From contig JBCDMB010000021.1 in the NCBI GenBank assembly GCA_038744685.1, forward strand, positions 1 through 59,900: 59,900 bases of DNA, given 5' to 3'. This document shows, one piece after another, positions 1 through 59,900 of the stretch. Under the pieces are notes generated by a model. It made no database searches. It was not told where the DNA came from and worked only from the letters and a program-made list of their open reading frames with translations. Positions within the stretch are counted from its first letter, which is position 1, and each line of letters opens with the position of its first letter. Source of the stretch: Verrucomicrobiota bacterium. Its GTDB lineage: Bacteria > Verrucomicrobiota > Verrucomicrobiia > Opitutales > Puniceicoccaceae. The translations under genes were made by a program, and so were the position numbers.

Positions 1-867
1 CGCTGAGAGCTGCGGCTGCGTAGCGGCCTGACTAGCGACAAAGGCCTCCGAGCCCAGAACCCTTCCGTCGGTGAAGTAGCGCACCCTGCAGCGCAGCACC
101 ACGGTCAGCGGCAGTTTACCCTTCTCCCTCTCCAACACCCGCAGGGCTTCCTCTCGGCTCAGGACAGCCTTCCCCTCTTTCTCCTCTGAACCTGCTCCGT
201 AGAGGGTTTGTCGGTAGCCGGAGAGATCCCCCCCAAGAACCGAGAGGCCCTCGCGCGCACGGGTGCCTCCTCCAACCGCTTCCCCGTAACCGCAGAAGCG
301 GTAGTCCTTAGGATCCTCTACTAGTTCGGCTCGGACCGCATTGAGGTCGATATAGGCCGCTACCGTCCGCAGTGCCCATCTCTCTCCCTCAACCAAAACG
401 CTCTTGAACCGGTCTGACCACAACGGTCCGTAGCGCTCGTGCGTGCGATTGTACCAGAGGGTAAACCGCTGCTTCAATGTCTTCATCAGCCAAGAGACAT
501 CATGCATGCGTTCCAGCAGCTGACGACGCACAGCCTCCCCTGCGGAAGTAGAGAGCAGCCTCTCAAGCGCTCCAGCGCTCAGAGGCTGCCAGGGCGTCAC
601 CCGAGGGTAGAGCACCCCGTAACGCCTCACCAGTTCAGTATCACTGATCTCCTGCTTCTCCGGAACCTCTACCAGCAAATGGAAGTGGTTCTTCATCAAA
701 GCATAGGTGATCACCCGCACCCCCGAAAACTCCGCTACCTGCCACAGCATCCGCCGAAGCACCTCCTTCTCCACCTCCCCAAACAAAGCCTCCCCATTCA
801 CCGTCCGGCTCATCAGATGATAATAACCCACTCCGTGTGCTACCAGTCGCCTACGCCTTCGTTTCAT
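1..867 (-). CDS. REP-associated (Y1/IS200-like) tyrosine transposase, 3' end outside window
   Basis: Reading the minus strand from the ATG at 865-867 gives an uninterrupted frame that runs off the left edge, so the C-terminus is missing. The protein starts with a basic stretch (MKRRRRRLVAHGVGYYHLM) and carries the HUH metal-binding motif of Y1 transposases in ALMKNHFHLLVEVPE, then WYNRTHERYGPLWSDRFKS and AAYIDLNAVRA, which are typical of REP-associated transposases (RAYTs). This family nicks and moves short palindromic elements as single strands. No clear REP hairpin sits directly beside it inside the window. It is only distantly like the second Y1 gene at 29210. Whether it is intact past position 1 cannot be seen. 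Confidence 0.85.
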   Translation of the reverse strand, partial: MKRRRRRLVAHGVGYYHLMSRTVNGEALFGEVEKEVLRRMLWQVAEFSGVRVITYALMKNHFHLLVEVPEKQEISDTELVRRYGVLYPRVTPWQPLSAGALERLLSTSAGEAVRRQLLERMHDVSWLMKTLKQRFTLWYNRTHERYGPLWSDRFKSVLVEGERWALRTVAAYIDLNAVRAELVEDPKDYRFCGYGEAVGGGTRAREGLSVLGGDLSGYRQTLYGAGSEEKEGKAVLSREEALRVLEREKGKLPLTVVLRCRVRYFTDGRVLGSEAFVASQAATQPQLSA

Positions 868-883
868 AGGTGAAAACTCACAC

Positions 884-911
884 TTTGTTTTACCTGCAAG
901 TCAAATATAAT
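884..911 (+). promoter_or_regulatory. Candidate sigma70-type promoter for the regulator gene
   Basis: A perfect -10 hexamer TATAAT lies at 906-911. A -35-like TTTGTT (884-889, 16-bp spacer) or TTGTTT (885-890, 15-bp spacer) lies upstream. Transcription would start near 918 and leave a leader of about 60 nt before the ATG at 980. The leader contains the inverted repeat at 931-972. Prediction from sequence only. Confidence 0.4.
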
Positions 912-930
912 AAACCTGGTTAAAACAAGT

Positions 931-972
931 ATTTTTATCGGACTTTTTTGTTTACTTTTTTCAGATAAAAAT
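931..972. promoter_or_regulatory. Inverted repeat upstream of GbsR-like regulator, candidate operator
   Basis: The 9-bp arms ATTTTTATC (931-939) and GATAAAAAT (964-972) are perfectly inverted around a 24-bp spacer, directly before the regulator start at 980 and downstream of the predicted promoter. MarR/GbsR dimers bind inverted repeats, so an autoregulatory operator is plausible. The region is very AT-rich, so a chance match is possible. Confidence 0.35.
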
Positions 973-979
973 GAAATAA

Positions 980-1510
980 ATGAAATTAGTGCAGGAAGTC
1001 GCTTCAAAAGCTGGGTTAGATCCAGCGATCTCATCCCTCCAGTTGGAGATGGTGGATTTTATGGTGCGGTTGTTTCGGTTGATGGGTTTGCCGAAAACGA
1101 TTGGGTCTATTTACGGCTTTGTTTATTCCAGCCCGCGTCCGGTATCGATGGATGATCTTACTCAGGCGTTGGGGATCAGTTTGGGTTCTGCCAGCCAGGG
1201 GTTGCGGACGCTTAAGGTATTTCGGGCGATCAAGCCCGTTTATACCCAGGGGGAACGTCGTGAGCATTTCGAGGCAGAGACGGATTTTCAGCTCTTTGTG
1301 GGTGCTTTCCTCAAGGGCGAGCTGGAGCAGTACATTGAGAACACCGAAAGACGGACGGACCGGATGAAGGAATACCTTCGGTCTTTAGAAGATGGTGATG
1401 ACGGAGAGTTTTTTCAAGAGAGGGTGGTTCGTCTCTCAACCATGAGCGAACGGGCGCGCAAGGTCCTTCCTCTTTTGAACGAGGTATTTACCTCAGAAGA
1501 ATCAGACTAA
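980..1510 (+). CDS. GbsR/MarR-family winged-helix transcriptional regulator
   Basis: 176 aa, the usual size for GbsR-type regulators. The winged helix-turn-helix lies at about residues 54-100 (PVSMDDLTQALGISLGSASQ, then the wing around VYTQGERREHFEAE). The C-terminal part is helical and acidic and probably dimerises. It is the first gene of the long + strand locus and stands 100 bp before the ABC exporter genes, so it probably controls this locus. The likely start is ATG 980; an immediately preceding ATGAAATAA is a two-codon mini-ORF. Its ligand cannot be inferred. The family call is firm; the regulatory target is inference. Confidence 0.8.
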   Translation: MKLVQEVASKAGLDPAISSLQLEMVDFMVRLFRLMGLPKTIGSIYGFVYSSPRPVSMDDLTQALGISLGSASQGLRTLKVFRAIKPVYTQGERREHFEAETDFQLFVGAFLKGELEQYIENTERRTDRMKEYLRSLEDGDDGEFFQERVVRLSTMSERARKVLPLLNEVFTSEESD

Positions 1511-1610
1511 TCTGGCGGTCTACGAATCGCTCCAGACTGGATTCACTAGCCTGTACGGTGTGATTGTCCAGGGGCGGCAGCATAGCTTTACCATTTATTA
1601 AAAGACCACA

Positions 1611-2459
1611 ATGAAGAAAACGACTGAAGAGTGGACCATTGAGATCACACCGGAACGCGGGATTTTTTCTATTCCTGTCCGGGAGATTTTTGATTATCGG
1701 GACCTCCTCTATCTTTTCGTCCGCCGCGATTTTGTAGCGACTTACAAACAAACTGTCCTTGGACCCTTGTGGTTCTTGATCCAGCCGATTCTTACTACGG
1801 TAATGATGGTATTCGTCTTTGGAACAATTGCTGGCCTTTCGACGGATGGTTTGCCGAAGGTGCTCTTCTACTTGTCCGGAGTGACCCTCTGGTTTTACTT
1901 TTCCTCGTCGCTGACAAAGACTTCGACGACTTTCACGGCAAACGCCCGATTGTTTGGGAAAGTCTATTTCCCTAGGCTTTTGGTTCCGATAAGCGTAGTC
2001 ATCTCAAATCTGGTCCTCCTGGCGATTCAAGTGGGGCTATTTTTGGTATTCTACGTCTTCTACTATTTGAGGGGAGACGTAGATCCCAACCCAACTATTG
2101 CCCTGTTTCCGATCCTGATCCTGATTCTTGGGATGCTTGGTCTGGCTTCCGGCTTGGTGATCAGCGCACTTACAACGAAATACCGCGATCTCTCGAATTT
2201 GGTTTCCTTCGGTATACAACTCTTGATGTATGCAACGCCTATTATCTACCCGGTTTCAACGATTCCGGAGAAGTATCGGTTTATAATTGAAGCGAACCCA
2301 ATCAGCGCAGTGATTGAAACGTTCCGACATGGATTTCTGGGGGTAGGAGAGTTTTCCTGGTTGGCGTTGGGCTATTCCTTCTCCTTCGCATGTGTCCTTT
2401 TGCTCACAGGAACGCTTATTTTTAACAAGATTGAAGCGACCTTCATGGATACCGTCTGA
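1611..2459 (+). CDS. wzm: Polysaccharide ABC exporter, permease subunit (Wzm-like, first system)
   Basis: 282 aa with a charged cytoplasmic N-terminus, the motif YRDLLYLFVRRDFVATYKQT, then about six hydrophobic segments, matching ABC-2 type permeases of O-antigen/capsule export (Wzm, KpsM, RfbA). It would form a dimeric inner-membrane channel that exports undecaprenyl-linked glycan with the ATPase encoded one base downstream. The gap at 1511-1610 holds no gene. A second, different permease is encoded at 44722, so the locus has two exporters. Subunit identity is confident; the substrate is not known. Confidence 0.9.
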   Translation: MKKTTEEWTIEITPERGIFSIPVREIFDYRDLLYLFVRRDFVATYKQTVLGPLWFLIQPILTTVMMVFVFGTIAGLSTDGLPKVLFYLSGVTLWFYFSSSLTKTSTTFTANARLFGKVYFPRLLVPISVVISNLVLLAIQVGLFLVFYVFYYLRGDVDPNPTIALFPILILILGMLGLASGLVISALTTKYRDLSNLVSFGIQLLMYATPIIYPVSTIPEKYRFIIEANPISAVIETFRHGFLGVGEFSWLALGYSFSFACVLLLTGTLIFNKIEATFMDTV

Positions 2460-2460
2460 A

Positions 2461-3756
2461 ATGGCCTCAATCTTGATCGAAGATATCTGGAAAGAATATC
2501 GTCTCGGGACGATCGGTGGGGGCACCCTGGTTAGCGACTTGCAGTCTCTGTATTCTCGTATTCGCGGAAAAGATGATCCAAACTCAAAAATTGACTTGTT
2601 GGGAGAATCGCGTGTTACACGGATCGAGGAAAAGCGTTTTTTCGCACTTCGAGGAATCAATCTCGAAATCAATCAGGGTGATATTGTGGGGATCATCGGG
2701 AAGAATGGTGCCGGCAAGTCCACACTTTTAAAGATACTGGCTCAGATCACAAAACCGACCCGAGGTAGCATTAAGGCCAAAGGACGGATTTCTTGTTTGC
2801 TTGAGGTTGGAACCGGATTTCACCCTGAGCTGACTGGCGGTGAAAACGTTTATCTGAATGGAGCGATACACGGAATGTCTCGTCGAGAGGTAAAAAAGAA
2901 GTTCGACCAGATTGTAGAGTTTTCGGGTGTAAGTGATTTCGTTGATACGCCGGTGAAGCGCTACTCCTCCGGGATGCACGTTCGTTTAGCTTTCGCCGTA
3001 GCGGCCCACCTTGATCCGGATATTCTGGTTGTCGATGAGGTCTTGGCGGTAGGTGATGCAGATTTTCAGAGTAAATGCCTCGGAAAAATGAAAGAGGTCA
3101 GCAAGGAAGGACGCACCGTTCTATTTGTCAGCCACCAGATGAATGCCGTTGAGAATCTATGCAACAGGGGAGTGATCATCGACGAAGGCTTAGTTACTTT
3201 TCAAAGCGATAGTATCTCAACGGTCATTCGAAATCATGTTCTGGGTGATCCCTCGGAGTCGAAGGTAGTGCCTGTCTGGGAGAATTTGGATGGCAGTTAC
3301 CAATCCGCTTACTTTTTTCCAAAGAATCTCTCGCTTTTGGATGAGAACAGGCAGCCGGCTCGGTCTGCCGTTCGTAAAGACGAGGATCTCTACGTGGAGA
3401 TACAGTTCGATGTAGCTGTAGAAGAGCCCAGGTTGATTGTCGGTATTGAGCTGCGAGACGAAAATGCCCGGACAGTTTTTAGCTCCACTCACACCGATAG
3501 CCAGGGGACAGATCCGACCCGCATTGGTGCTGGGAGGCAGACTCTTCGAGTATGCATTCCGCGTCACTTTCTGAACGAGGGAATCTACTTGGTTAAGCTT
3601 CGTGCTTCGTTATTCAAAAAGGTTTGGCTCGTCAATCCCGCGACAGACAGCATCGAATTCAGTTTCCAAGTGCAAGGAGGTTTGAGTGACTCGCCCTATT
3701 GGCACAAACGGCGCGATGGTCCTGTTGCGCCTATTCTTAACTGGGAGTTGTCATGA
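2461..3756 (+). CDS. wzt: Polysaccharide ABC exporter, ATP-binding subunit with C-terminal glycan-binding domain (Wzt-like, first system)
   Basis: 431 aa from ATG 2461, one base after the permease stop; the frame is open upstream, but that start would lie deep inside the permease gene. Walker A GKNGAGKST lies at about 80-88, the ABC signature YSSGM at 168-172, Walker B ILVVDE at 188-193 and the H-loop His at 225. Residues from about 265 to the end form a separate beta-rich domain like the Wzt carbohydrate-binding domain, which in known systems recognises the finished, often modified, chain end. This supports length-controlled export of a specific glycan. Confidence 0.9.
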   Translation: MASILIEDIWKEYRLGTIGGGTLVSDLQSLYSRIRGKDDPNSKIDLLGESRVTRIEEKRFFALRGINLEINQGDIVGIIGKNGAGKSTLLKILAQITKPTRGSIKAKGRISCLLEVGTGFHPELTGGENVYLNGAIHGMSRREVKKKFDQIVEFSGVSDFVDTPVKRYSSGMHVRLAFAVAAHLDPDILVVDEVLAVGDADFQSKCLGKMKEVSKEGRTVLFVSHQMNAVENLCNRGVIIDEGLVTFQSDSISTVIRNHVLGDPSESKVVPVWENLDGSYQSAYFFPKNLSLLDENRQPARSAVRKDEDLYVEIQFDVAVEEPRLIVGIELRDENARTVFSSTHTDSQGTDPTRIGAGRQTLRVCIPRHFLNEGIYLVKLRASLFKKVWLVNPATDSIEFSFQVQGGLSDSPYWHKRRDGPVAPILNWELS

Positions 3757-3821
3757 ATTTTTTTTCTAAAATCTCTATTTAACAGTGTCGCCTATCCTTG
3801 TTTTGTCCAAAGCTCACAAAC

Positions 3822-4688
3822 ATGAACCTAATCATTAACTTTACGCCTACGGGAATGATTCCCACCAAAGAGATGACGCCGCACGTGCCGATCTCTGTAG
3901 AGGAGATTATCGAAGATGTTCGCGTCGCTTCCCAGATCGGCATATCGATGGTCCACTTGCATGCGAGAGAGGCGTCAAACGGGGAGCCGACGCATCAGCC
4001 CGAACTTTATGGGGAGATTATTGAAGGTATTCGTGCGTTTGATCAGGAGTTGGTCATTTGTGTGTCTCTCAGTGGGCGAAATGTGAAAACCTTTGAGGCT
4101 CGGTCTGCACCCTTGCAATTGCTGGGTGAACAGAAGCCAGATATGGGAAGCCTTACCCTGAGTTCTTTAAACTTCAATAAGGTCGAAAGCGTCAATTCAC
4201 CATCGATGATTCAAGCCCTGGCTAACGAGATGCTGGAGAAAGGTATTCTACCAGAGCTAGAGGTCTTCGATATCGGTATGATCAACTATTCGAAATACCT
4301 GATTCGGAAAGGGCTTCTGAAGGCACCGCATTATTTTAATCTTCTCTTCGGAAATATTGCTTGCTCGCAGGCGGATCTCACCATGGCCGGACTCATGGTG
4401 CGGGATCTTCCGGAGGGGTCTTTTTGGAGCTTTGCGGGGATCGGTGACGCGCAGTTGATGATGAATTCAGTCGGAGTAGCCAGTGGTTATGGCGTTCGTG
4501 TCGGGCTTGAAGATAACATCTGGTATGATGATAAGCGGAACAAGCTTGCCACAAATGCGGATTTGCTCAGAAGAGTCCACGTGGTTGCAGAGGCCAACAA
4601 CCGAAGTGTGATGACAGCCCTCGAGTTGAGAGGCCATTTGAATCTGCAGCCGGGGAGAGGATTCTATGGCCGGGCAACCAGCACGTAA
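3822..4688 (+). CDS. Beta-keto acid cleavage enzyme (BKACE, DUF849 family)
   Basis: 288 aa from ATG 3822 (MNLIINFTPTG, the typical family N-terminus; an upstream start at 3798 would add eight residues unlike the family). BKACEs are Zn-dependent TIM barrels that convert a beta-keto acid plus acetyl-CoA to acetoacetate and a new acyl-CoA. The metal ligands match the lysine-fermentation enzyme Kce: His45 and His47 in VHLHARE and Glu230 in RVGLEDN. Finding it between an exporter and an aminosugar module is odd. It may supply an uncommon acyl-CoA to the acyltransferase gene that starts 15 bp downstream. Family certain, role inferred. Confidence 0.85.
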   Translation: MNLIINFTPTGMIPTKEMTPHVPISVEEIIEDVRVASQIGISMVHLHAREASNGEPTHQPELYGEIIEGIRAFDQELVICVSLSGRNVKTFEARSAPLQLLGEQKPDMGSLTLSSLNFNKVESVNSPSMIQALANEMLEKGILPELEVFDIGMINYSKYLIRKGLLKAPHYFNLLFGNIACSQADLTMAGLMVRDLPEGSFWSFAGIGDAQLMMNSVGVASGYGVRVGLEDNIWYDDKRNKLATNADLLRRVHVVAEANNRSVMTALELRGHLNLQPGRGFYGRATST

Positions 4689-4702
4689 TCTAGTGATGCA
4701 AG

Positions 4703-5359
4703 ATGGTGAAAGATAATCCTGTTTATTTTTACGGGGTTGCTTCTTCGTATACGAAAGACTGTGCAGAGATTGCTGATCAGTCGAAGAGAAAAATACTCGG
4801 CTATATTCACAATCAGCCGACAGAACCAGTTCCAGACGGCCTGGAGCCGCTTTTTCAGATTAGTGACCTGGGCCACTGTGATCGTAACATTCCAGTGGTG
4901 ATTCCCCTGATTACGCCGAACTTTCGAAAGAGGCTGAAGGTCGAGGTTCTCGATCATGGATTTCGCGCTTTTGCCGATATGCTACACCCTTCTGCAGTAA
5001 TCGCACGATCCTGTCGTTGGGGACCAGGGCTGAGTGTCAATGCGGGCGTGGTGGTTGCTGCCAACACCCACTTCGGAGAACATGTCTTGATCAACCGAAG
5101 TGTCTCCATCGGGCACGACGTCGAAGTTGAGGACTACGTGAGCTTTGGTCCAGGTGCTGTTCTGGGCGGGCAGATCAAGATTGGCGAGGGAGCCTTTATC
5201 GGAGTCAACGCGACGATTTTACCGGGTGTCGTGGTTGGGCCTAACTCGATCGTTGGAGGTGGAGCGGTTGTGACCAAAGAGGTTCCTGCCAACTCGGTCG
5301 TCGTGGGTAATCCTGCGACTGTTATTCGGACAGGGATTCAGGGCTACAACTCGAATTAG
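4703..5359 (+). CDS. NeuD/PglD-like sugar O- or N-acyltransferase (left-handed beta helix)
   Basis: 218 aa. The N-terminal half (to about residue 90) is a small Rossmann-like part; residues from about 95 show hexapeptide repeats (for example VNAGVVVAANTHFGEHVLIN, then GEGAFIGVNATILPGVVVGP), ending in KEVPANSVVVGNPA. This is the NeuD/PglD architecture. These trimers transfer an acyl group from acyl-CoA to a sugar amino or hydroxyl group. A His in RSVSIGHDVEVED fits the catalytic position. Its neighbours FdtA and FdtB make a 3-amino sugar, so N-acylation of that amine is the simplest role. The acyl donor could be acetyl-CoA or the product of the adjacent BKACE. Confidence 0.8.
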   Translation: MVKDNPVYFYGVASSYTKDCAEIADQSKRKILGYIHNQPTEPVPDGLEPLFQISDLGHCDRNIPVVIPLITPNFRKRLKVEVLDHGFRAFADMLHPSAVIARSCRWGPGLSVNAGVVVAANTHFGEHVLINRSVSIGHDVEVEDYVSFGPGAVLGGQIKIGEGAFIGVNATILPGVVVGPNSIVGGGAVVTKEVPANSVVVGNPATVIRTGIQGYNSN

Positions 5360-5382
5360 AAAGCACTTTGAGCTTGTTCGAA

Positions 5383-5799
5383 ATGGATCCAAAGAGTCCT
5401 AGAGTATCCTATGTAGAGTTCTCTCCGTTCACGGATTCCCGTGGTCAGCTCGTGTCGATTGAAGAGAACGTCAGTGTGCCTTTTCCCATAGCTAGGATCT
5501 ACTACCTGTGTGGGACGCCGGGAGGCTCCCGCCGCGGAGATCACGCCCACAAAACTCTACGCCAAGTTGCAGTCGCTGTTGCAGGGTCCTGTGAAACGAC
5601 TTTGGACGAGGGTGCCGGCGAGGTGACTGTTACTCTCAACGGCCGTGATCGGGGAATCCTGATTGAGCCCGGCGTATGGCATACCATGCATACGTTTTCA
5701 GAGGATTGTGTTCTTTTGGTATTAGCCGACCAGCCTTACGAGGAGGAAGATTACATAAGAGATTATGATGAATTCTTAAGATGGATCCAGAGAGCATAA
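5383..5799 (+). CDS. fdtA: FdtA/WxcM-type dTDP-4-keto-6-deoxyglucose 3,4-ketoisomerase
   Basis: 138 aa from ATG 5383; a TTG at 5368 would add five residues. A cupin-fold protein with [12 protein letters not shown] (His54 and His56, the catalytic pair of the family), [20 protein letters not shown] and the closing [14 protein letters not shown] signature. FdtA and its relatives move the keto group of dTDP-4-keto-6-deoxyglucose from C4 to C3 so that an aminotransferase can place an amine at C3. Its end overlaps the aminotransferase gene by 19 bp. Whether the product is the gluco (Qui3N) or galacto (Fuc3N) form cannot be decided by eye. RmlA/RmlB for dTDP-sugar supply are not in the window. Confidence 0.85.
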
Positions 5800-6926
5800 A
5801 GTTCCTCGATCTCAAAGCCGTCAACGAACAGTACCGGGACGAAATTGACGCAGCAATTGCCCGCGTCCTAGATTCGGGCTGGTATCTGCTTGGGCAAGAG
5901 GGTGAACTGTTTGAGCAAGAATTTGCTGAGTATTGCGAAGTCAAGCACTGTCTTGGCGTAGCCAATGGTCTTGATGCGCTCATTCTCATTCTCATGGCCT
6001 ATTGTGAATTTGGATTCATGGAGACCGGCGATGAGGTCATCGTTCCAGGGAATACCTGTATCCCGTCGATTCTTGCAATCACCCGAGCCGGCTTGAACCC
6101 CGTCCTGGTCGAACCGGATGAGCGCACCTACAACATTGATCCTGCGCTGATCGAGCTAGCGATTACCGATCGGACTCGGGCGATCATGGCGGTCCACCTC
6201 TACGGACAGTGTGCGGACATCGATCCGATCATTACGATAGCCGAAAAGCATGGTCTTAAGGTCATCGAAGATGTTGCTCAGGCGCAAGGAGCGACCTATC
6301 GAGGGCGGAAGGCTGGATCACTGGGAGACGCTGGAGCTTTCAGCTTCTACCCATCGAAGAACTTGGGTGCACTGGGGGATGGCGGCGCGGTTACGACCGA
6401 TGATTCGGACCTTGCAGGGGCGGTAAAAGCGCTCCGGAACTACGGATCGCATAAAAGAAATTACAATAAATACAAAGGCCTCAACAGCCGCCTTGATGAG
6501 CTTCAAGCGGCTATTCTTCGCGTGAAGCTCCGTCACCTTGGCTCAGACAACGAAAGGCGGGAGACTCTAGCGTGTGCTTACCAGAGCGAACTGGGTATTT
6601 TCAATCACCTGAGGTCGCTCATCCTCCCGTATGTGGCAGACTACGGGAAGCACGTTTGGCACCTTTTTGTTATCCGTCATCCTCAGCGAGACCAGCTGGC
6701 GGAGGCACTGTTGGCGAAAGGTATTCAAACCGCAATTCACTACCCAGTGCCTCCACACAAGCAGGACGCCTTTCCGGAATTACGCCGGTTTTCGCTACCG
6801 ATTACGGAGGTCATTCACCGGGAAGTGTTGAGTCTGCCGATCGGGCCCACGATGGGTTCCTCTGAAGTCGAATATATTATTAGGCAAGTAAATGAAGTGC
6901 AATCTGTTGGTACCGGGATTTGCTAA
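5781..6926 (+). CDS. fdtB: DegT/DnrJ/EryC1/StrS PLP-dependent sugar aminotransferase (FdtB-like)
   Basis: 381 aa, full length for the family. The PLP lysine is Lys193 in [16 protein letters not shown] and the cofactor-contacting Asp is Asp164 in [10 protein letters not shown]. It would transaminate the C3-keto sugar made by the preceding FdtA using glutamate, giving dTDP-3-amino-3,6-dideoxyhexose. It overlaps the ketoisomerase gene by 19 bp and the following sulfotransferase gene by 35 bp, so the genes are likely translated together. Family certain; positional specificity rests on the FdtA neighbour. Confidence 0.88.
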
Positions 6927-7731
6927 GTGTGCGACAAGTAGTCTCCACAAATACCTGGATCTGCATCCTGAGATTTGCATGTCATCCAGAAAAGAGCCGC
7001 ATTATTTCTCGTTAAAGGCAGTTTATGAAAAAGGGGCGAGCTGGCATGATTCACTATTCGACCATGCAGATGAAAATTCCAAATTTTTCGGTGAATCGAG
7101 TACAAGCTACTCAACTTGGGAGCCCGCTTTAGTCCGAATCAAAAAGGAACTGATTCGACCTAGAATTATATTGATTCTAAGAGACCCTTTGGAGCGACTC
7201 TTGTCTCACTACCGATGGATGTATGCTATTGGTTTTGAAAACGAAAAACTCCCCAAGGCCTTGAAAGTTGAAGCAGGATCTCCTGTCGATATAGAGATCA
7301 GTAGAGGGGGTTGTTATCCTTGGTACTTTCGAAAGAGTAAGTATAGCTATTTTGTCCCCTTAATTGAGATCATTTTTGGCGAAGAGAATGTTCTTCTGAT
7401 TCGAACCGAAGACTTGGCTCAGAAGCCTTCCAAGGTGATGGATTATTGTTTCAATTTTCTTCAAGTGGACGCTTTTGATATTGGTGAATCCCGAATGGAA
7501 TTTAACAAAACTGCCAACAAGAGAGTGCAAAATGGAGCGTCTATAGTCTCTTTGCACGATAAGCTTCCTAGTCGTTTTCGCCACATGATAAAGCCTTACT
7601 ACGGAAAGCTATTGACGTTGTTAGGGAAAAGAAAGCGAGTAGCACCGGAGCCAAGTGATGTTTTCCTAGACGATTTGAGGGCGCTTCTTGAAGATGACTT
7701 CAAGGAATACAGCCGGGCTACTGCCTTGTAA
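6892..7731 (+). CDS. Sulfotransferase family protein (first of three)
   Basis: 279 aa. The N-terminal PAPS 5'-phosphosulfate loop is [15 protein letters not shown] (residues 8-22). The 3'-phosphate-binding strand and helix is [20 protein letters not shown] with Arg97 and Ser105. This is the pattern of carbohydrate sulfotransferases of the heparan/NodH type, which move sulfate from PAPS to a sugar hydroxyl or amine. The start lies inside the end of the aminotransferase gene. The acceptor is unknown; in this context it is a residue of the exported glycan. No PAPS synthesis genes are in the window. Confidence 0.85.
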
Positions 7732-7764
7732 CGGAAGGATATTATAAACAGGCAAAATCCAAAG

Positions 7765-8664
7765 GTGACTGTTAGGATGTCTGCCTACAACCACGAGAAA
7801 TTCGTGGAGCAGGCTATACTATCCATTTTCACTCAGACCTACCAAGATTTTGAGCTCATCGTTTTGGATGATGGATCTTCGGATCGAACTCCCGATATAC
7901 TCGAATCACTCAGCCAGAAATACGGGTTCTTTTTCAAAAGACAGAGTAATCAGGGTATCGCGAAGTCTTACAACCAACTGATTCATATGAGTCGGGGAGT
8001 TTATATTACAGGTTGTGCTTCAGATGATTTCTGGCCGCCTACGCGGCTAGAGCAGCAAGTGGCCTTGCTGGATGCGAAACCGGATGTAGACCTTGTCCAT
8101 GGACGTGCGTCCATTGTAGTGAATGGAGAAGTGCGTTATGGAGATGTAGAAGGCGGCAATCCTTTTGTAAACGGGACAAATGAGTTTCGGCCATTCCTCC
8201 GCTGGAAGCGAAATTTCGTTACAGGGAGCAAGATGGTGAGGACCGAGGTTTTTGAGAGAATCGGTTACTACCGCGAGGATCTCCAGATCGAAGACTTCGA
8301 TTGGTGGCTTCGGGCGACCCGGCATTTAAACATCCACTTTGAAGATCGCGTTTGGTTGTACTATCGACGCCATGACGGCAATTTTATTAAGGATCCCGAG
8401 AAAGCTAGCATCTGGTGTGACGACTACTACACGGTCTGTCGAGAGTTGGGTTTGCGAAATGGTCTTCACTGTTTTTTTGGTGGTTTGAACGTGCTAATTC
8501 AGTGCGAGAATACTGCGGGGAGGCGCCGTCGATTTGCCTATTACGTCCTTCTTCCATTCGCATTAGTAAACAAGAGAACGCGACGGACTTTTGAGCGTTT
8601 CGCTAAGAAGGAACTTAGGGCATTACGTAATCGAAACAGACTGCTTAGAAGTCTAACAGGCTGA
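7765..8664 (+). CDS. Family 2 (GT-A) glycosyltransferase
   Basis: 299 aa from GTG 7765. The reading frame is open back to the previous stop and the text NPKVTVRMSAYNHEKFVEQA suggests the true N-terminus could lie a few codons upstream at a rare start. GT2 features: VRMSAYNHEKFVEQAILSIF at the start, nucleotide-binding VLDDGSSDRT, and CASDDFW in the DxD position; the acceptor part has EDFDWWLRATR. The basic C-terminal tail has no membrane segment. It probably adds one sugar on the cytoplasmic face. Donor and acceptor unknown. Confidence 0.85.
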   Translation: MTVRMSAYNHEKFVEQAILSIFTQTYQDFELIVLDDGSSDRTPDILESLSQKYGFFFKRQSNQGIAKSYNQLIHMSRGVYITGCASDDFWPPTRLEQQVALLDAKPDVDLVHGRASIVVNGEVRYGDVEGGNPFVNGTNEFRPFLRWKRNFVTGSKMVRTEVFERIGYYREDLQIEDFDWWLRATRHLNIHFEDRVWLYYRRHDGNFIKDPEKASIWCDDYYTVCRELGLRNGLHCFFGGLNVLIQCENTAGRRRRFAYYVLLPFALVNKRTRRTFERFAKKELRALRNRNRLLRSLTG

Positions 8665-8797
8665 ACTGCCCTAAAGTTGCCAAAGGGATAAAACTTCGTC
8701 GATTCGAAGCGGATACTGTCTTTTTTTGGAATCTTGATTCTCACATTTTGGTACCAATTTCTCAAATACACTACGCCCGTTGGCGAGGTGATCTGAG

Positions 8798-9610
8798 ATG
8801 CCCTTTAATCTTGGTTGGATAATGCAGGCAGATGTCAGGAATTTGGAAGCAATCGTGGTGGGGGGGTTCCCCAAAAGTGGTTGCACTTGGTTGACCCGCA
8901 TGGTCGCAGACTTGGTCGAGTGTCCCGTCGTTAATTTTTTAGGGGCGAAAAACGATTACCATGAAATCGCCCGCGAAGGTGAATCGCGGCATTCGCGATT
9001 TGGGTGTTATAAAAGCCATTTCGATCTAGACCAGTTGGATAGATGGCCAATTCGACGAAGTCGGGTGGTCTATATTATCCGTGATCCGCGCAGCATATTT
9101 CTATCAGGAATCGATCACTTCGAATTCAAGGCTGTTGAGTTTTTTCCTCGTATTGCCTATACACGGAACGGAAGGAAGTTCGTCGATTTTCTCTTCAAGA
9201 AGAGGTTCTTTAGGGGGTTTCTGTTCGAAAGAATTTTGATGAAGGGTAAGGCGCCTCCACGGTTCTCAATAACGAAATCATGGGATGAGCATGTGCTGTC
9301 TTTTTTGGACTCTGGTGTTCTATGCTTACAATACGAAAAACTACTGGATGATCCCTTCGAACAGCTTCGACTGGTTCCAAGCCACCTAGAAATGGAGATC
9401 GAAGATAACCGAGTCGAAGAGGTCATTGACAGACAATCATTTTCCAAGCGGAAAAAGGAGTTTGAGGAGAAAGGGGATCACAGACGTGCCAGCTTTTTGA
9501 GAGAGGGCGCTCGGGATCCTTGGAGAAATCAAATGGGAGCCAAAAGATCGGATCGAGTTTTTAGTCGCTTCAAACCGGTTATGAAGCGTTTGGGATACGA
9601 AGCTTGTTAG
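8798..9610 (+). CDS. Sulfotransferase domain protein (second of three)
   Basis: 270 aa. The PAPS loop is GGFPKSGCTWLTRM near residues 22-35, closer to the cytosolic/PF00685 pattern than the other two sulfotransferases here. The 3'-phosphate motif is RVVYIIRDPRSIFLSGIDHF, and the C-terminal part has FLREGARDPWRNQM, close to the conserved RKGxxGDWKN loop. The start is ATG 8798, preceded by a purine-rich GAGGTGATCTGAG; ATG 8822 is an alternative. The 133-bp gap at 8665-8797 shows no further feature. It would transfer sulfate to a glycan in this pathway; acceptor unknown. Confidence 0.83.
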   Translation: MPFNLGWIMQADVRNLEAIVVGGFPKSGCTWLTRMVADLVECPVVNFLGAKNDYHEIAREGESRHSRFGCYKSHFDLDQLDRWPIRRSRVVYIIRDPRSIFLSGIDHFEFKAVEFFPRIAYTRNGRKFVDFLFKKRFFRGFLFERILMKGKAPPRFSITKSWDEHVLSFLDSGVLCLQYEKLLDDPFEQLRLVPSHLEMEIEDNRVEEVIDRQSFSKRKKEFEEKGDHRRASFLREGARDPWRNQMGAKRSDRVFSRFKPVMKRLGYEAC

Positions 9611-9656
9611 AGCTCGACCGAAGGTCGGCGTCTTTCATTGTAAAGTCGGCTCTAAC
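9606..9656. repeat. Nested inverted repeat after sulfotransferase gene
   Basis: An inner hairpin CGACC-GAA-GGTCG (9615-9627) sits inside a wider pairing of GTTAGAGC (9606-9613) with GCTCTAAC (9649-9656). The extra CGAC/GTCG bases can pair either inside or outside, so two structures compete. No U-run follows, so it is not a standard terminator. The rest of the gap to 9744 shows nothing else. Confidence 0.45.
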
Positions 9657-9744
9657 TGGAGTTCAGTTTTATCAATGAGGCCCATTTCGCTCGAAAGAGA
9701 TCTTCCGGTGAGAACTCAAATTCCGAACGGGAAACGATACGAGA

Positions 9745-10932
9745 ATGATTGATCATAGTCATTCAGGAAACAAACAGCTTGTCCTCGCCGATTGGTCGGC
9801 TGGTGGACACAACTCTTTGTATTTGAATCTGATTGTGGAATCCGCCAGTAGCGACTTCGACCAAATTGAAGTGCGTTCTCCTTACCGAGAGTGTTTTTCC
9901 GGGCTAAACAAAGGTCCTGACTATGGCGTTCTCTGGAGAGAGTTTCGCAAACGGCGTTCAACCCGATTTCCTTTGCCTCGTAGTATTCAGGGGCAGGCTG
10001 GTGCTTTCTTTGCGGGAAGAGCTTTGAGGAAATCAGTATTTGGAGGATCGTTTTCAGGGGACACAACGGTGTTTTTTCCGTGTCTTTTCGATTGGGAGAG
10101 TTTCTACATTCGTTGGTTTTTTCGGGGTTTTCGCCGCTCTGCGATCGGCCTTCTGGTTGCCGCAGATTTTCTTCGTAATGAAAGCGTGGAAGGAGAGAAG
10201 CTGTCTTCGGTTCTGCGACGAAGTCCGTTGAGGCGGTTGGCAACGCTTGATGAGTACCGGGTGGAAGAGCTTCAGAAACGGATCGGTCCGCAGAAAACTG
10301 CATCGTGGTTGCCGGATGTGACTTTTTCGAGCTGCGTCGATTCCGGAAAGGTGCACAACCGAGCGATGGAGGCTGCTACTGGACGTCCAATCGTGCTGCT
10401 GATTGGACGCCTTGCTGCCAAAAAAGGCATCGTACGTTTCATAGATCTGGCAAATGCCGATGCGGAAGAAAGCTGTCTTTTTGTAATGGCGGGGGAGTGG
10501 CTTCCAGAAACCCTCCGGGGTTCAGAGCGGGGTTACGTAGAAACTGCGCTAGAGGAGAGAAGTAACCTTCTCTTGCTCGAAGGGAAAATCCCGTTGGAGG
10601 AGGAATACAACGCAATAATTCGTGACGCGGCATGGGTTTTTCTTGGCTATGAGGATTTTTCAGGGAGCTCAAATAACCTTACAAAAGCCGGGCTTCTAGG
10701 AACACCAGTGGTCGCAGAAGAGGGATACCTTTTGGGCGACCGAGTAAAGAGATATGAACTAGGCATTCTCATGGAGAAAAATGAACCCGCGGAGGTGACC
10801 TGGAGTAAGATGTGCCGTTTCAAAGAGAGTCACGATTGGCGCCAGAAAGATCTTTGCTCACAGTTCCGAGACTCGTTTTCAGGGGAACGATTTGGAGGTG
10901 AGCTACGAAAACTCCTCTTCTCAGATTCATGA
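9745..10932 (+). CDS. GT-B fold glycosyltransferase (family 4-like)
   Basis: 395 aa. The C-terminal half has the retaining GT4 layout: PIVLLIGRLAAKKGIVRFID begins the second Rossmann domain, and FLGYEDFSGSSNNLTKAGLL is the donor-binding region where the usual E-x7-E is partly replaced (GSSNNLTKAG). The N-terminal half (VLADWSAGGHNSLYLNLIVE) is poorly conserved. The end overlaps the start of gmd by 4 bp (ATGA). Likely a cytoplasmic hexosyltransferase; sugar unknown. Confidence 0.72.
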   Translation: MIDHSHSGNKQLVLADWSAGGHNSLYLNLIVESASSDFDQIEVRSPYRECFSGLNKGPDYGVLWREFRKRRSTRFPLPRSIQGQAGAFFAGRALRKSVFGGSFSGDTTVFFPCLFDWESFYIRWFFRGFRRSAIGLLVAADFLRNESVEGEKLSSVLRRSPLRRLATLDEYRVEELQKRIGPQKTASWLPDVTFSSCVDSGKVHNRAMEAATGRPIVLLIGRLAAKKGIVRFIDLANADAEESCLFVMAGEWLPETLRGSERGYVETALEERSNLLLLEGKIPLEEEYNAIIRDAAWVFLGYEDFSGSSNNLTKAGLLGTPVVAEEGYLLGDRVKRYELGILMEKNEPAEVTWSKMCRFKESHDWRQKDLCSQFRDSFSGERFGGELRKLLFSDS

Positions 10933-11957
10933 AAACCGCGCTGATTACAGGAATTACCGGACAAGACGGCTCTTATCTTGGCGAGTTTCTTCTGGCGAAA
11001 GGTTACGAGGTTCACGGGATCGTTCGCCGGGCAAGCATGTTCAACCGCTCTCGTATCGAACACTTGCGGGCAGATCCAAAAGTCTACGGGGAGAGGCTGT
11101 TCCTACACTACGCGGATCTACAGGATGTAACTAGCTTGAGGAGGATATTCCGAGATGTGGCACCAGTCGAAGTATACCATCTTGCCGGCCAAAGTCATGT
11201 TGGCTTGAGCTTTGCAGTTCCTGAATCGACGCTCCAAGAGGTCAGTGTCTCCACGCTTTCCATTCTCGAAATTTGCAGAGATCTTCCCGTTTCCCCCCGC
11301 ATCTATCATGCCTCGTCAAGCGAGGTTTTCGGAATCCCGGATACAGTGCCACAGGATCTTTCGACAGCATTCCGGCCCGAGAACCCTTACGGCTGTGCCA
11401 AAGTCTTTGCGACCTCGATGTGTCGCGTTTACCGTCGGGTGCACGGACTGTTTGTGGTTTCTGGAATCGCCTACAATCACGAATCGCCGCGACGGGGTGA
11501 GAACTTCGTCACTCGAAAGATTGCATCAGCGGCGGCGAGGTGGCACGCCGGCGATCACACTCCAATAGAGGTTGGAAACCTCGATGCTGCTCGTGATTGG
11601 GGATACGCGCCCGAATATGTCGAAGCTTTCTGGAAAATGCTTGGGAGAGAGAATCCGGAGGACTTCGTTCTGGCCACTGGAGAGATGACGCGGCTGAGAG
11701 ATTTCATCTGCCATTGCTTTTCTGCGGCAGGAATTGATTTGAATTTCGAAGGTCAGGGATTGGAAGAGAGAGCAGTGGACGCGGAATCAGGGAAGGAGGT
11801 TCTTCGTGTCTCGGAACGGTTTTTCAGGAAAGTAGATACAGGTAATCTTGTGGGCGATCCCTCGAAGGCGAAAGAGAAACTCGGGTGGAAAGCGGAGACC
11901 CGAGGGATTAGGTTGGCGGAGGTTCTTGTTCAGGCGGAGATTGACGCATTCGTGTGA
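10929..11957 (+). CDS. gmd: GDP-mannose 4,6-dehydratase
   Basis: 342 aa extended SDR. NADP-binding GITGQDGSYLGEFLL lies at residues 8-22, RRASMFNRSRIEHL (33-46) is the Gmd signature after beta-2, and the active site is Ser130/131-Glu132 plus Tyr154-x3-Lys158 in NPYGCAKVF. It makes GDP-4-keto-6-deoxymannose, the precursor of GDP-L-fucose, GDP-D-rhamnose, colitose and perosamine. No GDP-fucose synthase (fcl) or reductase gene follows, so the end product depends on a gene elsewhere. Overlaps by 4 bp with both neighbours. The fucosyltransferase-like protein at 16827 makes GDP-fucose a reasonable guess. Confidence 0.9.
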   Translation: MKTALITGITGQDGSYLGEFLLAKGYEVHGIVRRASMFNRSRIEHLRADPKVYGERLFLHYADLQDVTSLRRIFRDVAPVEVYHLAGQSHVGLSFAVPESTLQEVSVSTLSILEICRDLPVSPRIYHASSSEVFGIPDTVPQDLSTAFRPENPYGCAKVFATSMCRVYRRVHGLFVVSGIAYNHESPRRGENFVTRKIASAAARWHAGDHTPIEVGNLDAARDWGYAPEYVEAFWKMLGRENPEDFVLATGEMTRLRDFICHCFSAAGIDLNFEGQGLEERAVDAESGKEVLRVSERFFRKVDTGNLVGDPSKAKEKLGWKAETRGIRLAEVLVQAEIDAFV

Positions 11958-12772
11958 GTGCTGATTTGGCCAAGAGGTGGCGACAAGCAACGGCGTCTTT
12001 GCGGTTGTTGCCAGACTTCATTATTCCGGGAGAAGCGAAATGTGGAACAACGTCACTGTATAATTATCTGTGCCAACATCCGGGAGTCTTGGCGGCATCG
12101 ATGAAGGAGCCGAACAACTTCTGGCGCCACGGAGCAAGTCCGTTCCAATGCCGGCAGTACTATCCTCTGAGGTCCCTAGAGTTTTTGCGGGTGTTGCGAG
12201 GCCAGCGAACTACTACCGGTGAAGCAAGCCCCGAGTATCTAAGCAAACCCGGAGTGGCTCGTTCGGTTCGGGAAGTTGTTCCGGAAGTGAGGTTGATTTT
12301 CCTATTCCGGGATCCGGTTGAAAGAGCTTTTTCGGATCATCAAATGCTAGTGAAAGCGGGTGTCGAGAAGGGTTCTTTCAGGGATAGAATAAAGGCCTCT
12401 CTTAGTTGGTGGAATGGAGCGGATACTCGTGAATTGCTTATAGCGTGCAATGGACTAGAGCATCATCCCGGCCGCTATTTGCTGCGCGGCTTGTACGCCG
12501 ACAATCTCGTGGAGTGGACGAAGGAGTTTACCCATGCAAAAATGCTCTTCGTGGAAAGCGAGGAAATGTTTGAGAACCCTCAAGAGGTGATGAAAACGGT
12601 TTTCGGTTTTTTGGGATTGGCGCCTTGGGAGGGGGGCGATTGGCCCATCCTAAAGAAAGGTGAGTATGGGGAGGATTTTGATCCGGAGCTCAGAGAAGAG
12701 CTAAGAGAGTTTTATCACGAGCCAAACCAACGGCTTGAGAGGATAACCAACCGGAAATGGCGATGGGCTTGA
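11954..12772 (+). CDS. Sulfotransferase family protein (third of three)
   Basis: 272 aa from GTG 11954, overlapping the gmd stop by 4 bp. PAPS loop PGEAKCGTTSLYNYL (residues 25-39), then the acceptor-side helix and EASPEYLSKPG, and the 3'-phosphate motif VRLIFLFRDPVERAFSDHQM. This resembles the carbohydrate/NodH-heparan sulfotransferase type. Its tight coupling to gmd suggests that the sulfated residue could be the 6-deoxyhexose derived from GDP-mannose; that is inference from position only. Confidence 0.85.
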   Translation: MSADLAKRWRQATASLRLLPDFIIPGEAKCGTTSLYNYLCQHPGVLAASMKEPNNFWRHGASPFQCRQYYPLRSLEFLRVLRGQRTTTGEASPEYLSKPGVARSVREVVPEVRLIFLFRDPVERAFSDHQMLVKAGVEKGSFRDRIKASLSWWNGADTRELLIACNGLEHHPGRYLLRGLYADNLVEWTKEFTHAKMLFVESEEMFENPQEVMKTVFGFLGLAPWEGGDWPILKKGEYGEDFDPELREELREFYHEPNQRLERITNRKWRWA

Positions 12773-13707
12773 GTCGTTCGGGCGTGGAATCAGCTGTAGG
12801 GAAGGATCTTGAGCGGAGCATGCGTTCGCACCCAAAGGTTTCGGTTCTGCTGACCTGCTGGAATCGCGAAGATACCATTCAAGAGGCTTTAAAGAGTGTG
12901 GTTTCGCAAGACTTTGCAGACCGGGAGATTCTTCTGGTTGATGATGGTTCGACCGACCGGTCGATTTCGTTGGCTGAGGGTTTTCCTGAGGTGAAGATCC
13001 TGCGCAATGAAGAAAACCGTGGAGTGGTCTTTACCCGGCAGCGAGCACTTGAGGAGTCTCTCGGAGAATACCTGTTGTATGTGGATTCGGATAACCGTTT
13101 GAAGCCGGGGGCGATCTCCAATTTGGTTGCTGAATTGGAGAAGCATTCTCCCGAGGTAGCCTTTGTCTATGGTCAGCGTGAGTATTTTGGGGGGCGCGGT
13201 GGCCTATCTGACTTTCCGGACTTTGATCGCGATTTTTTGAAACTCCGAAATTACGTTGATATGACTAGTCTGTTTCGTCGGAAGCCAGTTGCCGAGGTCG
13301 GGTTTGACGAACGGTTTCCTGGCTTGGAGGACTATGACTTAGTCCTTTCGCTCGTCGGAGGGGGGTATTCCGGAGTCCTTTTGGACAAACCGATCCTAGA
13401 ATATCGCGTCCACGGGGCAAGTTTGACAGGTGGCTTCAACTGGAAGAGGCGAATCGATATGCTGGGACGTCTAGCGCGTAAACACCGCCCCTTTTTCTCG
13501 GAAGATGAAGTCAAGACGCTCATCGACTACAATCGCGCAAAGGTCGTCAATTCGTTACGCCGTCGTCGATGCTTTCGGGGCCCCCTTTCAGAGCGGTGGG
13601 CCGATTGGTGCGAGACTCTTCGTTTCGCTGGGGTTTCCCGTCAGGCTTTGGCCGCGACTCTATATTTACTCTTGCCGGGATGGACTCAAAAGCCGCCAAG
13701 AATATGA
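12757..13707 (+). CDS. Family 2 glycosyltransferase
   Basis: 316 aa from ATG 12757, overlapping the sulfotransferase end by 16 bp; internal starts nearer KVSVLLTCWNREDT are possible. GT-A motifs: KVSVLLTCWNREDTIQEALK, LLVDDGSTDRS, LLYVDSDNRLKPG (DxD position), and FPGLEDYDLVLSLVGGGY as the acceptor ED motif. No membrane segments. It ends in an ATGA overlap with the next gene. Sugar specificity cannot be read. Confidence 0.85.
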   Translation: MAMGLSRSGVESAVGKDLERSMRSHPKVSVLLTCWNREDTIQEALKSVVSQDFADREILLVDDGSTDRSISLAEGFPEVKILRNEENRGVVFTRQRALEESLGEYLLYVDSDNRLKPGAISNLVAELEKHSPEVAFVYGQREYFGGRGGLSDFPDFDRDFLKLRNYVDMTSLFRRKPVAEVGFDERFPGLEDYDLVLSLVGGGYSGVLLDKPILEYRVHGASLTGGFNWKRRIDMLGRLARKHRPFFSEDEVKTLIDYNRAKVVNSLRRRRCFRGPLSERWADWCETLRFAGVSRQALAATLYLLLPGWTQKPPRI

Positions 13708-14516
13708 AGGTTCTTGGGGTCGTATTGGTTCATAACGAAGATCTTTTTGTTCGTTGTGCGGTAGAGAACATCCTCCCCTGTTGCGACGAGGTTCTTATCC
13801 TCAACCATCGTTCTACAGACAATACGGAAAGAATCATCCAAGAACTTGCGGCTGCTGAGTCAAAGATACGACTTCTGGAAATCGATGATCCTACCCGTTC
13901 TCACGAACCGCTCGAGGAGTATGTTGGGAGGGATTACTGGGTTTTCGGTGTGGATGGAGATGAAATTTATGATCCTGTTCGGACCGTGGCTTTCTTTCAT
14001 TCTCTACGAGAAGGTCGTTACTCAGGAGTCTTTCAAATTCGCGGGAACGTTCTGCATGTCGATGAAGTGGAGGGCAGTACCTTTCATGGGTACTTGGCCC
14101 CTCCGGGAAGGGCTATGAACAAGCTCTACAATTTTTCGCTACTGAAAAGCTGGACAGGATGTTTCGAGCGTCTACACGGTGGTGAAAGAGTCCTCAAAGA
14201 TGGAGTTGAGACGGAGAAACGACTTGCAGTATCGGATGATCATGATTTCGCGGTGTCACCTTTTCGGTGTTTGCACCTCGTTTTTCTGAGAAGAAGCTCT
14301 CTGGATCCAGACGACTTCGTGCCAAGGCTTAACATAGCTGATCAAGTAAGTGCTCGTTGGTCAGTTCGAATTTCTAGATATCTGCGTCGTATTTTTGGTC
14401 TTCCTGTTGCGTCTCCGGGCAAACTTGCCAACTACCGCGTAGGAGATCGAGAGAGGATCGAGGATGGGTCGTTTCGTTTGCAGAAGGAAGAGCTACCTCT
14501 GCAGGCTGATGCTTAG
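13704..14516 (+). CDS. GT2-like glycosyltransferase (GT-A fold)
   Basis: 270 aa from the ATG at 13704, which forms an ATGA overlap with the preceding stop; the frame is open further upstream (for example ATG 13680) but that would lie inside the previous gene. The N-terminus MKVLGVVLVHNEDLFVRCAV and EVLILNHRSTDNTERII resemble GT2 enzymes that begin with a VKNE-type strand; the DxD is in WVFGVDGDEIYD. The C-terminal half is unlike common GT2 proteins. The gap 14517-14588 holds nothing recognisable. Confidence 0.7.
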   Translation: MKVLGVVLVHNEDLFVRCAVENILPCCDEVLILNHRSTDNTERIIQELAAAESKIRLLEIDDPTRSHEPLEEYVGRDYWVFGVDGDEIYDPVRTVAFFHSLREGRYSGVFQIRGNVLHVDEVEGSTFHGYLAPPGRAMNKLYNFSLLKSWTGCFERLHGGERVLKDGVETEKRLAVSDDHDFAVSPFRCLHLVFLRRSSLDPDDFVPRLNIADQVSARWSVRISRYLRRIFGLPVASPGKLANYRVGDRERIEDGSFRLQKEELPLQADA

Positions 14517-14588
14517 ATCAGATAGATCCGCCGTACGCCAAAAGCCAGCAGCGTTAGGGGCTAATAAACCCTACTGGGTTAAATTCAC

Positions 14589-15707
14589 TTGAGAGATTCT
14601 ACAAAGAAACAGGATGCCGTAGTGTTTCTTTTCAAGGAAACAACGCTCCGGGAAGAAGCTTTGGTAACGAAGGGTCCAGCTGGGTTTTCTCTGTTTGGTT
14701 ATCCCGAGTTCTCCGAGGATGGGAAGGCTGTCGAGGCTTTGTTCGGCCAAGCAAGTCACTTTTCTATCCGGGTGCTGGCTGGTCTCATGCGGAGGCTAAG
14801 TAGGTGGTGGACGGGCTATTCTTCAAATCCGCAGATCGTGTTGACCCATTTGGCAACATTGCGTCGGGCTGCGGGGGTCGTTGCCACAAGCAACAATGTC
14901 GGCATACCTCTTTTGCTTCTGAAGTGGATAGGTGTTTTGAATCCGCCTGTGTTTCTCGTCTCGGTGGGTTTGGAAGCCTACCGAAGTGACGCAGGATCTT
15001 CGCGTTGCCGTAGGTTGGCTAGGCTCTTTCGAAAGGCCGAGTCTGTTGTCGTTTTCTCTGAAGATGAGAGAGATTTCCTACTAAGCCGGCTTGGCTTGCC
15101 GGAGGATCTAGTAAGGTCTCTTCCCTATGGTTTTGATTATCGATATTTCCCAAAATTTCGCACGGTGGTCCCATCTTTTAGTGAATACCATATGGTTGGA
15201 GCCGATGCTCAAAGAGACGTTGAGTTATTGAAGCGATGGAGCGAACGCAATCCGACCTTACCGGTTCGGTGTATCGTCAGCCGAGAGCTGGTTTCCCGCC
15301 TGCCGTCGGTGCCTCGGTCTTGGATCATCGAAGAGGACATTCCCCTGCAAGAGGTTTTCCTGCGGCTTGAAGGTGCGAGCAGCGTTGTAATTCCCGTAAA
15401 GCGGAACTTGTACACGGCGGGGACGACTTTTCTCATTCAATCACTTGCTGCTGGAGTTCCAACATTGGTCGCCCGCACCGGGGCTTTAACCCGAATGTCC
15501 CATGCAGAGCCGTTTCCGTTTCTGACCTACGACCCGGAGAATCTTGGAAGCTTTGAATCGGCGATGAAAAGACTCCGTGAGCTGAACCGCGAAGAGCGTA
15601 AAGAGATGGGAAAGAAAAGTCGAGCGTGGGTGGAGCAATGGGGGGATGGACGATATCTCAAGCAGGAACTGGGGGACTTCATAGATCGGTCGGTTGGTAG
15701 ATGGTGA
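14589..15707 (+). CDS. Probable GT-B glycosyltransferase
   Basis: 372 aa from TTG 14589; no ATG is suitably placed. The fold signs are in the C-terminal half: VVIPVKRNLYTAGTTFLIQS, AAGVPTLVARTGAL and the regular helix REERKEMGKKSRAWVEQW, typical of GT4-like enzymes. The first half has VLTHLATLRRAAGVVATSNN and PVFLVSVGLEAYR. The E-x7-E motif is not obvious. The next gene starts 6 bp before the stop. Assignment to a GT family is tentative. Confidence 0.6.
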   Translation: MRDSTKKQDAVVFLFKETTLREEALVTKGPAGFSLFGYPEFSEDGKAVEALFGQASHFSIRVLAGLMRRLSRWWTGYSSNPQIVLTHLATLRRAAGVVATSNNVGIPLLLLKWIGVLNPPVFLVSVGLEAYRSDAGSSRCRRLARLFRKAESVVVFSEDERDFLLSRLGLPEDLVRSLPYGFDYRYFPKFRTVVPSFSEYHMVGADAQRDVELLKRWSERNPTLPVRCIVSRELVSRLPSVPRSWIIEEDIPLQEVFLRLEGASSVVIPVKRNLYTAGTTFLIQSLAAGVPTLVARTGALTRMSHAEPFPFLTYDPENLGSFESAMKRLRELNREERKEMGKKSRAWVEQWGDGRYLKQELGDFIDRSVGRW

Positions 15708-16777
15708 TCTTGCATGAAAGACGGCACCTCAGTGAGGCTGGCTTCTTTCGGACGCTTTTCAGGGCCCTGAAAAAGGAGGGTGGCCGAGTGCACGTTGATG
15801 AGGACCGACCCTTTCCGCAGGCATCGGATTCGAGGGGTAGGCACGAAGGCGCTTGGATCACCTACCAAGGGGTGAGGGTCTTTGTGGACATGAGTGACCA
15901 TGTCTTTCAATTTGATCCGGTTGCTCTGCGAGAAGCAGACCTTTACCTGAAGGCGAATTTGCATAGGGGTATCGCTGAAAGGGTTATCGTTGAAAACGGG
16001 TGGGCGGATCCGGGGAAAAAACTCCAACCCTACACGTTCCTGGCACCGGGGCTACCACGGTGTCACCAAATCAGACGGTTGCTGGATCTCACCGGGATGC
16101 GGAAACGATTTCGTCGGTCTGGGACTGTCTGCCACATCGTCGGTGTGTATGAGAATCTTGCAAGAGACAAGGATTCGCGACCTTTACCCGGAGAAGAGCT
16201 CGAGCCACGGAGGATGCATTATTGGATTCGTCATGAGTTTGCTGCAGTGCTCTCCACGAGAGCTGCAGCAGGCTCTACCGTAAGACTAGTCAGCCGCGGC
16301 AACCATGAAATCGAGGATGGCCAGTGGGTTTTCCCCAATCTTTCTTTTGGGAGTTTTCTTCTTAGAATCCTGCGGTCGGATGCGCTGGTTCTGAACACCT
16401 TTCCCCATGCCGTGTTTCCATGGAAAGCATTGGAGGCGATTGCCCTAGGGGTGCCTGTGGTAGCAGAGCGCGAGCCCTTGGTGGAGGTGCCAAGTGATTA
16501 CCGATTGCGAACGGAAATAGAAATGGACGAAGTGCTTCCTTCTTTTGGGGATTTTGCAGGTGATCGAAAGCTGTCCGATCCTGCAAGCTATCGCGTTCTG
16601 CGCTGGCCGAGTGCCGATGCGTTCGAGAAAGGATGGAGCGAAGTCTTCAAAAATCTCTTAGATCCGCTCAAAAGAGAGGATAGGTATGCAGCAGTTAGGC
16701 AATTTTCTCGTGATCGACTCACGGACAGAGCTATCTTCGAATCTTTTGAGAGAACGGTCTCAGCAGGAGCTGCTTGA
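15701..16777 (+). CDS. Glycosyltransferase-like protein of unknown specificity
   Basis: 358 aa. No strong family match by eye. The middle has NTFPHAVFPWKALEAIALGV and PVVAEREPLVEVP, the kind of C-terminal Rossmann region seen in GT-B proteins where the donor-binding loop is followed by 'G-P-V-V'. The N-terminus ERRHLSEAGFFRTLFRALK is not diagnostic. It sits between a GT-B gene (7-bp overlap) and the fucosyltransferase-like gene, so a transferase role is likely. The sequence could also be a non-catalytic relative. Confidence 0.5.
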   Translation: MVILHERRHLSEAGFFRTLFRALKKEGGRVHVDEDRPFPQASDSRGRHEGAWITYQGVRVFVDMSDHVFQFDPVALREADLYLKANLHRGIAERVIVENGWADPGKKLQPYTFLAPGLPRCHQIRRLLDLTGMRKRFRRSGTVCHIVGVYENLARDKDSRPLPGEELEPRRMHYWIRHEFAAVLSTRAAAGSTVRLVSRGNHEIEDGQWVFPNLSFGSFLLRILRSDALVLNTFPHAVFPWKALEAIALGVPVVAEREPLVEVPSDYRLRTEIEMDEVLPSFGDFAGDRKLSDPASYRVLRWPSADAFEKGWSEVFKNLLDPLKREDRYAAVRQFSRDRLTDRAIFESFERTVSAGAA

Positions 16778-16826
16778 TAAAACCAAGCTGGATGGACATT
16801 GAAAATAGCGGACTGCAAAACGGCAA

Positions 16827-17948
16827 ATGAACCGGTATAAAGACATTCCATTTTTTCATAAGAAAGCAGAAGAAGTGTACGACCTTTTATCAGGAGGCCG
16901 TCTTTTTGCTTATCGGGACGATGGTCTTTTTGCCCGGCTTAGTTGTTTTGCCAATGCAATTCGGGTCTCTCGGACTCTTAATCTTCCGGCACCGGTGGGG
17001 CTTTGGGAATCGGGCGATTTTGGCGGGAATCTTGACCACGGATATCGGGAGTCTTTTTCAGAGGTTTTCGGCTGGGGAGAGAGCATCGAAGTGAGAGAAG
17101 CGAAAGGCGGAGCCGAAGGAGCCAAAACATTTACTTGGCCGTTCCTTTGCGTTATCGACGAAGAGGATCCAGGGGAAGTTTTGCACGATCTTGCCACAAT
17201 CGTGGGAGAAATTCAGATTCGGTCCCCGTATTGCGAGCCGGTCAATGAAGCGCTTGATGAGTTGAGATCGTGGGGGCCCGGAACGGGAGTGCATTGCCGA
17301 GCGGGAGACGTGGAAGACAAGATTGAGTGGATGTTTCGAAAAGGATACCCTACTTCATTCTGGGGTGCGTTTTTTCGTCAGCAGGGAAGGGCGGAGCCTG
17401 ATTCGAAGTTTTATGTGGCTTCAAACTCGGTTGGGCTGCGGGCAAAGGCAGCTGAATATCTGGGTGATCGAGTGAGGACTGTCGATGACTTTATTAGCTT
17501 GGGGGATATAAAGCAGTCGCAACTTGTTTTGGACTACGCAGATAATCTTCTCTTCGCACAGAGTGTGTGCTTAGTTGGCTGTGGTTTTTCGTCATTCGTG
17601 GCTTTTGCTTGTATGCGTAGCGAGGTTCTTCCGACTTCCCCCCTTGAAAAACTCCCTGATGAGCTTTCGGAAGCCTATGTTGACCTGAATAATCTCTGGA
17701 AATGTCGATACCTTTCGGATGTGTCTCATTTGATTGGATACCAGCTAGAGCATTCCCCGATTGCCGAGCAGTTACGATCAGAGGGATACGAGCTAGAGGA
17801 AGACCAAACGAAGTCCAAGTGGACAAGGAGATTTCAAGGAGTTCTCCGACGTCTCAGGAGAACTTGGTTGAGTCTTCGGGGAAGTCGTCGCGGGGAGAAC
17901 CGTCTTCATAAAATTCACGCAAGGTTTTTTCGGTTTTCGCGTTGGTAA
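16827..17948 (+). CDS. O-fucosyltransferase/NodZ-like glycosyltransferase
   Basis: 373 aa. The N-terminus has the GGRLFAYRDDGLFARLSCFA then NAIRVSRTLNLP pattern, like the G-x-G-N/R-L opening of GT11/GT23/O-fucosyltransferases. PGTGVHCRAGDVEDK (151-165) corresponds to the conserved HxRxGD GDP-fucose-binding motif, here HCRAGD. CLVGCGFSSFVAFACMRS matches the C-terminal S-S-F-S/V motif. A basic tail follows. The gmd gene in the same locus could supply the GDP-sugar. Superfamily moderately sure; enzymatic specificity not established. Confidence 0.6.
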   Translation: MNRYKDIPFFHKKAEEVYDLLSGGRLFAYRDDGLFARLSCFANAIRVSRTLNLPAPVGLWESGDFGGNLDHGYRESFSEVFGWGESIEVREAKGGAEGAKTFTWPFLCVIDEEDPGEVLHDLATIVGEIQIRSPYCEPVNEALDELRSWGPGTGVHCRAGDVEDKIEWMFRKGYPTSFWGAFFRQQGRAEPDSKFYVASNSVGLRAKAAEYLGDRVRTVDDFISLGDIKQSQLVLDYADNLLFAQSVCLVGCGFSSFVAFACMRSEVLPTSPLEKLPDELSEAYVDLNNLWKCRYLSDVSHLIGYQLEHSPIAEQLRSEGYELEEDQTKSKWTRRFQGVLRRLRRTWLSLRGSRRGENRLHKIHARFFRFSRW

Positions 17949-18057
17949 GAGAACGGGAGAATTAAGCACGATATGAGCATCCATATTGAGTCACAAACGA
18001 ACCAGTCCGCATGAAAGGGCCGAGTAATCCTTCGTTTAGTGTTCTCGGCTCTTCTGA

Positions 18058-19380
18058 ATGAAGTTCCTCTTCCCCATATTCCGTTTCAACTGGTATCGGA
18101 CGGTAGCTCCCATAATTGATGAAGTTCTTAGTCGAGGGAATGAGGTGGTTTGCCTTCACAATGAGAGCACGAGCAATTTTTCGTCGAATCGACCGGATGA
18201 GTCTTTGCTTCCGAAATGGGCTAACGGATCTCCCAGTTACGACTCTTACCATTCTGAGCAAGAGCTTTGGGAAAAAGTAAGCCGCACAGATGCCGATATT
18301 GTGGTTAGCATAGACCTTCCGTTGGATGAGTGGATAGACCGAGAAGAATGGAAGAGGCGAAAATTCCTTTACTTAACGGTGGCTACTACGGATACCTTGC
18401 GACGGCTGTGGGGACCAAACATGCTGGCGGCGACGGATTTTATCTCCGTCCGTTCCGAATGGGAACGTGATGCCTGCATCCTTGATCACACCGTGGATTA
18501 TTGTCCGTGGATCAGAAGGTGTGATGAGATGGGAATCGATGGGAACCGTTACCGCCCGTTGATGGAGCCGCGTCTCGGCAAGGAATGGCCTGAATCAATG
18601 ATTGAGGATTTTCTGTGTAAGACTCTGGTGGCCGGATACCCTCTCTTGGATGGTGTTTCCCTGATTGATCGGGACGAGGTCTTTCGGCGGAGGCGTTTGA
18701 ATCCGGAAAAACCTGTGATTGGTCTTTGGTCTACCCCAACACTGGGTAGGGGGTACTATGGGACTTGGGATCGCATTTTCGCGCAACGGGATCAGGTGCG
18801 ATTTCGATACCGGGCGTTGAGAGGATATGGCCTTCGTGGTTTAACGATTCCGTATTGCAACGAAGAAACCGTGCTTCGCTCGATTCGGGATTTTGTAGAC
18901 CACAATAATGCACAGCTTGTTGTGAAATTGCGACATTACCAGGGGCCGGAGGAAAGTCTTTTCACTCGTTTCGCTGATGGGGTTGTTACAGAGGATAATT
19001 ACTATCCCCATTCTGCCCTGGAGTTGGCTTGTATTGCAGATCTAATGATCGGATTTCATACTGCTGGTATGCCAGAGGCTGTATTTGCAGGGGCACCTGT
19101 TCTAAACCTTACCATCCCCGGCTTTGACACTGAAATTCATGCAAAAACCATGCACTTCTTCGATGGAATGTTTGAATCGAAAGGAGTGGTGACACGCATG
19201 GGAAGTGTAGAGGCAGCTCGTAATCTAGACAGCTTCCGACTGGATGAATTTCGGTTCGAGGAAGAGGCTAGGGAGGATTATCTAATGAAGTTTGCAGGTC
19301 CACGAAGGAATACGGACCTTAGCTTCTCTGCTAACTTAATGGAACAACTAGAGTCGCGTTTAGCGGCAGAGACAGGATAG
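18058..19380 (+). CDS. Unknown protein, GT-B-like, of polysaccharide locus
   Basis: 440 aa starting MKFLFPIFRFNWYRTVAPII. This opening and the later SALELACIADLMIGFHTAGM-PEAVFAGAPVLNL segment look like surface-glycan GT-B proteins (the HxxxxE-type loop of CDP-glycerol or UDP-GlcNAc 2-epimerase-like folds). VVKLRHYQGPEESLFTRFAD fits the strand before that loop. I do not recognise a specific family. It lies 109 bp after the fucosyltransferase-like gene and 12 bp before the SpsF-like gene. Confidence 0.55.
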   Translation: MKFLFPIFRFNWYRTVAPIIDEVLSRGNEVVCLHNESTSNFSSNRPDESLLPKWANGSPSYDSYHSEQELWEKVSRTDADIVVSIDLPLDEWIDREEWKRRKFLYLTVATTDTLRRLWGPNMLAATDFISVRSEWERDACILDHTVDYCPWIRRCDEMGIDGNRYRPLMEPRLGKEWPESMIEDFLCKTLVAGYPLLDGVSLIDRDEVFRRRRLNPEKPVIGLWSTPTLGRGYYGTWDRIFAQRDQVRFRYRALRGYGLRGLTIPYCNEETVLRSIRDFVDHNNAQLVVKLRHYQGPEESLFTRFADGVVTEDNYYPHSALELACIADLMIGFHTAGMPEAVFAGAPVLNLTIPGFDTEIHAKTMHFFDGMFESKGVVTRMGSVEAARNLDSFRLDEFRFEEEAREDYLMKFAGPRRNTDLSFSANLMEQLESRLAAETG

Positions 19381-19392
19381 GTTTTCTCGTTT

Positions 19393-20154
19393 ATGAGTGA
19401 AAATACAGTAGCGATAGTAGTCTCTCGTATGGGCTCGTCCCGGCTTCCTGGAAAGGCTCTGATGGATATCTGCGGTGAGCCGATGGCAGGTCGGATTATC
19501 GAAAGGGTAAGTCTGGCTCCTTCGGTCGATGAGGTCATCATTGCGACCTCGACTCTTCCTGAAGACGATCAGTTGGAGGAGTTTGCGAAGAGTCGTGGAG
19601 TGAGGTTTTTTCGCGGTTCTCCCGATGATGTCCTAGGGCGAATCACAGAAGCAGCTCGCTTCGCGGAGGCTGATATCGTTCTGGACCTAATGGGAGATAA
19701 TCCACTCGTGCATTCCGAGATGGTAGAAGATGTGATAGAGTTCTTTCGCAGAACCGATTGTGACTTTGTTTCTAGTGTGACTACCGAGTTTCCGCATGCC
19801 CCAAAAGAGATGCCCAAATTTCCCATTGGGTTACGGGTTCAGGTGATGACAATGGCCTGCCTTGAAAAGTGCGAGGATCTGGCCGCGTCTGAGGAGCACC
19901 GTGAGCACGCTACCAAATACATCTTCGATAACCCGGAGCATTTCAAAGTCGGGTACTACCCTGCATCAGGAAAATGGCAAGAGCTCAATCGACCTGAACT
20001 GACATTTGCTGTGAATTACGGCGTTAATCTCGATCTGATTCGAAAGATCTACTCCGTCGCGGTAAAGGATGACCCCAATTTTGGAATGCATACGATCCTC
20101 CGTGTGTTTGAGGAGAATCAGGAGTGGATACCGCTGATGGGAAACCAGAAATAA
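19393..20154 (+). CDS. spsF: SpsF/NeuA-like cytidylyltransferase family protein
   Basis: 253 aa. The nucleotide loop is [18 protein letters not shown] (about residues 9-26), close to the SpsF consensus; the metal Asp lies in [11 protein letters not shown] (about 98-108). SpsF of the Bacillus spore-coat polysaccharide operon and its relatives are predicted sugar or acid nucleotidyltransferases. The NeuB-like synthase gene follows 23 bp downstream with its own ribosome-binding site, the same SpsE/SpsF pairing. It probably activates the acid or sugar made by the neighbouring enzymes. Confidence 0.8.
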
Positions 20155-20177
20155 CTGTTAGAACAAAGGAAGAAACC

Positions 20178-20864
20178 ATGCTCTATATCGCAGAAATTGG
20201 ACTGAACTATAACGGCAATTTTGACCTCACCTATGAGATGATCAGGCAGGCGAAGCATGCGGGTGCGGATATCGCGAAGTTCCAATGCGGTTGGCGTCAG
20301 GGGAAGGACGAGATTAACCATCTCAACCCGGAGAGACTCTTAAAACTCAAACGATGGTGCGATTACTTCGAAATCGAATTTGCCTGTTCCGTGTTTACTC
20401 AGGAGTCTTATGCGATGGTGAAAGAGGCTGGGGCAACCCGTTTCAAGATTGCCTCGAGAACGGTAAAGGATGATCCGGATCTTGTTGAAAAGGTTGTCGC
20501 AGAGAATAGGGATACGATCATCTCCCTCGGGATGTGGGGAGATGAGAGCAAGGTTCCGATAGACTCTTCCGAAGTTCATTACCTCTACTGCAAATCGATC
20601 TATCCAAGCGAACCATGGGATATGGTTGAACTTCCTAAGAACTTTGAAGAATCCAGATACTCAGGCTACAGCGATCACACAGTTGGGATAGAGACTGCAC
20701 TGATAGCGATCGTTCGGGGAGCGAAGATCATCGAAAAGCACCTGACTCTTGATAAATCCGATACGACGATTCGGGATCACGCTTTGAGTGCGACGCCAGA
20801 AGAGTTTGGGCAGATGGTTCGACTGGGACGGGACATCGAGAAGAAGCTCAGTTTGGGCGTTTGA
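20178..20864 (+). CDS. N-acetylneuraminate synthase-like protein (NeuB/SpsE barrel only, no SAF domain)
   Basis: 228 aa from ATG 20178, chosen because AAAGGAAG lies just upstream and the family N-terminus [12 protein letters not shown] follows at once. NeuB motifs: [55 protein letters not shown] and the metal/PEP motif [12 protein letters not shown]. Usual NeuB/SpsE proteins are about 340-370 aa with a C-terminal antifreeze-like (SAF) domain; this one stops after the barrel. It should condense phosphoenolpyruvate with an aldose. Lack of the SAF domain, which helps form the active site in NeuB dimers, makes the substrate uncertain. Confidence 0.78.
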
Positions 20865-20865
20865 G

Positions 20866-21570
20866 ATGAAATTTGTCCTCCTGTCGACCAAAGGAATTCA
20901 CCACACCTATTTCATTCATCGAGTCTTGGAGGCCGGTTTCGAGATCGATTCCGTTTTCTACGAGACGGGAATTCTCAAACCACCTTTTGATGTCACGAGC
21001 AGATTTGATAATTCCCAGAGGATTTATGAGGAACGAGTATTTGGTGAGTATTCGTTAGAGGATCCCTCATCGTTAACTTACTTTCAATTCAAGAGTCTCA
21101 ACTCGGATGCAGCGGTCCAAGCAATCAAAGAACGCAAAGCGGATATCGGAATTGTATTCGGTTGTGGGAAGCTCGATACGAGTGTCATTCAGTGCTTCCC
21201 TTTACTCCTAAATATCCACAAGGGATTTGCGGAGAGGTATCGTGGGCTGGATACGGATCTATGGCCTATTTTTCACGCCGAGTATCGGAATATTGGAGTG
21301 ACTTTACACAAGGTTGCTCCCTCCCTCGATACTGGTGATCTGGTTGAAGCGTTGCCTGTATTTTTAGGGCGGGGGATGAAGATTGAAGAGCTTCGGGTCG
21401 CTTGGGTGAAACTGGCTACGGAGATGTCGATTCGTAGTTTAGAAAAGTTCGAGAAAGGGACTCTTGAGACCACGAAACAGAAGTCGATAGGGCGCTACTA
21501 TACGTTCATGCCGAGTGACTTGAGAAACTTGGCCGCAGACCGTTTTGATCGTTTTTGCTCTCGGTTGTAG
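20866..21570 (+). CDS. Formyltransferase-fold protein, probable sugar N-formyltransferase
   Basis: 234 aa from ATG 20866, one base after the previous stop. It has the formyltransferase catalytic triad Asn116-x-His118 (LLNIHKGFAERYRG) and Asp155 (LDTGDLV), with GVTLHKV between them, as in methionyl-tRNA and sugar formyltransferases that use N10-formyl-tetrahydrofolate. The C-terminal tRNA-binding domain of Fmt is missing, which favours a small-molecule amine such as an amino sugar as acceptor. Context (NeuB-like and deacetylase genes) fits formylation of an amino sugar exposed by deacetylation. Confidence 0.78.
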   Translation: MKFVLLSTKGIHHTYFIHRVLEAGFEIDSVFYETGILKPPFDVTSRFDNSQRIYEERVFGEYSLEDPSSLTYFQFKSLNSDAAVQAIKERKADIGIVFGCGKLDTSVIQCFPLLLNIHKGFAERYRGLDTDLWPIFHAEYRNIGVTLHKVAPSLDTGDLVEALPVFLGRGMKIEELRVAWVKLATEMSIRSLEKFEKGTLETTKQKSIGRYYTFMPSDLRNLAADRFDRFCSRL

Positions 21571-21572
21571 GC

Positions 21573-22487
21573 ATGGAGAATCATCTGACCATCCTTCTCT
21601 ACCACGGGGTCACCAGACTGCGGAGCGCAGGCATCGAGAATTACTCCGGAAAACACATTTCTGAGAACGACTTTCGGCAGCAAATGAACTTGGTTTCTAT
21701 CAAATACCATCCGCTCTCGATAGATGAGGTCGTTGAGATTCACGAAGCGGGTGAGTCATACCCAGCGAATGCTGTTGTCGTGAGTTTTGATGACGGTTTT
21801 GAGAACAATCATGACATTGCGGCCCCCATCCTCAGTGATCTCGAAGTTCCTGCAGTCTTTTATCTGTCCACTGGTATCGTCGGAACCGGACGAATGTTCT
21901 GGGTGGACCAAATTGAAGACGTCTTAAACCGGTCTGAGAAGGAGGAGATCGAAATAGCCCTCGGGGCTGAACCGATTTCATTTTCTCTGGGCAGTCAGCG
22001 GCTTCGGATTCAAGCACTGGAAACGATTAAGGACTACTGCAAAAGATCCGAGGCTGCCGAGAAAGATCGAGTTGTTCTTGAACTCGTAGAGGCCGCTGGA
22101 GTGAAGCCGGATGTGAATGCGTCTGGGAACTACAAGGCCATGACTTGGGAAAAGGCGAAACGACTCAACGGAGATCCTCTTTTTACCGTGGGAGGGCATA
22201 CCATGAATCACAATATTCTTACCCGGCTTGAACCTTTTGAGATGGAGAGGGAAATTACAGAGTCGCTTAAAGCAATCCGACGGGAGACTGGAGTAAAACC
22301 ACGTCACTTCAGCTATCCAGAAGGTCAGGCAGATCATTTCGACGAAGGCGTTATTGAATGTTTGAAGAACTCGGAAGTCGTATGCTCTCCCTCCGCTATC
22401 GATGGGGTGAATCGGCGTGAGTTTGACCTATTCAACCTCAGAAGGATTATGCCTGGATTTTTGGGTAGAGAGTTTCCTCTGAGCTAG
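21573..22487 (+). CDS. Polysaccharide deacetylase (NodB/CE4) family protein
   Basis: 304 aa from ATG 21573, two bases after the previous stop. Early motif LTILLYHGVT, then the catalytic/metal Asp pair in VVVSFDDGFENNHD (Asp73, Asp74) and the metal HxxxH in VGGHTMNHNIL, then RHFSYPEGQ. The family removes N-acetyl groups from sugars with a divalent metal. No signal peptide or membrane anchor is visible, so it may act in the cytoplasm on a biosynthetic intermediate, giving the free amine for the formyltransferase encoded just before it. Confidence 0.83.
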   Translation: MENHLTILLYHGVTRLRSAGIENYSGKHISENDFRQQMNLVSIKYHPLSIDEVVEIHEAGESYPANAVVVSFDDGFENNHDIAAPILSDLEVPAVFYLSTGIVGTGRMFWVDQIEDVLNRSEKEEIEIALGAEPISFSLGSQRLRIQALETIKDYCKRSEAAEKDRVVLELVEAAGVKPDVNASGNYKAMTWEKAKRLNGDPLFTVGGHTMNHNILTRLEPFEMEREITESLKAIRRETGVKPRHFSYPEGQADHFDEGVIECLKNSEVVCSPSAIDGVNRREFDLFNLRRIMPGFLGREFPLS

Positions 22488-22501
22488 TTTTCTAGAGGTA
22501 G

Positions 22502-22541
22502 TTTCTGGGAACACTCCATTTCCACTCAGTTCCAGAAATTA
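22502..22541. repeat. Inverted repeat in gap before 2-hydroxyacid dehydrogenase
   Basis: TTTCTGGGAAC and GTTCCAGAAA pair around a loop of about 19 nt with one bulged G. An A-rich run follows but no U-run, so it is a weak terminator candidate at best. The rest of the 167-bp gap (22488-22654) shows no gene. Confidence 0.35.
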
Positions 22542-22654
22542 ATTCAAAAAACGACTTCGAGTTTTTGTCAGCTGACTTGTCGGAAGGAGAAGAATCGCTG
22601 GCGTCTCGGGTAGTTTTCGACTCTTCTCCAATTTTCCTCTCACTTACTTGATTG

Positions 22655-23599
22655 ATGTATCTTTTCTCCGCTCCATTTGAGTTTCTTGAACCCGAATTTC
22701 GAGCGGAGCTTACACGGGACAATCCGTTAGAATTTCGATTGATCAATGAAGAGGATGAGCTCGGGTTTGACGAGAGAGTCACTTGCTGGATTCCAAATCC
22801 TGGACAACGTTTTACCGCGAGGGCCTCGGTGTTGAGGGCGTTTCCCAACCTAAAGCTGATCTCAACGCCTTCCACAGGATCGAACCACATTGACCGCGAT
22901 TTTTTCGCTGAGAAGGGAGTGGCCGTCCGGTCGCTGCTGGACAACCGGCCTCGGCTTGCAAGCATTCGAGCGAGTTCGGAGTTCACCCTTTTGTTGGTGC
23001 TCTCGTCGCTTCGGAAGATACGCACGGCTTTTCTCGAACTTGACGAGAAGCGCTGGCGCCACCGCGAGGAGGTTATGCGGGGGAGCGAAGTAATCGGGCA
23101 AAAGGTGGGGATCGTTGGAATGGGACGCAATGGGTCGAATGTCGCTCGCTGGTTAACCGCGATGGAGGCCGATGTTCGCTATTTTGATCCTTACAAGAAG
23201 GAACCTCCGGGAAAGATTGATTCGATCAAACAATTGTTCGAGGAATCCCAGATTGTCATCCTTACAGTGGTTTTGACGAATGAGACTGAGGGAATGGTCG
23301 GGCGTGACTTGCTTGAGAGGCTTCCCCTTGGTGCCCATCTGATCAATACCTCTCGCGGAGAGATCATTAATGAGAACGAGCTAGCTGTGTTTCTTGATGA
23401 GCGGGAAGATGTTTCTTACGCGGCTGATGTGGTCACTGGTGAAGTGGACGGGAGGCCGTTTGAGTCTCCGCTTTATGAGCTTTACCTTAGAAATAGAGTC
23501 ACTCTCACTCCACACATCGCGGGCGTGAGTTTTGGATCACAAACCAAGGCAGCGCTGGGGGCTCTTGAGAATGTCAGGGATTTCTTAAAAGAGGTCTAA
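22655..23599 (+). CDS. D-isomer-specific 2-hydroxyacid dehydrogenase family protein
   Basis: 314 aa from ATG 22655. The NAD domain begins with KVGIVGMGRNGSNVARWLTA; the catalytic Arg is in LINTSRGEIINENEL and the active-site His in LTPHIAGVSFGS. It would interconvert a 2-keto acid and a D-2-hydroxyacid with NAD(P). In this locus the substrate might be a keto acid of the NeuB-like product or a glyceryl/lactyl substituent precursor; this is inference. The stop overlaps the next start by one base. The regulatory ACT domain of SerA is absent. Confidence 0.83.
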   Translation: MYLFSAPFEFLEPEFRAELTRDNPLEFRLINEEDELGFDERVTCWIPNPGQRFTARASVLRAFPNLKLISTPSTGSNHIDRDFFAEKGVAVRSLLDNRPRLASIRASSEFTLLLVLSSLRKIRTAFLELDEKRWRHREEVMRGSEVIGQKVGIVGMGRNGSNVARWLTAMEADVRYFDPYKKEPPGKIDSIKQLFEESQIVILTVVLTNETEGMVGRDLLERLPLGAHLINTSRGEIINENELAVFLDEREDVSYAADVVTGEVDGRPFESPLYELYLRNRVTLTPHIAGVSFGSQTKAALGALENVRDFLKEV

Positions 23600-25023
23600 T
23601 GAGTAACGAAGGAAAAAGTCCGTTCTTAGTCACAGTCTACGTGACCAGTCATAACTATGGACGGTTCTTACGAGAGGCTTTGGATAGCGTTCTCAAGCAG
23701 ACTCTGGATAGTTGGGAGCTCATTGTTTTGGATGACGGCTCAAGTGACGATTCGGCCGAAATCGCGGAAGAGTATGCGAAAGCAGATCCTGATCGGATTC
23801 TTGTCATTGCAACGAAGGAATCACGGGGTCTCCGGGCGTGTGCCAATGAAGCAATCGAGAAAGCACGAGGACGCTATATTATGCGTCTTGATGCAGATGA
23901 TTTTCTGGATGAGAACGCGCTTCTGGTGCTCTCCCACTATCTGGAAAGGCATCCTGAAGTCGGGTTGGTCTTTCCGAATTGGGTTTATATCGACGAGGGC
24001 GGAAGATTTCTAGGGATTGAGCGACGAAAGTTGATTGGGGAAGAATCCAAGGTTTTGGATCTACCCGCGCATGGAGCGTGCACGATGGTTCGGCGCAGAA
24101 TTCTCAAAAGTGTTGGTGGTTACGACGTGAATCACGATTCTCAGGATGGGCACGAGTTGTGGCTCAAGGTTCTCGACCGTCACGAAGTGGCGAATGTCGA
24201 AACTCCGCTCTTCTACTACCGACAGCATGGTTCTTCCATGAGCCGTAACGAGGAACGGCTTCTTGCGGCCCGGCGAACAATCAAGCGGTCTCTGGCTTCC
24301 CGAGAAAGTGGAGAAGTGAGTCCGAGGATTGTCGCGGTAATTCCTGCAAGAAACACTTATAAGGAAATGCCGAATGTGGTTTTCTCTTATCTTGGCGGGA
24401 AAACGCTCCTCGATCACACCCTGGATGAAACGCGAACGACGGGAGTGTTTGATACGATCTACGTGTCGACCGATGATGCCGCAGTTGTTGAATACTGTCG
24501 GAATCAAGAGGGTGTACTCTCGGACCTCCGTGACCCGAAGTTATCTGATTCGCACGTGCGTTTATCAGAGCTTGCCGTTGCTGCTGTTGAGCGGCTGGAA
24601 AGTGTCCACAGCGTCTTTCCCGACATTGTTGTGGTCCTTAGTGTTCACTCTCCATTTCGAAGAGCCGCTCACATTCAGGAGGCGGTCGACACGCTGAAAC
24701 TTTACAGGGTAGACAATGTCTTCAGCGCGTATGAAGACTTTGACCTTCATTTTCAACATGGGGAGAACGGTATGTCTCCTCTCAACCCGGGTATGATTGA
24801 TCGTCTGAGGTATGAGCGGGAGGCACTGTTTGTTGACAATGGTGCCTTGCATGCGTCCTGGAGGGACTTTCTCAGGGAGGACAACCTCTACGAGGGTCGA
24901 ATCGGCCATATAATAATGACGCGGCAAGAGAGTCTTCAGATTAAGAGTCAGAAAGACTTGGAATACGCCAACTGGCTTTTATCGAATGAACATTTGGTTA
25001 GTTCGATGTCCCATGAAAAGTGA
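23599..25023 (+). CDS. Fusion: family 2 glycosyltransferase + CMP-sialate-synthetase-like cytidylyltransferase
   Basis: 474 aa. Residues 1 to about 230 are a complete GT2 domain: VTVYVTSHNYGRFLREALD, IVLDDGSSDDS, IMRLDADDFLD, and DSQDGHELWLKV. Residues from about 237 are a NeuA/KdsB-type domain: RIVAVIPARNTYKEMPN, TIYVSTDDAAVVEYC, VVVLSVHSPFRRAAHIQEAV and FVDNGALHA. The usual nucleotide loop (ARgGSKGxPxKN) is altered to ARNTYKEMPN, lacking the Gly-Ser. Either the domain uses a modified loop or is catalytically weak. Joining activation and transfer in one chain would channel the activated sugar. No stop or frame change separates the parts. Confidence 0.82.
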   Translation: MSNEGKSPFLVTVYVTSHNYGRFLREALDSVLKQTLDSWELIVLDDGSSDDSAEIAEEYAKADPDRILVIATKESRGLRACANEAIEKARGRYIMRLDADDFLDENALLVLSHYLERHPEVGLVFPNWVYIDEGGRFLGIERRKLIGEESKVLDLPAHGACTMVRRRILKSVGGYDVNHDSQDGHELWLKVLDRHEVANVETPLFYYRQHGSSMSRNEERLLAARRTIKRSLASRESGEVSPRIVAVIPARNTYKEMPNVVFSYLGGKTLLDHTLDETRTTGVFDTIYVSTDDAAVVEYCRNQEGVLSDLRDPKLSDSHVRLSELAVAAVERLESVHSVFPDIVVVLSVHSPFRRAAHIQEAVDTLKLYRVDNVFSAYEDFDLHFQHGENGMSPLNPGMIDRLRYEREALFVDNGALHASWRDFLREDNLYEGRIGHIIMTRQESLQIKSQKDLEYANWLLSNEHLVSSMSHEK

Positions 25024-25116
25024 AATGAAGACTGGGTTAGAGCTTGCTCTGTTCTTCGAAGATTGAATGGCCGACGGGCTACCAAGTAGACACTACCTGC
25101 GCACCTCTTCTTTGAG

Positions 25117-26454
25117 ATGAAAATTGCAATCATAGGACTAGGCTACGTGGGTCTCCCCCTCGCAATTCGTTTTGCAGAAGCTGGCGTTAAAGTCATTGGC
25201 CTTGACGTGGATCCAGCAAAAGTGGAGGCGCTCAACAACGGAGAGAGCTACATCCGCCACATACCAGGAAAAACGATCAGTGCCCTGAATGAAAAGGGTG
25301 CCTTCATCGCGTCGACGAATTTTTCCAGGGTTTCTGAAGTGGAGGCTGTCTTGATTTGTGTTCCCACTCCTCTCGATGTTCACCGGGATCCCGATCTCTC
25401 CTTTGTGCTCAGTTCAGGAAAAGCGATCGCTCCGTTTCTGGGGAGTCAGGATTCAGAAGGCAGCAGCGAGGAGACTCGCGTAGCATCGACTGCCAAGCCG
25501 ATGACAGAGGATGCAATCCCCAAATTGGTGGTTCTGGAAAGTACGACCTATCCGGGAACGACGGATACAGACCTTCGTATGGTTCTGGAAGAAGGCTCTG
25601 GGTTGAAAGCAGGTGACGGTTTCTACCTTGCTTACTCGCCGGAAAGGGAAGATCCGGGACGAACGGACCACTCGGTGCGGACCATTCCAAAGGTTATGGG
25701 TGGTTACACAGAAGCCTGTCTCAAGCGCTGTGAGGAGATTTACTCCCTTGCAGTCGATGAAACCCACCCGGTGTCTTCCTGCCGTGTAGCCGAAGCGACA
25801 AAGTTGACGGAGAACATTTTCCGATCCGTTAACATCGCCTTGGTGAATGAGCTCAAGGTGGTATACGAGAAAATGGGGATCGATGTCTGGGAGGTAATCG
25901 AAGCCGCCTCCACAAAGCCATTTGGGTACATGCCGTTTTATCCCGGCCCGGGGTTGGGAGGGCACTGCATCCCGATTGATCCGTTTTACCTTACCTGGAA
26001 AGCGAGAGAGTATGGGATGCATACCCGGTTTATCGAACTCGCGGGGGAGGTTAATACCCGCATGCCGGACCACGTGGTTTCACGGGTCGGCGAAGTTTTA
26101 AATGAGGATGGGAAAGCAATTCGAGGTTCGAGGATCTTACTGCTCGGGATCGCATACAAGCCCGGCGTGGATGATGATCGAGAGTCTCCATCCTACGTCC
26201 TGATGAAATCATTAGAGGATAAAGGTGCTTCCGTTTTCTACAACGATCCTTACGTTCCAGAGATTCGTCCTTCCCGCCACTTTTCGGAGTTTGCAGGCAG
26301 GCGTTCGGCACCAATCTCTGACGATTACGATCTGATTCTCGTGGCGACTCATCATCCGGAATACCTGAATTTCGACTTTTCGGATGTCGAAACACCAATC
26401 GTTGACACTCGTAGTTGCCTTAGGAGGCCGGGGAAGAGGTATTGGAAAGCGTGA
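25117..26454 (+). CDS. UDP-HexNAc/UDP-hexose 6-dehydrogenase (WbpA/WecC-like)
   Basis: 445 aa. Rossmann motif IGLGYVGLPLAIRFAEAG (residues 6-23), NAD-binding CVPTPLD (81-87), catalytic Cys284 in GPGLGGHCIPIDPFYL, and the C-terminal UDP-binding domain. It oxidises C6 of a UDP-sugar twice to a uronic acid; the FYPGPGLGGHCIP form is typical of UDP-GlcNAc dehydrogenases (WbpA, VipA). Residues about 108-134 form a Ser/Glu/Thr-rich insert not usual in the family. The epimerase encoded 156 bp downstream would then act on the uronate. The 93-bp gap before it shows nothing. Confidence 0.87.
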   Translation: MKIAIIGLGYVGLPLAIRFAEAGVKVIGLDVDPAKVEALNNGESYIRHIPGKTISALNEKGAFIASTNFSRVSEVEAVLICVPTPLDVHRDPDLSFVLSSGKAIAPFLGSQDSEGSSEETRVASTAKPMTEDAIPKLVVLESTTYPGTTDTDLRMVLEEGSGLKAGDGFYLAYSPEREDPGRTDHSVRTIPKVMGGYTEACLKRCEEIYSLAVDETHPVSSCRVAEATKLTENIFRSVNIALVNELKVVYEKMGIDVWEVIEAASTKPFGYMPFYPGPGLGGHCIPIDPFYLTWKAREYGMHTRFIELAGEVNTRMPDHVVSRVGEVLNEDGKAIRGSRILLLGIAYKPGVDDDRESPSYVLMKSLEDKGASVFYNDPYVPEIRPSRHFSEFAGRRSAPISDDYDLILVATHHPEYLNFDFSDVETPIVDTRSCLRRPGKRYWKA

Positions 26455-26470
26455 GGGTTTATGGAGATGG

Positions 26471-26564
26471 CGAAAGTCGAACATCGAACTTCCAACGTGG
26501 AACATCGAATGGGAATCACCCTTTCGACGTTGGACGTTGAGCGTTTAGAGTTGAATGTTCGCTA
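26471..26564. repeat. Inverted pair of period-7 degenerate arrays, no gene inside
   Basis: Left arm 26471-26512 is six consecutive 7-mers of the form CGAACNT (units include CGAACAT, CGAACTT, CCAACGT). Right arm 26523-26564 is six 7-mers of the complementary form (TTCGACG, TTGGACG, TTGAGCG and so on). Ten bases separate the arms. It occupies most of the gap between dehydrogenase and epimerase genes. The same unit pair, in the same orientation, encloses the gene at 27709. Confidence 0.8.
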
Positions 26565-26610
26565 ACTCTCTCTGGGCTTCTGACTCCTCTATTCTGAATT
26601 CTCAAAAGAA

Positions 26611-27666
26611 ATGAAATATCTAATTACTGGTGCAGCCGGATTTATCGCCTCGCGCACGGCCCGGATGCTTCTTGAGCAGGGGCATTATGTGGTCGGAGTA
26701 GACAACCTGAATGACTATTATGATCGCCGGTTAAAGTTGAATCGACTGGCGATCATAGGAAAGGAGACGGGATCGAGTCCGGAAGTCGTTCAAAGAATCG
26801 ATCAAAGTGTTCGTTCAGAATCCGAGGAGATTCCAGCCGTTGATTTTGATGCACCCTCATTTACGTTTCGGAATCTTGATATCGAGGACAAGGACGCGGT
26901 GCTCGGTTTGTTCGAAGAGCATTCGTTCGATGCAGTTCTCAACCTCGCTGCTCGAGCCGGGGTTCGATACAGTATGGAGAATCCGGACGTCTACATGATG
27001 ACCAATGCCATGGGAACTCTTCACCTCATGGACGGTATGAAGAACAAGGGCGTGAAAAAAATGGTCCTGGCGTCGACCTCTTCGCTCTATGCGGGGCAGG
27101 AGATGCCTTTTACCGAGGATCTACCCGTCAATACGCCTATCTCACCATACGCCGCATCCAAAAAGGCGGCAGAGGCATTGGCTTACAGCTACAGTCATCT
27201 TTACGACTTGGATATCTCGGTATGTCGTTACTTTACAGTTTTTGGACCGATGGGTCGTCCGGATATGTGCGTTTTCCGTTTTATCCGTTGGATTAACGAG
27301 GGTGAGACGATGGAACTGTTCGGAGATGGTTCGCAGTCGAGGGATTTCACTCACGTCGATGATATCGCACGAGGGACAATCGCGGCCCTTCGACCAGTAG
27401 GGTATGAGGTGATCAATCTCGGGGGAGGAAACAACCCGATCTCGTTGAAACAGATCATCGCGTGGATTGAGGAAATGCTGGGAAAGAAGGCGGTCATCGA
27501 GAACAAGCCTTTCCACAAGGCGGACATCATGGAAACGTGGGCGGACATCTCCAAGGCGGAAAAGCTCTTGGGGTGGAAGCCGAAAGAGGGAATTCGTGAA
27601 GGCGTTCAGCAGTGTGTCGATTGGTATCTAGTGAACCAAGACTGGCTGTCGAAGGTGCGGATGTAG
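26611..27666 (+). CDS. NAD-dependent UDP-uronate 4-epimerase-like SDR (CapI/Gae/WbpP type)
   Basis: 351 aa extended SDR. Dinucleotide loop TGAAGFIASRTARMLLEQGH (residues 6-25; the third Gly of GxxGxxG is Ala13). VDNLNDYYDRRLKLNRL is the hallmark of UDP-glucuronate 4-epimerases. The active site is Ser157-x22-Tyr180-x3-Lys184 in SPYAASKKAAE. It would epimerise C4 of the UDP-uronate (or UDP-HexNAcA) produced by the upstream dehydrogenase. Short repeat arrays flank the gene on both sides. Confidence 0.85.
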   Translation: MKYLITGAAGFIASRTARMLLEQGHYVVGVDNLNDYYDRRLKLNRLAIIGKETGSSPEVVQRIDQSVRSESEEIPAVDFDAPSFTFRNLDIEDKDAVLGLFEEHSFDAVLNLAARAGVRYSMENPDVYMMTNAMGTLHLMDGMKNKGVKKMVLASTSSLYAGQEMPFTEDLPVNTPISPYAASKKAAEALAYSYSHLYDLDISVCRYFTVFGPMGRPDMCVFRFIRWINEGETMELFGDGSQSRDFTHVDDIARGTIAALRPVGYEVINLGGGNNPISLKQIIAWIEEMLGKKAVIENKPFHKADIMETWADISKAEKLLGWKPKEGIREGVQQCVDWYLVNQDWLSKVRM

Positions 27667-27672
27667 AGAAGG

Positions 27673-28160
27673 AAAACACTGAACGTCGAACTTCCAACGT
27701 CGAACACAGTGAAACCTTATTCCGCAGAAGAGTCTCAAGGGTGGATTCTTGAAGAAAGCTATGACCTGAAGAAGAGGTTACTTAAGTTTTCTATTAACGT
27801 TATCCAACTGACCGACGAAATGACGTCGAGTCGTGCAGGAAACCATGTTGCATCACAACTTCTTCGTTCTGGAACATCTGCATTCCCGAATCATGGTGAA
27901 GCGCAAGCCGCAGAGTCTCGAAGGGATTTTATACACAAGCTAAGGATCTGCCTCAAAGAACTACGAGAGACCTCAAGGTGGCTACAATTGATCAAGGAAG
28001 TTCCACTAACGGAGAATGATAGGCTCCTTGATGATCTTGTTCGGGAGGTTGATGAATTGACACGGATTTTTGTGACGAGCATTCGCACCGCCGAGCGGAG
28101 GACAGGAAAATGAGAATAAGGTTCCTTCAATGTTCAGTGTTCGATGTTCAAAGTTCTCTG
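27673..28160 (+). mobile_element. Candidate mobile unit: four-helix-bundle gene between inverted period-7 arrays
   Basis: Left arm 27673-27707 consists of 7-mers (TGAACGT, CGAACTT, CCAACGT, CGAACAC). Right arm 28126-28160 is five 7-mers in the opposite orientation (TTCAATG, TTCAGTG, TTCGATG, TTCAAAG, TTCTCTG). The only gene between them is the four-helix-bundle protein. The left core CTT-yCAACGT also occurs at 26471, 35286 and 42896 without that gene. Its layout (inverted ends, one gene, empty and single-ended copies nearby) is that of a mobile or once-mobile unit, though no transposase is present. Confidence 0.55.
27709..28113 (+). CDS. Four-helix-bundle protein (S23/23S rRNA intervening-sequence protein family)
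   Basis: 134 aa from GTG 27709; the frame is open into the upstream array but offers only CTG. The sequence YDLKKRLLKFSINVIQLTDE then SSRAGNHVASQLLRSGTSAF and EAQAAESRRDFIHKLRICLK matches the S23/Avd-like family: four amphipathic helices, pentameric in solved members, often nucleic-acid binding. Members are found in 23S rRNA intervening sequences and as accessory proteins of diversity-generating retroelements. Here there is neither rRNA nor reverse transcriptase. It interrupts the glycan locus and is unrelated to it in function. Confidence 0.85.
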   Translation: MKPYSAEESQGWILEESYDLKKRLLKFSINVIQLTDEMTSSRAGNHVASQLLRSGTSAFPNHGEAQAAESRRDFIHKLRICLKELRETSRWLQLIKEVPLTENDRLLDDLVREVDELTRIFVTSIRTAERRTGK

Positions 28161-28168
28161 TCGCATTT

Positions 28169-29125
28169 ATGACCGATAACTTATCCCGTCCTCCCCGCCT
28201 TCCTGGTGGCAATTCCTTCGAGGATATCCGCATTGATATCGCGGAGGCTCATCGGATGGTTGATGCATTGCCTCGGGAGACGCGTTGTTGTTCCCTTCCG
28301 GCTTGGCGTGGTAAATTGCGACATCTAACCTACCGATTCCTACGGAAAATGGGTCTCTACGAGCCGCTGGTTACCAATGGATTTATCTCCGGCTGGCTTG
28401 CGGATTTTCGCTCTTATTGGACTGAGGTTCTTGGAGGGAGGCCGATCTGGAAGACACTCGATTTCTTCCTTCTGGCTCATGACTATCGGCGGAGCCAGCA
28501 GCGTGCAGAGCGCCTCGAGTGGGCGGATGCGGCAAGGCACCTTGAAAACTGGCAGCAACCTGGTCAGGTGTATCAGGTTTTTCAGCAGGTGGAGCGATTT
28601 GCCCTAACCCCCTATGAACATCCTCCGATTTGGCGATTTCTTGGACCAAAGATGAGAGTGCTGGAATATGGATGTTCCGCTGCGCCTTACTACCATTCCT
28701 ATCGCAAGTTCTATTCTCACTGGCAACAGTCCTGGGTTCTGGCCGATATTCCGAATTTTCCGTTCCACTATGCAAAGTATTTGTACCGTAATGACAAAGG
28801 GGTTTCCTTTGCGACGATTGAGATGGAGAATTACGAGGATCCGTTGCAGAGTGACGAGAAATTCGATGCGATTATCCTGACTACAGTATTGGAACATTTG
28901 GAGAGTCCGAGGGAGGTCGTTTCTTACCTCTTAGAACGCCTGCGTTCGGGTGGGGTGCTTCTTTTTGACTACATTCTCTCCGAGGGCACTGGCTTAGATC
29001 ATCCTGGGTCACTGGTGCAACGCGAAGAATGCCTTCGGTTGATCCGCGAAAAAACCATAGTCCAGAATGGCACACTGGGTGAAGATTCTGAGACGGTGGA
29101 TCTTTGCGTGGTGCGGAAGAAATGA
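28169..29125 (+). CDS. Class I SAM-dependent methyltransferase
   Basis: 318 aa from ATG 28169. A longer frame from 28130 would translate the repeat array (MFSVRCSKFSV), so I reject it. Residues about 1-150 are not recognisable. Motif I is MRVLEYGCSAAPYYHSY, motif II/III region WVLADIPNFPF, motif IV FDAIILTTVLEHLESPREVV, then LRSGGVLLFDYILSEG. It probably methylates a sugar hydroxyl or terminal phosphate of the glycan; O-antigen chains made with Wzm/Wzt are often capped this way. Target uncertain. Confidence 0.75.
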   Translation: MTDNLSRPPRLPGGNSFEDIRIDIAEAHRMVDALPRETRCCSLPAWRGKLRHLTYRFLRKMGLYEPLVTNGFISGWLADFRSYWTEVLGGRPIWKTLDFFLLAHDYRRSQQRAERLEWADAARHLENWQQPGQVYQVFQQVERFALTPYEHPPIWRFLGPKMRVLEYGCSAAPYYHSYRKFYSHWQQSWVLADIPNFPFHYAKYLYRNDKGVSFATIEMENYEDPLQSDEKFDAIILTTVLEHLESPREVVSYLLERLRSGGVLLFDYILSEGTGLDHPGSLVQREECLRLIREKTIVQNGTLGEDSETVDLCVVRKK

Positions 29126-29140
29126 AGAGGTATATCGATC

Positions 29141-29200
29141 ATCGGCATGGCTGCCGATGCTCCTTTCCAAGTGTAGCATCCGCTGCCAAGTGGATGAGAA
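29141..29200. repeat. REP pair upstream of Y1 transposase (left copy)
   Basis: Two hairpins: ATCGGCA-TGGC-TGCCGAT (29141-29158) and CATCCGC-TGCCAA-GTGGATG (29177-29196), joined by a short linker and followed by AGAA. The whole 60-bp unit is repeated in the same orientation at 29771-29830 with only a few differences, mainly in the linker. The pair brackets the transposase gene. Confidence 0.85.
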
Positions 29201-29209
29201 TTAACCAAC

Positions 29210-29758
29210 TTGCAGAATAAGTCCCAGCTTCCTCGACTAGCCCCTGAATTCTACCAAGGTCGGGTAGCGGTCTTCTGGACCTATTCGATTCAAGATCGCG
29301 AAGAGGGATGGTTAGGAGAAGACTTTCATCAGCGATTTAGGGAAGTCCTTTTTCACACGGCCTTCCGTCATAGATTTCTAGTTCCCGCCTACTGTTTGAT
29401 GCCAGACCACCTTCATTGGCTTGGATTGGGAGTAACCAAGGACTCAGATCTCCGTCTCGGGTCTGAGTATTTGCGCCGCAATCTGGCCAAAGACCTAGCA
29501 CCGGCGCAATGGCAGCATCAGCCTCAAGATCATGTATTGCGAGAGGAGGAGCGGGAAAGAGAAGCCTTTACCTCAACGTGCCATTACATTCTTGAAAATC
29601 CACTTCGGAAGAATTTGGTCAAAGATCGAAGAGAATGGGAAGTCTCTGGATGCGTGATCCCCGGATATGCGGACATCGATTGGAGACTGGAGGATTTCTG
29701 GATGCGGTTCTGGCGAATCTATAATTTTGAGGTGAGCGGTAAGGGAGTCTTTGGTTGA
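29210..29758 (+). CDS. REP-associated tyrosine transposase (RAYT, Y1/IS200-like)
   Basis: 182 aa from TTG 29210. The HUH motif is in YCLMPDHLHWLGLG; further family signs are RVAVFWTYSIQDREEGWL near the N-terminus, LRRNLAKDL, and TCHYILENPLRKNLVKDRRE with the position of the catalytic Tyr. RAYTs are usually single copy, flanked by REP hairpins that they recognise, and that is the arrangement here: nearly identical 60-bp REP pairs on each side. It lies between the methyltransferase and a GT4 gene and has no evident role in glycan synthesis. Confidence 0.88.
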   Translation: MQNKSQLPRLAPEFYQGRVAVFWTYSIQDREEGWLGEDFHQRFREVLFHTAFRHRFLVPAYCLMPDHLHWLGLGVTKDSDLRLGSEYLRRNLAKDLAPAQWQHQPQDHVLREEEREREAFTSTCHYILENPLRKNLVKDRREWEVSGCVIPGYADIDWRLEDFWMRFWRIYNFEVSGKGVFG

Positions 29759-29770
29759 GAAGAGCAATTC

Positions 29771-29830
29771 ATCGGCATGGCTGCCGATGCTACGCTTCGG
29801 TTGTAGCATCCGCTGCCAAGCGGATGAGAA
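29771..29830. repeat. REP pair downstream of Y1 transposase (right copy)
   Basis: Hairpins ATCGGCA-TGGC-TGCCGAT (29771-29788) and CATCCGC-TGCCAA-GCGGATG (29807-29826), followed by AGAA. It is a direct repeat of 29141-29200. The second hairpin here is fully complementary, while the left copy has a G-T mismatch. The GT4 gene starts 10 bp after the unit. Confidence 0.85.
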
Positions 29831-29839
29831 TCGAATGCC

Positions 29840-30826
29840 ATGCTGGAAAGAATCCGGAATAAGTTCCGTCTAGAGAAACGAGTTCGGGAAGGACGGATCA
29901 AAGCGCAGTCTTCTTCCGCACGAGTCGCGTTGTTTCATGACTTTGCTCCACCTCCGACTGGTGGTGGACATCAATTCTTACGAGCGTTGAAAGCTGAATG
30001 GGAACGCGAGGGAATTGACGTCGCGGTAAATTGCCTTCCGGATTCCGCCGATGCAGTTCTCATCAACAGCTACAATTTTACCCCAGCTTTGTTTCGAAGA
30101 CTGGTGAAACGAGAAGTGAGGGTGGTCCACCGGGTAGACGGTCCACTACAAACCTACCGAGGTTTCGATGACGGAACCGATTCGGTAATTTCGCGACTCA
30201 ATCGGGACTTTGCGAAAGAAACCATTTTCCAATCTGAGTTCAGTCGCTTGGAGAATCGGAGACTCGGTTTGATTGAAGGCAACGGGCCGGTAATCACTAA
30301 TGCAGCGGACCGTGGGATCTTCCTTCCACGGTCTGGAGAAGCACCTTCTTCAAGTCGACCGTTGCGAGTTGTCGCAGCAAGTTGGTCCGATAACCCGAAC
30401 AAAGGTCTGGATGTCTTTCGCTGGCTGGACGCAAACCTCGATCAGTCTCGCTTCGAATTCACGTTTGTAGGAAGGGCGCAAATGAAATTCGAAAACTCCA
30501 AACATGTGCCCCCGGTGTCCAGTGTTGAACTTGCACGTTATCTTCGAGAGGCCGACGTGTTTCTGACAGCGAGTAAAGATGACCCTTGTTCGAATTCGGT
30601 AGTGGAAGCCTTAACGGTTGGCCTACCGTGTGTCTACCGGCGTAGTGGTGGACATCCGGAACTTATCGGTGGAGCCGGGATCGGGTTTGACTTTCCAGAG
30701 GAAATTCCCGCTGCCCTGGAAACGATTGCAGAAGACTGGAAGTTATTCGCGGATAGAATTGAGGTTCCTTCGATTAGCGAGATCGCTGGAGCCTACTTGA
30801 AGGTGCTGGAAGTGAGACGAGCGTAG
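29840..30826 (+). CDS. Family 4 glycosyltransferase
   Basis: 328 aa, on the short side for GT4. After a basic N-terminus, ARVALFHDFAPPPTGGGHQF has the G-G-G loop typical of GT4 acceptor domains; VVHRVDGPLQTY contains the HRVDG motif of group-1 transferases; C-terminal ADVFLTASKDDPCSNSVVEA and LTVGLPCVYRRSGGHPELI cover the donor-binding E-x7-E region. Cytoplasmic. Starts just after a REP pair, so it may begin a separate transcript or depend on read-through. Confidence 0.8.
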   Translation: MLERIRNKFRLEKRVREGRIKAQSSSARVALFHDFAPPPTGGGHQFLRALKAEWEREGIDVAVNCLPDSADAVLINSYNFTPALFRRLVKREVRVVHRVDGPLQTYRGFDDGTDSVISRLNRDFAKETIFQSEFSRLENRRLGLIEGNGPVITNAADRGIFLPRSGEAPSSSRPLRVVAASWSDNPNKGLDVFRWLDANLDQSRFEFTFVGRAQMKFENSKHVPPVSSVELARYLREADVFLTASKDDPCSNSVVEALTVGLPCVYRRSGGHPELIGGAGIGFDFPEEIPAALETIAEDWKLFADRIEVPSISEIAGAYLKVLEVRRA

Positions 30827-30856
30827 TCTCAGCGTCGAAGAATCGTTTTAGGCTGT

Positions 30857-31933
30857 ATGATTCGGCAAGTTGGCGCTAAGGTCCTTCAGGTCCGAAGTAG
30901 TTTTTGGAAAGACCATTCCAGATTGATCCTCGTCCGCGACAATGCAGGCTGGGCGATTGATGTAGAAATGAAGGCCGTTGGAGAGATATCCCGACGCCTC
31001 GGGTTGCCGGTAAGTGAAAAGGACTACTGGCAACGCCATTCGAAGCGGCAGTCCATCTTCTGGGGAAGTCAGTTTAGTCTACTGAAGGATGATTGGCTGT
31101 ATAATGATCATCGAAACGCGACTGCTATGTTCCACGGTCTCCCGGATACGGGATATCCGGAGTTCGACGAATTGTTTTCCCGAATTGAGAAGCATCGTGA
31201 TTGTTTACAGAGAGTGCAGGTGACTCACCGAGCGATGGAGGAGTCGTTGGTTAACATTGGGCTTTCGCCCGATATCATCCATCGAATTCCGATCGGTATT
31301 GATGGTCGCGTCTTTCGTCCCACTAGCTCGCAGACTAGATTAGAAACTCGATCAGCACTCGGGATACCGGATGAGGCTTTTGTGGTTGGTTCTTTTCAGA
31401 AGGATGGGAATGGCTGGGGGGAGGGAAACGAGCCAAAGTGGATCAAGGGGCCGGATCTTTTTGTGGAAGCCTGCGCAAAACTCTCCAAGGCCAGCGTAAA
31501 TTTGTTTGTTCTGTTGAGTGGTCCCGCTCGGGGATACGTCAAAGATGGTCTACAACAGAGGGGGATTCCTTTTTTGCATCGAATATTCGATCGCCCCGAG
31601 GACGTGAAAACTCTCTATCCTGCGCTGGACGCTTATTTGGTATCGTCTCGTCAGGAAGGTGGGCCGAATGCGATTCTGGAATCGATGGCGACGGGCGTTC
31701 CGATTGTCTCGACTCCGGTTGGTCAGGCAACTGACTTGGTCCAGGACGGAGTAAACGGTCTTTTGGTTCCTACGGAAGACACTTCTGCGATGTGTGATGC
31801 TCTTTTGAAGGTTGCTCGTGAGGAAATCGATCTCGAGCAGATTCGGAAAGCCGGATTCAAGACTGCTGCAGCAAATGACTACCGGGCTCAGGATCCGCTC
31901 TGGAAGAAGCTCTTCGAAGGTTTTGTAGGGTGA
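30857..31933 (+). CDS. Family 4 glycosyltransferase
   Basis: 358 aa. RIPIGIDGRVFRPTSSQTR (N-I/V-G-I-D-hinge), FVVGSFQKDGNGWGEGNEPK at the start of the second domain, ALDAYLVSSRQEGGPNAILE then SMATGVPIVSTPVGQATDLV give the standard GT4 E-x7-E (EGGPNAILE) and nucleotide-binding loop. It overlaps the next gene by 4 bp (GTGA). Retaining, cytoplasmic; sugar unknown. Confidence 0.85.
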   Translation: MIRQVGAKVLQVRSSFWKDHSRLILVRDNAGWAIDVEMKAVGEISRRLGLPVSEKDYWQRHSKRQSIFWGSQFSLLKDDWLYNDHRNATAMFHGLPDTGYPEFDELFSRIEKHRDCLQRVQVTHRAMEESLVNIGLSPDIIHRIPIGIDGRVFRPTSSQTRLETRSALGIPDEAFVVGSFQKDGNGWGEGNEPKWIKGPDLFVEACAKLSKASVNLFVLLSGPARGYVKDGLQQRGIPFLHRIFDRPEDVKTLYPALDAYLVSSRQEGGPNAILESMATGVPIVSTPVGQATDLVQDGVNGLLVPTEDTSAMCDALLKVAREEIDLEQIRKAGFKTAAANDYRAQDPLWKKLFEGFVG

Positions 31934-33045
31934 AAAGAATTCTCTACCGGTGGGTCGAGCGTCCGTTTGAGATTCTGCTAAAGGGACCGTTTCGTTTTTT
32001 TCTTGGTCGGGTTTTTCCATCTCCCTCGCCTTTGGTTTTCTACGGGTACGAGAGACTTCCTTCTCGTGACGGTCCGGCGTCCGGCGGGATCGTAAAGCTA
32101 CAGGATCTTTCGGAGGTATTCCCAAATTGTCGTTGGCGGGCAAATACACTCTACCTGATTAGTAGCTGCTACCCATGGACCGTGAGGTGGCAGGTAATGG
32201 TGGCGCGGTTTTTTGGAGCTAGAGTAGTTCTCAACCAGAATGGGGTCGCCTATCCCGCTTGGAAGCCTGAAGGATGGGAGGATGAAAACAGGCGGTCTGC
32301 ATGGGTTCATAATCGTGCGGATGCGGTGGTGTATCAGTCAGAGTTTTGTCGGAGGGGTGCCTTGGAGTGGTTACAGGTAGAGGAGTGCGATGATTCGCAA
32401 ACACTTTTGAACCCAGTGGACTTAAAGGTGTTTTCACCTCGAAAAGATGGGGCTTGCGGGAACGGGTCTGTGAGTATTCTCCTCGCAGGCACTCACCAGT
32501 TCGCTTATCGTGTCCGGGTAGCGTTGGAGACATTGAGTCGGCTTGACGATCGCTTCAGTATGAAGATCTGTGGGGCTTACAGCTGGGGTGACTCGGAAGA
32601 GGCTTCGCTTGAGGAAGCGAGACAATGGACTGAGACCCTTGGGGTAGGGGAGCGGGTGGATTTTTGTGGACGCTATTCACAATCGGAGGCACCGGCTTTG
32701 TTTCAATCAGCAGACGTTCTCTTGCACACAAAAGTCATGGATCCCTGCCCCCGCTTGGTCGCTGAGGCACTGGCCTCAGGATTGCCCGTTGTTTATGCGG
32801 CTAGTGGAGGCTTGCCCGAAATGGTAGCCAGAGATGCAGGAGTAGGTGTCTCTTCGGATGAGAATTTTGAACGGGAGACCCCCTCGGATCCAGATGATTT
32901 CGCGAGGGCCGTTAGAGAGGTGTCTGAAGATCTATCTAGATATCAGGCGGGCGCACGCATATGTGCGGAGCAGCGTTTTGACCGTCGAATGTGGATCGAA
33001 TCGCATCGGAGCGTTTTTGAGGGTGTCGAAAGAACTGTCGGATAG
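31930..33045 (+). CDS. Family 4-like glycosyltransferase
   Basis: 371 aa from GTG 31930, overlapping the previous stop. N-terminal YLISSCYPWTVRWQVMVARF and VVLNQNGVAYPAW resemble its neighbour at 29840 in general layout (HNRADAVVYQSEFCRRGALE against the HRVDG...FQSEFSRLE region). The donor loop is KVMDPCPRLVAEALASGLPV with the E-x7-E form degenerate. Shared layout suggests the two arose by duplication, which an alignment could test. Confidence 0.75.
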   Translation: MKRILYRWVERPFEILLKGPFRFFLGRVFPSPSPLVFYGYERLPSRDGPASGGIVKLQDLSEVFPNCRWRANTLYLISSCYPWTVRWQVMVARFFGARVVLNQNGVAYPAWKPEGWEDENRRSAWVHNRADAVVYQSEFCRRGALEWLQVEECDDSQTLLNPVDLKVFSPRKDGACGNGSVSILLAGTHQFAYRVRVALETLSRLDDRFSMKICGAYSWGDSEEASLEEARQWTETLGVGERVDFCGRYSQSEAPALFQSADVLLHTKVMDPCPRLVAEALASGLPVVYAASGGLPEMVARDAGVGVSSDENFERETPSDPDDFARAVREVSEDLSRYQAGARICAEQRFDRRMWIESHRSVFEGVERTVG

Positions 33046-34228
33046 GTTTGTGGCGCTGGCAGTCACTGGTGGGTTCCTGGTGGTTTCTCTTGCCGGGTGG
33101 TTTTACTTCGGACCGCGTTTAGGGGGAGACAGCGAACGTTTTTTATCAGGTGCGAGTAATTTGGCTACAGGCGGCTCGTTTGAGGGGAAACAAGGAAACT
33201 ACTTCGGCTACAGTATGATACTCGTCCCGTTGCGGGAGTGGCTGGGTCTCGGTTTTGGATGGATTGTTTGGGGTCAAATTCTGTCCTGTGCGGTAGGAGT
33301 TTATTTTTGGACATGTCAATCTTCGGTAGTTTTTGGGAAAGCAGCTTCGATTCTCGGAGGTGGACTCGTAGTTTTGTATCCCGGGGTTTGGAAGTGGAAC
33401 CTTTACGTGATGACAGATGGCCCCTTTATCACCACGAGCCTGTTCGCGGTAGGTGGGTTCTTGGCATGGAGGACGGATCACAGGTTAAGGTGGATTCTTA
33501 TTTCAATGGTTGCCTCACTCGTCGGCGCCAGTCTTCGTCCCAATGGCTGGGTTCTGTTGGGGGTATTGTGGGTATTTCTCCTCATCTTCTTTTTGCGTTA
33601 CAAGTGGGCCCAAAAGGTGTCTGTTGCGATTCTGCTTCTCGCTGGCCTGCTCCTTGGTATGGGAATGCGGAACGTAGCGACAGGATCTCTCGTAGAGGAT
33701 CCCGTGTATTTTTTGAAACAAGGTATCGTCGTTTGGGGATGGCAGGATTGGTCGTTCAAAATGCCAACTGCTGATTCTTCGGATGGGGACGGATGGGGAG
33801 AGTATATAAGGTATTTTCTGGAGCATCCGATGGAGGTTATCGGATTGTGGTCTGCAAGGGTTGGCGTTTCTCTAGTACCTTTACGACCCGGGTTTTCGAT
33901 TCCGAACCAGTTGTTAACCGTCGTCTACTTGGTTCCAATCTACCTCTTTTTTGTTCTGGGATTGAGGAGGATCCGCTCAGAGTATTTTTGGGTTCTCACT
34001 TATCTCGTTTTGGCCTTTTTTCCGGCGGCTTTGTTCTTTGCGAATTGGGACGGAAGATGGCTCGACTACCTATTTCCGTTTCTTGGACCGGCGGTTGGCG
34101 TAGGTGCTTTGATTCTGTTGGAGAGAATTGGATTTGGTTCTCAGATTTTAAAGTCTTCGAGAACAGATGATGAACGCCTCCAGATTTGCGGCGGCAGAGG
34201 GGAAAGCAGAAATGAGGATTTGGAGTGA
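33023..34228 (+). CDS. GT-C-like polytopic membrane glycosyltransferase
   Basis: 401 aa from GTG 33023, overlapping the GT4 gene by 23 bp; the upstream open frame lies inside that gene and is rejected. About ten hydrophobic segments. The first periplasmic loop has GPRLGGDSERFLSGASNLAT with an acidic D-S-E motif, as in GT39/ArnT-type transferases that use polyprenyl-phosphate sugars. Could instead be a membrane protein of unknown function. It would act on the periplasmic face, unlike the GT2/GT4 neighbours. Confidence 0.65.
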   Translation: MSKELSDRFVALAVTGGFLVVSLAGWFYFGPRLGGDSERFLSGASNLATGGSFEGKQGNYFGYSMILVPLREWLGLGFGWIVWGQILSCAVGVYFWTCQSSVVFGKAASILGGGLVVLYPGVWKWNLYVMTDGPFITTSLFAVGGFLAWRTDHRLRWILISMVASLVGASLRPNGWVLLGVLWVFLLIFFLRYKWAQKVSVAILLLAGLLLGMGMRNVATGSLVEDPVYFLKQGIVVWGWQDWSFKMPTADSSDGDGWGEYIRYFLEHPMEVIGLWSARVGVSLVPLRPGFSIPNQLLTVVYLVPIYLFFVLGLRRIRSEYFWVLTYLVLAFFPAALFFANWDGRWLDYLFPFLGPAVGVGALILLERIGFGSQILKSSRTDDERLQICGGRGESRNEDLE

Positions 34229-35271
34229 AAAACGCGAAGGTTACCGTCCTTCTCCCTGTCTACAACGGGGAGAAATATTTGGAGAGTGCGATCCGAAGCA
34301 TTGTACGGCAGACCTATATCGATTGGGAATTGTGGGTCTTGGATGATGGTTCGACAGATTTGTCGCTAGAGATTGCCCGGTCGTCCGAAGACCCGCGGGT
34401 CCGGAGTGTTCCAAACGAAAAGAATTTGGGTGTTGCGAAGACGCTGAACCGGGCGTTGACGAAGGTAAAGACGGAGTTTGTTGCTCGGATGGACTCAGAT
34501 GATGAATGCCTACCTCAGCGCTTGGAAAAGCAAGTGGCCTATTTTCAGGAGAACTCTCATTTGGCCCTTTTGGGAACCCAAGCACTTTCTGCGGAGACGG
34601 GTAAGGCAACGTTTCGTGTCCCTTTCGATCATGAATCGATTCGAGCGAACCTGCTCTTCAATTGTAGCTTTCTCCACCCGACGGTGATGTGGCGGACGGA
34701 TTCATTCCGAACACACAATCTTCAGTACGACGAATCCCCAACAGCAGAAGACTACGATTTGTGGGAGCGGACTTGCCAGGTTGCGGCCACAGGGAATCTG
34801 TCGGTTCCATTGCTTCGATATCGCGACGATCCTTCTGTCAAGGTGACTGACTACGTTCGTCAGCAAAAGGAGGGTGGTCGTCGCGTCAGGGAGAGAGCAC
34901 TTGGGAGGCTGGGACTTCAACCGAGTGATCGCGAAAAAGAGGTTCATCATGCAGTCTGTTATGACAATCTACCACAGCCAGCGATTCCAGTAGCCGAGGT
35001 GGATCGTTGGCTTGCGCGGATCCTGCTGTCGAATCGAGAGTCGGGGGTGCTAGAGGAAAGGTCTTTGCTTCGTCGGCTACATTTGCAGCGATACTATCAC
35101 CTTGTGAGGAATAAGCCGACAGCGAGTCTGGCGGAGTTTTTCCGATCGAAAGGGGAATTGGGACGGGTCCCAATGGGATTGGCGGTCCGGGCGAGCGTGA
35201 AGAAATTCAATCGCAGTAGCATCCGTCGTGCCTTGTCCGCCGAAGCCTCGGCGAAGGAGGAAGACGGATGA
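34225..35271 (+). CDS. Family 2 glycosyltransferase with REP-encoded C-terminus
   Basis: 348 aa from GTG 34225 (4-bp overlap). GT2 motifs: KVTVLLPVYNGEKYLESAIR, ELWVLDDGSTDLSLE, VARMDSDDECLPQRL (DxD), and HPTVMWRTDSF with ESPTAEDYDLWER as the acceptor ED site. The last 18 or so residues (SSIRRALSAEASAKEEDG) are encoded by a REP-like palindrome at 35216-35274, so the original stop was probably elsewhere and the tail is a late addition. Confidence 0.85.
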   Translation: MKNAKVTVLLPVYNGEKYLESAIRSIVRQTYIDWELWVLDDGSTDLSLEIARSSEDPRVRSVPNEKNLGVAKTLNRALTKVKTEFVARMDSDDECLPQRLEKQVAYFQENSHLALLGTQALSAETGKATFRVPFDHESIRANLLFNCSFLHPTVMWRTDSFRTHNLQYDESPTAEDYDLWERTCQVAATGNLSVPLLRYRDDPSVKVTDYVRQQKEGGRRVRERALGRLGLQPSDREKEVHHAVCYDNLPQPAIPVAEVDRWLARILLSNRESGVLEERSLLRRLHLQRYYHLVRNKPTASLAEFFRSKGELGRVPMGLAVRASVKKFNRSSIRRALSAEASAKEEDG

Positions 35272-35274
35272 GAA
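35216..35274. repeat. REP-like palindrome overlapping the GT2 3' end
   Basis: Outer arms CATCCGTC (35220-35227, within GTAGCATCCGTC) and GACGGATG (35263-35270, followed by AGAA) are perfectly complementary. Inside is a second hairpin CGCCGA-AGCC-TCGGCG (35238-35253). The outer ends GTAGCATC and GATGAGAA match those of the REP units at 29141 and 36566. It codes for the end of the glycosyltransferase and includes its stop. Confidence 0.75.
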
Positions 35275-35285
35275 TGGGTAGAGAG

Positions 35286-35327
35286 CGAACCTTAAACGCT
35301 CAGCTTCCAACGTTAAACGTCGCCATC
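35286..35327. repeat. Single period-7 degenerate array
   Basis: Six 7-mers in a row (CGAACCT, TAAACGC, TCAGCTT, CCAACGT, TAAACGT, CGCCATC). The middle pair, TCAGCTT-CCAACGT, matches the core of the arrays at 26471 and 27673. There is no inverted partner arm here. It begins 12 bp after the REP-like palindrome and ends 8 bp before the next gene. Confidence 0.75.
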
Positions 35328-35335
35328 TTAGCAAT

Positions 35336-36544
35336 GTGAAAGTCCTTCATGTAAGCACTTTTGACCGGGTCAATGGGGCCTCGATTGCGGCTTACCGTTT
35401 GCACCGTGCTCTACTTGCTTCTGGGGTGGATTCGGCGATGTGGGTGCAGAACAAAGTCTCTTCCGACCATGAGATCTTTGGACCCCGCTCTGGACTTTAC
35501 CGCTTTTGGAATCGATGCCGTCCGTGGATAGACCGTCTTCCCCTTGGCCTTTGTCGGGCCTTTGGTGATTATTTAGTATCCCTCGGGTGGCTCCCCAGAT
35601 TTGATTCTCACCCGATCAAGTTCTTTAGTCCTGACGTGATTCATCTCCACTGGGTTCAGGGCGGCTTCATTCCCATAGACCTCGTAGAGAAGTGGAGGGG
35701 TCTTCCGCTTTTCTGGACCTTTCACGACGAGTGGCCCTTTTCTGGATTAAGGCATTACGGGTCCGGCAACGACCAAGCGTCCAATGGAATTCTACGAAAA
35801 TGGGATCGGCGAATGCGGAGCAGGAAAAGTGAGATCTATAAGAAGGTCACTCCTATCGGTATTGCTCCGAGTCACTGGATACGTGGTCGAGCCGAGGCGA
35901 GTGAGGTTTGGGAGGATTGCCGAACGCAGGTTCTACCCAATCCGATTGATTCGAGTACTTTTTTGCCGGGAGAGAAAGGTGCGGCCCGCGAGCAGCTTGG
36001 ATTACCACAGGATCTGCCGTTGGTTCTCTTTGGTGCGGAAGCCGGAGCGTCGGACCCTCGGAAAGGTTTTGATCTCTTGCGGGAGGCCTGTGGCATCCTG
36101 TCAAAAGAGGGAGTTCGCTTTGGGTTGGTCTGCTTTGGCAATGGAAGTCAGGAAGAGGTGGGTGGAGTTCCTTGTTATTCCCTTGGATGGCTTGGGAAGG
36201 ATGAAGATCTCGCGACGGCCTACTCGGCTGCGGATCTTGTAGCATTACCGTCGCGAATGGACAACCTCCCGAATACAGGCGTTGAAGCAATTTCCTGCGG
36301 CCGGCCCGTTGTATCTTTTGCGGTTGGGGGTATACCGGAGATCGTTGAGGACGGGGTATCCGGTTTTCTGTGCGAGGCGGAAGACCCGGTTCAGCTGGCA
36401 GAAAAGATCGGCTTTCTGCTTGAAGGCGTTGTTTTGAGGTCTTCGATGGAGGTAACAGCGAGGCAAAAAGCAGTGGAGCAATTCTCGAGTCAGGTTTTGG
36501 TGCCTAAGTTTATCAAGTTGTACCAAGGAACTCTCGATCATTGA
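35336..36544 (+). CDS. Family 4 glycosyltransferase
   Basis: 402 aa from GTG 35336. N-terminus MKVLHVSTFDRVNGASIAAY then LHRALLASGVDSAMWV is typical; VIHLHWVQGGFIPIDLV and WTFHDEWPFSGLRHY match a GT4 subgroup seen in capsule and O-antigen loci; the donor site is LVALPSRMDNLPNTGVEAIS-CGRPVVSF. Retaining hexosyltransferase, cytoplasmic. The start is preceded closely by a repeat array, so no upstream coupling exists and the ribosome-binding site is weak. Confidence 0.87.
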   Translation: MKVLHVSTFDRVNGASIAAYRLHRALLASGVDSAMWVQNKVSSDHEIFGPRSGLYRFWNRCRPWIDRLPLGLCRAFGDYLVSLGWLPRFDSHPIKFFSPDVIHLHWVQGGFIPIDLVEKWRGLPLFWTFHDEWPFSGLRHYGSGNDQASNGILRKWDRRMRSRKSEIYKKVTPIGIAPSHWIRGRAEASEVWEDCRTQVLPNPIDSSTFLPGEKGAAREQLGLPQDLPLVLFGAEAGASDPRKGFDLLREACGILSKEGVRFGLVCFGNGSQEEVGGVPCYSLGWLGKDEDLATAYSAADLVALPSRMDNLPNTGVEAISCGRPVVSFAVGGIPEIVEDGVSGFLCEAEDPVQLAEKIGFLLEGVVLRSSMEVTARQKAVEQFSSQVLVPKFIKLYQGTLDH

Positions 36545-36565
36545 GAATCTCGATTGGGTAGTCTT

Positions 36566-36617
36566 GTAGCATCCCGTCGTGAGACGGATGAAGAAGCACA
36601 GGCTGACCGATGCTACC
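36566..36617. repeat. REP hairpins in GT4-GT4 gap (GTGA-loop type)
   Basis: GTAGCATCCCGTC-GTGA-GACGGATG at 36566-36590 forms a hairpin with one bulged C. A second half unit, GACCGATGCTAC (about 36605-36616), is the inverted end GTAGCATCGGTC without its hairpin partner. Together they fill the gap before the next start codon. Confidence 0.7.
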
Positions 36618-36625
36618 GAACGGTA

Positions 36626-37861
36626 ATGGTTAAAGAATCAGAATGGATATTCATCGGAAGCGTTTATCCTGAGAGTTGGGAAGAACGGTTTGACGTTGGT
36701 TCTTCCCCGACGATTGATGTTCAGCGGTCCCTTCTTGCTGCGATGGGCCGTGCAGGGTGGAAGGCAAATACGATCCTAACGACTCCCCCGATTTCCCGAT
36801 TTCCAAAGGACCGGTTTCAGTCCTTTCCCCGATCATTGGAAGGGAGGGTGGAAGGTCAGGAGGATGCATCTTTGATATCTTTGGGGTGGAACAATTTGGA
36901 ACCGCTCAAGACGATCGGAATCACGTCGGACACAAGGGCATTTTTGCGACGCTGGAGCGAGCGGGTTCGGCGGGAGGGAAAACAGCCACGGGTCCTCGTT
37001 TACAATCTTGGCCCCACTCATGAACAGGGTGGATTTCTTGCGGGAATGGTTCGGGCGTTGAGGTTGCCGACTTTTCCAATCGTTACGGACTTGGACTATC
37101 CCGGTGATCAGTCAGTTTCTATTCGACGGCAACGGTTTCGGTGGCAGGTGCGGTTATTGAAAAGCGTAAATGGGTTCGCCGCTTTCAACCCGAGGGTGAT
37201 CGAAGATTTTGGAGGAGGGAAACGAACCCTCCACTTGTCAGGCATAGTCCCGGACGTGAGTTTATTTGAGACCCTCAACAATCTACCTCCAAAAGGTCCT
37301 GATGATCAGCCGCCGTTGTTCCTATATGCGGGTTCATTGAATCGACCACGGGGTATTCAGCTTCTCTTGGACGCATTTCGTGGACTGCCGCCCGGATGTG
37401 CGCGATTGAGAGTCACCGGACGGGGGCCTGATGAACAGATGGTTCGGCGGGCGGTAGATGAAGATCCCAGCATTGAGTATGGTGGCTTTCTGGAATCCAA
37501 CGAGGAGCGCATTCAGAAAATTCGGGAGGCCGATATTCTGGTCAACCCCCACCTCATTGATCTTCCGGAAGCCCGCTACCTCTTTCCATCGAAACTCGGT
37601 GAGTATCTCGTGTCCGGTCGTTTGGTTGTGACCACATTACTTCCCGGGATGGATGGTTTCCCTCTTGATTCGATGGTCGTCTCGAAAAGTGACTCGGTAG
37701 AGTCTTTCAAGGATGCGCTGCAGGCGGCCTTGGAAATGAATGGCGATGTAAGAAAGGCCCAGGCCGAAAAGGCTCGGGCATGGGCGAGAGTCGCTTTCGA
37801 TTGGGATCAAAATGCGGAGAAGCTTTTGAGTTTTTTGAGAGAGTGGGAAAGCAGTTTGTAG
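36626..37861 (+). CDS. Family 4-like glycosyltransferase
   Basis: 411 aa from ATG 36626; the open frame back to 36554 would translate the REP hairpin and is not used. PIVTDLDYPGDQSVSIRRQR and GFAAFNPRVIEDFGG lie in the first domain; LFLYAGSLNRPRGIQLLLDA, the second-domain strand; RKIREADILVNPHLIDLPEARYLF-type loop followed by PSKLGEYLVSGRLVVTTLLP gives the GT4 donor site with the acidic residues. Ten bases separate it from the next GT4 gene. Confidence 0.78.
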   Translation: MVKESEWIFIGSVYPESWEERFDVGSSPTIDVQRSLLAAMGRAGWKANTILTTPPISRFPKDRFQSFPRSLEGRVEGQEDASLISLGWNNLEPLKTIGITSDTRAFLRRWSERVRREGKQPRVLVYNLGPTHEQGGFLAGMVRALRLPTFPIVTDLDYPGDQSVSIRRQRFRWQVRLLKSVNGFAAFNPRVIEDFGGGKRTLHLSGIVPDVSLFETLNNLPPKGPDDQPPLFLYAGSLNRPRGIQLLLDAFRGLPPGCARLRVTGRGPDEQMVRRAVDEDPSIEYGGFLESNEERIQKIREADILVNPHLIDLPEARYLFPSKLGEYLVSGRLVVTTLLPGMDGFPLDSMVVSKSDSVESFKDALQAALEMNGDVRKAQAEKARAWARVAFDWDQNAEKLLSFLREWESSL

Positions 37862-37871
37862 ATCGTCCGGG

Positions 37872-38954
37872 ATGAGGGTGGTTCACGTCATCAACCGTTT
37901 GATCGGAGGCGGTGCGGAGGTGATGGTTCCACTGATTCATCGTTGTCACTTATCGGACGGAATCGACTCGTGGATCGTTAGTATGGAGACTCCCGATGAC
38001 AGGGATACAGATCGGGTAGTTGCCTTCGGTGAAAAAGTTCCCCGATGGAAAGAGCTGTTTCTTTTAAGGGATATCCTTCGCAAGATGGATCAGGAGGCGC
38101 CGATCAATCTGATCCATACCCACCTCACCCAAAGTCAGCTTTTCGCCAAGTGGGCGGCCCGGGGTCTCTCGAAGCGGCCTCTTTTAGTCACCACGGAGCA
38201 CGATACCCATAACCGCCGCAGAAATCTTCCCTTTGGTAAGGTGTTCGACCGTTTCTTATACTCTGGATACGACCAGATCTTTTGCATCAGCGAAGGAGTT
38301 CAAGAGTCTATGGAAGAGTGGATTCCAGATCTCAGTCAAAAGCTGGTCACGGTTCCGAATGGGGTAGAGCTTGAACCCCTTCTCGATATTGAACGAGACG
38401 GCAACGGCCAGAACCCAGTTCGATTTCTTTCGATGGGTCGATTGATTGAGAAAAAGAACTTCGATACGACCATCCGCGCTCTCGCGTCACTCGCGCAATT
38501 GGATTGGGAATACACTATTGTTGGAGAGGGGGAAGAGCTCGATTCGTGGAAGAGTTTGGCTTCTGAACTTAGAGTTGAAAACCGGGTAACGTTTGTCGGC
38601 TATACGAAAGATACCGTGCCCTACTACAGGGCAAACGATGTCTTTCTCTTACCTTCTCTTTGGGAGGGATTTGGATTGGTCGCTGCCGAAGCAATGGGGG
38701 CAGGGATGCCAGTTCTCGCCTCGGATGTTCCAGGTTTGGCGGAAGTGGTTGGGAAAGATGGAAAAGCAGGACAGCTTCTTCCCCCCGGGAAGGTGGATGT
38801 TTGGGCGGCCGCAATTCGACACCTCATCGAGAACCCGGCGGATCGTCGACGGATCGGAATGTTTGGTCGAGAACGCTCAAAAGACTATTCCGTTGCAGAG
38901 ACAGCGAAAGGCTACCGTCGTCACTACGATCATCTGTTGAAGGGGGAGCTATGA
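37872..38954 (+). CDS. Family 4 glycosyltransferase
   Basis: 360 aa. MRVVHVINRLIGGGAEVMVP at the N-terminus, LIHTHLTQSQLFAKWAARGL, LVTTEHDTHNRRRN, KLVTVPNGVELEP, FLSMGRLIEKKNFDTTIRAL and LPSLWEGFGLVAAEAMGAGM are classic GT4 motifs, with E-x7-E in EGFGLVAAE. Retaining cytoplasmic transferase. The stop overlaps the following start as ATGA. Confidence 0.9.
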   Translation: MRVVHVINRLIGGGAEVMVPLIHRCHLSDGIDSWIVSMETPDDRDTDRVVAFGEKVPRWKELFLLRDILRKMDQEAPINLIHTHLTQSQLFAKWAARGLSKRPLLVTTEHDTHNRRRNLPFGKVFDRFLYSGYDQIFCISEGVQESMEEWIPDLSQKLVTVPNGVELEPLLDIERDGNGQNPVRFLSMGRLIEKKNFDTTIRALASLAQLDWEYTIVGEGEELDSWKSLASELRVENRVTFVGYTKDTVPYYRANDVFLLPSLWEGFGLVAAEAMGAGMPVLASDVPGLAEVVGKDGKAGQLLPPGKVDVWAAAIRHLIENPADRRRIGMFGRERSKDYSVAETAKGYRRHYDHLLKGEL

Positions 38955-40339
38955 GAAATCGATCAGAACTCTCATTGGCAATTTTCCTTCTCGTTGCTGG
39001 ATATTCGTTAGTAGCTGGTCTTTTGGTGCAGCTGGTCATCGCGCCGAGAATCGACCCCGGATTATTGGGATCGATTGGGCTGATCCCCGGATTGGATACT
39101 GCCAGCTTCCACGAAATGGCCGTTTCTATGGCCTCCGCGATGAAAGAAGAAGGTTGGTCTGCATGGGAGTGGAACCCCGGTTGGTCGGCAAATCAACCTG
39201 TGGGTGTGATGGCAGTCTTCTACTACTATCTGGGCGCGTCACCTCTCGTGTTGCTCCCGTTCAATGCCTTTGTCCATGGAGCATCTGCTGTCGTTCTGTT
39301 TCACCTGATTCATCAGCTGGGATTTTCGTTCCGGGAGTCAATCGCGGGTGTTCTTCCATTTTCGTTCCTTCCTTCAACGCTTACTTGGGTGACGCAGTTT
39401 CATAAAGATGGCATCTACTGCCTTGGACTATTTGTTCTCCTCTTGGGCTGCGTCACCATTCTAAAGGCGAACCGGCTCGGGTTCTATGGAGTCGGTTTAG
39501 TTGGGATGGTTGCTGGAGGTATTTTGATGGCTACCATGCGAGGATATAGCACGACTCTGGTAGTCGTTGCGATCGGTCTTGCTTCTATACTGGTTGTTCT
39601 ACCTTCGCTTATTCGCTGCGGTAAGGGGCAACGATCGCAGGTTCTTGGATCCTTCGCCTGCCTTCTCCTCGGATCGGTTCTATTGATTCCGTTTGCAGGA
39701 ACAAAGGGTGGGGAAGTAAGCCAAGACAGGGTGGTCAGGGTAGACTCATCCGAAGAAGGCAGTGCCCCGAATTCTACCGATCAATGGACCTCTCAGGAGA
39801 ACGAAAACTACATTCCACCAGCCACTCCATGGATTACCTCCGATTGGCTTCCGTCCTCGGTGGACAGTGCGTTTCACCGCCTGATCCACAACCGAACGGT
39901 TTTCCTTTGGATGTTTCCGGACGCTGGAAGCATTGTGGATGGAGAAAGGAAATTCGACAGTGTTGGATCGGTAGTAGCTTATGCACCCCGCGCACTTCTA
40001 ATCGGACTCTTCTCTCCATTTCCAAACTCTTGGTTAGGAGAAGCCAGGAGTCCAACGGGTGGTCTTCAGCGCAGGGTAGCTGCCATTGAAACGCTGCTGG
40101 GTTATCTTTTACTCGTTGGAGCGGGTTCCGGGCTGATTCTGACGAGAAGCCGAAACTTGATTTTCGTGCTGCTGGTATCACTTCTTCTCGTCGTCGTTTT
40201 AGTCTATCCGGTGCCTGCGATTGGTTCCCTTTTCCGACTTAGGTTTGGACCCTTTTCTCTCTTTCTGGGAGTTGGCCTCGCGTTTCTGTTTCGGTACTTT
40301 TGGAAGTGTCGGGAAATGAGATCGAGGGTTCCCCGGTGA
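38951..40339 (+). CDS. Polytopic membrane protein of glycan locus (GT-C-like)
   Basis: 462 aa from ATG 38951 (ATGA overlap); the frame is open to 38660 but overlaps the GT4 gene and is rejected. About nine to eleven hydrophobic segments: IFLLVAGYSLVAGLLVQLVI first, then a periplasmic loop with DTASFHEMAVSMASAMKEEG, and a large loop around SQENENYIPPATPWITSDWL. The layout resembles GT39-type or polymerase-like membrane proteins. I cannot tell a transferase from a polymerase. A 3-4 bp overlap joins it to the next gene. Confidence 0.6.
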   Translation: MRNRSELSLAIFLLVAGYSLVAGLLVQLVIAPRIDPGLLGSIGLIPGLDTASFHEMAVSMASAMKEEGWSAWEWNPGWSANQPVGVMAVFYYYLGASPLVLLPFNAFVHGASAVVLFHLIHQLGFSFRESIAGVLPFSFLPSTLTWVTQFHKDGIYCLGLFVLLLGCVTILKANRLGFYGVGLVGMVAGGILMATMRGYSTTLVVVAIGLASILVVLPSLIRCGKGQRSQVLGSFACLLLGSVLLIPFAGTKGGEVSQDRVVRVDSSEEGSAPNSTDQWTSQENENYIPPATPWITSDWLPSSVDSAFHRLIHNRTVFLWMFPDAGSIVDGERKFDSVGSVVAYAPRALLIGLFSPFPNSWLGEARSPTGGLQRRVAAIETLLGYLLLVGAGSGLILTRSRNLIFVLLVSLLLVVVLVYPVPAIGSLFRLRFGPFSLFLGVGLAFLFRYFWKCREMRSRVPR

Positions 40340-41499
40340 AAATGCCTCGGACAATGGGTTTCTTTGCGAATACCAGCTGGTATCTCGCGAACTTCCGGAT
40401 GGGTCTACTGAAAGCGGCCCAAGCGAGAGGGATTAGAGTCATTGCCATTGCCCCTTTGGATGACTATTCATCCAGCTTCGAAGAAGAGGGCCTGGAGTTT
40501 CGGGCGGTATCTCTCGTGCGGCGTAACTATAATCCGATTCGAAAGTGGGAAACCGTTCGGGATCTGAAACGAATCTACCGCCAAGAGAAGATCGATCTTG
40601 TCCATTTCTTTACGCTCGAAGCCATCCTCACCGGAACTATGGCTGCGGGGCGTTCGGGTCCGAAGGTCATTCACTCCGTTACCGGAATGGGCTTCATCTA
40701 TGCGGGAAGTTCAATGTCTCGACGACTGCTGAGAATGGGGCTCGAACCGCTTTTGGCCGGATGCCTTCGCTGTGGTCCGGTCCTCGTTGAGAATCCGGCC
40801 GATCAAAGAACCGTTGAGAAGATTCTTGGGGAAAAGAAGCGGTTCTCGATCGAGTGTGTTCCTGGGGGTGGAGTTGATATCGAGAAGTTTCATCCGAGCG
40901 GGTCCGAACATTTGGATCCTTCATCGGGGAGCGTCCGCTTTCTCGTGGCGGGTCGACTCCTAAAGGACAAGGGGGCTGGTCTTTTTGTCGAGGCAGTCCG
41001 CCGCTACAGCGGACCGTCGGCAGAGTTTTACCTTGCTGGATTACCGGACGAAGGGAACCCGGATTCCTATCTTCTTTCGGAAGTAGAAGAGTGGGAAACC
41101 ACACCGGGTTTTCATTGGCTACGGAATGTCGATGACATGGCGTCTCTTCTAAGATCGGTGGATGTCCTCGTCCATCCAACTTTCTACGGAGAAGGTCTAC
41201 CGAGGATCATCATGGAAGCCCAGGCATGCGGTAAGCCGGTGATCACTACCAACATTCCGGCTTGCGCCGAAGCGGTTGAAGAGGGGAAGAATGGTTGGGT
41301 GATCGATCAAAAAGACCCCGATCTTCTTGCAAAGAAAATGTGCGCGGCTGCTCAATCGAAAGACTTGAGACGTGAAATGGGTTCCCGAAATCGGTTGATG
41401 GCTGAGGAAAAGTTCTCTGAGGAAGTGGCGACCGCGAAGACATTGATGGCCTACCGGGCGCACTATCCGGACTGGGATCCGGAAAATTGCAGATCATGA
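40336..41499 (+). CDS. Family 4 glycosyltransferase
   Basis: 387 aa from GTG 40336, overlapping the previous stop; ATG 40342 is an alternative. TMGFFANTSWYLANFRMGLL is the opening of GT4 enzymes that often precede a WbaP-like gene; VHFFTLEAILTGTMAAGRSG, HSVTGMGFIYAG, VPGGGVDIEKFHPSG, FLVAGRLLKDKGAGLFVEAV, and LVHPTFYGEGLPRIIMEAQA-CGKPVITT (E-x7-E). It probably adds the second sugar to the lipid-linked first sugar made by the following gene product. Confidence 0.88.
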   Translation: MKMPRTMGFFANTSWYLANFRMGLLKAAQARGIRVIAIAPLDDYSSSFEEEGLEFRAVSLVRRNYNPIRKWETVRDLKRIYRQEKIDLVHFFTLEAILTGTMAAGRSGPKVIHSVTGMGFIYAGSSMSRRLLRMGLEPLLAGCLRCGPVLVENPADQRTVEKILGEKKRFSIECVPGGGVDIEKFHPSGSEHLDPSSGSVRFLVAGRLLKDKGAGLFVEAVRRYSGPSAEFYLAGLPDEGNPDSYLLSEVEEWETTPGFHWLRNVDDMASLLRSVDVLVHPTFYGEGLPRIIMEAQACGKPVITTNIPACAEAVEEGKNGWVIDQKDPDLLAKKMCAAAQSKDLRREMGSRNRLMAEEKFSEEVATAKTLMAYRAHYPDWDPENCRS

Positions 41500-42875
41500 G
41501 CCCTGACGAAAAAGCTATGGCTGGATCACGCGTCCAGAGCCGAACGGATTGGTATTTTGGTGGAAGGATGTGGCTGGTCATCGATTTTGCTGCGGGTCTT
41601 TTGGCCATCCTGCTGGCTTACTGGCTAAACCCGGATCTGACGCTTGGATGGGAATCTTCCTTCGCTGGCCAGCCCGGTGCTTATCCGGCGGCGCTTGGGT
41701 TCGGAGTGCTTCTGGCACTGGTGGCGGATATCAACGGATTGCACGATCCACTTCGTCAGCAAAGGCTTTGGCCGGTTACCCTTCGAATAATTTCAGCCCT
41801 CGCAGTCACTATGTTGCTTGCTGTGGTGATTCTTTACGCACTGGCACTGCAGCAACTCGGACGAACGGTATCCCTTCAAGCCTTCATTTGTGCGGGTTTG
41901 GTTATGGGACTGGCCCGAATTGCGCTCTATCGCATTCAAGGTCTGAGTAGGCGCAGAATTCTTCTGCTGCTGGGAAGAGAGAAGAGAGAGGGTTTGCGGA
42001 AGAGGATTGAAGAGAGTGGATTACCCTTTCGGGTGGCGGATTTGCCCGATTCCTTTGACGACTCCATAGAGAGCAGTCGTCTGATGGAACTTTGCCGAAA
42101 ATTGCGAATCGATGAGGTAGTCGTGCCCGAGCAGTCGGGAGATTCTGATGCAGTTCCAATCTGGATGGAGTGTTTGGAAAGTGGAATTCAGGTCTCCCAT
42201 GTGAGGGCGTTTGTCGAACGTTATTTCTACTGGGTAGATTGTTCAGATGTCGGGCCGAACTGGTTCCTTGAGCTGGATCTGCGCCTGACTCATCCGGTTT
42301 ACCATCGATGGAAGCGACTTTCGGATATTCTTCTGGCAGGGATCGGACTAGTTTTAGCGATACCCCTTCTTGTCGTATTTTTGGTCTGTATTTGGTTGGA
42401 AACAGGGCGGCCTCTTTTCTTCCGTCAGACAAGGGTGGGACTGAGGGAGAGGCCGTTTTCGATTTGGAAACTGCGAACGATATCCGTGCTGCGCGAAGAG
42501 GAGACTCGGGATTCGGACCGTCTTCACGATTTTCGCGTGACTAGAATTGGCTACCTATTGCGTCGAAGTCGGCTCGACGAAGTTCCGCAATTTTGGAATA
42601 TATTGAAAGGGGACATGTCCTTCATCGGGCCAAGGCCAGAGTGGCTTGATGTCGCGGAGGATCTGGAGAAACGGGTCCCGTTTTATCCTTATCGTTCATT
42701 GGTAAAGCCGGGTCTCACTGGTTGGGCGCAGATCAACTACGGCTATGCGGAAAGCGATGAGGAGGTGAGGGAGAAACTGGGGTTTGACCTCTACTACATC
42801 AAAAATGCTTCCGTTCTCCTCGACCTGCAGATCTTGATCCGGACGATTGGATCGATCATGCGGGGAAGTCGATAG
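41496..42875 (+). CDS. Polyprenyl-phosphate hexose-1-phosphate transferase (WbaP/WcaJ family)
   Basis: 459 aa from ATG 41496 (ATGA overlap). Four to five N-terminal membrane segments, a middle soluble part, then the catalytic bacterial sugar transferase domain from about residue 270: HRWKRLSDILLAGIGLVLAI (re-entrant helix), FFRQTRVGLRERPFSIWKLR, RLDEVPQFWNILKGDMSFIG-PRPEW with the catalytic Asp-Glu pair, and YRSLVKPGLTGWAQINYGYA. It moves a hexose-1-phosphate from a UDP-sugar to undecaprenyl phosphate, the first step of chain assembly. It is the only initiating enzyme visible in the window. Confidence 0.92.
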   Translation: MSPDEKAMAGSRVQSRTDWYFGGRMWLVIDFAAGLLAILLAYWLNPDLTLGWESSFAGQPGAYPAALGFGVLLALVADINGLHDPLRQQRLWPVTLRIISALAVTMLLAVVILYALALQQLGRTVSLQAFICAGLVMGLARIALYRIQGLSRRRILLLLGREKREGLRKRIEESGLPFRVADLPDSFDDSIESSRLMELCRKLRIDEVVVPEQSGDSDAVPIWMECLESGIQVSHVRAFVERYFYWVDCSDVGPNWFLELDLRLTHPVYHRWKRLSDILLAGIGLVLAIPLLVVFLVCIWLETGRPLFFRQTRVGLRERPFSIWKLRTISVLREEETRDSDRLHDFRVTRIGYLLRRSRLDEVPQFWNILKGDMSFIGPRPEWLDVAEDLEKRVPFYPYRSLVKPGLTGWAQINYGYAESDEEVREKLGFDLYYIKNASVLLDLQILIRTIGSIMRGSR

Positions 42876-42895
42876 CAATGAGAATCGGAAGATGG

Positions 42896-42944
42896 CGAAC
42901 GCCAAACGCCTAGCTTTCAACGTCGAACGCTGAACACTCGCTCT
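42896..42944. repeat. Single period-7 degenerate array
   Basis: Seven 7-mers (CGAACGC, CAAACGC, CTAGCTT, TCAACGT, CGAACGC, TGAACAC, TCGCTCT). The third and fourth units match the core CTT-yCAACGT of the other arrays. It starts 20 bp after the WbaP-like gene and ends 41 bp before the next gene. No inverted partner arm is present. Confidence 0.75.
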
Positions 42945-42985
42945 CAGTTCCAGAGTAGTTTGATTACTACTGAGGAAATTTTCTG

Positions 42986-44725
42986 ATGATTCTCCGCGTT
43001 GGGTTCTCGATCCTTTTTGCACAACTCGCTTTGGTTCTAGGTGCGTGGTTTGGCTTTGTTGTTGGCCTCACCTTTGGCTTTTGGTGGTGGGCTCTTTACC
43101 TGTTGGGTGCGGTTGTTGGGGCAGTCATCCCGAAAGGAGATTTCAAATCTCAGGTTTCAGATTTCAAAGTTTGGGTTTTCAGGATCATACCGGTTCTCTT
43201 TTCTCACGCCATCATTCTCTTTGTCGCATCCGTCGCAGCCTCCTCGATCATTGATGTTGGATGGGATAGTGTAGAGACCCATCAGGAGGGAGTGCTTCTT
43301 ATACGAGAGGGTTGGAACCCCGTGAATCCTCAACCCGGATGGATACAGGCTCAGCCGGAAGACGGGTTTGTCCGGCTGGCTCCGTCTTTGAATCCCTCTT
43401 GGTTCACCTATTGCGGGATGTATGCGAATGCCGCACTTCTCGCGGACCTCCCCGGTGGTTTTGAAGGTGCCAAAGGGTATCGATTCGTCCTTGTAGTGGG
43501 TTTTCTCGTTTTATCGGTAATGATGCTGAGAAATGCCGGGCTCTCTCCAGGAGTCGCTTTTACGGTGGGTTTTCTTCTTATAGCGAATCCTGTCGTCCTC
43601 TATCAGATTTGGACACTTTATATGGACTTCGACGTAGCCGTTTTTGCCACATTGCTGCTCCTTGGCATTTTTAGCCTTTCGTATCGTTGGAGTTGGCAGG
43701 TGTTGCTGGCAACTTTTGCTGCCCTCGTGCTCCTTTGTTTTGCCAAGAGGAGCGGGCCGGCGTTTGGCGCCGTCCTCGGAGGAGTTCTGGTTTTGACCGT
43801 CATTGTCAAGAATCCGAGTTGGCTTCGGTTTGTCTTCGCAGAGCGGAAGGGATGGATCGCAGGGTCCATAATTCTTCTGCTGGCAATTGTTGGCGTTTGG
43901 TTGGGAATCGAACGGTATGGCGATCGATTGTCTAGGGGTAAGGAGTTTGTGGAAACCGCTGTTCTGAAACCAAACGAGTTTGATCAGGCTATGGACATTC
44001 GGGTTCCGCAGTCAGTGACTGGTCTCTCCCGCCCTGAGCAGTTTTTAAGATCTTTTTTTGAGGAAACGGCGATGGACCGAGGTCAGTCTTTGAAGCTGCC
44101 GCTCTCCTGGAATCCTTCGGAGTGGAGCACTTTTCGCACAGTGATTTTTCCCGGATATGAGTCGGGAGGTTTTGGTCCTCTGTTTTCTGGAGTCTTTTTC
44201 CTGTGTGTGTTGGCGAGGATCCTTTCGGGCAGCCATCGGGGAGTGCCGGGAAGGTTTCTTCGATGGGTTCTCTATGCCGCTATTTTGCTAATCTGTTTTC
44301 TGGTCCCGAGTTGGTGGGCGCGGTGGGTTCCGTTCGTTTACGCAGTGCCATTTCTTTTGATGAGCGAAACACTTCTTGCATGGGCCAAGTTTGGGAAGTC
44401 GGGCGAAAGATATTTCCTCCAAGTGGGTCGGTCCTATTTGCTACCAGTGCTCGTTGTAGGGATAGCTGGGTTCTTTGCCATTGGAAATGCCGTTGGAATT
44501 GTGCGAATCTCTCATTCAGCGAGTCAGGAGGCTACGCAAAGGATCCAAGAGCTTTTGGGAGAATGGGAAACCATGGATACCCCTCTATTGATTGACATTG
44601 ATCGGTCCTTAATGGTTAAGCGCTGGCTCTTCGATCGGGGAATTGAATACGTTTTGATTGACAGTGATACACTCCCTACACAGCCCGTGCCTTACACCTA
44701 TTCTCGTTATCGAATCGATCCATGA
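42986..44725 (+). CDS. Large polytopic membrane protein (GT-C-like) with an in-frame period-7 array
   Basis: 579 aa from ATG 42986 with GAGGA upstream. About ten to twelve hydrophobic segments; the loop after TM3 has WDSVETHQEGVLLIREGWNP, and LYQIWTLYMDFDVAVFATLL lies further on. General layout fits GT39-like/dolichyl-mannosyltransferase-type proteins. Between the second and third membrane segments, DFKSQVSDFKVWVF is encoded by a repeat array (43141-43182), so it is probably an insertion tolerated in a cytoplasmic loop. The stop overlaps the next permease start by 4 bp. Function not determined. Confidence 0.62.
   Translation: MILRVGFSILFAQLALVLGAWFGFVVGLTFGFWWWALYLLGAVVGAVIPKGDFKSQVSDFKVWVFRIIPVLFSHAIILFVASVAASSIIDVGWDSVETHQEGVLLIREGWNPVNPQPGWIQAQPEDGFVRLAPSLNPSWFTYCGMYANAALLADLPGGFEGAKGYRFVLVVGFLVLSVMMLRNAGLSPGVAFTVGFLLIANPVVLYQIWTLYMDFDVAVFATLLLLGIFSLSYRWSWQVLLATFAALVLLCFAKRSGPAFGAVLGGVLVLTVIVKNPSWLRFVFAERKGWIAGSIILLLAIVGVWLGIERYGDRLSRGKEFVETAVLKPNEFDQAMDIRVPQSVTGLSRPEQFLRSFFEETAMDRGQSLKLPLSWNPSEWSTFRTVIFPGYESGGFGPLFSGVFFLCVLARILSGSHRGVPGRFLRWVLYAAILLICFLVPSWWARWVPFVYAVPFLLMSETLLAWAKFGKSGERYFLQVGRSYLLPVLVVGIAGFFAIGNAVGIVRISHSASQEATQRIQELLGEWETMDTPLLIDIDRSLMVKRWLFDRGIEYVLIDSDTLPTQPVPYTYSRYRIDP
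43141..43182. repeat. Period-7 degenerate array inside a coding region
   Basis: Six 7-mers (TTTCAAA, TCTCAGG, TTTCAGA, TTTCAAA, GTTTGGG, TTTTCAG). The length, 42 bp, keeps the reading frame. The unit differs from the CGAACNT arrays but the period is the same. Confidence 0.7.
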
Positions 44726-45552
44726 AGAATGACTCAAGGTTTTGGCCGTTGGATATACTACCCCGGCTCTACGCAAACCGACTGCTTCTCTGGCAATTCA
44801 CGGTTCGGAATATCAGTGCACGGCACAAAGGCAGCTACCTTGGTGTATTTTGGATGGTGCTGAATCCTCTCCTGATGATGTCACTCTACTCTTTTGTTTT
44901 TGGCGTCATCTTCAACGGGCGTTATGACGCGGGCGACCCAACAGAGACTGCTCTGGACTATGCGTTGGGGGTATTTCTTAGCCTAACGATCTTCCAGCTC
45001 ATCGCAGAAGTGATGGGGGTCTCGACGACAATCATTCTGGCAAATACCAATATCGTTAAGAAGGTCGTGTTTCCTCTCGAAATTCTTCCGGTGGCTACGG
45101 TGGGTGCCTCGATCTACAGTTTTTTCATCAGCCTCTGCCTCGTCTTTCTTGGGATCATCGTCTTTGGAAGGGAACTGACCTGGATGGCGCTCTATCTTCC
45201 GATAATTATCCTTCCGGTCGTCTTTTTCTCTCTGGGAATCGGTTGGTTTTTCTCCGCAATAGGAGTGTTCGTGCGCGATATCGGTCAGCTCATGCAGTTC
45301 CTCACTCTTGCTCTCATGTACGGAAGTGCGGTTTTCTACCCGATTGATCGAGCCATCGTTGCCGGTCTTTATCCCATCCTGAAATTCAACCCACTCGCAC
45401 ACATTGTTGAACAGGCGCGAAGAGTTGTTTTGTGGCAGGAGCCGCTTCACCTCGAGCCGGTTCTTTATGCATACGTGACATCGATTGCGGTTCTCTTGGT
45501 AGGGTACTTTACCTTCCACAAGCTTCGTAAGGGCTTCGCGGATGTTCTTTAG
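44722..45552 (+). CDS. Polysaccharide ABC exporter, permease subunit (Wzm-like, second system)
   Basis: 276 aa. LLWQFTVRNISARHKGSYLG then VFWMVLNPLLMMSLYSFVFG is the typical N-terminal region of O-antigen ABC-2 permeases; about six hydrophobic segments follow, with YGSAVFYPIDRAI near the end. It starts 4 bp before the stop of the previous gene and is followed by its ATPase 22 bp later. It differs clearly from the permease at 1611 (different loops), so it is a second system rather than a recent copy. Confidence 0.9.
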   Translation: MKNDSRFWPLDILPRLYANRLLLWQFTVRNISARHKGSYLGVFWMVLNPLLMMSLYSFVFGVIFNGRYDAGDPTETALDYALGVFLSLTIFQLIAEVMGVSTTIILANTNIVKKVVFPLEILPVATVGASIYSFFISLCLVFLGIIVFGRELTWMALYLPIIILPVVFFSLGIGWFFSAIGVFVRDIGQLMQFLTLALMYGSAVFYPIDRAIVAGLYPILKFNPLAHIVEQARRVVLWQEPLHLEPVLYAYVTSIAVLLVGYFTFHKLRKGFADVL

Positions 45553-45574
45553 GCCACTGGTAGTAGGGTAGTGG

Positions 45575-47014
45575 ATGAATGATTCAGAATTAGTGGTTTC
45601 TGTCCGTAATTTGACGAAAGCATATCGGGTTTGGGAGAATCCTTTGGACCGGTTGAAATCTCCCCTGCTGAATTCGGTGGCAAAGAGTATTCCCGGTGAG
45701 ACGGGGTTTAGGCGCGCCTTGCAGAGAAAGGCCGCTCGCTACTATCGGGACTTCTACGCGTTGCGGCAGGTATCATTCGATATCGCACGGGGAACGAGCT
45801 TCGGGATTCTCGGCAGAAACGGTTCGGGTAAGAGCACGTTGCTGCAAATTATTGCGGGAACGCTGACTCCAACCTCAGGAGAAGTTGCCCTCTCTGGAAG
45901 GGTTGCTGCGCTTCTTGAGCTGGGATCCGGTTTCAATCCAGAATTTACGGGACGGGAGAATGTATACATGAACGCCTCGATTCTTGGAATCTCACGGAAG
46001 GTCGTTGACGAGCGTTTTGACGATATCGCCGCCTTTGCGGATATTGGCGAATTTATGGATCAGCCGGTCAAAACCTATTCCAGCGGGATGTATGTTCGGC
46101 TCGCTTTTGCGGTGATCGTCCATGTCGATGCCGATATTCTCATTGTGGACGAAGCTCTGGCGGTGGGAGACGTGTTTTTTGTGCAGAAGTGCATGCGGTT
46201 TCTTAAGAAGTTTCAGGAGAATGGCGTTCTCCTTTTTGTCAGTCATGACCTTCCCTCGATCAATCGCCTTTGCGATCAGGCCTTGTGGTTGGATCAGGGG
46301 AATGTGCGGATGCGTGGAGTTCCCAAGGATGTCACCGAGTCCTACTTTTCCGAGTTCTATGCGGGTAATGATGGAACTGGGACAAGTGATCTGCAGAATT
46401 CTCAGCAGGAGGAGAAGTCACCTTCGATAGAGAGGGTTCCTCCCGCTGAGAACGAGCAGATTTTGGGCGAGGAAATCCATGACCAGCGTCTTTCTTTCCT
46501 CAATTTTTCTCAATACCGGAACGACATTGAGGTCTTTGCTTTCAACCCGAATGGGGACTCATTTGGCGAGCGGAAAGTGGAGGTAGTCGACGCGCGTCTC
46601 TTCGATCAGGAAGGCAGGCCGTTGGGATGGATCGTTGGGGGTGAGAAAGTTGAAGCAAGGGTTCGGGTACGTGCCCACGCTTCAGTGGATAACCCGATGA
46701 TTGGATTTGGAATCAAGGATCCAAGCGGGCAGGTGTTGTTTGGCGACAATACGTTTCTCACCACCCGGGGGCAGTCGTGGCCAATGGCCAAAGGAGAAGA
46801 ACTACAGGCGCGCTTTTTCTTTCAAATGCCGATCCTGCGGGCGGGAGATTATGTAATGAACGCTACAGTTGCCACAGGCACCCAGACCGAACACGAGATG
46901 CAGCACTGGCTTCATGATGCAGTAGTCTTACGTTCTTACACCAAGAGCGATACGACCGGGATGATCGGCTTGCCGATGTTGGAGATTCGGACGGAGAAGC
47001 CCCGGGAAGAGTAG
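45575..47014 (+). CDS. Polysaccharide ABC exporter, ATP-binding subunit with C-terminal glycan-binding domain (Wzt-like, second system)
   Basis: 479 aa. Walker A GRNGSGKST (80-88), signature YSSGM (168-172), Walker B ILIVDE (188-193), H-loop His224. After a linker (NEQILGEEIHDQRLSFLNFS, near 300) comes a Wzt C-terminal beta-sandwich to residue about 470, longer than in the first system. This domain likely binds the chain end, so the two ATPases may select different glycans or different caps. Family certain. Confidence 0.9.
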   Translation: MNDSELVVSVRNLTKAYRVWENPLDRLKSPLLNSVAKSIPGETGFRRALQRKAARYYRDFYALRQVSFDIARGTSFGILGRNGSGKSTLLQIIAGTLTPTSGEVALSGRVAALLELGSGFNPEFTGRENVYMNASILGISRKVVDERFDDIAAFADIGEFMDQPVKTYSSGMYVRLAFAVIVHVDADILIVDEALAVGDVFFVQKCMRFLKKFQENGVLLFVSHDLPSINRLCDQALWLDQGNVRMRGVPKDVTESYFSEFYAGNDGTGTSDLQNSQQEEKSPSIERVPPAENEQILGEEIHDQRLSFLNFSQYRNDIEVFAFNPNGDSFGERKVEVVDARLFDQEGRPLGWIVGGEKVEARVRVRAHASVDNPMIGFGIKDPSGQVLFGDNTFLTTRGQSWPMAKGEELQARFFFQMPILRAGDYVMNATVATGTQTEHEMQHWLHDAVVLRSYTKSDTTGMIGLPMLEIRTEKPREE

Positions 47015-47037
47015 CGATATGAGATTGAAACTATCTC

Positions 47038-47123
47038 GTAGCATCGGTCGTGAGACCGATGAATTGATACGTCCTACAAGTCTCGAGAAAGGCTTTTTCA
47101 TCCGCCTCACGGCGTGATGCTAC
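47038..47123. repeat. Inverted pair of REP hairpins (GTGA-loop type)
   Basis: First unit GTAGCATCGGTC-GTGA-GACCGATG (47038-47061). Second unit, opposite strand, CATCCGCC-TCAC-GGCGTGATGCTAC (47099-47123). The two face each other over about 37 bp in the gap 47015-47139, the arrangement of bacterial interspersed mosaic elements. Confidence 0.8.
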
Positions 47124-47139
47124 AGACTCTGAATGCACC

Positions 47140-48024
47140 TTGAGCAGTTCGACCTCTCATCGAGAACACTCCGTGAGTCAGGATCACTCGATTAAAAGAC
47201 CATCCCAGTTGGGCCGAGTTTTTCGTAGATTGACTCGTCGCCCGCTACTCAGCGCTTTGGTTTCGGTCTATGATGCAGAGGATTGGATTGAGGGGTGTCT
47301 CGAGGATCTCGTTCAACAGTCTCTCTTCCAATTGAGAGACATGGAAGTTATCGTCATTGATGCCGACTCGCCAAGTAACGAGAGGGTCGTTATTGCAGAG
47401 TTTCAGAGACGTTTTCCAAAAAACATTATCTATCATCGTCTCTCCTCGAAAGAGAGTCTTTACGGGGCGTGGAATCAAGGGATTGAGCTGGCCGCTGGCC
47501 GTTATCTGACCAGTGCCAACTGTGATGATAGACACCATCCTGATGGTCTCAAACGATTGGTAGACGAACTGGAGAAGAACCCGCAGCTGGGGCTGGTTTT
47601 CGCTGACCAGTTGGTTACCCGGAAGCCTCACGAGTCTTTTGCCGAGAACTCTGCGACGGAAAGGTGGAACTGGCCGGAGTATGATCCTGCGATTCTACGA
47701 AGAAGATGCGTAATCGGCCCGCAACCGGTATGGCGTTGGTCGTTGCATCGAGAGTATGGTCTCTTCGATCCAACCTTTCGTTCCGCGGGGGATTGGGAGT
47801 TTTGGCTGCGCATTAGCCCCTTTGTCGCGATGAAGAAGGTTGGAGAGATTCTTGGGCTCTATTACCTCAACCCGAAGGGACTCGAACACAGTAGCAAGGG
47901 GACAAGCTCGGAGTTGCCGGAGGAGGTGGCCCGTATTAGGGAAAAGTATGATCTTCATGACGAACCACTGGAAGCGACGGAGTTGGGGCCGCTTGCAGAT
48001 GGATTCGCAGGGAATACGAAATGA
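47140..48024 (+). CDS. Family 2 glycosyltransferase
   Basis: 294 aa from TTG 47140 (no ATG fits). LLSALVSVYDAEDWIEGCLE opens the GT-A domain; VIVIDADSPSNER is the nucleotide strand; ESLYGAWNQGIELAAGRYLT and SANCDDRHHPDGL give the DxD region; FRSAGDWEFWLRISPF is the acceptor site. The final part has no membrane segment. It overlaps the following small membrane protein gene by 4 bp. Confidence 0.83.
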   Translation: MSSSTSHREHSVSQDHSIKRPSQLGRVFRRLTRRPLLSALVSVYDAEDWIEGCLEDLVQQSLFQLRDMEVIVIDADSPSNERVVIAEFQRRFPKNIIYHRLSSKESLYGAWNQGIELAAGRYLTSANCDDRHHPDGLKRLVDELEKNPQLGLVFADQLVTRKPHESFAENSATERWNWPEYDPAILRRRCVIGPQPVWRWSLHREYGLFDPTFRSAGDWEFWLRISPFVAMKKVGEILGLYYLNPKGLEHSSKGTSSELPEEVARIREKYDLHDEPLEATELGPLADGFAGNTK

Positions 48025-48590
48025 AAAGGGTGCTTACGGGTCCGGTGATCCTCGGCTTGCTCTTTGCGTTCATCGGTTGGACCTGGAGTGGAATTTGGAC
48101 AGGTTGGACGCGATGGGACGTAACCCTTTCTGCCGAGAACGGAGGAGTCCTCAAATGGTATGTGGACTCTGGAAAAGGTTTCTCGGAAGACGAGGGGGCG
48201 AACACAGGTGTTCCTGCTAGCGAGCGATTTACGGCTTCTGTTCTTTTGCCTTCTTCTCTTCCGAAAAGTATTCGTCTCGATCCTTTGGACAGGGATGGCG
48301 TGATAATAATCGAATCGATATCCTGGAGAGAGCCGTGGTTGGGAAGATCCGGCACACTTGCACCGGAAGACGCTAATTGGTCTGGGGTAGCAAGAGGTTC
48401 TTCAACAGACTATGGGTTCCGAATCGAGGTGGCGGAAGGTGACATGGATCCGTTCGGAGTCTGGGAGGGTTACGACGGAAGTGCCCCGGCTTGGTGGTTG
48501 TTACTCCGAATGGTCAGTGCGCTCTTGTTAGGTTTCATCGCGTTTGCGCTCGGATTGCTGTGGAACCGGGCGGTGAAAGCTCGGATATGA
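48021..48590 (+). CDS. Small membrane protein with one extracytoplasmic domain
   Basis: 189 aa. One hydrophobic segment at each end (VILGLLFAFIGWTWSGIW; WWLLLRMVSALLLGFIAFAL) enclose about 130 residues that would be periplasmic. The stretch LKWYVDSGKGFSEDEGANTG resembles a motif found in periplasmic beta domains of membrane glycosyltransferase-associated proteins; I do not know a named family. It may help a membrane enzyme of the locus. The 310-bp gap that follows (48591-48900) holds a REP pair and no convincing gene. Confidence 0.6.
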   Translation: MKRVLTGPVILGLLFAFIGWTWSGIWTGWTRWDVTLSAENGGVLKWYVDSGKGFSEDEGANTGVPASERFTASVLLPSSLPKSIRLDPLDRDGVIIIESISWREPWLGRSGTLAPEDANWSGVARGSSTDYGFRIEVAEGDMDPFGVWEGYDGSAPAWWLLLRMVSALLLGFIAFALGLLWNRAVKARI

Positions 48591-48723
48591 GCGGTTCGTT
48601 GACCGTTCGAAGATGCCTGTGAGTTTGTCACAAGAATTTGGGCACATGAGTGTCTTTTTGTAGGAAGAGGCTTTGCGCGTCGACTGGGAATCAGTTGGGA
48701 ATTCGAGATACAGCTTCCAGAAG

Positions 48724-48803
48724 CATCGGCCGTGAGGCCGATGACCTAATTGGGCCTCTGAACTCCTATTCGGGTAGTCATCCGCCTTATGGCGGGATGT
48801 TAC
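48724..48803. repeat. Inverted pair of REP hairpins (GTGA-loop type) in a 310-bp gene-free gap
   Basis: First unit CATCGGCC-GTGA-GGCCGATG (48724-48743) is a perfect hairpin. Second, on the opposite strand, CATCCGCC-TTAT-GGCGGGATG then TTAC (48779-48803) has one bulge. The rest of 48591-48900 shows no open frame with gene-like features. Confidence 0.8.
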
Positions 48804-48900
48804 GGGTTGAGACTCTAAGATCTCTTTTGGTGACCGACTATCGCGGAGTGAGTCTTCTTCCTACCTTTCGAGGAATAGACCCTCTTCCTACGGTTTCACG

Positions 48901-50736
48901 ATGAAGACATTCACCGTTATCAAGCCAAGTCTCCGCTGTTTTCAATGGGTCACCCGAAATGCGGCTTTCGAAGGTGCTGGTTTCGATGAGAATGGCAATC
49001 CTCCTTTGTCCGTTCAACTGAAACTGGGAAACCGTATGTTGGAGTGTTTGCGTGTCTCGGGGCGTGGTGGCGGGAAAGATGATGGAAAGGTTCGGTTCCG
49101 AAAACTCTTCCGCACAGGAAAGGGTTTCAAGTGGGTGACCGCGACCGCAATTTGGGAGGACGGGAAGGAGACTGTGGTTGGACGTTTTCTTCTACTCAAC
49201 ACAGCACCACGACCTCCTGATCCTTACGCTCGGGACTACGGCTTCTTTCTTTCGAGGAACGAGCCTACTAAAGAGGAGAGGCGGAAACTGGGTGAGACCG
49301 TGAGGAGCCTCCCGATCCAGCCGAAGATTTCCGTGTTGCTGCCGACCTACAATACCAAACCGCGGCTATTGCGGGAGGCAATCCAATCGGTGCAACGACA
49401 GCTCTATCCGAACTGGGAGTTGTGTATTGCAGACGACGCTTCAACCCGCGGTGCTACCAAGAAATTGCTGCGTCGAATGGCGGCTGAGGATAATCGGATC
49501 CGGGTCTCCTTTCGCGAGACCAACGGCCATATTTCCGAGGCCAGCAACACCGCATTGGAAATGGCCACGGGCGACTGGATAGCGTTGCTCGACCACGACG
49601 ATGTTTTGCGACTGGAAAGTTTGGCGAGGACGGTTCTTGCAATGAACCGGAAGCCTGAGGTCCATTTCTTCTACAGTGACGAAGATAAGATCGATGAGAA
49701 AGGACGTCCGCTCGGACCTTATTTCAAACCAGACTGGAATCCACTCTTTCTCTACTCGCAGAACTACATCTGCCACTTTTCGGTCATGCGCACCGAGGCG
49801 GTTCGCTCAGTTGGTGGATTTCGTAAGGGCATGGAAGGAAGCCAGGACTGGGATCTTTTTCTGCGCCTTGGAAAGCGTCTGTCAGGGGACCAGATCGCTC
49901 ATATCCCAGAGGTGCTTTACCGGTGGAGGGTGATCGAAGGGTCGTCTGCGGCCAACGTTGGCGAGAAAAGTTACTCGGTTGATGCCTCTCGCAGGTCGCT
50001 GGAAGAAGCGGTGCCATGGTCCAGGGAGGGTAGCTGGGAGCTGATCGCCGGGATGTATTGGATTTGTCATCCGCCGACGTATGAGGGTTACCGCGTTGGT
50101 GATCCTGAGGAGTTGGCTGCGACCGCAGGAGATTTATCCGAAGACGTTCTGATTGTGACGTCAGGTGACTACGAATGGGAGGATTCAGTTCTGCAGAAGC
50201 TTGCGGGTTGGGCTTCGCTCCGTGGGATGGGTTGTGTCGCTCCGGCTCTTGAGGATGCAGACGGCGGCTTGGCTGAGGCGGGTCTTCTGGTAAATCCGGA
50301 TGGGATCGTTGAGTCGATCTTTCGCGACTTGAAACCTGACTTCGAAGGAATGGGACGACGGGAGATTCTTCCGCAGAATCTGCTTGTTCCGGGGCGTGTG
50401 TGCTTTGCCGTCCGTCGCGAGTTATGGGTAAACTATTGGAAGGTGGCAGAGCCCTTTACATCGTGGACCTATCGGGTCGCTGCGTTTTGCCTGACTCTTG
50501 AAAGGCAGGGCTTAAAGAACATCCTCACTCCCCATCTAAGGATTCGCGGCTCCGTTCCGTCTTGGAACGAAATGAATGAGTCCGTGGAGTTGTGTGAACG
50601 GTATCCGGAAGTCCGAGCCGGTGATCCGGGATCGAATCCCAATCTTACCGTGGCGGAGGGTGCATTTTCCTTGCAGCTGGATAGCAATGTGCCGCGCAAT
50701 TGGGAGTGGAAGGAGGTCAATCGAAGTGCCCTTTAG
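48901..50736 (+). CDS. Large GT2 protein with N-terminal accessory domain
   Basis: 611 aa. Residues 1 to about 125 form a beta-rich accessory part (FTVIKPSLRCFQWVTRNAAF). The GT2 domain starts at QPKISVLLPTYNTKPRLLRE (near 140), with CIADDASTRGATKKLL, WIALLDHDDVLRLESL (DxD), HFFYSDEDKIDEKG, and GSQDWDLFLRLGKR. This form is common in O-antigen and S-layer glycan transferases. The last 200 residues are a degenerate second domain. It overlaps the next GT2 gene by 11 bp. Confidence 0.85.
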   Translation: MKTFTVIKPSLRCFQWVTRNAAFEGAGFDENGNPPLSVQLKLGNRMLECLRVSGRGGGKDDGKVRFRKLFRTGKGFKWVTATAIWEDGKETVVGRFLLLNTAPRPPDPYARDYGFFLSRNEPTKEERRKLGETVRSLPIQPKISVLLPTYNTKPRLLREAIQSVQRQLYPNWELCIADDASTRGATKKLLRRMAAEDNRIRVSFRETNGHISEASNTALEMATGDWIALLDHDDVLRLESLARTVLAMNRKPEVHFFYSDEDKIDEKGRPLGPYFKPDWNPLFLYSQNYICHFSVMRTEAVRSVGGFRKGMEGSQDWDLFLRLGKRLSGDQIAHIPEVLYRWRVIEGSSAANVGEKSYSVDASRRSLEEAVPWSREGSWELIAGMYWICHPPTYEGYRVGDPEELAATAGDLSEDVLIVTSGDYEWEDSVLQKLAGWASLRGMGCVAPALEDADGGLAEAGLLVNPDGIVESIFRDLKPDFEGMGRREILPQNLLVPGRVCFAVRRELWVNYWKVAEPFTSWTYRVAAFCLTLERQGLKNILTPHLRIRGSVPSWNEMNESVELCERYPEVRAGDPGSNPNLTVAEGAFSLQLDSNVPRNWEWKEVNRSAL

Positions 50737-52114
50737 TTCAGTTTCTGTTATCATTCCCTGTTTTAATCATGGAGCCTACTTGCGGGAGGCTATCGAATCG
50801 GTGTTGCGACAGGAGGTATCGGCGACGGAGGTGATCGTGGTTGATGATGGCTCGACTGATTCTCAGACCCGCAGGGTTCTGGATGAGCTGCAGAGCGAGC
50901 CGAACCTAAAAGTCCTTTCCCGTGAGAATGGAGGTCCGGCCGCAGCTCGCAACACGGGTATTCAAGCGGCTGCCGGGCCTTACCTGCTCTGCGTGGATGC
51001 AGATGATCGACTGCGACCGGAATTTCTCTCGCAAACGGTTCCTCGTCTCGAAGCAGACCCGGAGGTCGGGATCGTCTACGGGCGTGCGGCCTACTTTGGA
51101 GCCAAGGAGGGTGAGTCGTCGCATTCGCCGTTTAAGTTTCCTGAGTTCCTCCTCGAACCGAGTATCTTTGCTACTGCGCTTTTCCGGAAAGCAGATTGGG
51201 AGAAAGTCGGCGGATTTCGTGAGGAGATGAAATTCGGCTGGGAAGATTTTGAGTTTTGGATCTCTCTCGTCGAACAAGGGTGCAAAGTCGCGTATGTGGA
51301 TGAAGTTCTTTTCGACTACCGGCAGCATGAAGGGTCGAGAGATGTTAGCTTCTCTGCCTCCCGCGAAAGAATTTTGGAGGCCTTCACTACGATCTACCGG
51401 TTTCATTCAGAAATCTACGGGAAAAATATTCGACTGCTCTTCGAGGCTCACTTGGAGCGGTTGGATTGGCGGTCCCTTTTTGCGTCCGGTGGTAGTGCCG
51501 AGCTAAGAATTTTTACTGACGGCAAGGAGCGTGTGCTTGTTGCGCCTGAACCTGTTCCCGAAGAGGGAGACGCTTCGGTCACATTCCATTGGGGGAGTGC
51601 GGGTGTCGGTAGCGAGGATCTGCGCTTCGACCCCTTTGATGGAATTGGAGAGTTTCTTCTGCGCTCTATCGAACTCCTGGATGGTGAGGGGGAAGACTTT
51701 CGGACTCTTTCGCCGGAGGATTATACGGTATCGGACCCGTCCTTCTCCGTTCCGCTGTCTCCTGAAGAGGGTGGTGTCGGTTTCTTCTTTCTCGGTGGAG
51801 ATCCCCACATGCGTATCAGCCTCAGGAATACAGAAGAACTATTGAATGCTCACGGTCTACGGATGCACTTTACGGTCTGCCGCGGGGCTGCGGTCGGGAC
51901 GGAGCTACTGAAGCGTCTCGGAGAGGCAGCCACTGAGGTCAATCAAACAACCGAAATGGCCCGTGGGTTACGGTTGGAACTCTCCCATGTGAAAGCGGAG
52001 CTCGAAAGTGAGATCAGTAAAAGGCGCGCAATCCAATCATCGCTGAGCTATCGGCTGACCCGTCCAATCGCGAAACTGTTTGAGAAAAAGGGGAGTGAGG
52101 GCTCTTCGCGATGA
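50726..52114 (+). CDS. GT2 glycosyltransferase with C-terminal extension and coiled coil
   Basis: 462 aa from GTG 50726, chosen because AAGGAGGT ends 8 bp upstream; the frame is open to 50576 but that lies inside the previous gene. GT2 motifs: VSVIIPCFNHGAYLREAIES, VIVVDDGSTDSQ, ENGGPAAARNTGIQAAAGPY, LLCVDADDRLRPE, KFGWEDFEFWISLV. Residues about 260-410 are a beta-rich part without known match. The end (LRLELSHVKAELESEISKRR) is a short predicted coiled coil. ATGA overlap with the next gene. Confidence 0.85.
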   Translation: MPFSSVSVIIPCFNHGAYLREAIESVLRQEVSATEVIVVDDGSTDSQTRRVLDELQSEPNLKVLSRENGGPAAARNTGIQAAAGPYLLCVDADDRLRPEFLSQTVPRLEADPEVGIVYGRAAYFGAKEGESSHSPFKFPEFLLEPSIFATALFRKADWEKVGGFREEMKFGWEDFEFWISLVEQGCKVAYVDEVLFDYRQHEGSRDVSFSASRERILEAFTTIYRFHSEIYGKNIRLLFEAHLERLDWRSLFASGGSAELRIFTDGKERVLVAPEPVPEEGDASVTFHWGSAGVGSEDLRFDPFDGIGEFLLRSIELLDGEGEDFRTLSPEDYTVSDPSFSVPLSPEEGGVGFFFLGGDPHMRISLRNTEELLNAHGLRMHFTVCRGAAVGTELLKRLGEAATEVNQTTEMARGLRLELSHVKAELESEISKRRAIQSSLSYRLTRPIAKLFEKKGSEGSSR

Positions 52115-53859
52115 CGGCAAACGACCACAAGGAAAGACCCTCTCGTCAACCATTGACGGAGTCACCAACATTGCGGGACTGGCAGTGGACGTTGCTTCCC
52201 GGCGCACCGGTAGAAGCATCTGGTCTTGAGCCGACCTTGCGCTGGCAGGAAGAGGTGGGTCCTGAGTTTTGGGGTACGCGGGAGGTAGTGGTCTACTGGC
52301 GCCCGGACCCTTCGAACCTTATCTGGATTGAGGAGACGGTGGCGTCACTCGCAGTCCAAAGTATTCCGACGTTTCGGGTCGTTGTTGATGCGCCCGAAAG
52401 TTTTTGCGAGTCGGTGCTCATGAGTATTTTCGACAAGAACGGACTCAGCGGCCGAGTGGACTGGGTGGATGACCGTGAAGAAGTATTTACCGTGGGCGAT
52501 GACTCATGGTTGTTCTTTCTGGCTCCCAACAATGTCCTTCACCCTACAGCATTGTTCACCTTGCTGAAAGAGACGGTAACCAATCTGGCAGACTTGTTTG
52601 GCTTTTTTGAGACCCTTTCCGACGAGTCTACAGGTGGACCTCACGCCGTTCGCTTTCATTCGGGTGCGGAGAAGCTTTCAGTCTTTGGCCGTTCTGGGAT
52701 GAGTAGCTCGTTCTGGATCCGCGGATCGTTGTGGAACAAGATGGTGCAGCAAAAGTCACTTCTCTCCACGGGCGCGTCCTGGCGGGCCGCGATCACTGCA
52801 TTGGCGACAGGATCGCGGATCGAAAGGACTCCGCTTGCGTTGACCGTTCTGCCCTGCGCTCGCGGTGAACCGGTTGCACAGTCTGTCGAAGAGCCCGAGG
52901 AGAGCTTGCGGGACGCACTGATTGCCTACGGGGAAGGGAGCGGGATTCATCTCAGCGACTGGCGGTACGACCCTTCCCTCGGCTCGGGCATTCCGACGCC
53001 GCCATCTTCCGACGAGAGGATTGCCGCAATTGTTCCGTTTCGGGATCAGGAAGAGCTGACATCGGCGACTTTTCGAAGTTTGGCAGGTCAGGCGAATGCC
53101 TCACGGATTCGTTTGGTTGCAGTCGACAACGGTTCCAATCCGGCGATCGCTCAACGCCTCCGCACTTTAGCCGATTCACTCTTTGTCGATCAGGGGGTGC
53201 TGTGGCTTCAGGAAGAAGGGTCCTTCAACTTTGCCCGTCTGAACAATCTGGCGCTTGCTCGAATCGATGAACCGCACCTCCTGTTTCTCAACAATGACGT
53301 TGAGTTTACGGGACCTGACGATCTGGCGCGGTTGCAGGGATTTCTTGAATGGGCGGGAGTGGGGATGGTCGGAGGAGCACTCCACTATCCGGACGGAAAC
53401 CTTCAGGCCGCTGGGATTCGGTTTGGTGCGCTGGGGCCTGAGGTCGTTCGGCACCCGGATCATCTACCACTCGTGTTTCGGGAAGTAGACGCCCTTACCT
53501 TCGCATGCGCGTTAGTCCGGCGATCGGTCTTTGAAGAAGTGGGTCGCTTGGATGAGGTGCTTTGCCCGAACGGTTTTGGGGATGCTCTGTTGGGTGGGCG
53601 GTTTCGCGAGAGCGATTGGCGCATTCTGATCGATCCGACGGTCCGGGTGATCCACCACGAGTCGCCGAGTCGGGGAAGTCGTCCCGAGGAGATGGAGAGG
53701 ATGGAGTTGAGTCGGGAAGGAGTTCCCATCTATTCCTACGGTCCTGAGTTTGTTCGATCAGGGGTGGATGTGGTGCATCGCTTTGGTCGTTCCCGTCCCT
53801 CTCTCGGCAAAAGAATTTATCGCGCAGTCAAAGCCTTTCGCAAAGAGTTGATGCAGTGA
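52111..53859 (+). CDS. Two-part GT2 glycosyltransferase
   Basis: 582 aa. Residues 1 to about 290 look like a degenerate GT-A domain (VVVYWRPDPSNLIWIEETVA). From about 305 the intact GT2 domain: RIAAIVPFRDQEELTSATFR, LVAVDNGSNPAIAQRL, SFNFARLNNLALAR, PHLLFLNNDVEFTGPDDLAR (DxD), VGMVGGALHYPDGNLQAAGI, as in rhamnosyltransferase-type proteins (WbbL/WsaE-like). Starts and ends in 4-bp overlaps, so it belongs to the three-gene GT2 set. Confidence 0.82.
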   Translation: MTANDHKERPSRQPLTESPTLRDWQWTLLPGAPVEASGLEPTLRWQEEVGPEFWGTREVVVYWRPDPSNLIWIEETVASLAVQSIPTFRVVVDAPESFCESVLMSIFDKNGLSGRVDWVDDREEVFTVGDDSWLFFLAPNNVLHPTALFTLLKETVTNLADLFGFFETLSDESTGGPHAVRFHSGAEKLSVFGRSGMSSSFWIRGSLWNKMVQQKSLLSTGASWRAAITALATGSRIERTPLALTVLPCARGEPVAQSVEEPEESLRDALIAYGEGSGIHLSDWRYDPSLGSGIPTPPSSDERIAAIVPFRDQEELTSATFRSLAGQANASRIRLVAVDNGSNPAIAQRLRTLADSLFVDQGVLWLQEEGSFNFARLNNLALARIDEPHLLFLNNDVEFTGPDDLARLQGFLEWAGVGMVGGALHYPDGNLQAAGIRFGALGPEVVRHPDHLPLVFREVDALTFACALVRRSVFEEVGRLDEVLCPNGFGDALLGGRFRESDWRILIDPTVRVIHHESPSRGSRPEEMERMELSREGVPIYSYGPEFVRSGVDVVHRFGRSRPSLGKRIYRAVKAFRKELMQ

Positions 53860-56800
53860 GTGAATTCCTCAGAAAGCTAAGGGCCGCGAATTCATGGAAT
53901 TTAGTGGCCCTTGTTGTTTTGGTGGTGGGCGTTGTCGGAACCCTCTTCTGGCAGCCCGCCCCCAACCGTGTCGTCATTCCGCTTTATGGAAACGAGGAGC
54001 AGTCGCTCCTCCAGCTTTACCATCGCTATGGGTTTCCCGGTCCGGGCTCGTTCTTTGAGTACCACTCTGACATCGAGTTGGCCCATCAAACGAATGCAGA
54101 GTTGCAAGTGGAGTTTGAGCTACCGGGTTGGCAAAAGCTGCGGGCTGTTCGCTTCGACGTAGGGGGAGGGCAGCGGGAGTATCGCTTGGGCCCGATTCTC
54201 TTTGGCTACGAGTTTGCTTACCGGTTCTTTCCCTTGTTCTCGATGGATGGGCCTTCGGTAGTTGCCCGAGCCGAGGTAAATGATTTCGTCGCGGGACTTG
54301 AGGCTTCTGGGTCCGATTGGATTCTACAGACCGATGGGATCGACCCTTATCTCGTCCTTCCGGTCGTGCGGGAAGAATGGCGGAACACTCTCGATGAGGA
54401 AACTCTTTGGCTGCTGCGAGGGGGGCGTTTACTCCTCTACGTGCTTGTTGCCGGGCTGATTTTCTTAGCGGGGCGCTGCGTGCAGTCGGGCTGGTTGGAG
54501 CGATTGGGTGGGCCGTCAACGCCGTTGTGGAACCGTTTGTGGGGAGTGGGTTTCGTTGCGGCACTCGCTGCGATTGGGTTTGCGGTCTATGAGCCTTACC
54601 TCGTTTTTCAGAAGCTCTATCTCTTCAAGGATGTGGCCACCGATTCGGTGGACGTCTTCTGGCCGATCTTCCTCAATCTTTCCGATTATCTGCGGACCGA
54701 AGGATGGCCGCTTTGGTCATTCAGTATCGGGGTAGGGCAAGGGATCTTCAGCTGGGTCGGAGAGCCGTTCCTGTTTCTTTTGTATCTGCTGCCCCCCGAG
54801 AAGCTTGCCTTCGGTCTTGGCTGGATGCAGTTCACGAAGACGATCCTTGCAGGCCTTCTCTTTCTCGCATGGTTTCGGCTGCTGGGAATGGGCAAGTTCG
54901 CTTCGGCGGCGGGAGCGCTTTTCCTGGCCTTCTCCGCACATATGGTCATCCGTGGGAACTGGACCCACTACGCGACCGAGGTCGTCATGGTGGCTTTCGC
55001 ACTGTTCGCTTTCGAGTGTTACCTGCGAAAACGGATCTGGCAGCTGATCCCACTCGCGATTCTCTTTATGGTGATCCGCAGCGTCTATCACAGCTACGTG
55101 TGGTCGTGGGTTTTCTTCGGCTACGCGTTACTCCGGATCTGGATGGACGGGGGCTTTTCGGTGAGGGAAACGGGACGCCACCTACTCCGTCTCGGTGGCT
55201 GCTATATTCTTGGGCTAGGGTTGGCGGGTGCCTTTCTACTTCCGGTGCTCTATGAGCTAATCTCGAGTCCGCGGGTGTCCGGGGACGAGTCAAACATCGC
55301 TGCGTTTGCGACCAGTTCGCTCTTTTCTTGGAACGAAGCGGAAGAGTGGCTTGCGAGTGTTTATGGGCTCTTTGCGGCGGATCTCTTCGGACGGGGGAAC
55401 TTCTACTCCGGATGGCGCAACTATCTTGAAGGACCCCATCTCTACGCCGGAACGCTTATGCTTCTTCTTCTTCCGCAGGCATTCGTCGGTCGTGGAACCC
55501 GCGTTAGGGTCGTGCTTGGCATCGTTCTCGTGGCTATGTTGCTTTACCTGTTCGTCCCCTACGTTCGCTACTTCCTCAATGCCTTTTCCGGGATCTACTA
55601 TAAAACCTCCTCGTTCTGGATTCCGGTGTTTGTCGCAGGGGCAGGAGCCCTTGCTCTCGATGGTCTGATTCGGCGTCGCCGTCTGAATCTGTGGCTCCTC
55701 GGGGTCACCCTAGCGTGCTTTCTGGTGGCACTTTATCTACTCAGGAATAACGCTTTTATTCTCGAGCATCTGAGGGTTGAGGAGGGTTACCGAGTCTACC
55801 GGCAGGTAATTATTCTTTTGATCGCTTACACCGTGGCTCTCTTGCTTCTTCGTTCCCGGCAATACCGTTCCTACGGATTACTGTTGTTACCACTCATGAT
55901 CGCCACGGAGGTTATCCAATTTTCGTCTAAGACCGCTCAGGACCGGCAGGCACTTCGGGGGGACTCGATGGATACGGGAGCCTACTATTTTGACGATTCT
56001 CTCCAGGCAGTTCGAATGATCGAGGAAGCGGACGAGAGCTTCTACCGGATCGAGAAAGGAAACGTCTCCGCCCATCTCAATGATCCACTTGGGCAGGGAT
56101 ACGCCGGCCTGAGCTCCTACTACTCGTTCAACGCGGGAGGCTATCTGGCCTTCCTCGGTCCGGATGGCTTTGAGGTTGATTATCTCGTTCCGGGTCACGG
56201 GTCCGGATATGTGATAGGGACGGGAGAACGCTTCCTTCTGGCCACTCTGCTTTCGACGAAGTACTTCATTGCGAGGGAATGGGGTGACCGCGGCCCACCG
56301 CCCGACTATCAGCCCTGGGGTAGAGCGGGCGACGCCCTGATTTCGGAAAACGAGAATTTCATTCCGCTCGGATCCGTCTACTTACATACCATTAGCGAAG
56401 AACGTTTACGGAAGCTGCCCGCGGCTACGCGGGATTTTGTGGCGTTTGCCGCTGCGGTGGTCTCGGGAGATTCTCCGCTGGTAGCAAACTTTCCAGTGCT
56501 TTCGGACGAGGAGCTGAAGCGAATCGAAGAAGCTACCGTCCAGCCAGACAGCCAAGAGGCTTTTGCGATTTACGAAGAACTCGCTCAGTCGCTCTCTGAG
56601 ATTTCAGTTGAATGGCAGGAGATCGGGCAGAATCAGTTCAACGGGAGCATCACCCTCGATCAACCGGGGATCGTCTTCCTCTCCATCCCCAACAACGAAG
56701 GCTGGACCGCAAAGGTGAACGGTGAAAAGGCACCCTTCCTCTCCGTACACTTCGGCTTTCGAGGCTTAGCGCTACCAGCGGGCGAGCATCAAATCGAGCT

Positions 56801-56909
56801 TCATTACTTTCCGCCCTACCTCAAGGCAGGCATCGCAATGAGCGTTGTCTCGCTCCTCGTGTTCGGGATACTTGCTTTGACGGTACGGCACGGGAAAGAG
56901 TCATTTTGA
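53856..56909 (+). CDS. YfhO-like large polytopic membrane protein
   Basis: 1017 aa from GTG 53856 (4-bp overlap). A single N-terminal membrane segment (WNLVALVVLVVGVVGTLFW) is followed by about 140 extracytoplasmic residues. Then about a dozen membrane segments with the YfhO-type motif KDVATDSVDVFWPIFLNLSD, a loop with EGWPLWSFSIGVGQGIFSW, a large loop from about 700, and the last one, VFLSIPNNEGWTAKVNGEKA then LPAGEHQIELHYFPPY, the usual YfhO C-terminal beta domain. YfhO proteins are GT-C-like and add sugars to surface polymers in other bacteria. Last gene of the locus. Confidence 0.82.
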   Translation: MSEFLRKLRAANSWNLVALVVLVVGVVGTLFWQPAPNRVVIPLYGNEEQSLLQLYHRYGFPGPGSFFEYHSDIELAHQTNAELQVEFELPGWQKLRAVRFDVGGGQREYRLGPILFGYEFAYRFFPLFSMDGPSVVARAEVNDFVAGLEASGSDWILQTDGIDPYLVLPVVREEWRNTLDEETLWLLRGGRLLLYVLVAGLIFLAGRCVQSGWLERLGGPSTPLWNRLWGVGFVAALAAIGFAVYEPYLVFQKLYLFKDVATDSVDVFWPIFLNLSDYLRTEGWPLWSFSIGVGQGIFSWVGEPFLFLLYLLPPEKLAFGLGWMQFTKTILAGLLFLAWFRLLGMGKFASAAGALFLAFSAHMVIRGNWTHYATEVVMVAFALFAFECYLRKRIWQLIPLAILFMVIRSVYHSYVWSWVFFGYALLRIWMDGGFSVRETGRHLLRLGGCYILGLGLAGAFLLPVLYELISSPRVSGDESNIAAFATSSLFSWNEAEEWLASVYGLFAADLFGRGNFYSGWRNYLEGPHLYAGTLMLLLLPQAFVGRGTRVRVVLGIVLVAMLLYLFVPYVRYFLNAFSGIYYKTSSFWIPVFVAGAGALALDGLIRRRRLNLWLLGVTLACFLVALYLLRNNAFILEHLRVEEGYRVYRQVIILLIAYTVALLLLRSRQYRSYGLLLLPLMIATEVIQFSSKTAQDRQALRGDSMDTGAYYFDDSLQAVRMIEEADESFYRIEKGNVSAHLNDPLGQGYAGLSSYYSFNAGGYLAFLGPDGFEVDYLVPGHGSGYVIGTGERFLLATLLSTKYFIAREWGDRGPPPDYQPWGRAGDALISENENFIPLGSVYLHTISEERLRKLPAATRDFVAFAAAVVSGDSPLVANFPVLSDEELKRIEEATVQPDSQEAFAIYEELAQSLSEISVEWQEIGQNQFNGSITLDQPGIVFLSIPNNEGWTAKVNGEKAPFLSVHFGFRGLALPAGEHQIELHYFPPYLKAGIAMSVVSLLVFGILALTVRHGKESF

Positions 56910-56969
56910 TCGCACAGGCAAGATTCTGGCTTTCAGGCAAAATCATACTGATTATGTTTCACACGTATT

Positions 56970-57200
56970 ATGGGTAATATTACTTTGAGCCTCGATGATG
57001 CCACGGTGAAGCGGGTGCGGAAAATTGCGTTGGAACGGGAGACCAGTCTCACGGCGATGGTGCGTGACTACTTGACTCAGGTCGCTTCCAGTGAAGAGGC
57101 CTCCCGTCAGCAACAAGCTAGAGATCTTCGAGAATCGTTTGCTCGTTTGAGTAAACCTATGGGAGGTGCTGATTGGAGTCGGGACGACCTATATGAATGA
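56970..57200 (+). CDS. Antitoxin, ribbon-helix-helix-type (VapB-like)
   Basis: 76 aa. ITLSLDDATVKRVRKIALER then ETSLTAMVRDYLTQVAS is a ribbon-helix-helix fold; the rest, ending KPMGGADWSRDDLYE, would wrap the PIN toxin. It overlaps the toxin start by 8 bp (ATG at 57193). VapB normally binds its own promoter as a VapBC complex. Since the toxin gene beside it is broken, this antitoxin has no partner here. No inverted repeat operator was obvious in 56910-56969. Confidence 0.82.
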   Translation: MGNITLSLDDATVKRVRKIALERETSLTAMVRDYLTQVASSEEASRQQQARDLRESFARLSKPMGGADWSRDDLYE

Positions 57201-57870
57201 GGTTTTCTTCGATACTACAACGCCTACGACAGTTCCCAGCCGGTTAAGCAGGAGCGGGCGCAGAAGCTCCTTCTCGAGTCGATCTCTGCTGGCAATGCCC
57301 ATAGCTCGGTGCAAGTCTTGGGGGAGTTTTTCCATGCGACAGTGATTCGGAAAAAGCTACTGACAGCCGATGAGGCGGAAACGATTCTTAAGAGCCTCGG
57401 AGGCTTGCATATCCTCGACGTAGACTTCCCCCTTATACCGAATTCAGGAAAGTTTGATAGTTATGGCGGGATGGGAAAAGAGTCTGAGCAAGGCGGCCCG
57501 GTTGGATGCGGGCTGCGACCCGTATCAATCGGGCTAACGCTGCTCAGGCTCTTTTCCCGCCCGTCCCATAGGGATGCGCCCAGAATCGAAGGTCGCGGCG
57601 TTGCAGGAATCGGAACGTATCTCGATACGAATCCGATCCCTGCGCCTTGCGCTGCTTCGATTCTGGGCTGCACCATAACTGTCAAACCTTCCTGAATTCG
57701 GTATTATCCGCCGAGCAATTTTAAACCACAAGAACTTCCTTTGTAGCTACTGGGACAGCCTGGTAATAGCAGCCGCCCAACGTTGCAAGAGCACGACTCT
57801 CTACACGGAGGACCTGAATAGCGGCCAGAGTTATGGAGACGTGGTAGCGATCAATCCGTTTGAGGAATAA
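57193..57870 (+). pseudogene. PIN-domain toxin (VapC-like), frameshifted and split by a 268-bp insertion
   Basis: Starting at ATG 57193 the frame reads MNEVFFDT, the PIN N-terminus with its first metal Asp. It then shifts: from 57216 another frame gives YNAYDSSQPVKQERAQKLLL through VQVLGEFFHA (conserved Glu) to LHILDVDFPLI. A net loss of about ten bases after FFDT best explains the shift, since NVL-x-YAYD is expected. At 57436 an element interrupts the gene; after 57706 the frame resumes as IRRAILNHKNFLCSYWDSLV (third Asp) then LYTEDLNSG (fourth Asp) and ends at TAA 57870. Removing the element and one TTA restores CTT-ATC across the junction. No functional toxin can be made. Confidence 0.85.
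57436..57703. mobile_element. MITE-like 268-bp palindromic element with 3-bp target duplication
   Basis: Terminal inverted repeats of 31 bp (57436-57466 and 57673-57703) match at 29 positions and begin TACCGAATTCAGGAA. TTA is duplicated at 57433-57435 and 57704-57706. Inside are two long hairpins: one at 57473-57558 with arms GGGAAAAGAGyCTGAGCA (17/18) and an inner GC-rich stem, the other at 57579-57667 closed by CCCAGAATCGA/TCGATTCTGGG. Thus the whole element folds as a three-stem cross. It has no protein gene and must be moved by an enzyme supplied elsewhere. It interrupts the toxin gene. Confidence 0.88.
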
Positions 57871-57896
57871 AGATCGGGTGGAGTTTTGTTACTGCG

Positions 57897-57967
57897 TCGA
57901 AATCGAAATCTGAATCGCCCATCGGTTCCTTCTGATAGAGATTTCGATGCCGATTTCGATTTCGAAA
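57897..57967. repeat. Inverted pair of period-6 arrays
   Basis: Left arm 57897-57920 has 6-mers TCGAAA, TCGAAA, TCTGAA, TCGCCC. Right arm 57938-57967 has GAGATT, TCGATG, CCGATT, TCGATT, TCGAAA, reading as the inverse. A gap of about 17 bp separates them. It lies in the short space between the toxin pseudogene and the 3' end of the integrase gene; no gene is present. Confidence 0.7.
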
Positions 57968-58024
57968 CCACTATGACTTTATCGCTTGTTTGATCGAAAT
58001 GCCCGTAAATGAAGCGCAAATTTG

Positions 58025-59350
58025 CTACAGGCTATCCAATGGACTGCGCACCCCTGCACCCGGCTTTTGCATGACGTGCAAGTAAATTTGCGTAGTTTCC
58101 ACGCTCTTGTGCCCCAGCAAATCCTGAACGGTGCGGATATCCACCCCGTCTTCCAAGAGATGGGTGGCGAAAGAATGCCGCAACGTGTGGCTGGTCACCC
58201 TTTTGCTGAGCCCGGCCCGGTTTGCAGCATCGGAAACCGCTCTTTGGTAAGCCTTGTCCAAAACATGATGCCGCCGCTTCAACCCACTACGGGGGTCCCG
58301 TGAGATTTCGCGGCTGGGCCAGAGCCATTGCCACCTCCAATCGAAACCGGCCTTCGAATGTCGTCGTGCCAATGCCTCCGGTAGGTAGACTCCCGCCAAA
58401 TCTTCCCGTTTTAAGTCCGCTTCGAATAGCTCCCGCACGTGTTCGAGGTGCGACTGCAACGAATCCACCAGCTTCCCGGAAAGAGGAGTGACCCGGTCTT
58501 TGCCCCCTTTTCCGGCTCGAACCACAACCTGGTTGCGTTCGAAATCGAGATCCTTGACCCGCAAACGCATCAACTCCGAGACCCGCAGCCCGGCGGCATA
58601 CTGGAGCCGTGCCATCAGCGATTTGTCCCCTTTCAATTCCGCGAAAAACAAGCGTGTTTCCGCTTTGCTCATCACGACCGGGATCCGCTTGTGGTTCCTC
58701 GCCCGAACGAACTCACCGATATCGCCCACTTCGAGGCCAAAGACCTTCTCCGCGATGAAAACCAATGCGTTCAGCGCTCCTTTCTGGGTGGAAGAAGATA
58801 CCGCACGCTCCATCGCCAAATAATCCAAATATTCCTTCAAGCGGGCGGCATTGATTTCCGCTCCGCTTCGCAAGCCTGTTCGCTTGAGAAAGTTGCAGTA
58901 GTGCCCCAAGTAGCTGCGTTCCGTTTTGAGTGCCATGCCGCGTCGACGCATGGTTGCCAGAATTCGGTTCTCGTCATCCGTTTTCCCAGACATTCGCTCG
59001 GCGGAAGTATCATTGTCGGACCCATGGCGAAAGCCGACTGCGTCTGCGCCATTGGGTTTCTCCGATGAAAGATCCGAAGACGAAATCTTCTGTCTAGTCT
59101 GGTTGTGCGCGTTGATGAAAAACCAGCGAATTGCCGTCTTCCAGCGTTCTACCTTCCATTCGGCGGACGCCTTTTCTTTTCTTGCCCATGCGACAAATTC
59201 CCGCGCGGACTCGACCGAACAGCCCACCGCTCGCCGATGGCACCAGCTCAGGTACCAACGAATAGTAACGGCAAACCCCTCTTTCTCAGAAGGTGCCAGA
59301 TCGCACCCGGACAATACCTCGGCCCAACGGGGAAAACGCACAATCTTCAT
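58025..59350 (-). CDS. intI: Integron-type tyrosine recombinase (IntI-like integrase)
   Basis: 441 aa, longer than the usual 320-340. Residues about 130-441 are a tyrosine recombinase: catalytic Arg in [20 protein letters not shown], then [38 protein letters not shown] with the nucleophilic Tyr. The stretch [20 protein letters not shown] plus [25 protein letters not shown] is the patch specific to integron integrases, and the end [11 protein letters not shown] is their usual C-terminus. Residues 1-130 are an extra N-terminal SAM-like part. In integrons the attI site and cassettes lie beyond the integrase start, that is at and past the right edge of the window. Confidence 0.88.
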
Positions 59351-59360
59351 GACACTAGAA

Positions 59361-59389
59361 AAAATATGAACAAATGTTCACTTAAACAA
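59361..59389 (-). promoter_or_regulatory. Candidate integrase promoter with GAAC-N4-GTTC palindrome in the spacer
   Basis: Reading the minus strand, -35-like TTGTTT (59384-59389) and -10-like TATTTT (59361-59366) are separated by exactly 17 bp. The spacer begins 11 bp upstream of the ATG complement at 59348-59350. It contains the palindrome TGAAC-N4-GTTCA (59367-59380). Known integron integrases are repressed by LexA, and GAAC-N4-GTTC is the LexA box of several phyla. Reported verrucomicrobial LexA sites are TGTTC-N4-GAACA, so the match is suggestive only. Confidence 0.5.
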
Positions 59390-59405
59390 GAACAAACTCT
59401 TTTCA

Positions 59406-59530
59406 GTGACGCAATTTTCGGATGTCGGCTAGTCAAGAATTGACCTGAAATTTCCCATCAAACTAATCTTCAACACTTTGGGAAACTGTCTCGGGAAGCC
59501 GAAATTTTTGGACAGCGAAAATTGCGACAC
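59406..59530. repeat. Inverted repeat in the expected attI region
   Basis: GTGACGCAATTTTCG (59406-59420) and CGAAAATTGCGACAC (59516-59530) are inverted with 14 of 15 positions matching, 95 bp apart. It lies where attI would be. I see no clear GTTRRRY core or attC. The 550-bp region 59351-59900 has no convincing gene; short open frames in it lack family features. Confidence 0.5.
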
Positions 59531-59790
59531 TGGGAATTTTCTCTCTCGAAAAGGGTCCGTGGAATGGCCCAATTTCAGGAGACCGAAAACTTGCGTGCAA
59601 CAAAAAGAACCCGCATCCTTTCCCATGCCATGATAGCACTGAACCTACTATTCATTGGGTTTCACGGCGATTCTGGTCGGCGCCAACAGGCTATTGCGGG
59701 AGATCCAACCCACGACAAAGTCTCCTGCAAAAGGGAAACTGAGTGTCCTACATAACACTGTTCAGAAGAGAAAAATGAATTCGACCTCAC

Positions 59791-59882
59791 CACGAAGAGC
59801 ACAAAGGACACGAAGAAAGGAATGAAAGAAGAATCCATCCAACTGCAGGATAGTGGCTCCGCGTGCCCTGCGCCTCTGTGTG
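59791..59882. repeat. Period-9 arrays at right end
   Basis: 9-mers CACGAAGAG, CACAAAGGA, CACGAAGAA run at 59791-59817. About 40 bp later, 59857-59882 has a second GC-rich set with the same period (near CTCCGCGTG, CCCTGCGCC, TCTGTGTGA). Both forms are like dispersed intergenic repeats known in PVC genomes (from memory). The right edge cuts off what follows. Confidence 0.5.
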
Positions 59883-59900
59883 AGAATCGCATTTTGCATC

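Follow-up and report, generated by a model that had tools for sequence, protein, structure and literature searches.

A linked gene cassette with a small SAF-less NeuB-like synthase, predicted to make an N-formylated ulosonic acid in a Verrucomicrobiota bacterium

In the window (the whole stretch of 59,900 nt of Verrucomicrobiota DNA analysed here), we found six co-directional genes on the + strand (19393-25023), located within a surface-polysaccharide gene cluster. Gene linkage in other loci supports that these genes behave as a linked set, and we somewhat favor the reading that the cassette makes and attaches an ulosonic acid (2-keto-3-deoxy sugar acid) that is N-formylated, CMP-activated and built on an altered acceptor. 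The first gene encodes an SpsF-type cytidylyltransferase (19393..20154; CTP_transf_3 3.5e-25, PDB 6oew 5e-25) and is followed after 23 nt by a small NeuB-family synthase of 228 aa, consisting of a TIM barrel only (20178..20864; Pfam NeuB 1.5e-35). The ATG of a predicted sugar N-formyltransferase (20866..21570; Formyl_trans_N 1.9e-9, QdtF 4xcz 7e-11) lies at 20866, 1 nt past the NeuB stop, and the ATG of a CE4 polysaccharide/N-acyl deacetylase (21573..22487; Polysacc_deac_1 1.7e-18) at 21573, 2 nt after the formyltransferase gene. A D-2-hydroxyacid dehydrogenase (22655..23599; 2-Hacid_dh_C 8.6e-39) starts with ATG at 22655, 167 nt after the CE4 gene. The ATG at 23599 of a GT2 fusion with a degenerate NeuA-type cytidylyltransferase domain (23599..25023; Glycos_transf_2 4.2e-30, CTP_transf_3 7.3e-11) shares one base with the dehydrogenase stop. 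The ORF listing shows each of the six frames intact, and the gene order and few-base spacing agree with the original prediction.

The upstream neighbor is a 440-aa protein (18058..19380, + strand) which ends 12 nt before the SpsF start; it has no Pfam or NCBIfam match and was named by eye, not by a tool, as a probable GT-B-like glycosyltransferase. Downstream on the + strand are a nucleotide-sugar dehydrogenase (UDP-hexose or UDP-HexNAc 6-dehydrogenase, 25117..26454; TIGR03026 394.5 bits) and an NAD-dependent sugar epimerase/dehydratase (26611..27666; Epimerase 3.6e-56).

The window NeuB passes the curated Pfam cut-off (PF03102, 123.3 bits vs 22.1). Like the NeuB/PseI/LegI synthases it has a TIM barrel and PEP/metal residues matching NmeNeuB: E25, K53, Q55, K129, H215 and H236 (NmeNeuB numbering) are kept in the window protein and in 5/5 clade members, and the residue aligned to S132 is likewise matched in the window NeuB. 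Unlike these synthases, it is 228 aa long, lacks the SAF domain and the acidic residue at position 134, and falls far below the NCBIfam equivalog cut-offs (128.5 vs 399.65 for NeuB, 94.1 vs 340.25 for PseI); its identity to most SAF-bearing members is at most about 30%. It ends 4 residues past the matched barrel, whereas in the genome sample the ordinary members with SAF continue for at least 71 residues. With the C-terminal SAF domain it hence lacks the acceptor-binding Arg314, which NmeNeuB uses for ManNAc according to the available part of PMC6795526.

SAF is absent in 11 of 70 NeuB barrels of the genome sample (counted after dropping duplicates and pieces shorter than 180 aa), and six of these SAF-less proteins lie outside the clade at three separate places in the tree. 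The best solved relative, PDB 6ncs (1.1e-17; 1.2e-40 with a profile), which we take to be from Leptospira borgpetersenii, is also a SAF-less NeuB barrel. SAF loss was dropped as the novelty in view of these two observations. 6ncs differs from the window enzyme in its length of 290 aa and in its motif KIASCD, with Asp at position 134; the window motif KIASRT places Thr there. An acidic residue (E or D) at 134 is found in 57/59 SAF-bearing proteins, in 2/6 other SAF-less ones and in 0/5 clade members, which carry Thr or Ser preceded by Arg. Loss of this acid would be a better marker of the altered NeuB enzymes than SAF absence. The missing SAF had been taken as a hint of a changed substrate or of a partner protein. 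We found no partner protein supplying a SAF; the absence itself was confirmed, but on its own such a loss is nothing unusual, and a predicted change of acceptor or substrate is supported by loss of the SAF together with the residue-134 acid. The five bacterial R-type NeuBs form one clade in the smaller tree (SH-aLRT 98), a grouping valid for the bacterial sample only: with viral rows added, they scatter among viral R-types in three places. The larger viral and bacterial tree is a quick one without bootstrap, with weak deepest splits, SAF-bearing genome sequences thinned to one third, and L190, L194, L196, L198 (from the fusion scan) and other viral rows omitted. AlphaFold2 models were poor (mean pLDDT 57.0 for NeuB and 39.0 for the fusion, from 2-row alignments each).

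The window SpsF has an intact N-terminal RxGSxRLPGK nucleotide loop. Its C-terminal LDT metal-ligand motif reads VNY (Asp to Asn), and Asp is present in 8/8 other aligned sequences. The fusion consists of a GT2 domain (approximately residues 1-235) and a cytidylyltransferase domain (approximately residues 240-474). In an 11-row alignment of fusion cytidylyltransferase domains, the ARGGSK loop is lost in 11/11, the Gln of LxQPTxP in 10/11 and the Asp of the NxD motif in 10/11; stand-alone NeuAs used for comparison keep the loop and the Asp in 4/4 and the Gln in 3/4. Because the canonical catalytic motifs are missing, the fused domain is probably not a CMP-synthetase and appears catalytically dead. 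The candidate role of a second CMP-synthetase was dropped on the same ground, and the protein described earlier as a CMP-synthetase-like fusion is better described as GT2 plus a degenerate cytidylyltransferase domain.

NeuB, SpsF and the fusion occur within approximately 7 kb of each other in four bacterial small-NeuB loci: the window, L006 (a Thermodesulfobacteriota MAG), L068 (genome G688) and L104 (Azospirillum argentinense plasmid p6). The fusion is present in four of the five clade members (the exception is G059), and of the 12 fusion loci, 11 have a NeuB-family gene no more than 6 kb away. Among the five bacterial clade loci, only that of the window has the formyltransferase together with CE4. 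What the bacterial loci have in common across phyla is the three-gene core, not the full six-gene set.

The window formyltransferase scores 37.9 bits against a Formyl_trans_N cut-off of 26.1. In an alignment with phage homologs it keeps the N-H-D residues (NIH, and LDTGD for DxG). Close relatives are limited to the window's own gene among 249 genomes of the phylum, and no match was found in plasmids. By eye, the CE4 protein shows the SFDDG and HTMNH motifs, and the dehydrogenase shows GMGRNG and the R-E-H residues (aligned with L068, L109 and L161). The best solved relatives of the formyltransferase are sugar 3-N-formyltransferases, among them QdtF (4xcz, 7e-11) and WlaRD. These enzymes have the same Formyl_trans_N fold and N-H-D residues and, by name, act on dTDP-3-amino sugars; the window enzyme, in contrast, is encoded in linkage with NeuB and with a deacetylase. 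The relationship would fit a formyltransferase (perhaps with the CE4) that works in the branch supplying a dTDP-3-amino sugar to the same polysaccharide and lies between NeuB and CE4 incidentally. This branch is indeed encoded in the window (4703..6926, + strand), with a NeuD/PglB-family acetyltransferase, an FdtA-type ketoisomerase (2.5e-43) and a DegT aminotransferase (1.8e-105), the last two at 5368-6926. We consider such a role unlikely. The gene is separated by 1 nt from NeuB upstream and by 2 nt from CE4 downstream, the amino-sugar branch already has its own NeuD-family acyltransferase, and formyltransferase homologs with a common RG[LV]D motif directly adjoin small NeuBs in viral contigs. 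In the viral formyltransferase-NeuB loci, the window FdtA query is the best match of no listed ORF.

In IMG/VR, a formyltransferase and a deacetylase within 4 kb of NeuB were found in 13 of 44 non-redundant loci with R-type or very-short-tailed NeuBs (13/40 without L190, L194, L196 and L198, which could be barrel enzymes of another kind) and in none of 35 loci with short-tailed or SAF-bearing NeuBs. The controls were drawn from the same scans, and 79 of 92 NeuB rows were kept after clustering at 85% identity. The difference gives a Fisher p of 0.0003, ignoring relatedness; on the NeuB tree, the label has to change four times. When IMG/VR was scanned as a control with a SAF-bearing NeuB from L007, no hit was confirmed. 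The deacetylase in the viral loci is PIG-L, not the non-homologous CE4, which means that the same two functions are paired through enzymes of different families. Formyltransferase adjacency alone was dropped as a specific feature, since the gene is also within 4 kb of 4/18 SAF-bearing viral NeuBs; only the pair separates the groups. A dehydrogenase directly follows NeuB in L109 and L110, the nearest viral relatives, whose NeuBs group with the window NeuB (SH-aLRT 98). The dehydrogenases beside related NeuBs are 41-45% identical to that of the window. Phage records gave one weak match to the viral NeuB query, three matches to the window NeuB and three weak matches to the formyltransferase. One NeuB match, on a Moritella contig, lies in an ordinary run of NeuA, NeuB and epimerase genes. 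Another, a Kyanoviridae contig, has an SpsF-type gene and a NeuB of 272 aa, with no formyltransferase or deacetylase match.

No NeuC was found in the whole genome, which extends the absence noted in the original prediction. The sole Epimerase_2 hit, on another contig, is WecB (412.6 bits vs a cut-off of 210; the NeuC model scores 49.5 vs 236 on the same protein). There is one NeuB in the genome, and the cassette encodes none of the enzymes that make the precursor in known routes. The genome-wide searches for a second NeuB and for a NeuC/LegG-type epimerase, together with the co-inherited core, speak against a known pathway encoded elsewhere beside genes of separate inheritance. A conventional pathway of the Neu, Leg or Pse type, with early steps elsewhere or an imported precursor and a small NeuB that carries out the usual reaction without a SAF, appears very unlikely, even though 6ncs and the scattered SAF-less forms would allow it and SpsF can act in legionaminic acid (Leg) synthesis in Bacillus subtilis (available part of PMC7439481). 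Against it are the missing NeuC and second NeuB, the low equivalog scores, and a clade without the 134 acid and, with the SAF, without the ManNAc-binding Arg314 (available part of PMC6795526). The B. subtilis sps cluster also combines a NeuB-like synthase (SpsE) with SpsF, but SpsE is full-length (1vli, 385 aa), the route has SpsC, SpsD, SpsG and SpsM, and no deacetylase/formyltransferase pair or GT2 fusion appears in the route as described in the available part of PMC7439481.

N-formylated nonulosonates as such are already known: Halorubrum sp. PV6 has 5-N-formyl-legionaminic acid and a candidate formyltransferase gene among NeuA, NeuB and NeuD homologs. Unlike the window, it encodes the complete set of LegB, C, H, G, I and F, including the NeuC-type LegG, and a deacetylase goes unmentioned in the available part of PMC6137143. 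The idea of an N-formylated acidic sugar outside the Neu, Leg and Pse pathways is partly supported by the linked set without NeuC; the N-formyl modification as such is not new, and the product is a prediction from sequence. Among the open-licence PMC papers searched, we found neither this gene set nor enzyme assays for the NeuB clade.

That the cassette is decaying or inactive, as the fused domain without catalytic residues, the SpsF without its metal-ligand Asp and the NeuB without SAF and 134 acid might suggest, is highly improbable against six intact frames, fusion-motif and SAF losses that are old, conserved and common to relatives in several phyla, and catalytic residues kept in the formyltransferase, CE4 (by eye), dehydrogenase and NeuB PEP/metal site.

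In the favored route to an N-formylated ulosonic acid, CE4 would remove N-acetyl from a precursor that is either a sugar or a sugar acid, and the formyltransferase would install N-formyl instead. The small NeuB, with PEP/metal residues kept and acceptor-side elements lost, would join PEP to an aldose unlike ManNAc-type acceptors. SpsF, with Asn in place of the LDT Asp, may load the product with CMP, and the fusion could be the transferase, its dead domain binding the CMP-sugar or the acceptor. The D-2-hydroxyacid dehydrogenase presumably works on a 2-keto or 2-hydroxy acid somewhere along the route. A broader proposal is offered only tentatively: the small NeuBs that lack SAF and carry the altered 133-134 motif may constitute their own class of PEP-dependent synthases of ulosonic acids, using an acceptor other than 2-acylamino hexoses. 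They would have spread horizontally among bacteria and large marine phages and would feed a route of N-deacetylation and N-formylation that leads to a so far undescribed N-formylated ulosonic acid. The GT2-pseudo-NeuA fusion would be the first GT2-fold ulosonosyltransferase, its dead domain now a CMP-sugar-binding module.

If true, this would be a compact second form of sialic-acid-like sugar chemistry that moves between bacteria and phages, dispenses with the SAF required by NmeNeuB-type enzymes, and comes with a matching transferase and a final N-formylation step. It would provide a candidate new ulosonic acid made by enzymes of 200-470 residues and a candidate role for a GT2 enzyme carrying a dead cytidylyltransferase domain.

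The six genes at 19393-25023 are in the same direction within a long surface-polysaccharide cluster. They are separated by 23, 1, 2 and 167 nt in order, and the final gene pair shares one base. The cluster also contains ABC exporter genes (1611-3756), numerous glycosyltransferases and three sulfotransferase-family genes (6892-7731, 8798-9610 and 11954-12772), the last suggesting that the polysaccharide is sulfated. A homolog of the beta-keto acid cleavage enzyme (BKACE) is found in the same cluster at 3798-4688. A genome-wide search of G000, the genome of the window (3.64 Mb, 56 contigs), found one NeuB-family gene and one Epimerase_2 gene, the latter being WecB. It was concluded that G000 has no NeuC, in agreement with the original prediction, and no second NeuB-based pathway. 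The four CTP_transf_3 matches in G000 are two in the cassette, KdsB on contig C7 and a PseF-like gene on contig C14. This PseF-like cytidylyltransferase adjoins an HpaI-type aldolase and a NanQ-type anomerase homolog (L004:1306-3277), and these genes may provide an aldolase-dependent pathway to a further CMP-ulosonic acid.

The window NeuB consists of the barrel only, with a tail of 4 residues. The SAF domain is absent as predicted, but its loss is not rare, since 11 of 70 non-redundant NeuB barrels from the genome samples are short. The other 59 carry a C-terminal extension, SAF-sized (at least 71 residues) in all save one of 46 residues, in a locus truncated at the end of its contig. SAF-less NeuBs are scattered over several places of the NeuB tree and one has a solved structure (PDB 6ncs). 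In alignment to NmeNeuB (1xuu), the window NeuB retains the equivalents of E25, K53, Q55, K129, S132, H215 and H236. At position 134 it has Thr, directly preceded by Arg. Glu or Asp is found at this position in 57/59 long barrels, 2/6 other short barrels and none of the five R-motif NeuBs (Arg before the altered position 134). We take E134 to be one of a group of three NmeNeuB glutamates. Three glutamates of that enzyme were proposed to stabilize the intermediate (in part of PMC7591256), SAF Arg314 helps to hold ManNAc (passage in PMC6795526), and residues near positions 132 and 184 track the substrate in known NeuBs (section of PMC7371886). The case for a changed acceptor rests mainly on the combined loss of the SAF domain (with Arg314) and the position-134 acid. 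The distinguishing mark of the window NeuB is its acceptor side rather than SAF loss. The earlier suggestion of a changed substrate is supported by this joint loss. SAF loss and position-134 acid loss coincide outside the R-motif clade too: further SAF-less NeuBs (L020, L027, L032, L061 and relatives) have Val or Met at this position.

Among the five bacterial loci of the R-type clade, only the window has a formyltransferase/deacetylase pair beside the small NeuB. We scanned IMG/VR contigs (predicted viral) with a five-row NeuB alignment and kept 80 of 299 loci, whose NeuBs were clustered together with those from the fusion scan before counting. NeuB has both genes within 4 kb in 8/25 R-type and 5/19 other very-short-tailed loci, compared with 0/17 short-tailed and 0/18 SAF-bearing loci (relatedness uncorrected). 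The deacetylase is PIG-L in the IMG/VR loci and CE4 in the window. The use of two families for the same step favors a functional link over shared descent alone. The formyltransferases of the window and the viral loci have the N-H-D residues and the RG[LV]D motif in common. A less likely alternative is that the formyltransferase serves a dTDP-3-amino sugar of the same cluster. Formylation in the ulosonic acid route is the preferred reading. A frequent gene order in IMG/VR is cytidylyltransferase, PIG-L deacetylase, formyltransferase, NeuB, GT2, sulfotransferase-like, epimerase and UDP-sugar dehydrogenase. Such cassettes with a small NeuB (L152, L125, L154, L138 and relatives) are likely from marine T4-like phages; L152 has a weak late-sigma-factor match compatible with a T4-like phage.

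The last gene of the cassette, which encodes a GT2 domain fused to one of NeuA type, had been described as CMP-synthetase-like, a reading at odds with the degenerate catalytic motifs of the latter domain. In 11 aligned fusions, columns with at least 90% identity number 55/231 in the GT2 part and 9/219 in the cytidylyltransferase part. The ARGGSK loop is missing from the latter in 11/11 fusions, and the LxQPTxP Gln and the NxD Asp are each lost in 10/11, while stand-alone NeuAs of the sampled loci mostly keep them (loop and Asp 4/4, Gln 3/4). From these losses, the fusion is best seen as a glycosyltransferase carrying a putatively dead cytidylyltransferase domain. Of the 12 fusion loci, 11 have a NeuB-family gene within 6 kb of the fusion; the remaining one is an 11-kb contig. 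Fusion carriers are 2/387 genomes in the sample of the window's phylum and 8/395 in the Thermodesulfobacteriota sample. In L062 (10436-12190) and L066 (1907-3601), NeuB and SpsF are in a single reading frame, with the domain order reversed between the two. The window SpsF has Asn where the 8 other aligned sequences all have Asp. CMP activation in this organism may therefore be weak or depend on a different enzyme, for example the PseF-like protein encoded on C14.

The sugar had been predicted to be an N-formylated acid outside known pathways. N-formylated nonulosonates are already known (5-N-formyl-legionaminic acid, described in part of PMC6137143), as are SpsE/SpsF clusters (passage in PMC7439481) and SAF-less NeuBs. 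The literature searched yielded no description of a small NeuB combined with a deacetylase and a formyltransferase, or of the GT2-pseudo-NeuA fusion.

Small NeuB, fusion and SpsF are all present in each of L006 (a Thermodesulfobacteriota MAG; NeuB 56% identical to that of the window), L068 (from G688) and L104 (an annotated record, plasmid p6 of the soil bacterium Azospirillum argentinense). L068 and L104 share AsnB (57% identity), NeuB (59%), fusion (50%), SpsF (43%) and a methyltransferase (37%). Between L006 and L104, the shared genes are a DegT aminotransferase (45%) and a Gfo/Idh enzyme (27%). Genome G059 has a small NeuB and a cytidylyltransferase without a nearby fusion. A NeuB match is absent from the sole same-genus genome sampled. 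The NeuB/SpsF/fusion core looks mobile. The asparagine-synthase-like AsnB gene is immediately upstream of the small NeuB in L104 (5103-7656) and L068 (5566-8122) and within 4 kb of NeuB in four viral loci; amidation of the sugar acid is possible.

In two near-copy IMG/VR loci (L109 and L110), a dehydrogenase directly follows the small NeuB. The two dehydrogenases are 93% identical to each other and 41-45% identical to that of the window, and the adjacent NeuBs cluster with the window and L006 NeuBs (SH-aLRT 98). Additional dehydrogenase copies adjoin a NeuA in L068 and L161. In three fusion loci, a homolog of the LarA-type nickel-dependent 2-hydroxyacid racemase abuts the GT2 fusion in place of the dehydrogenase, between it and a NeuA-NeuB fusion (L063:1528-2787, L064:6759-8018, L065:6283-7554). 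The LarA superfamily literature examined does not mention neuraminate or cytidylyltransferase. Two unrelated 2-hydroxyacid enzymes in similar positions suggest that the sugar route includes some 2-hydroxy or 2-keto acid.
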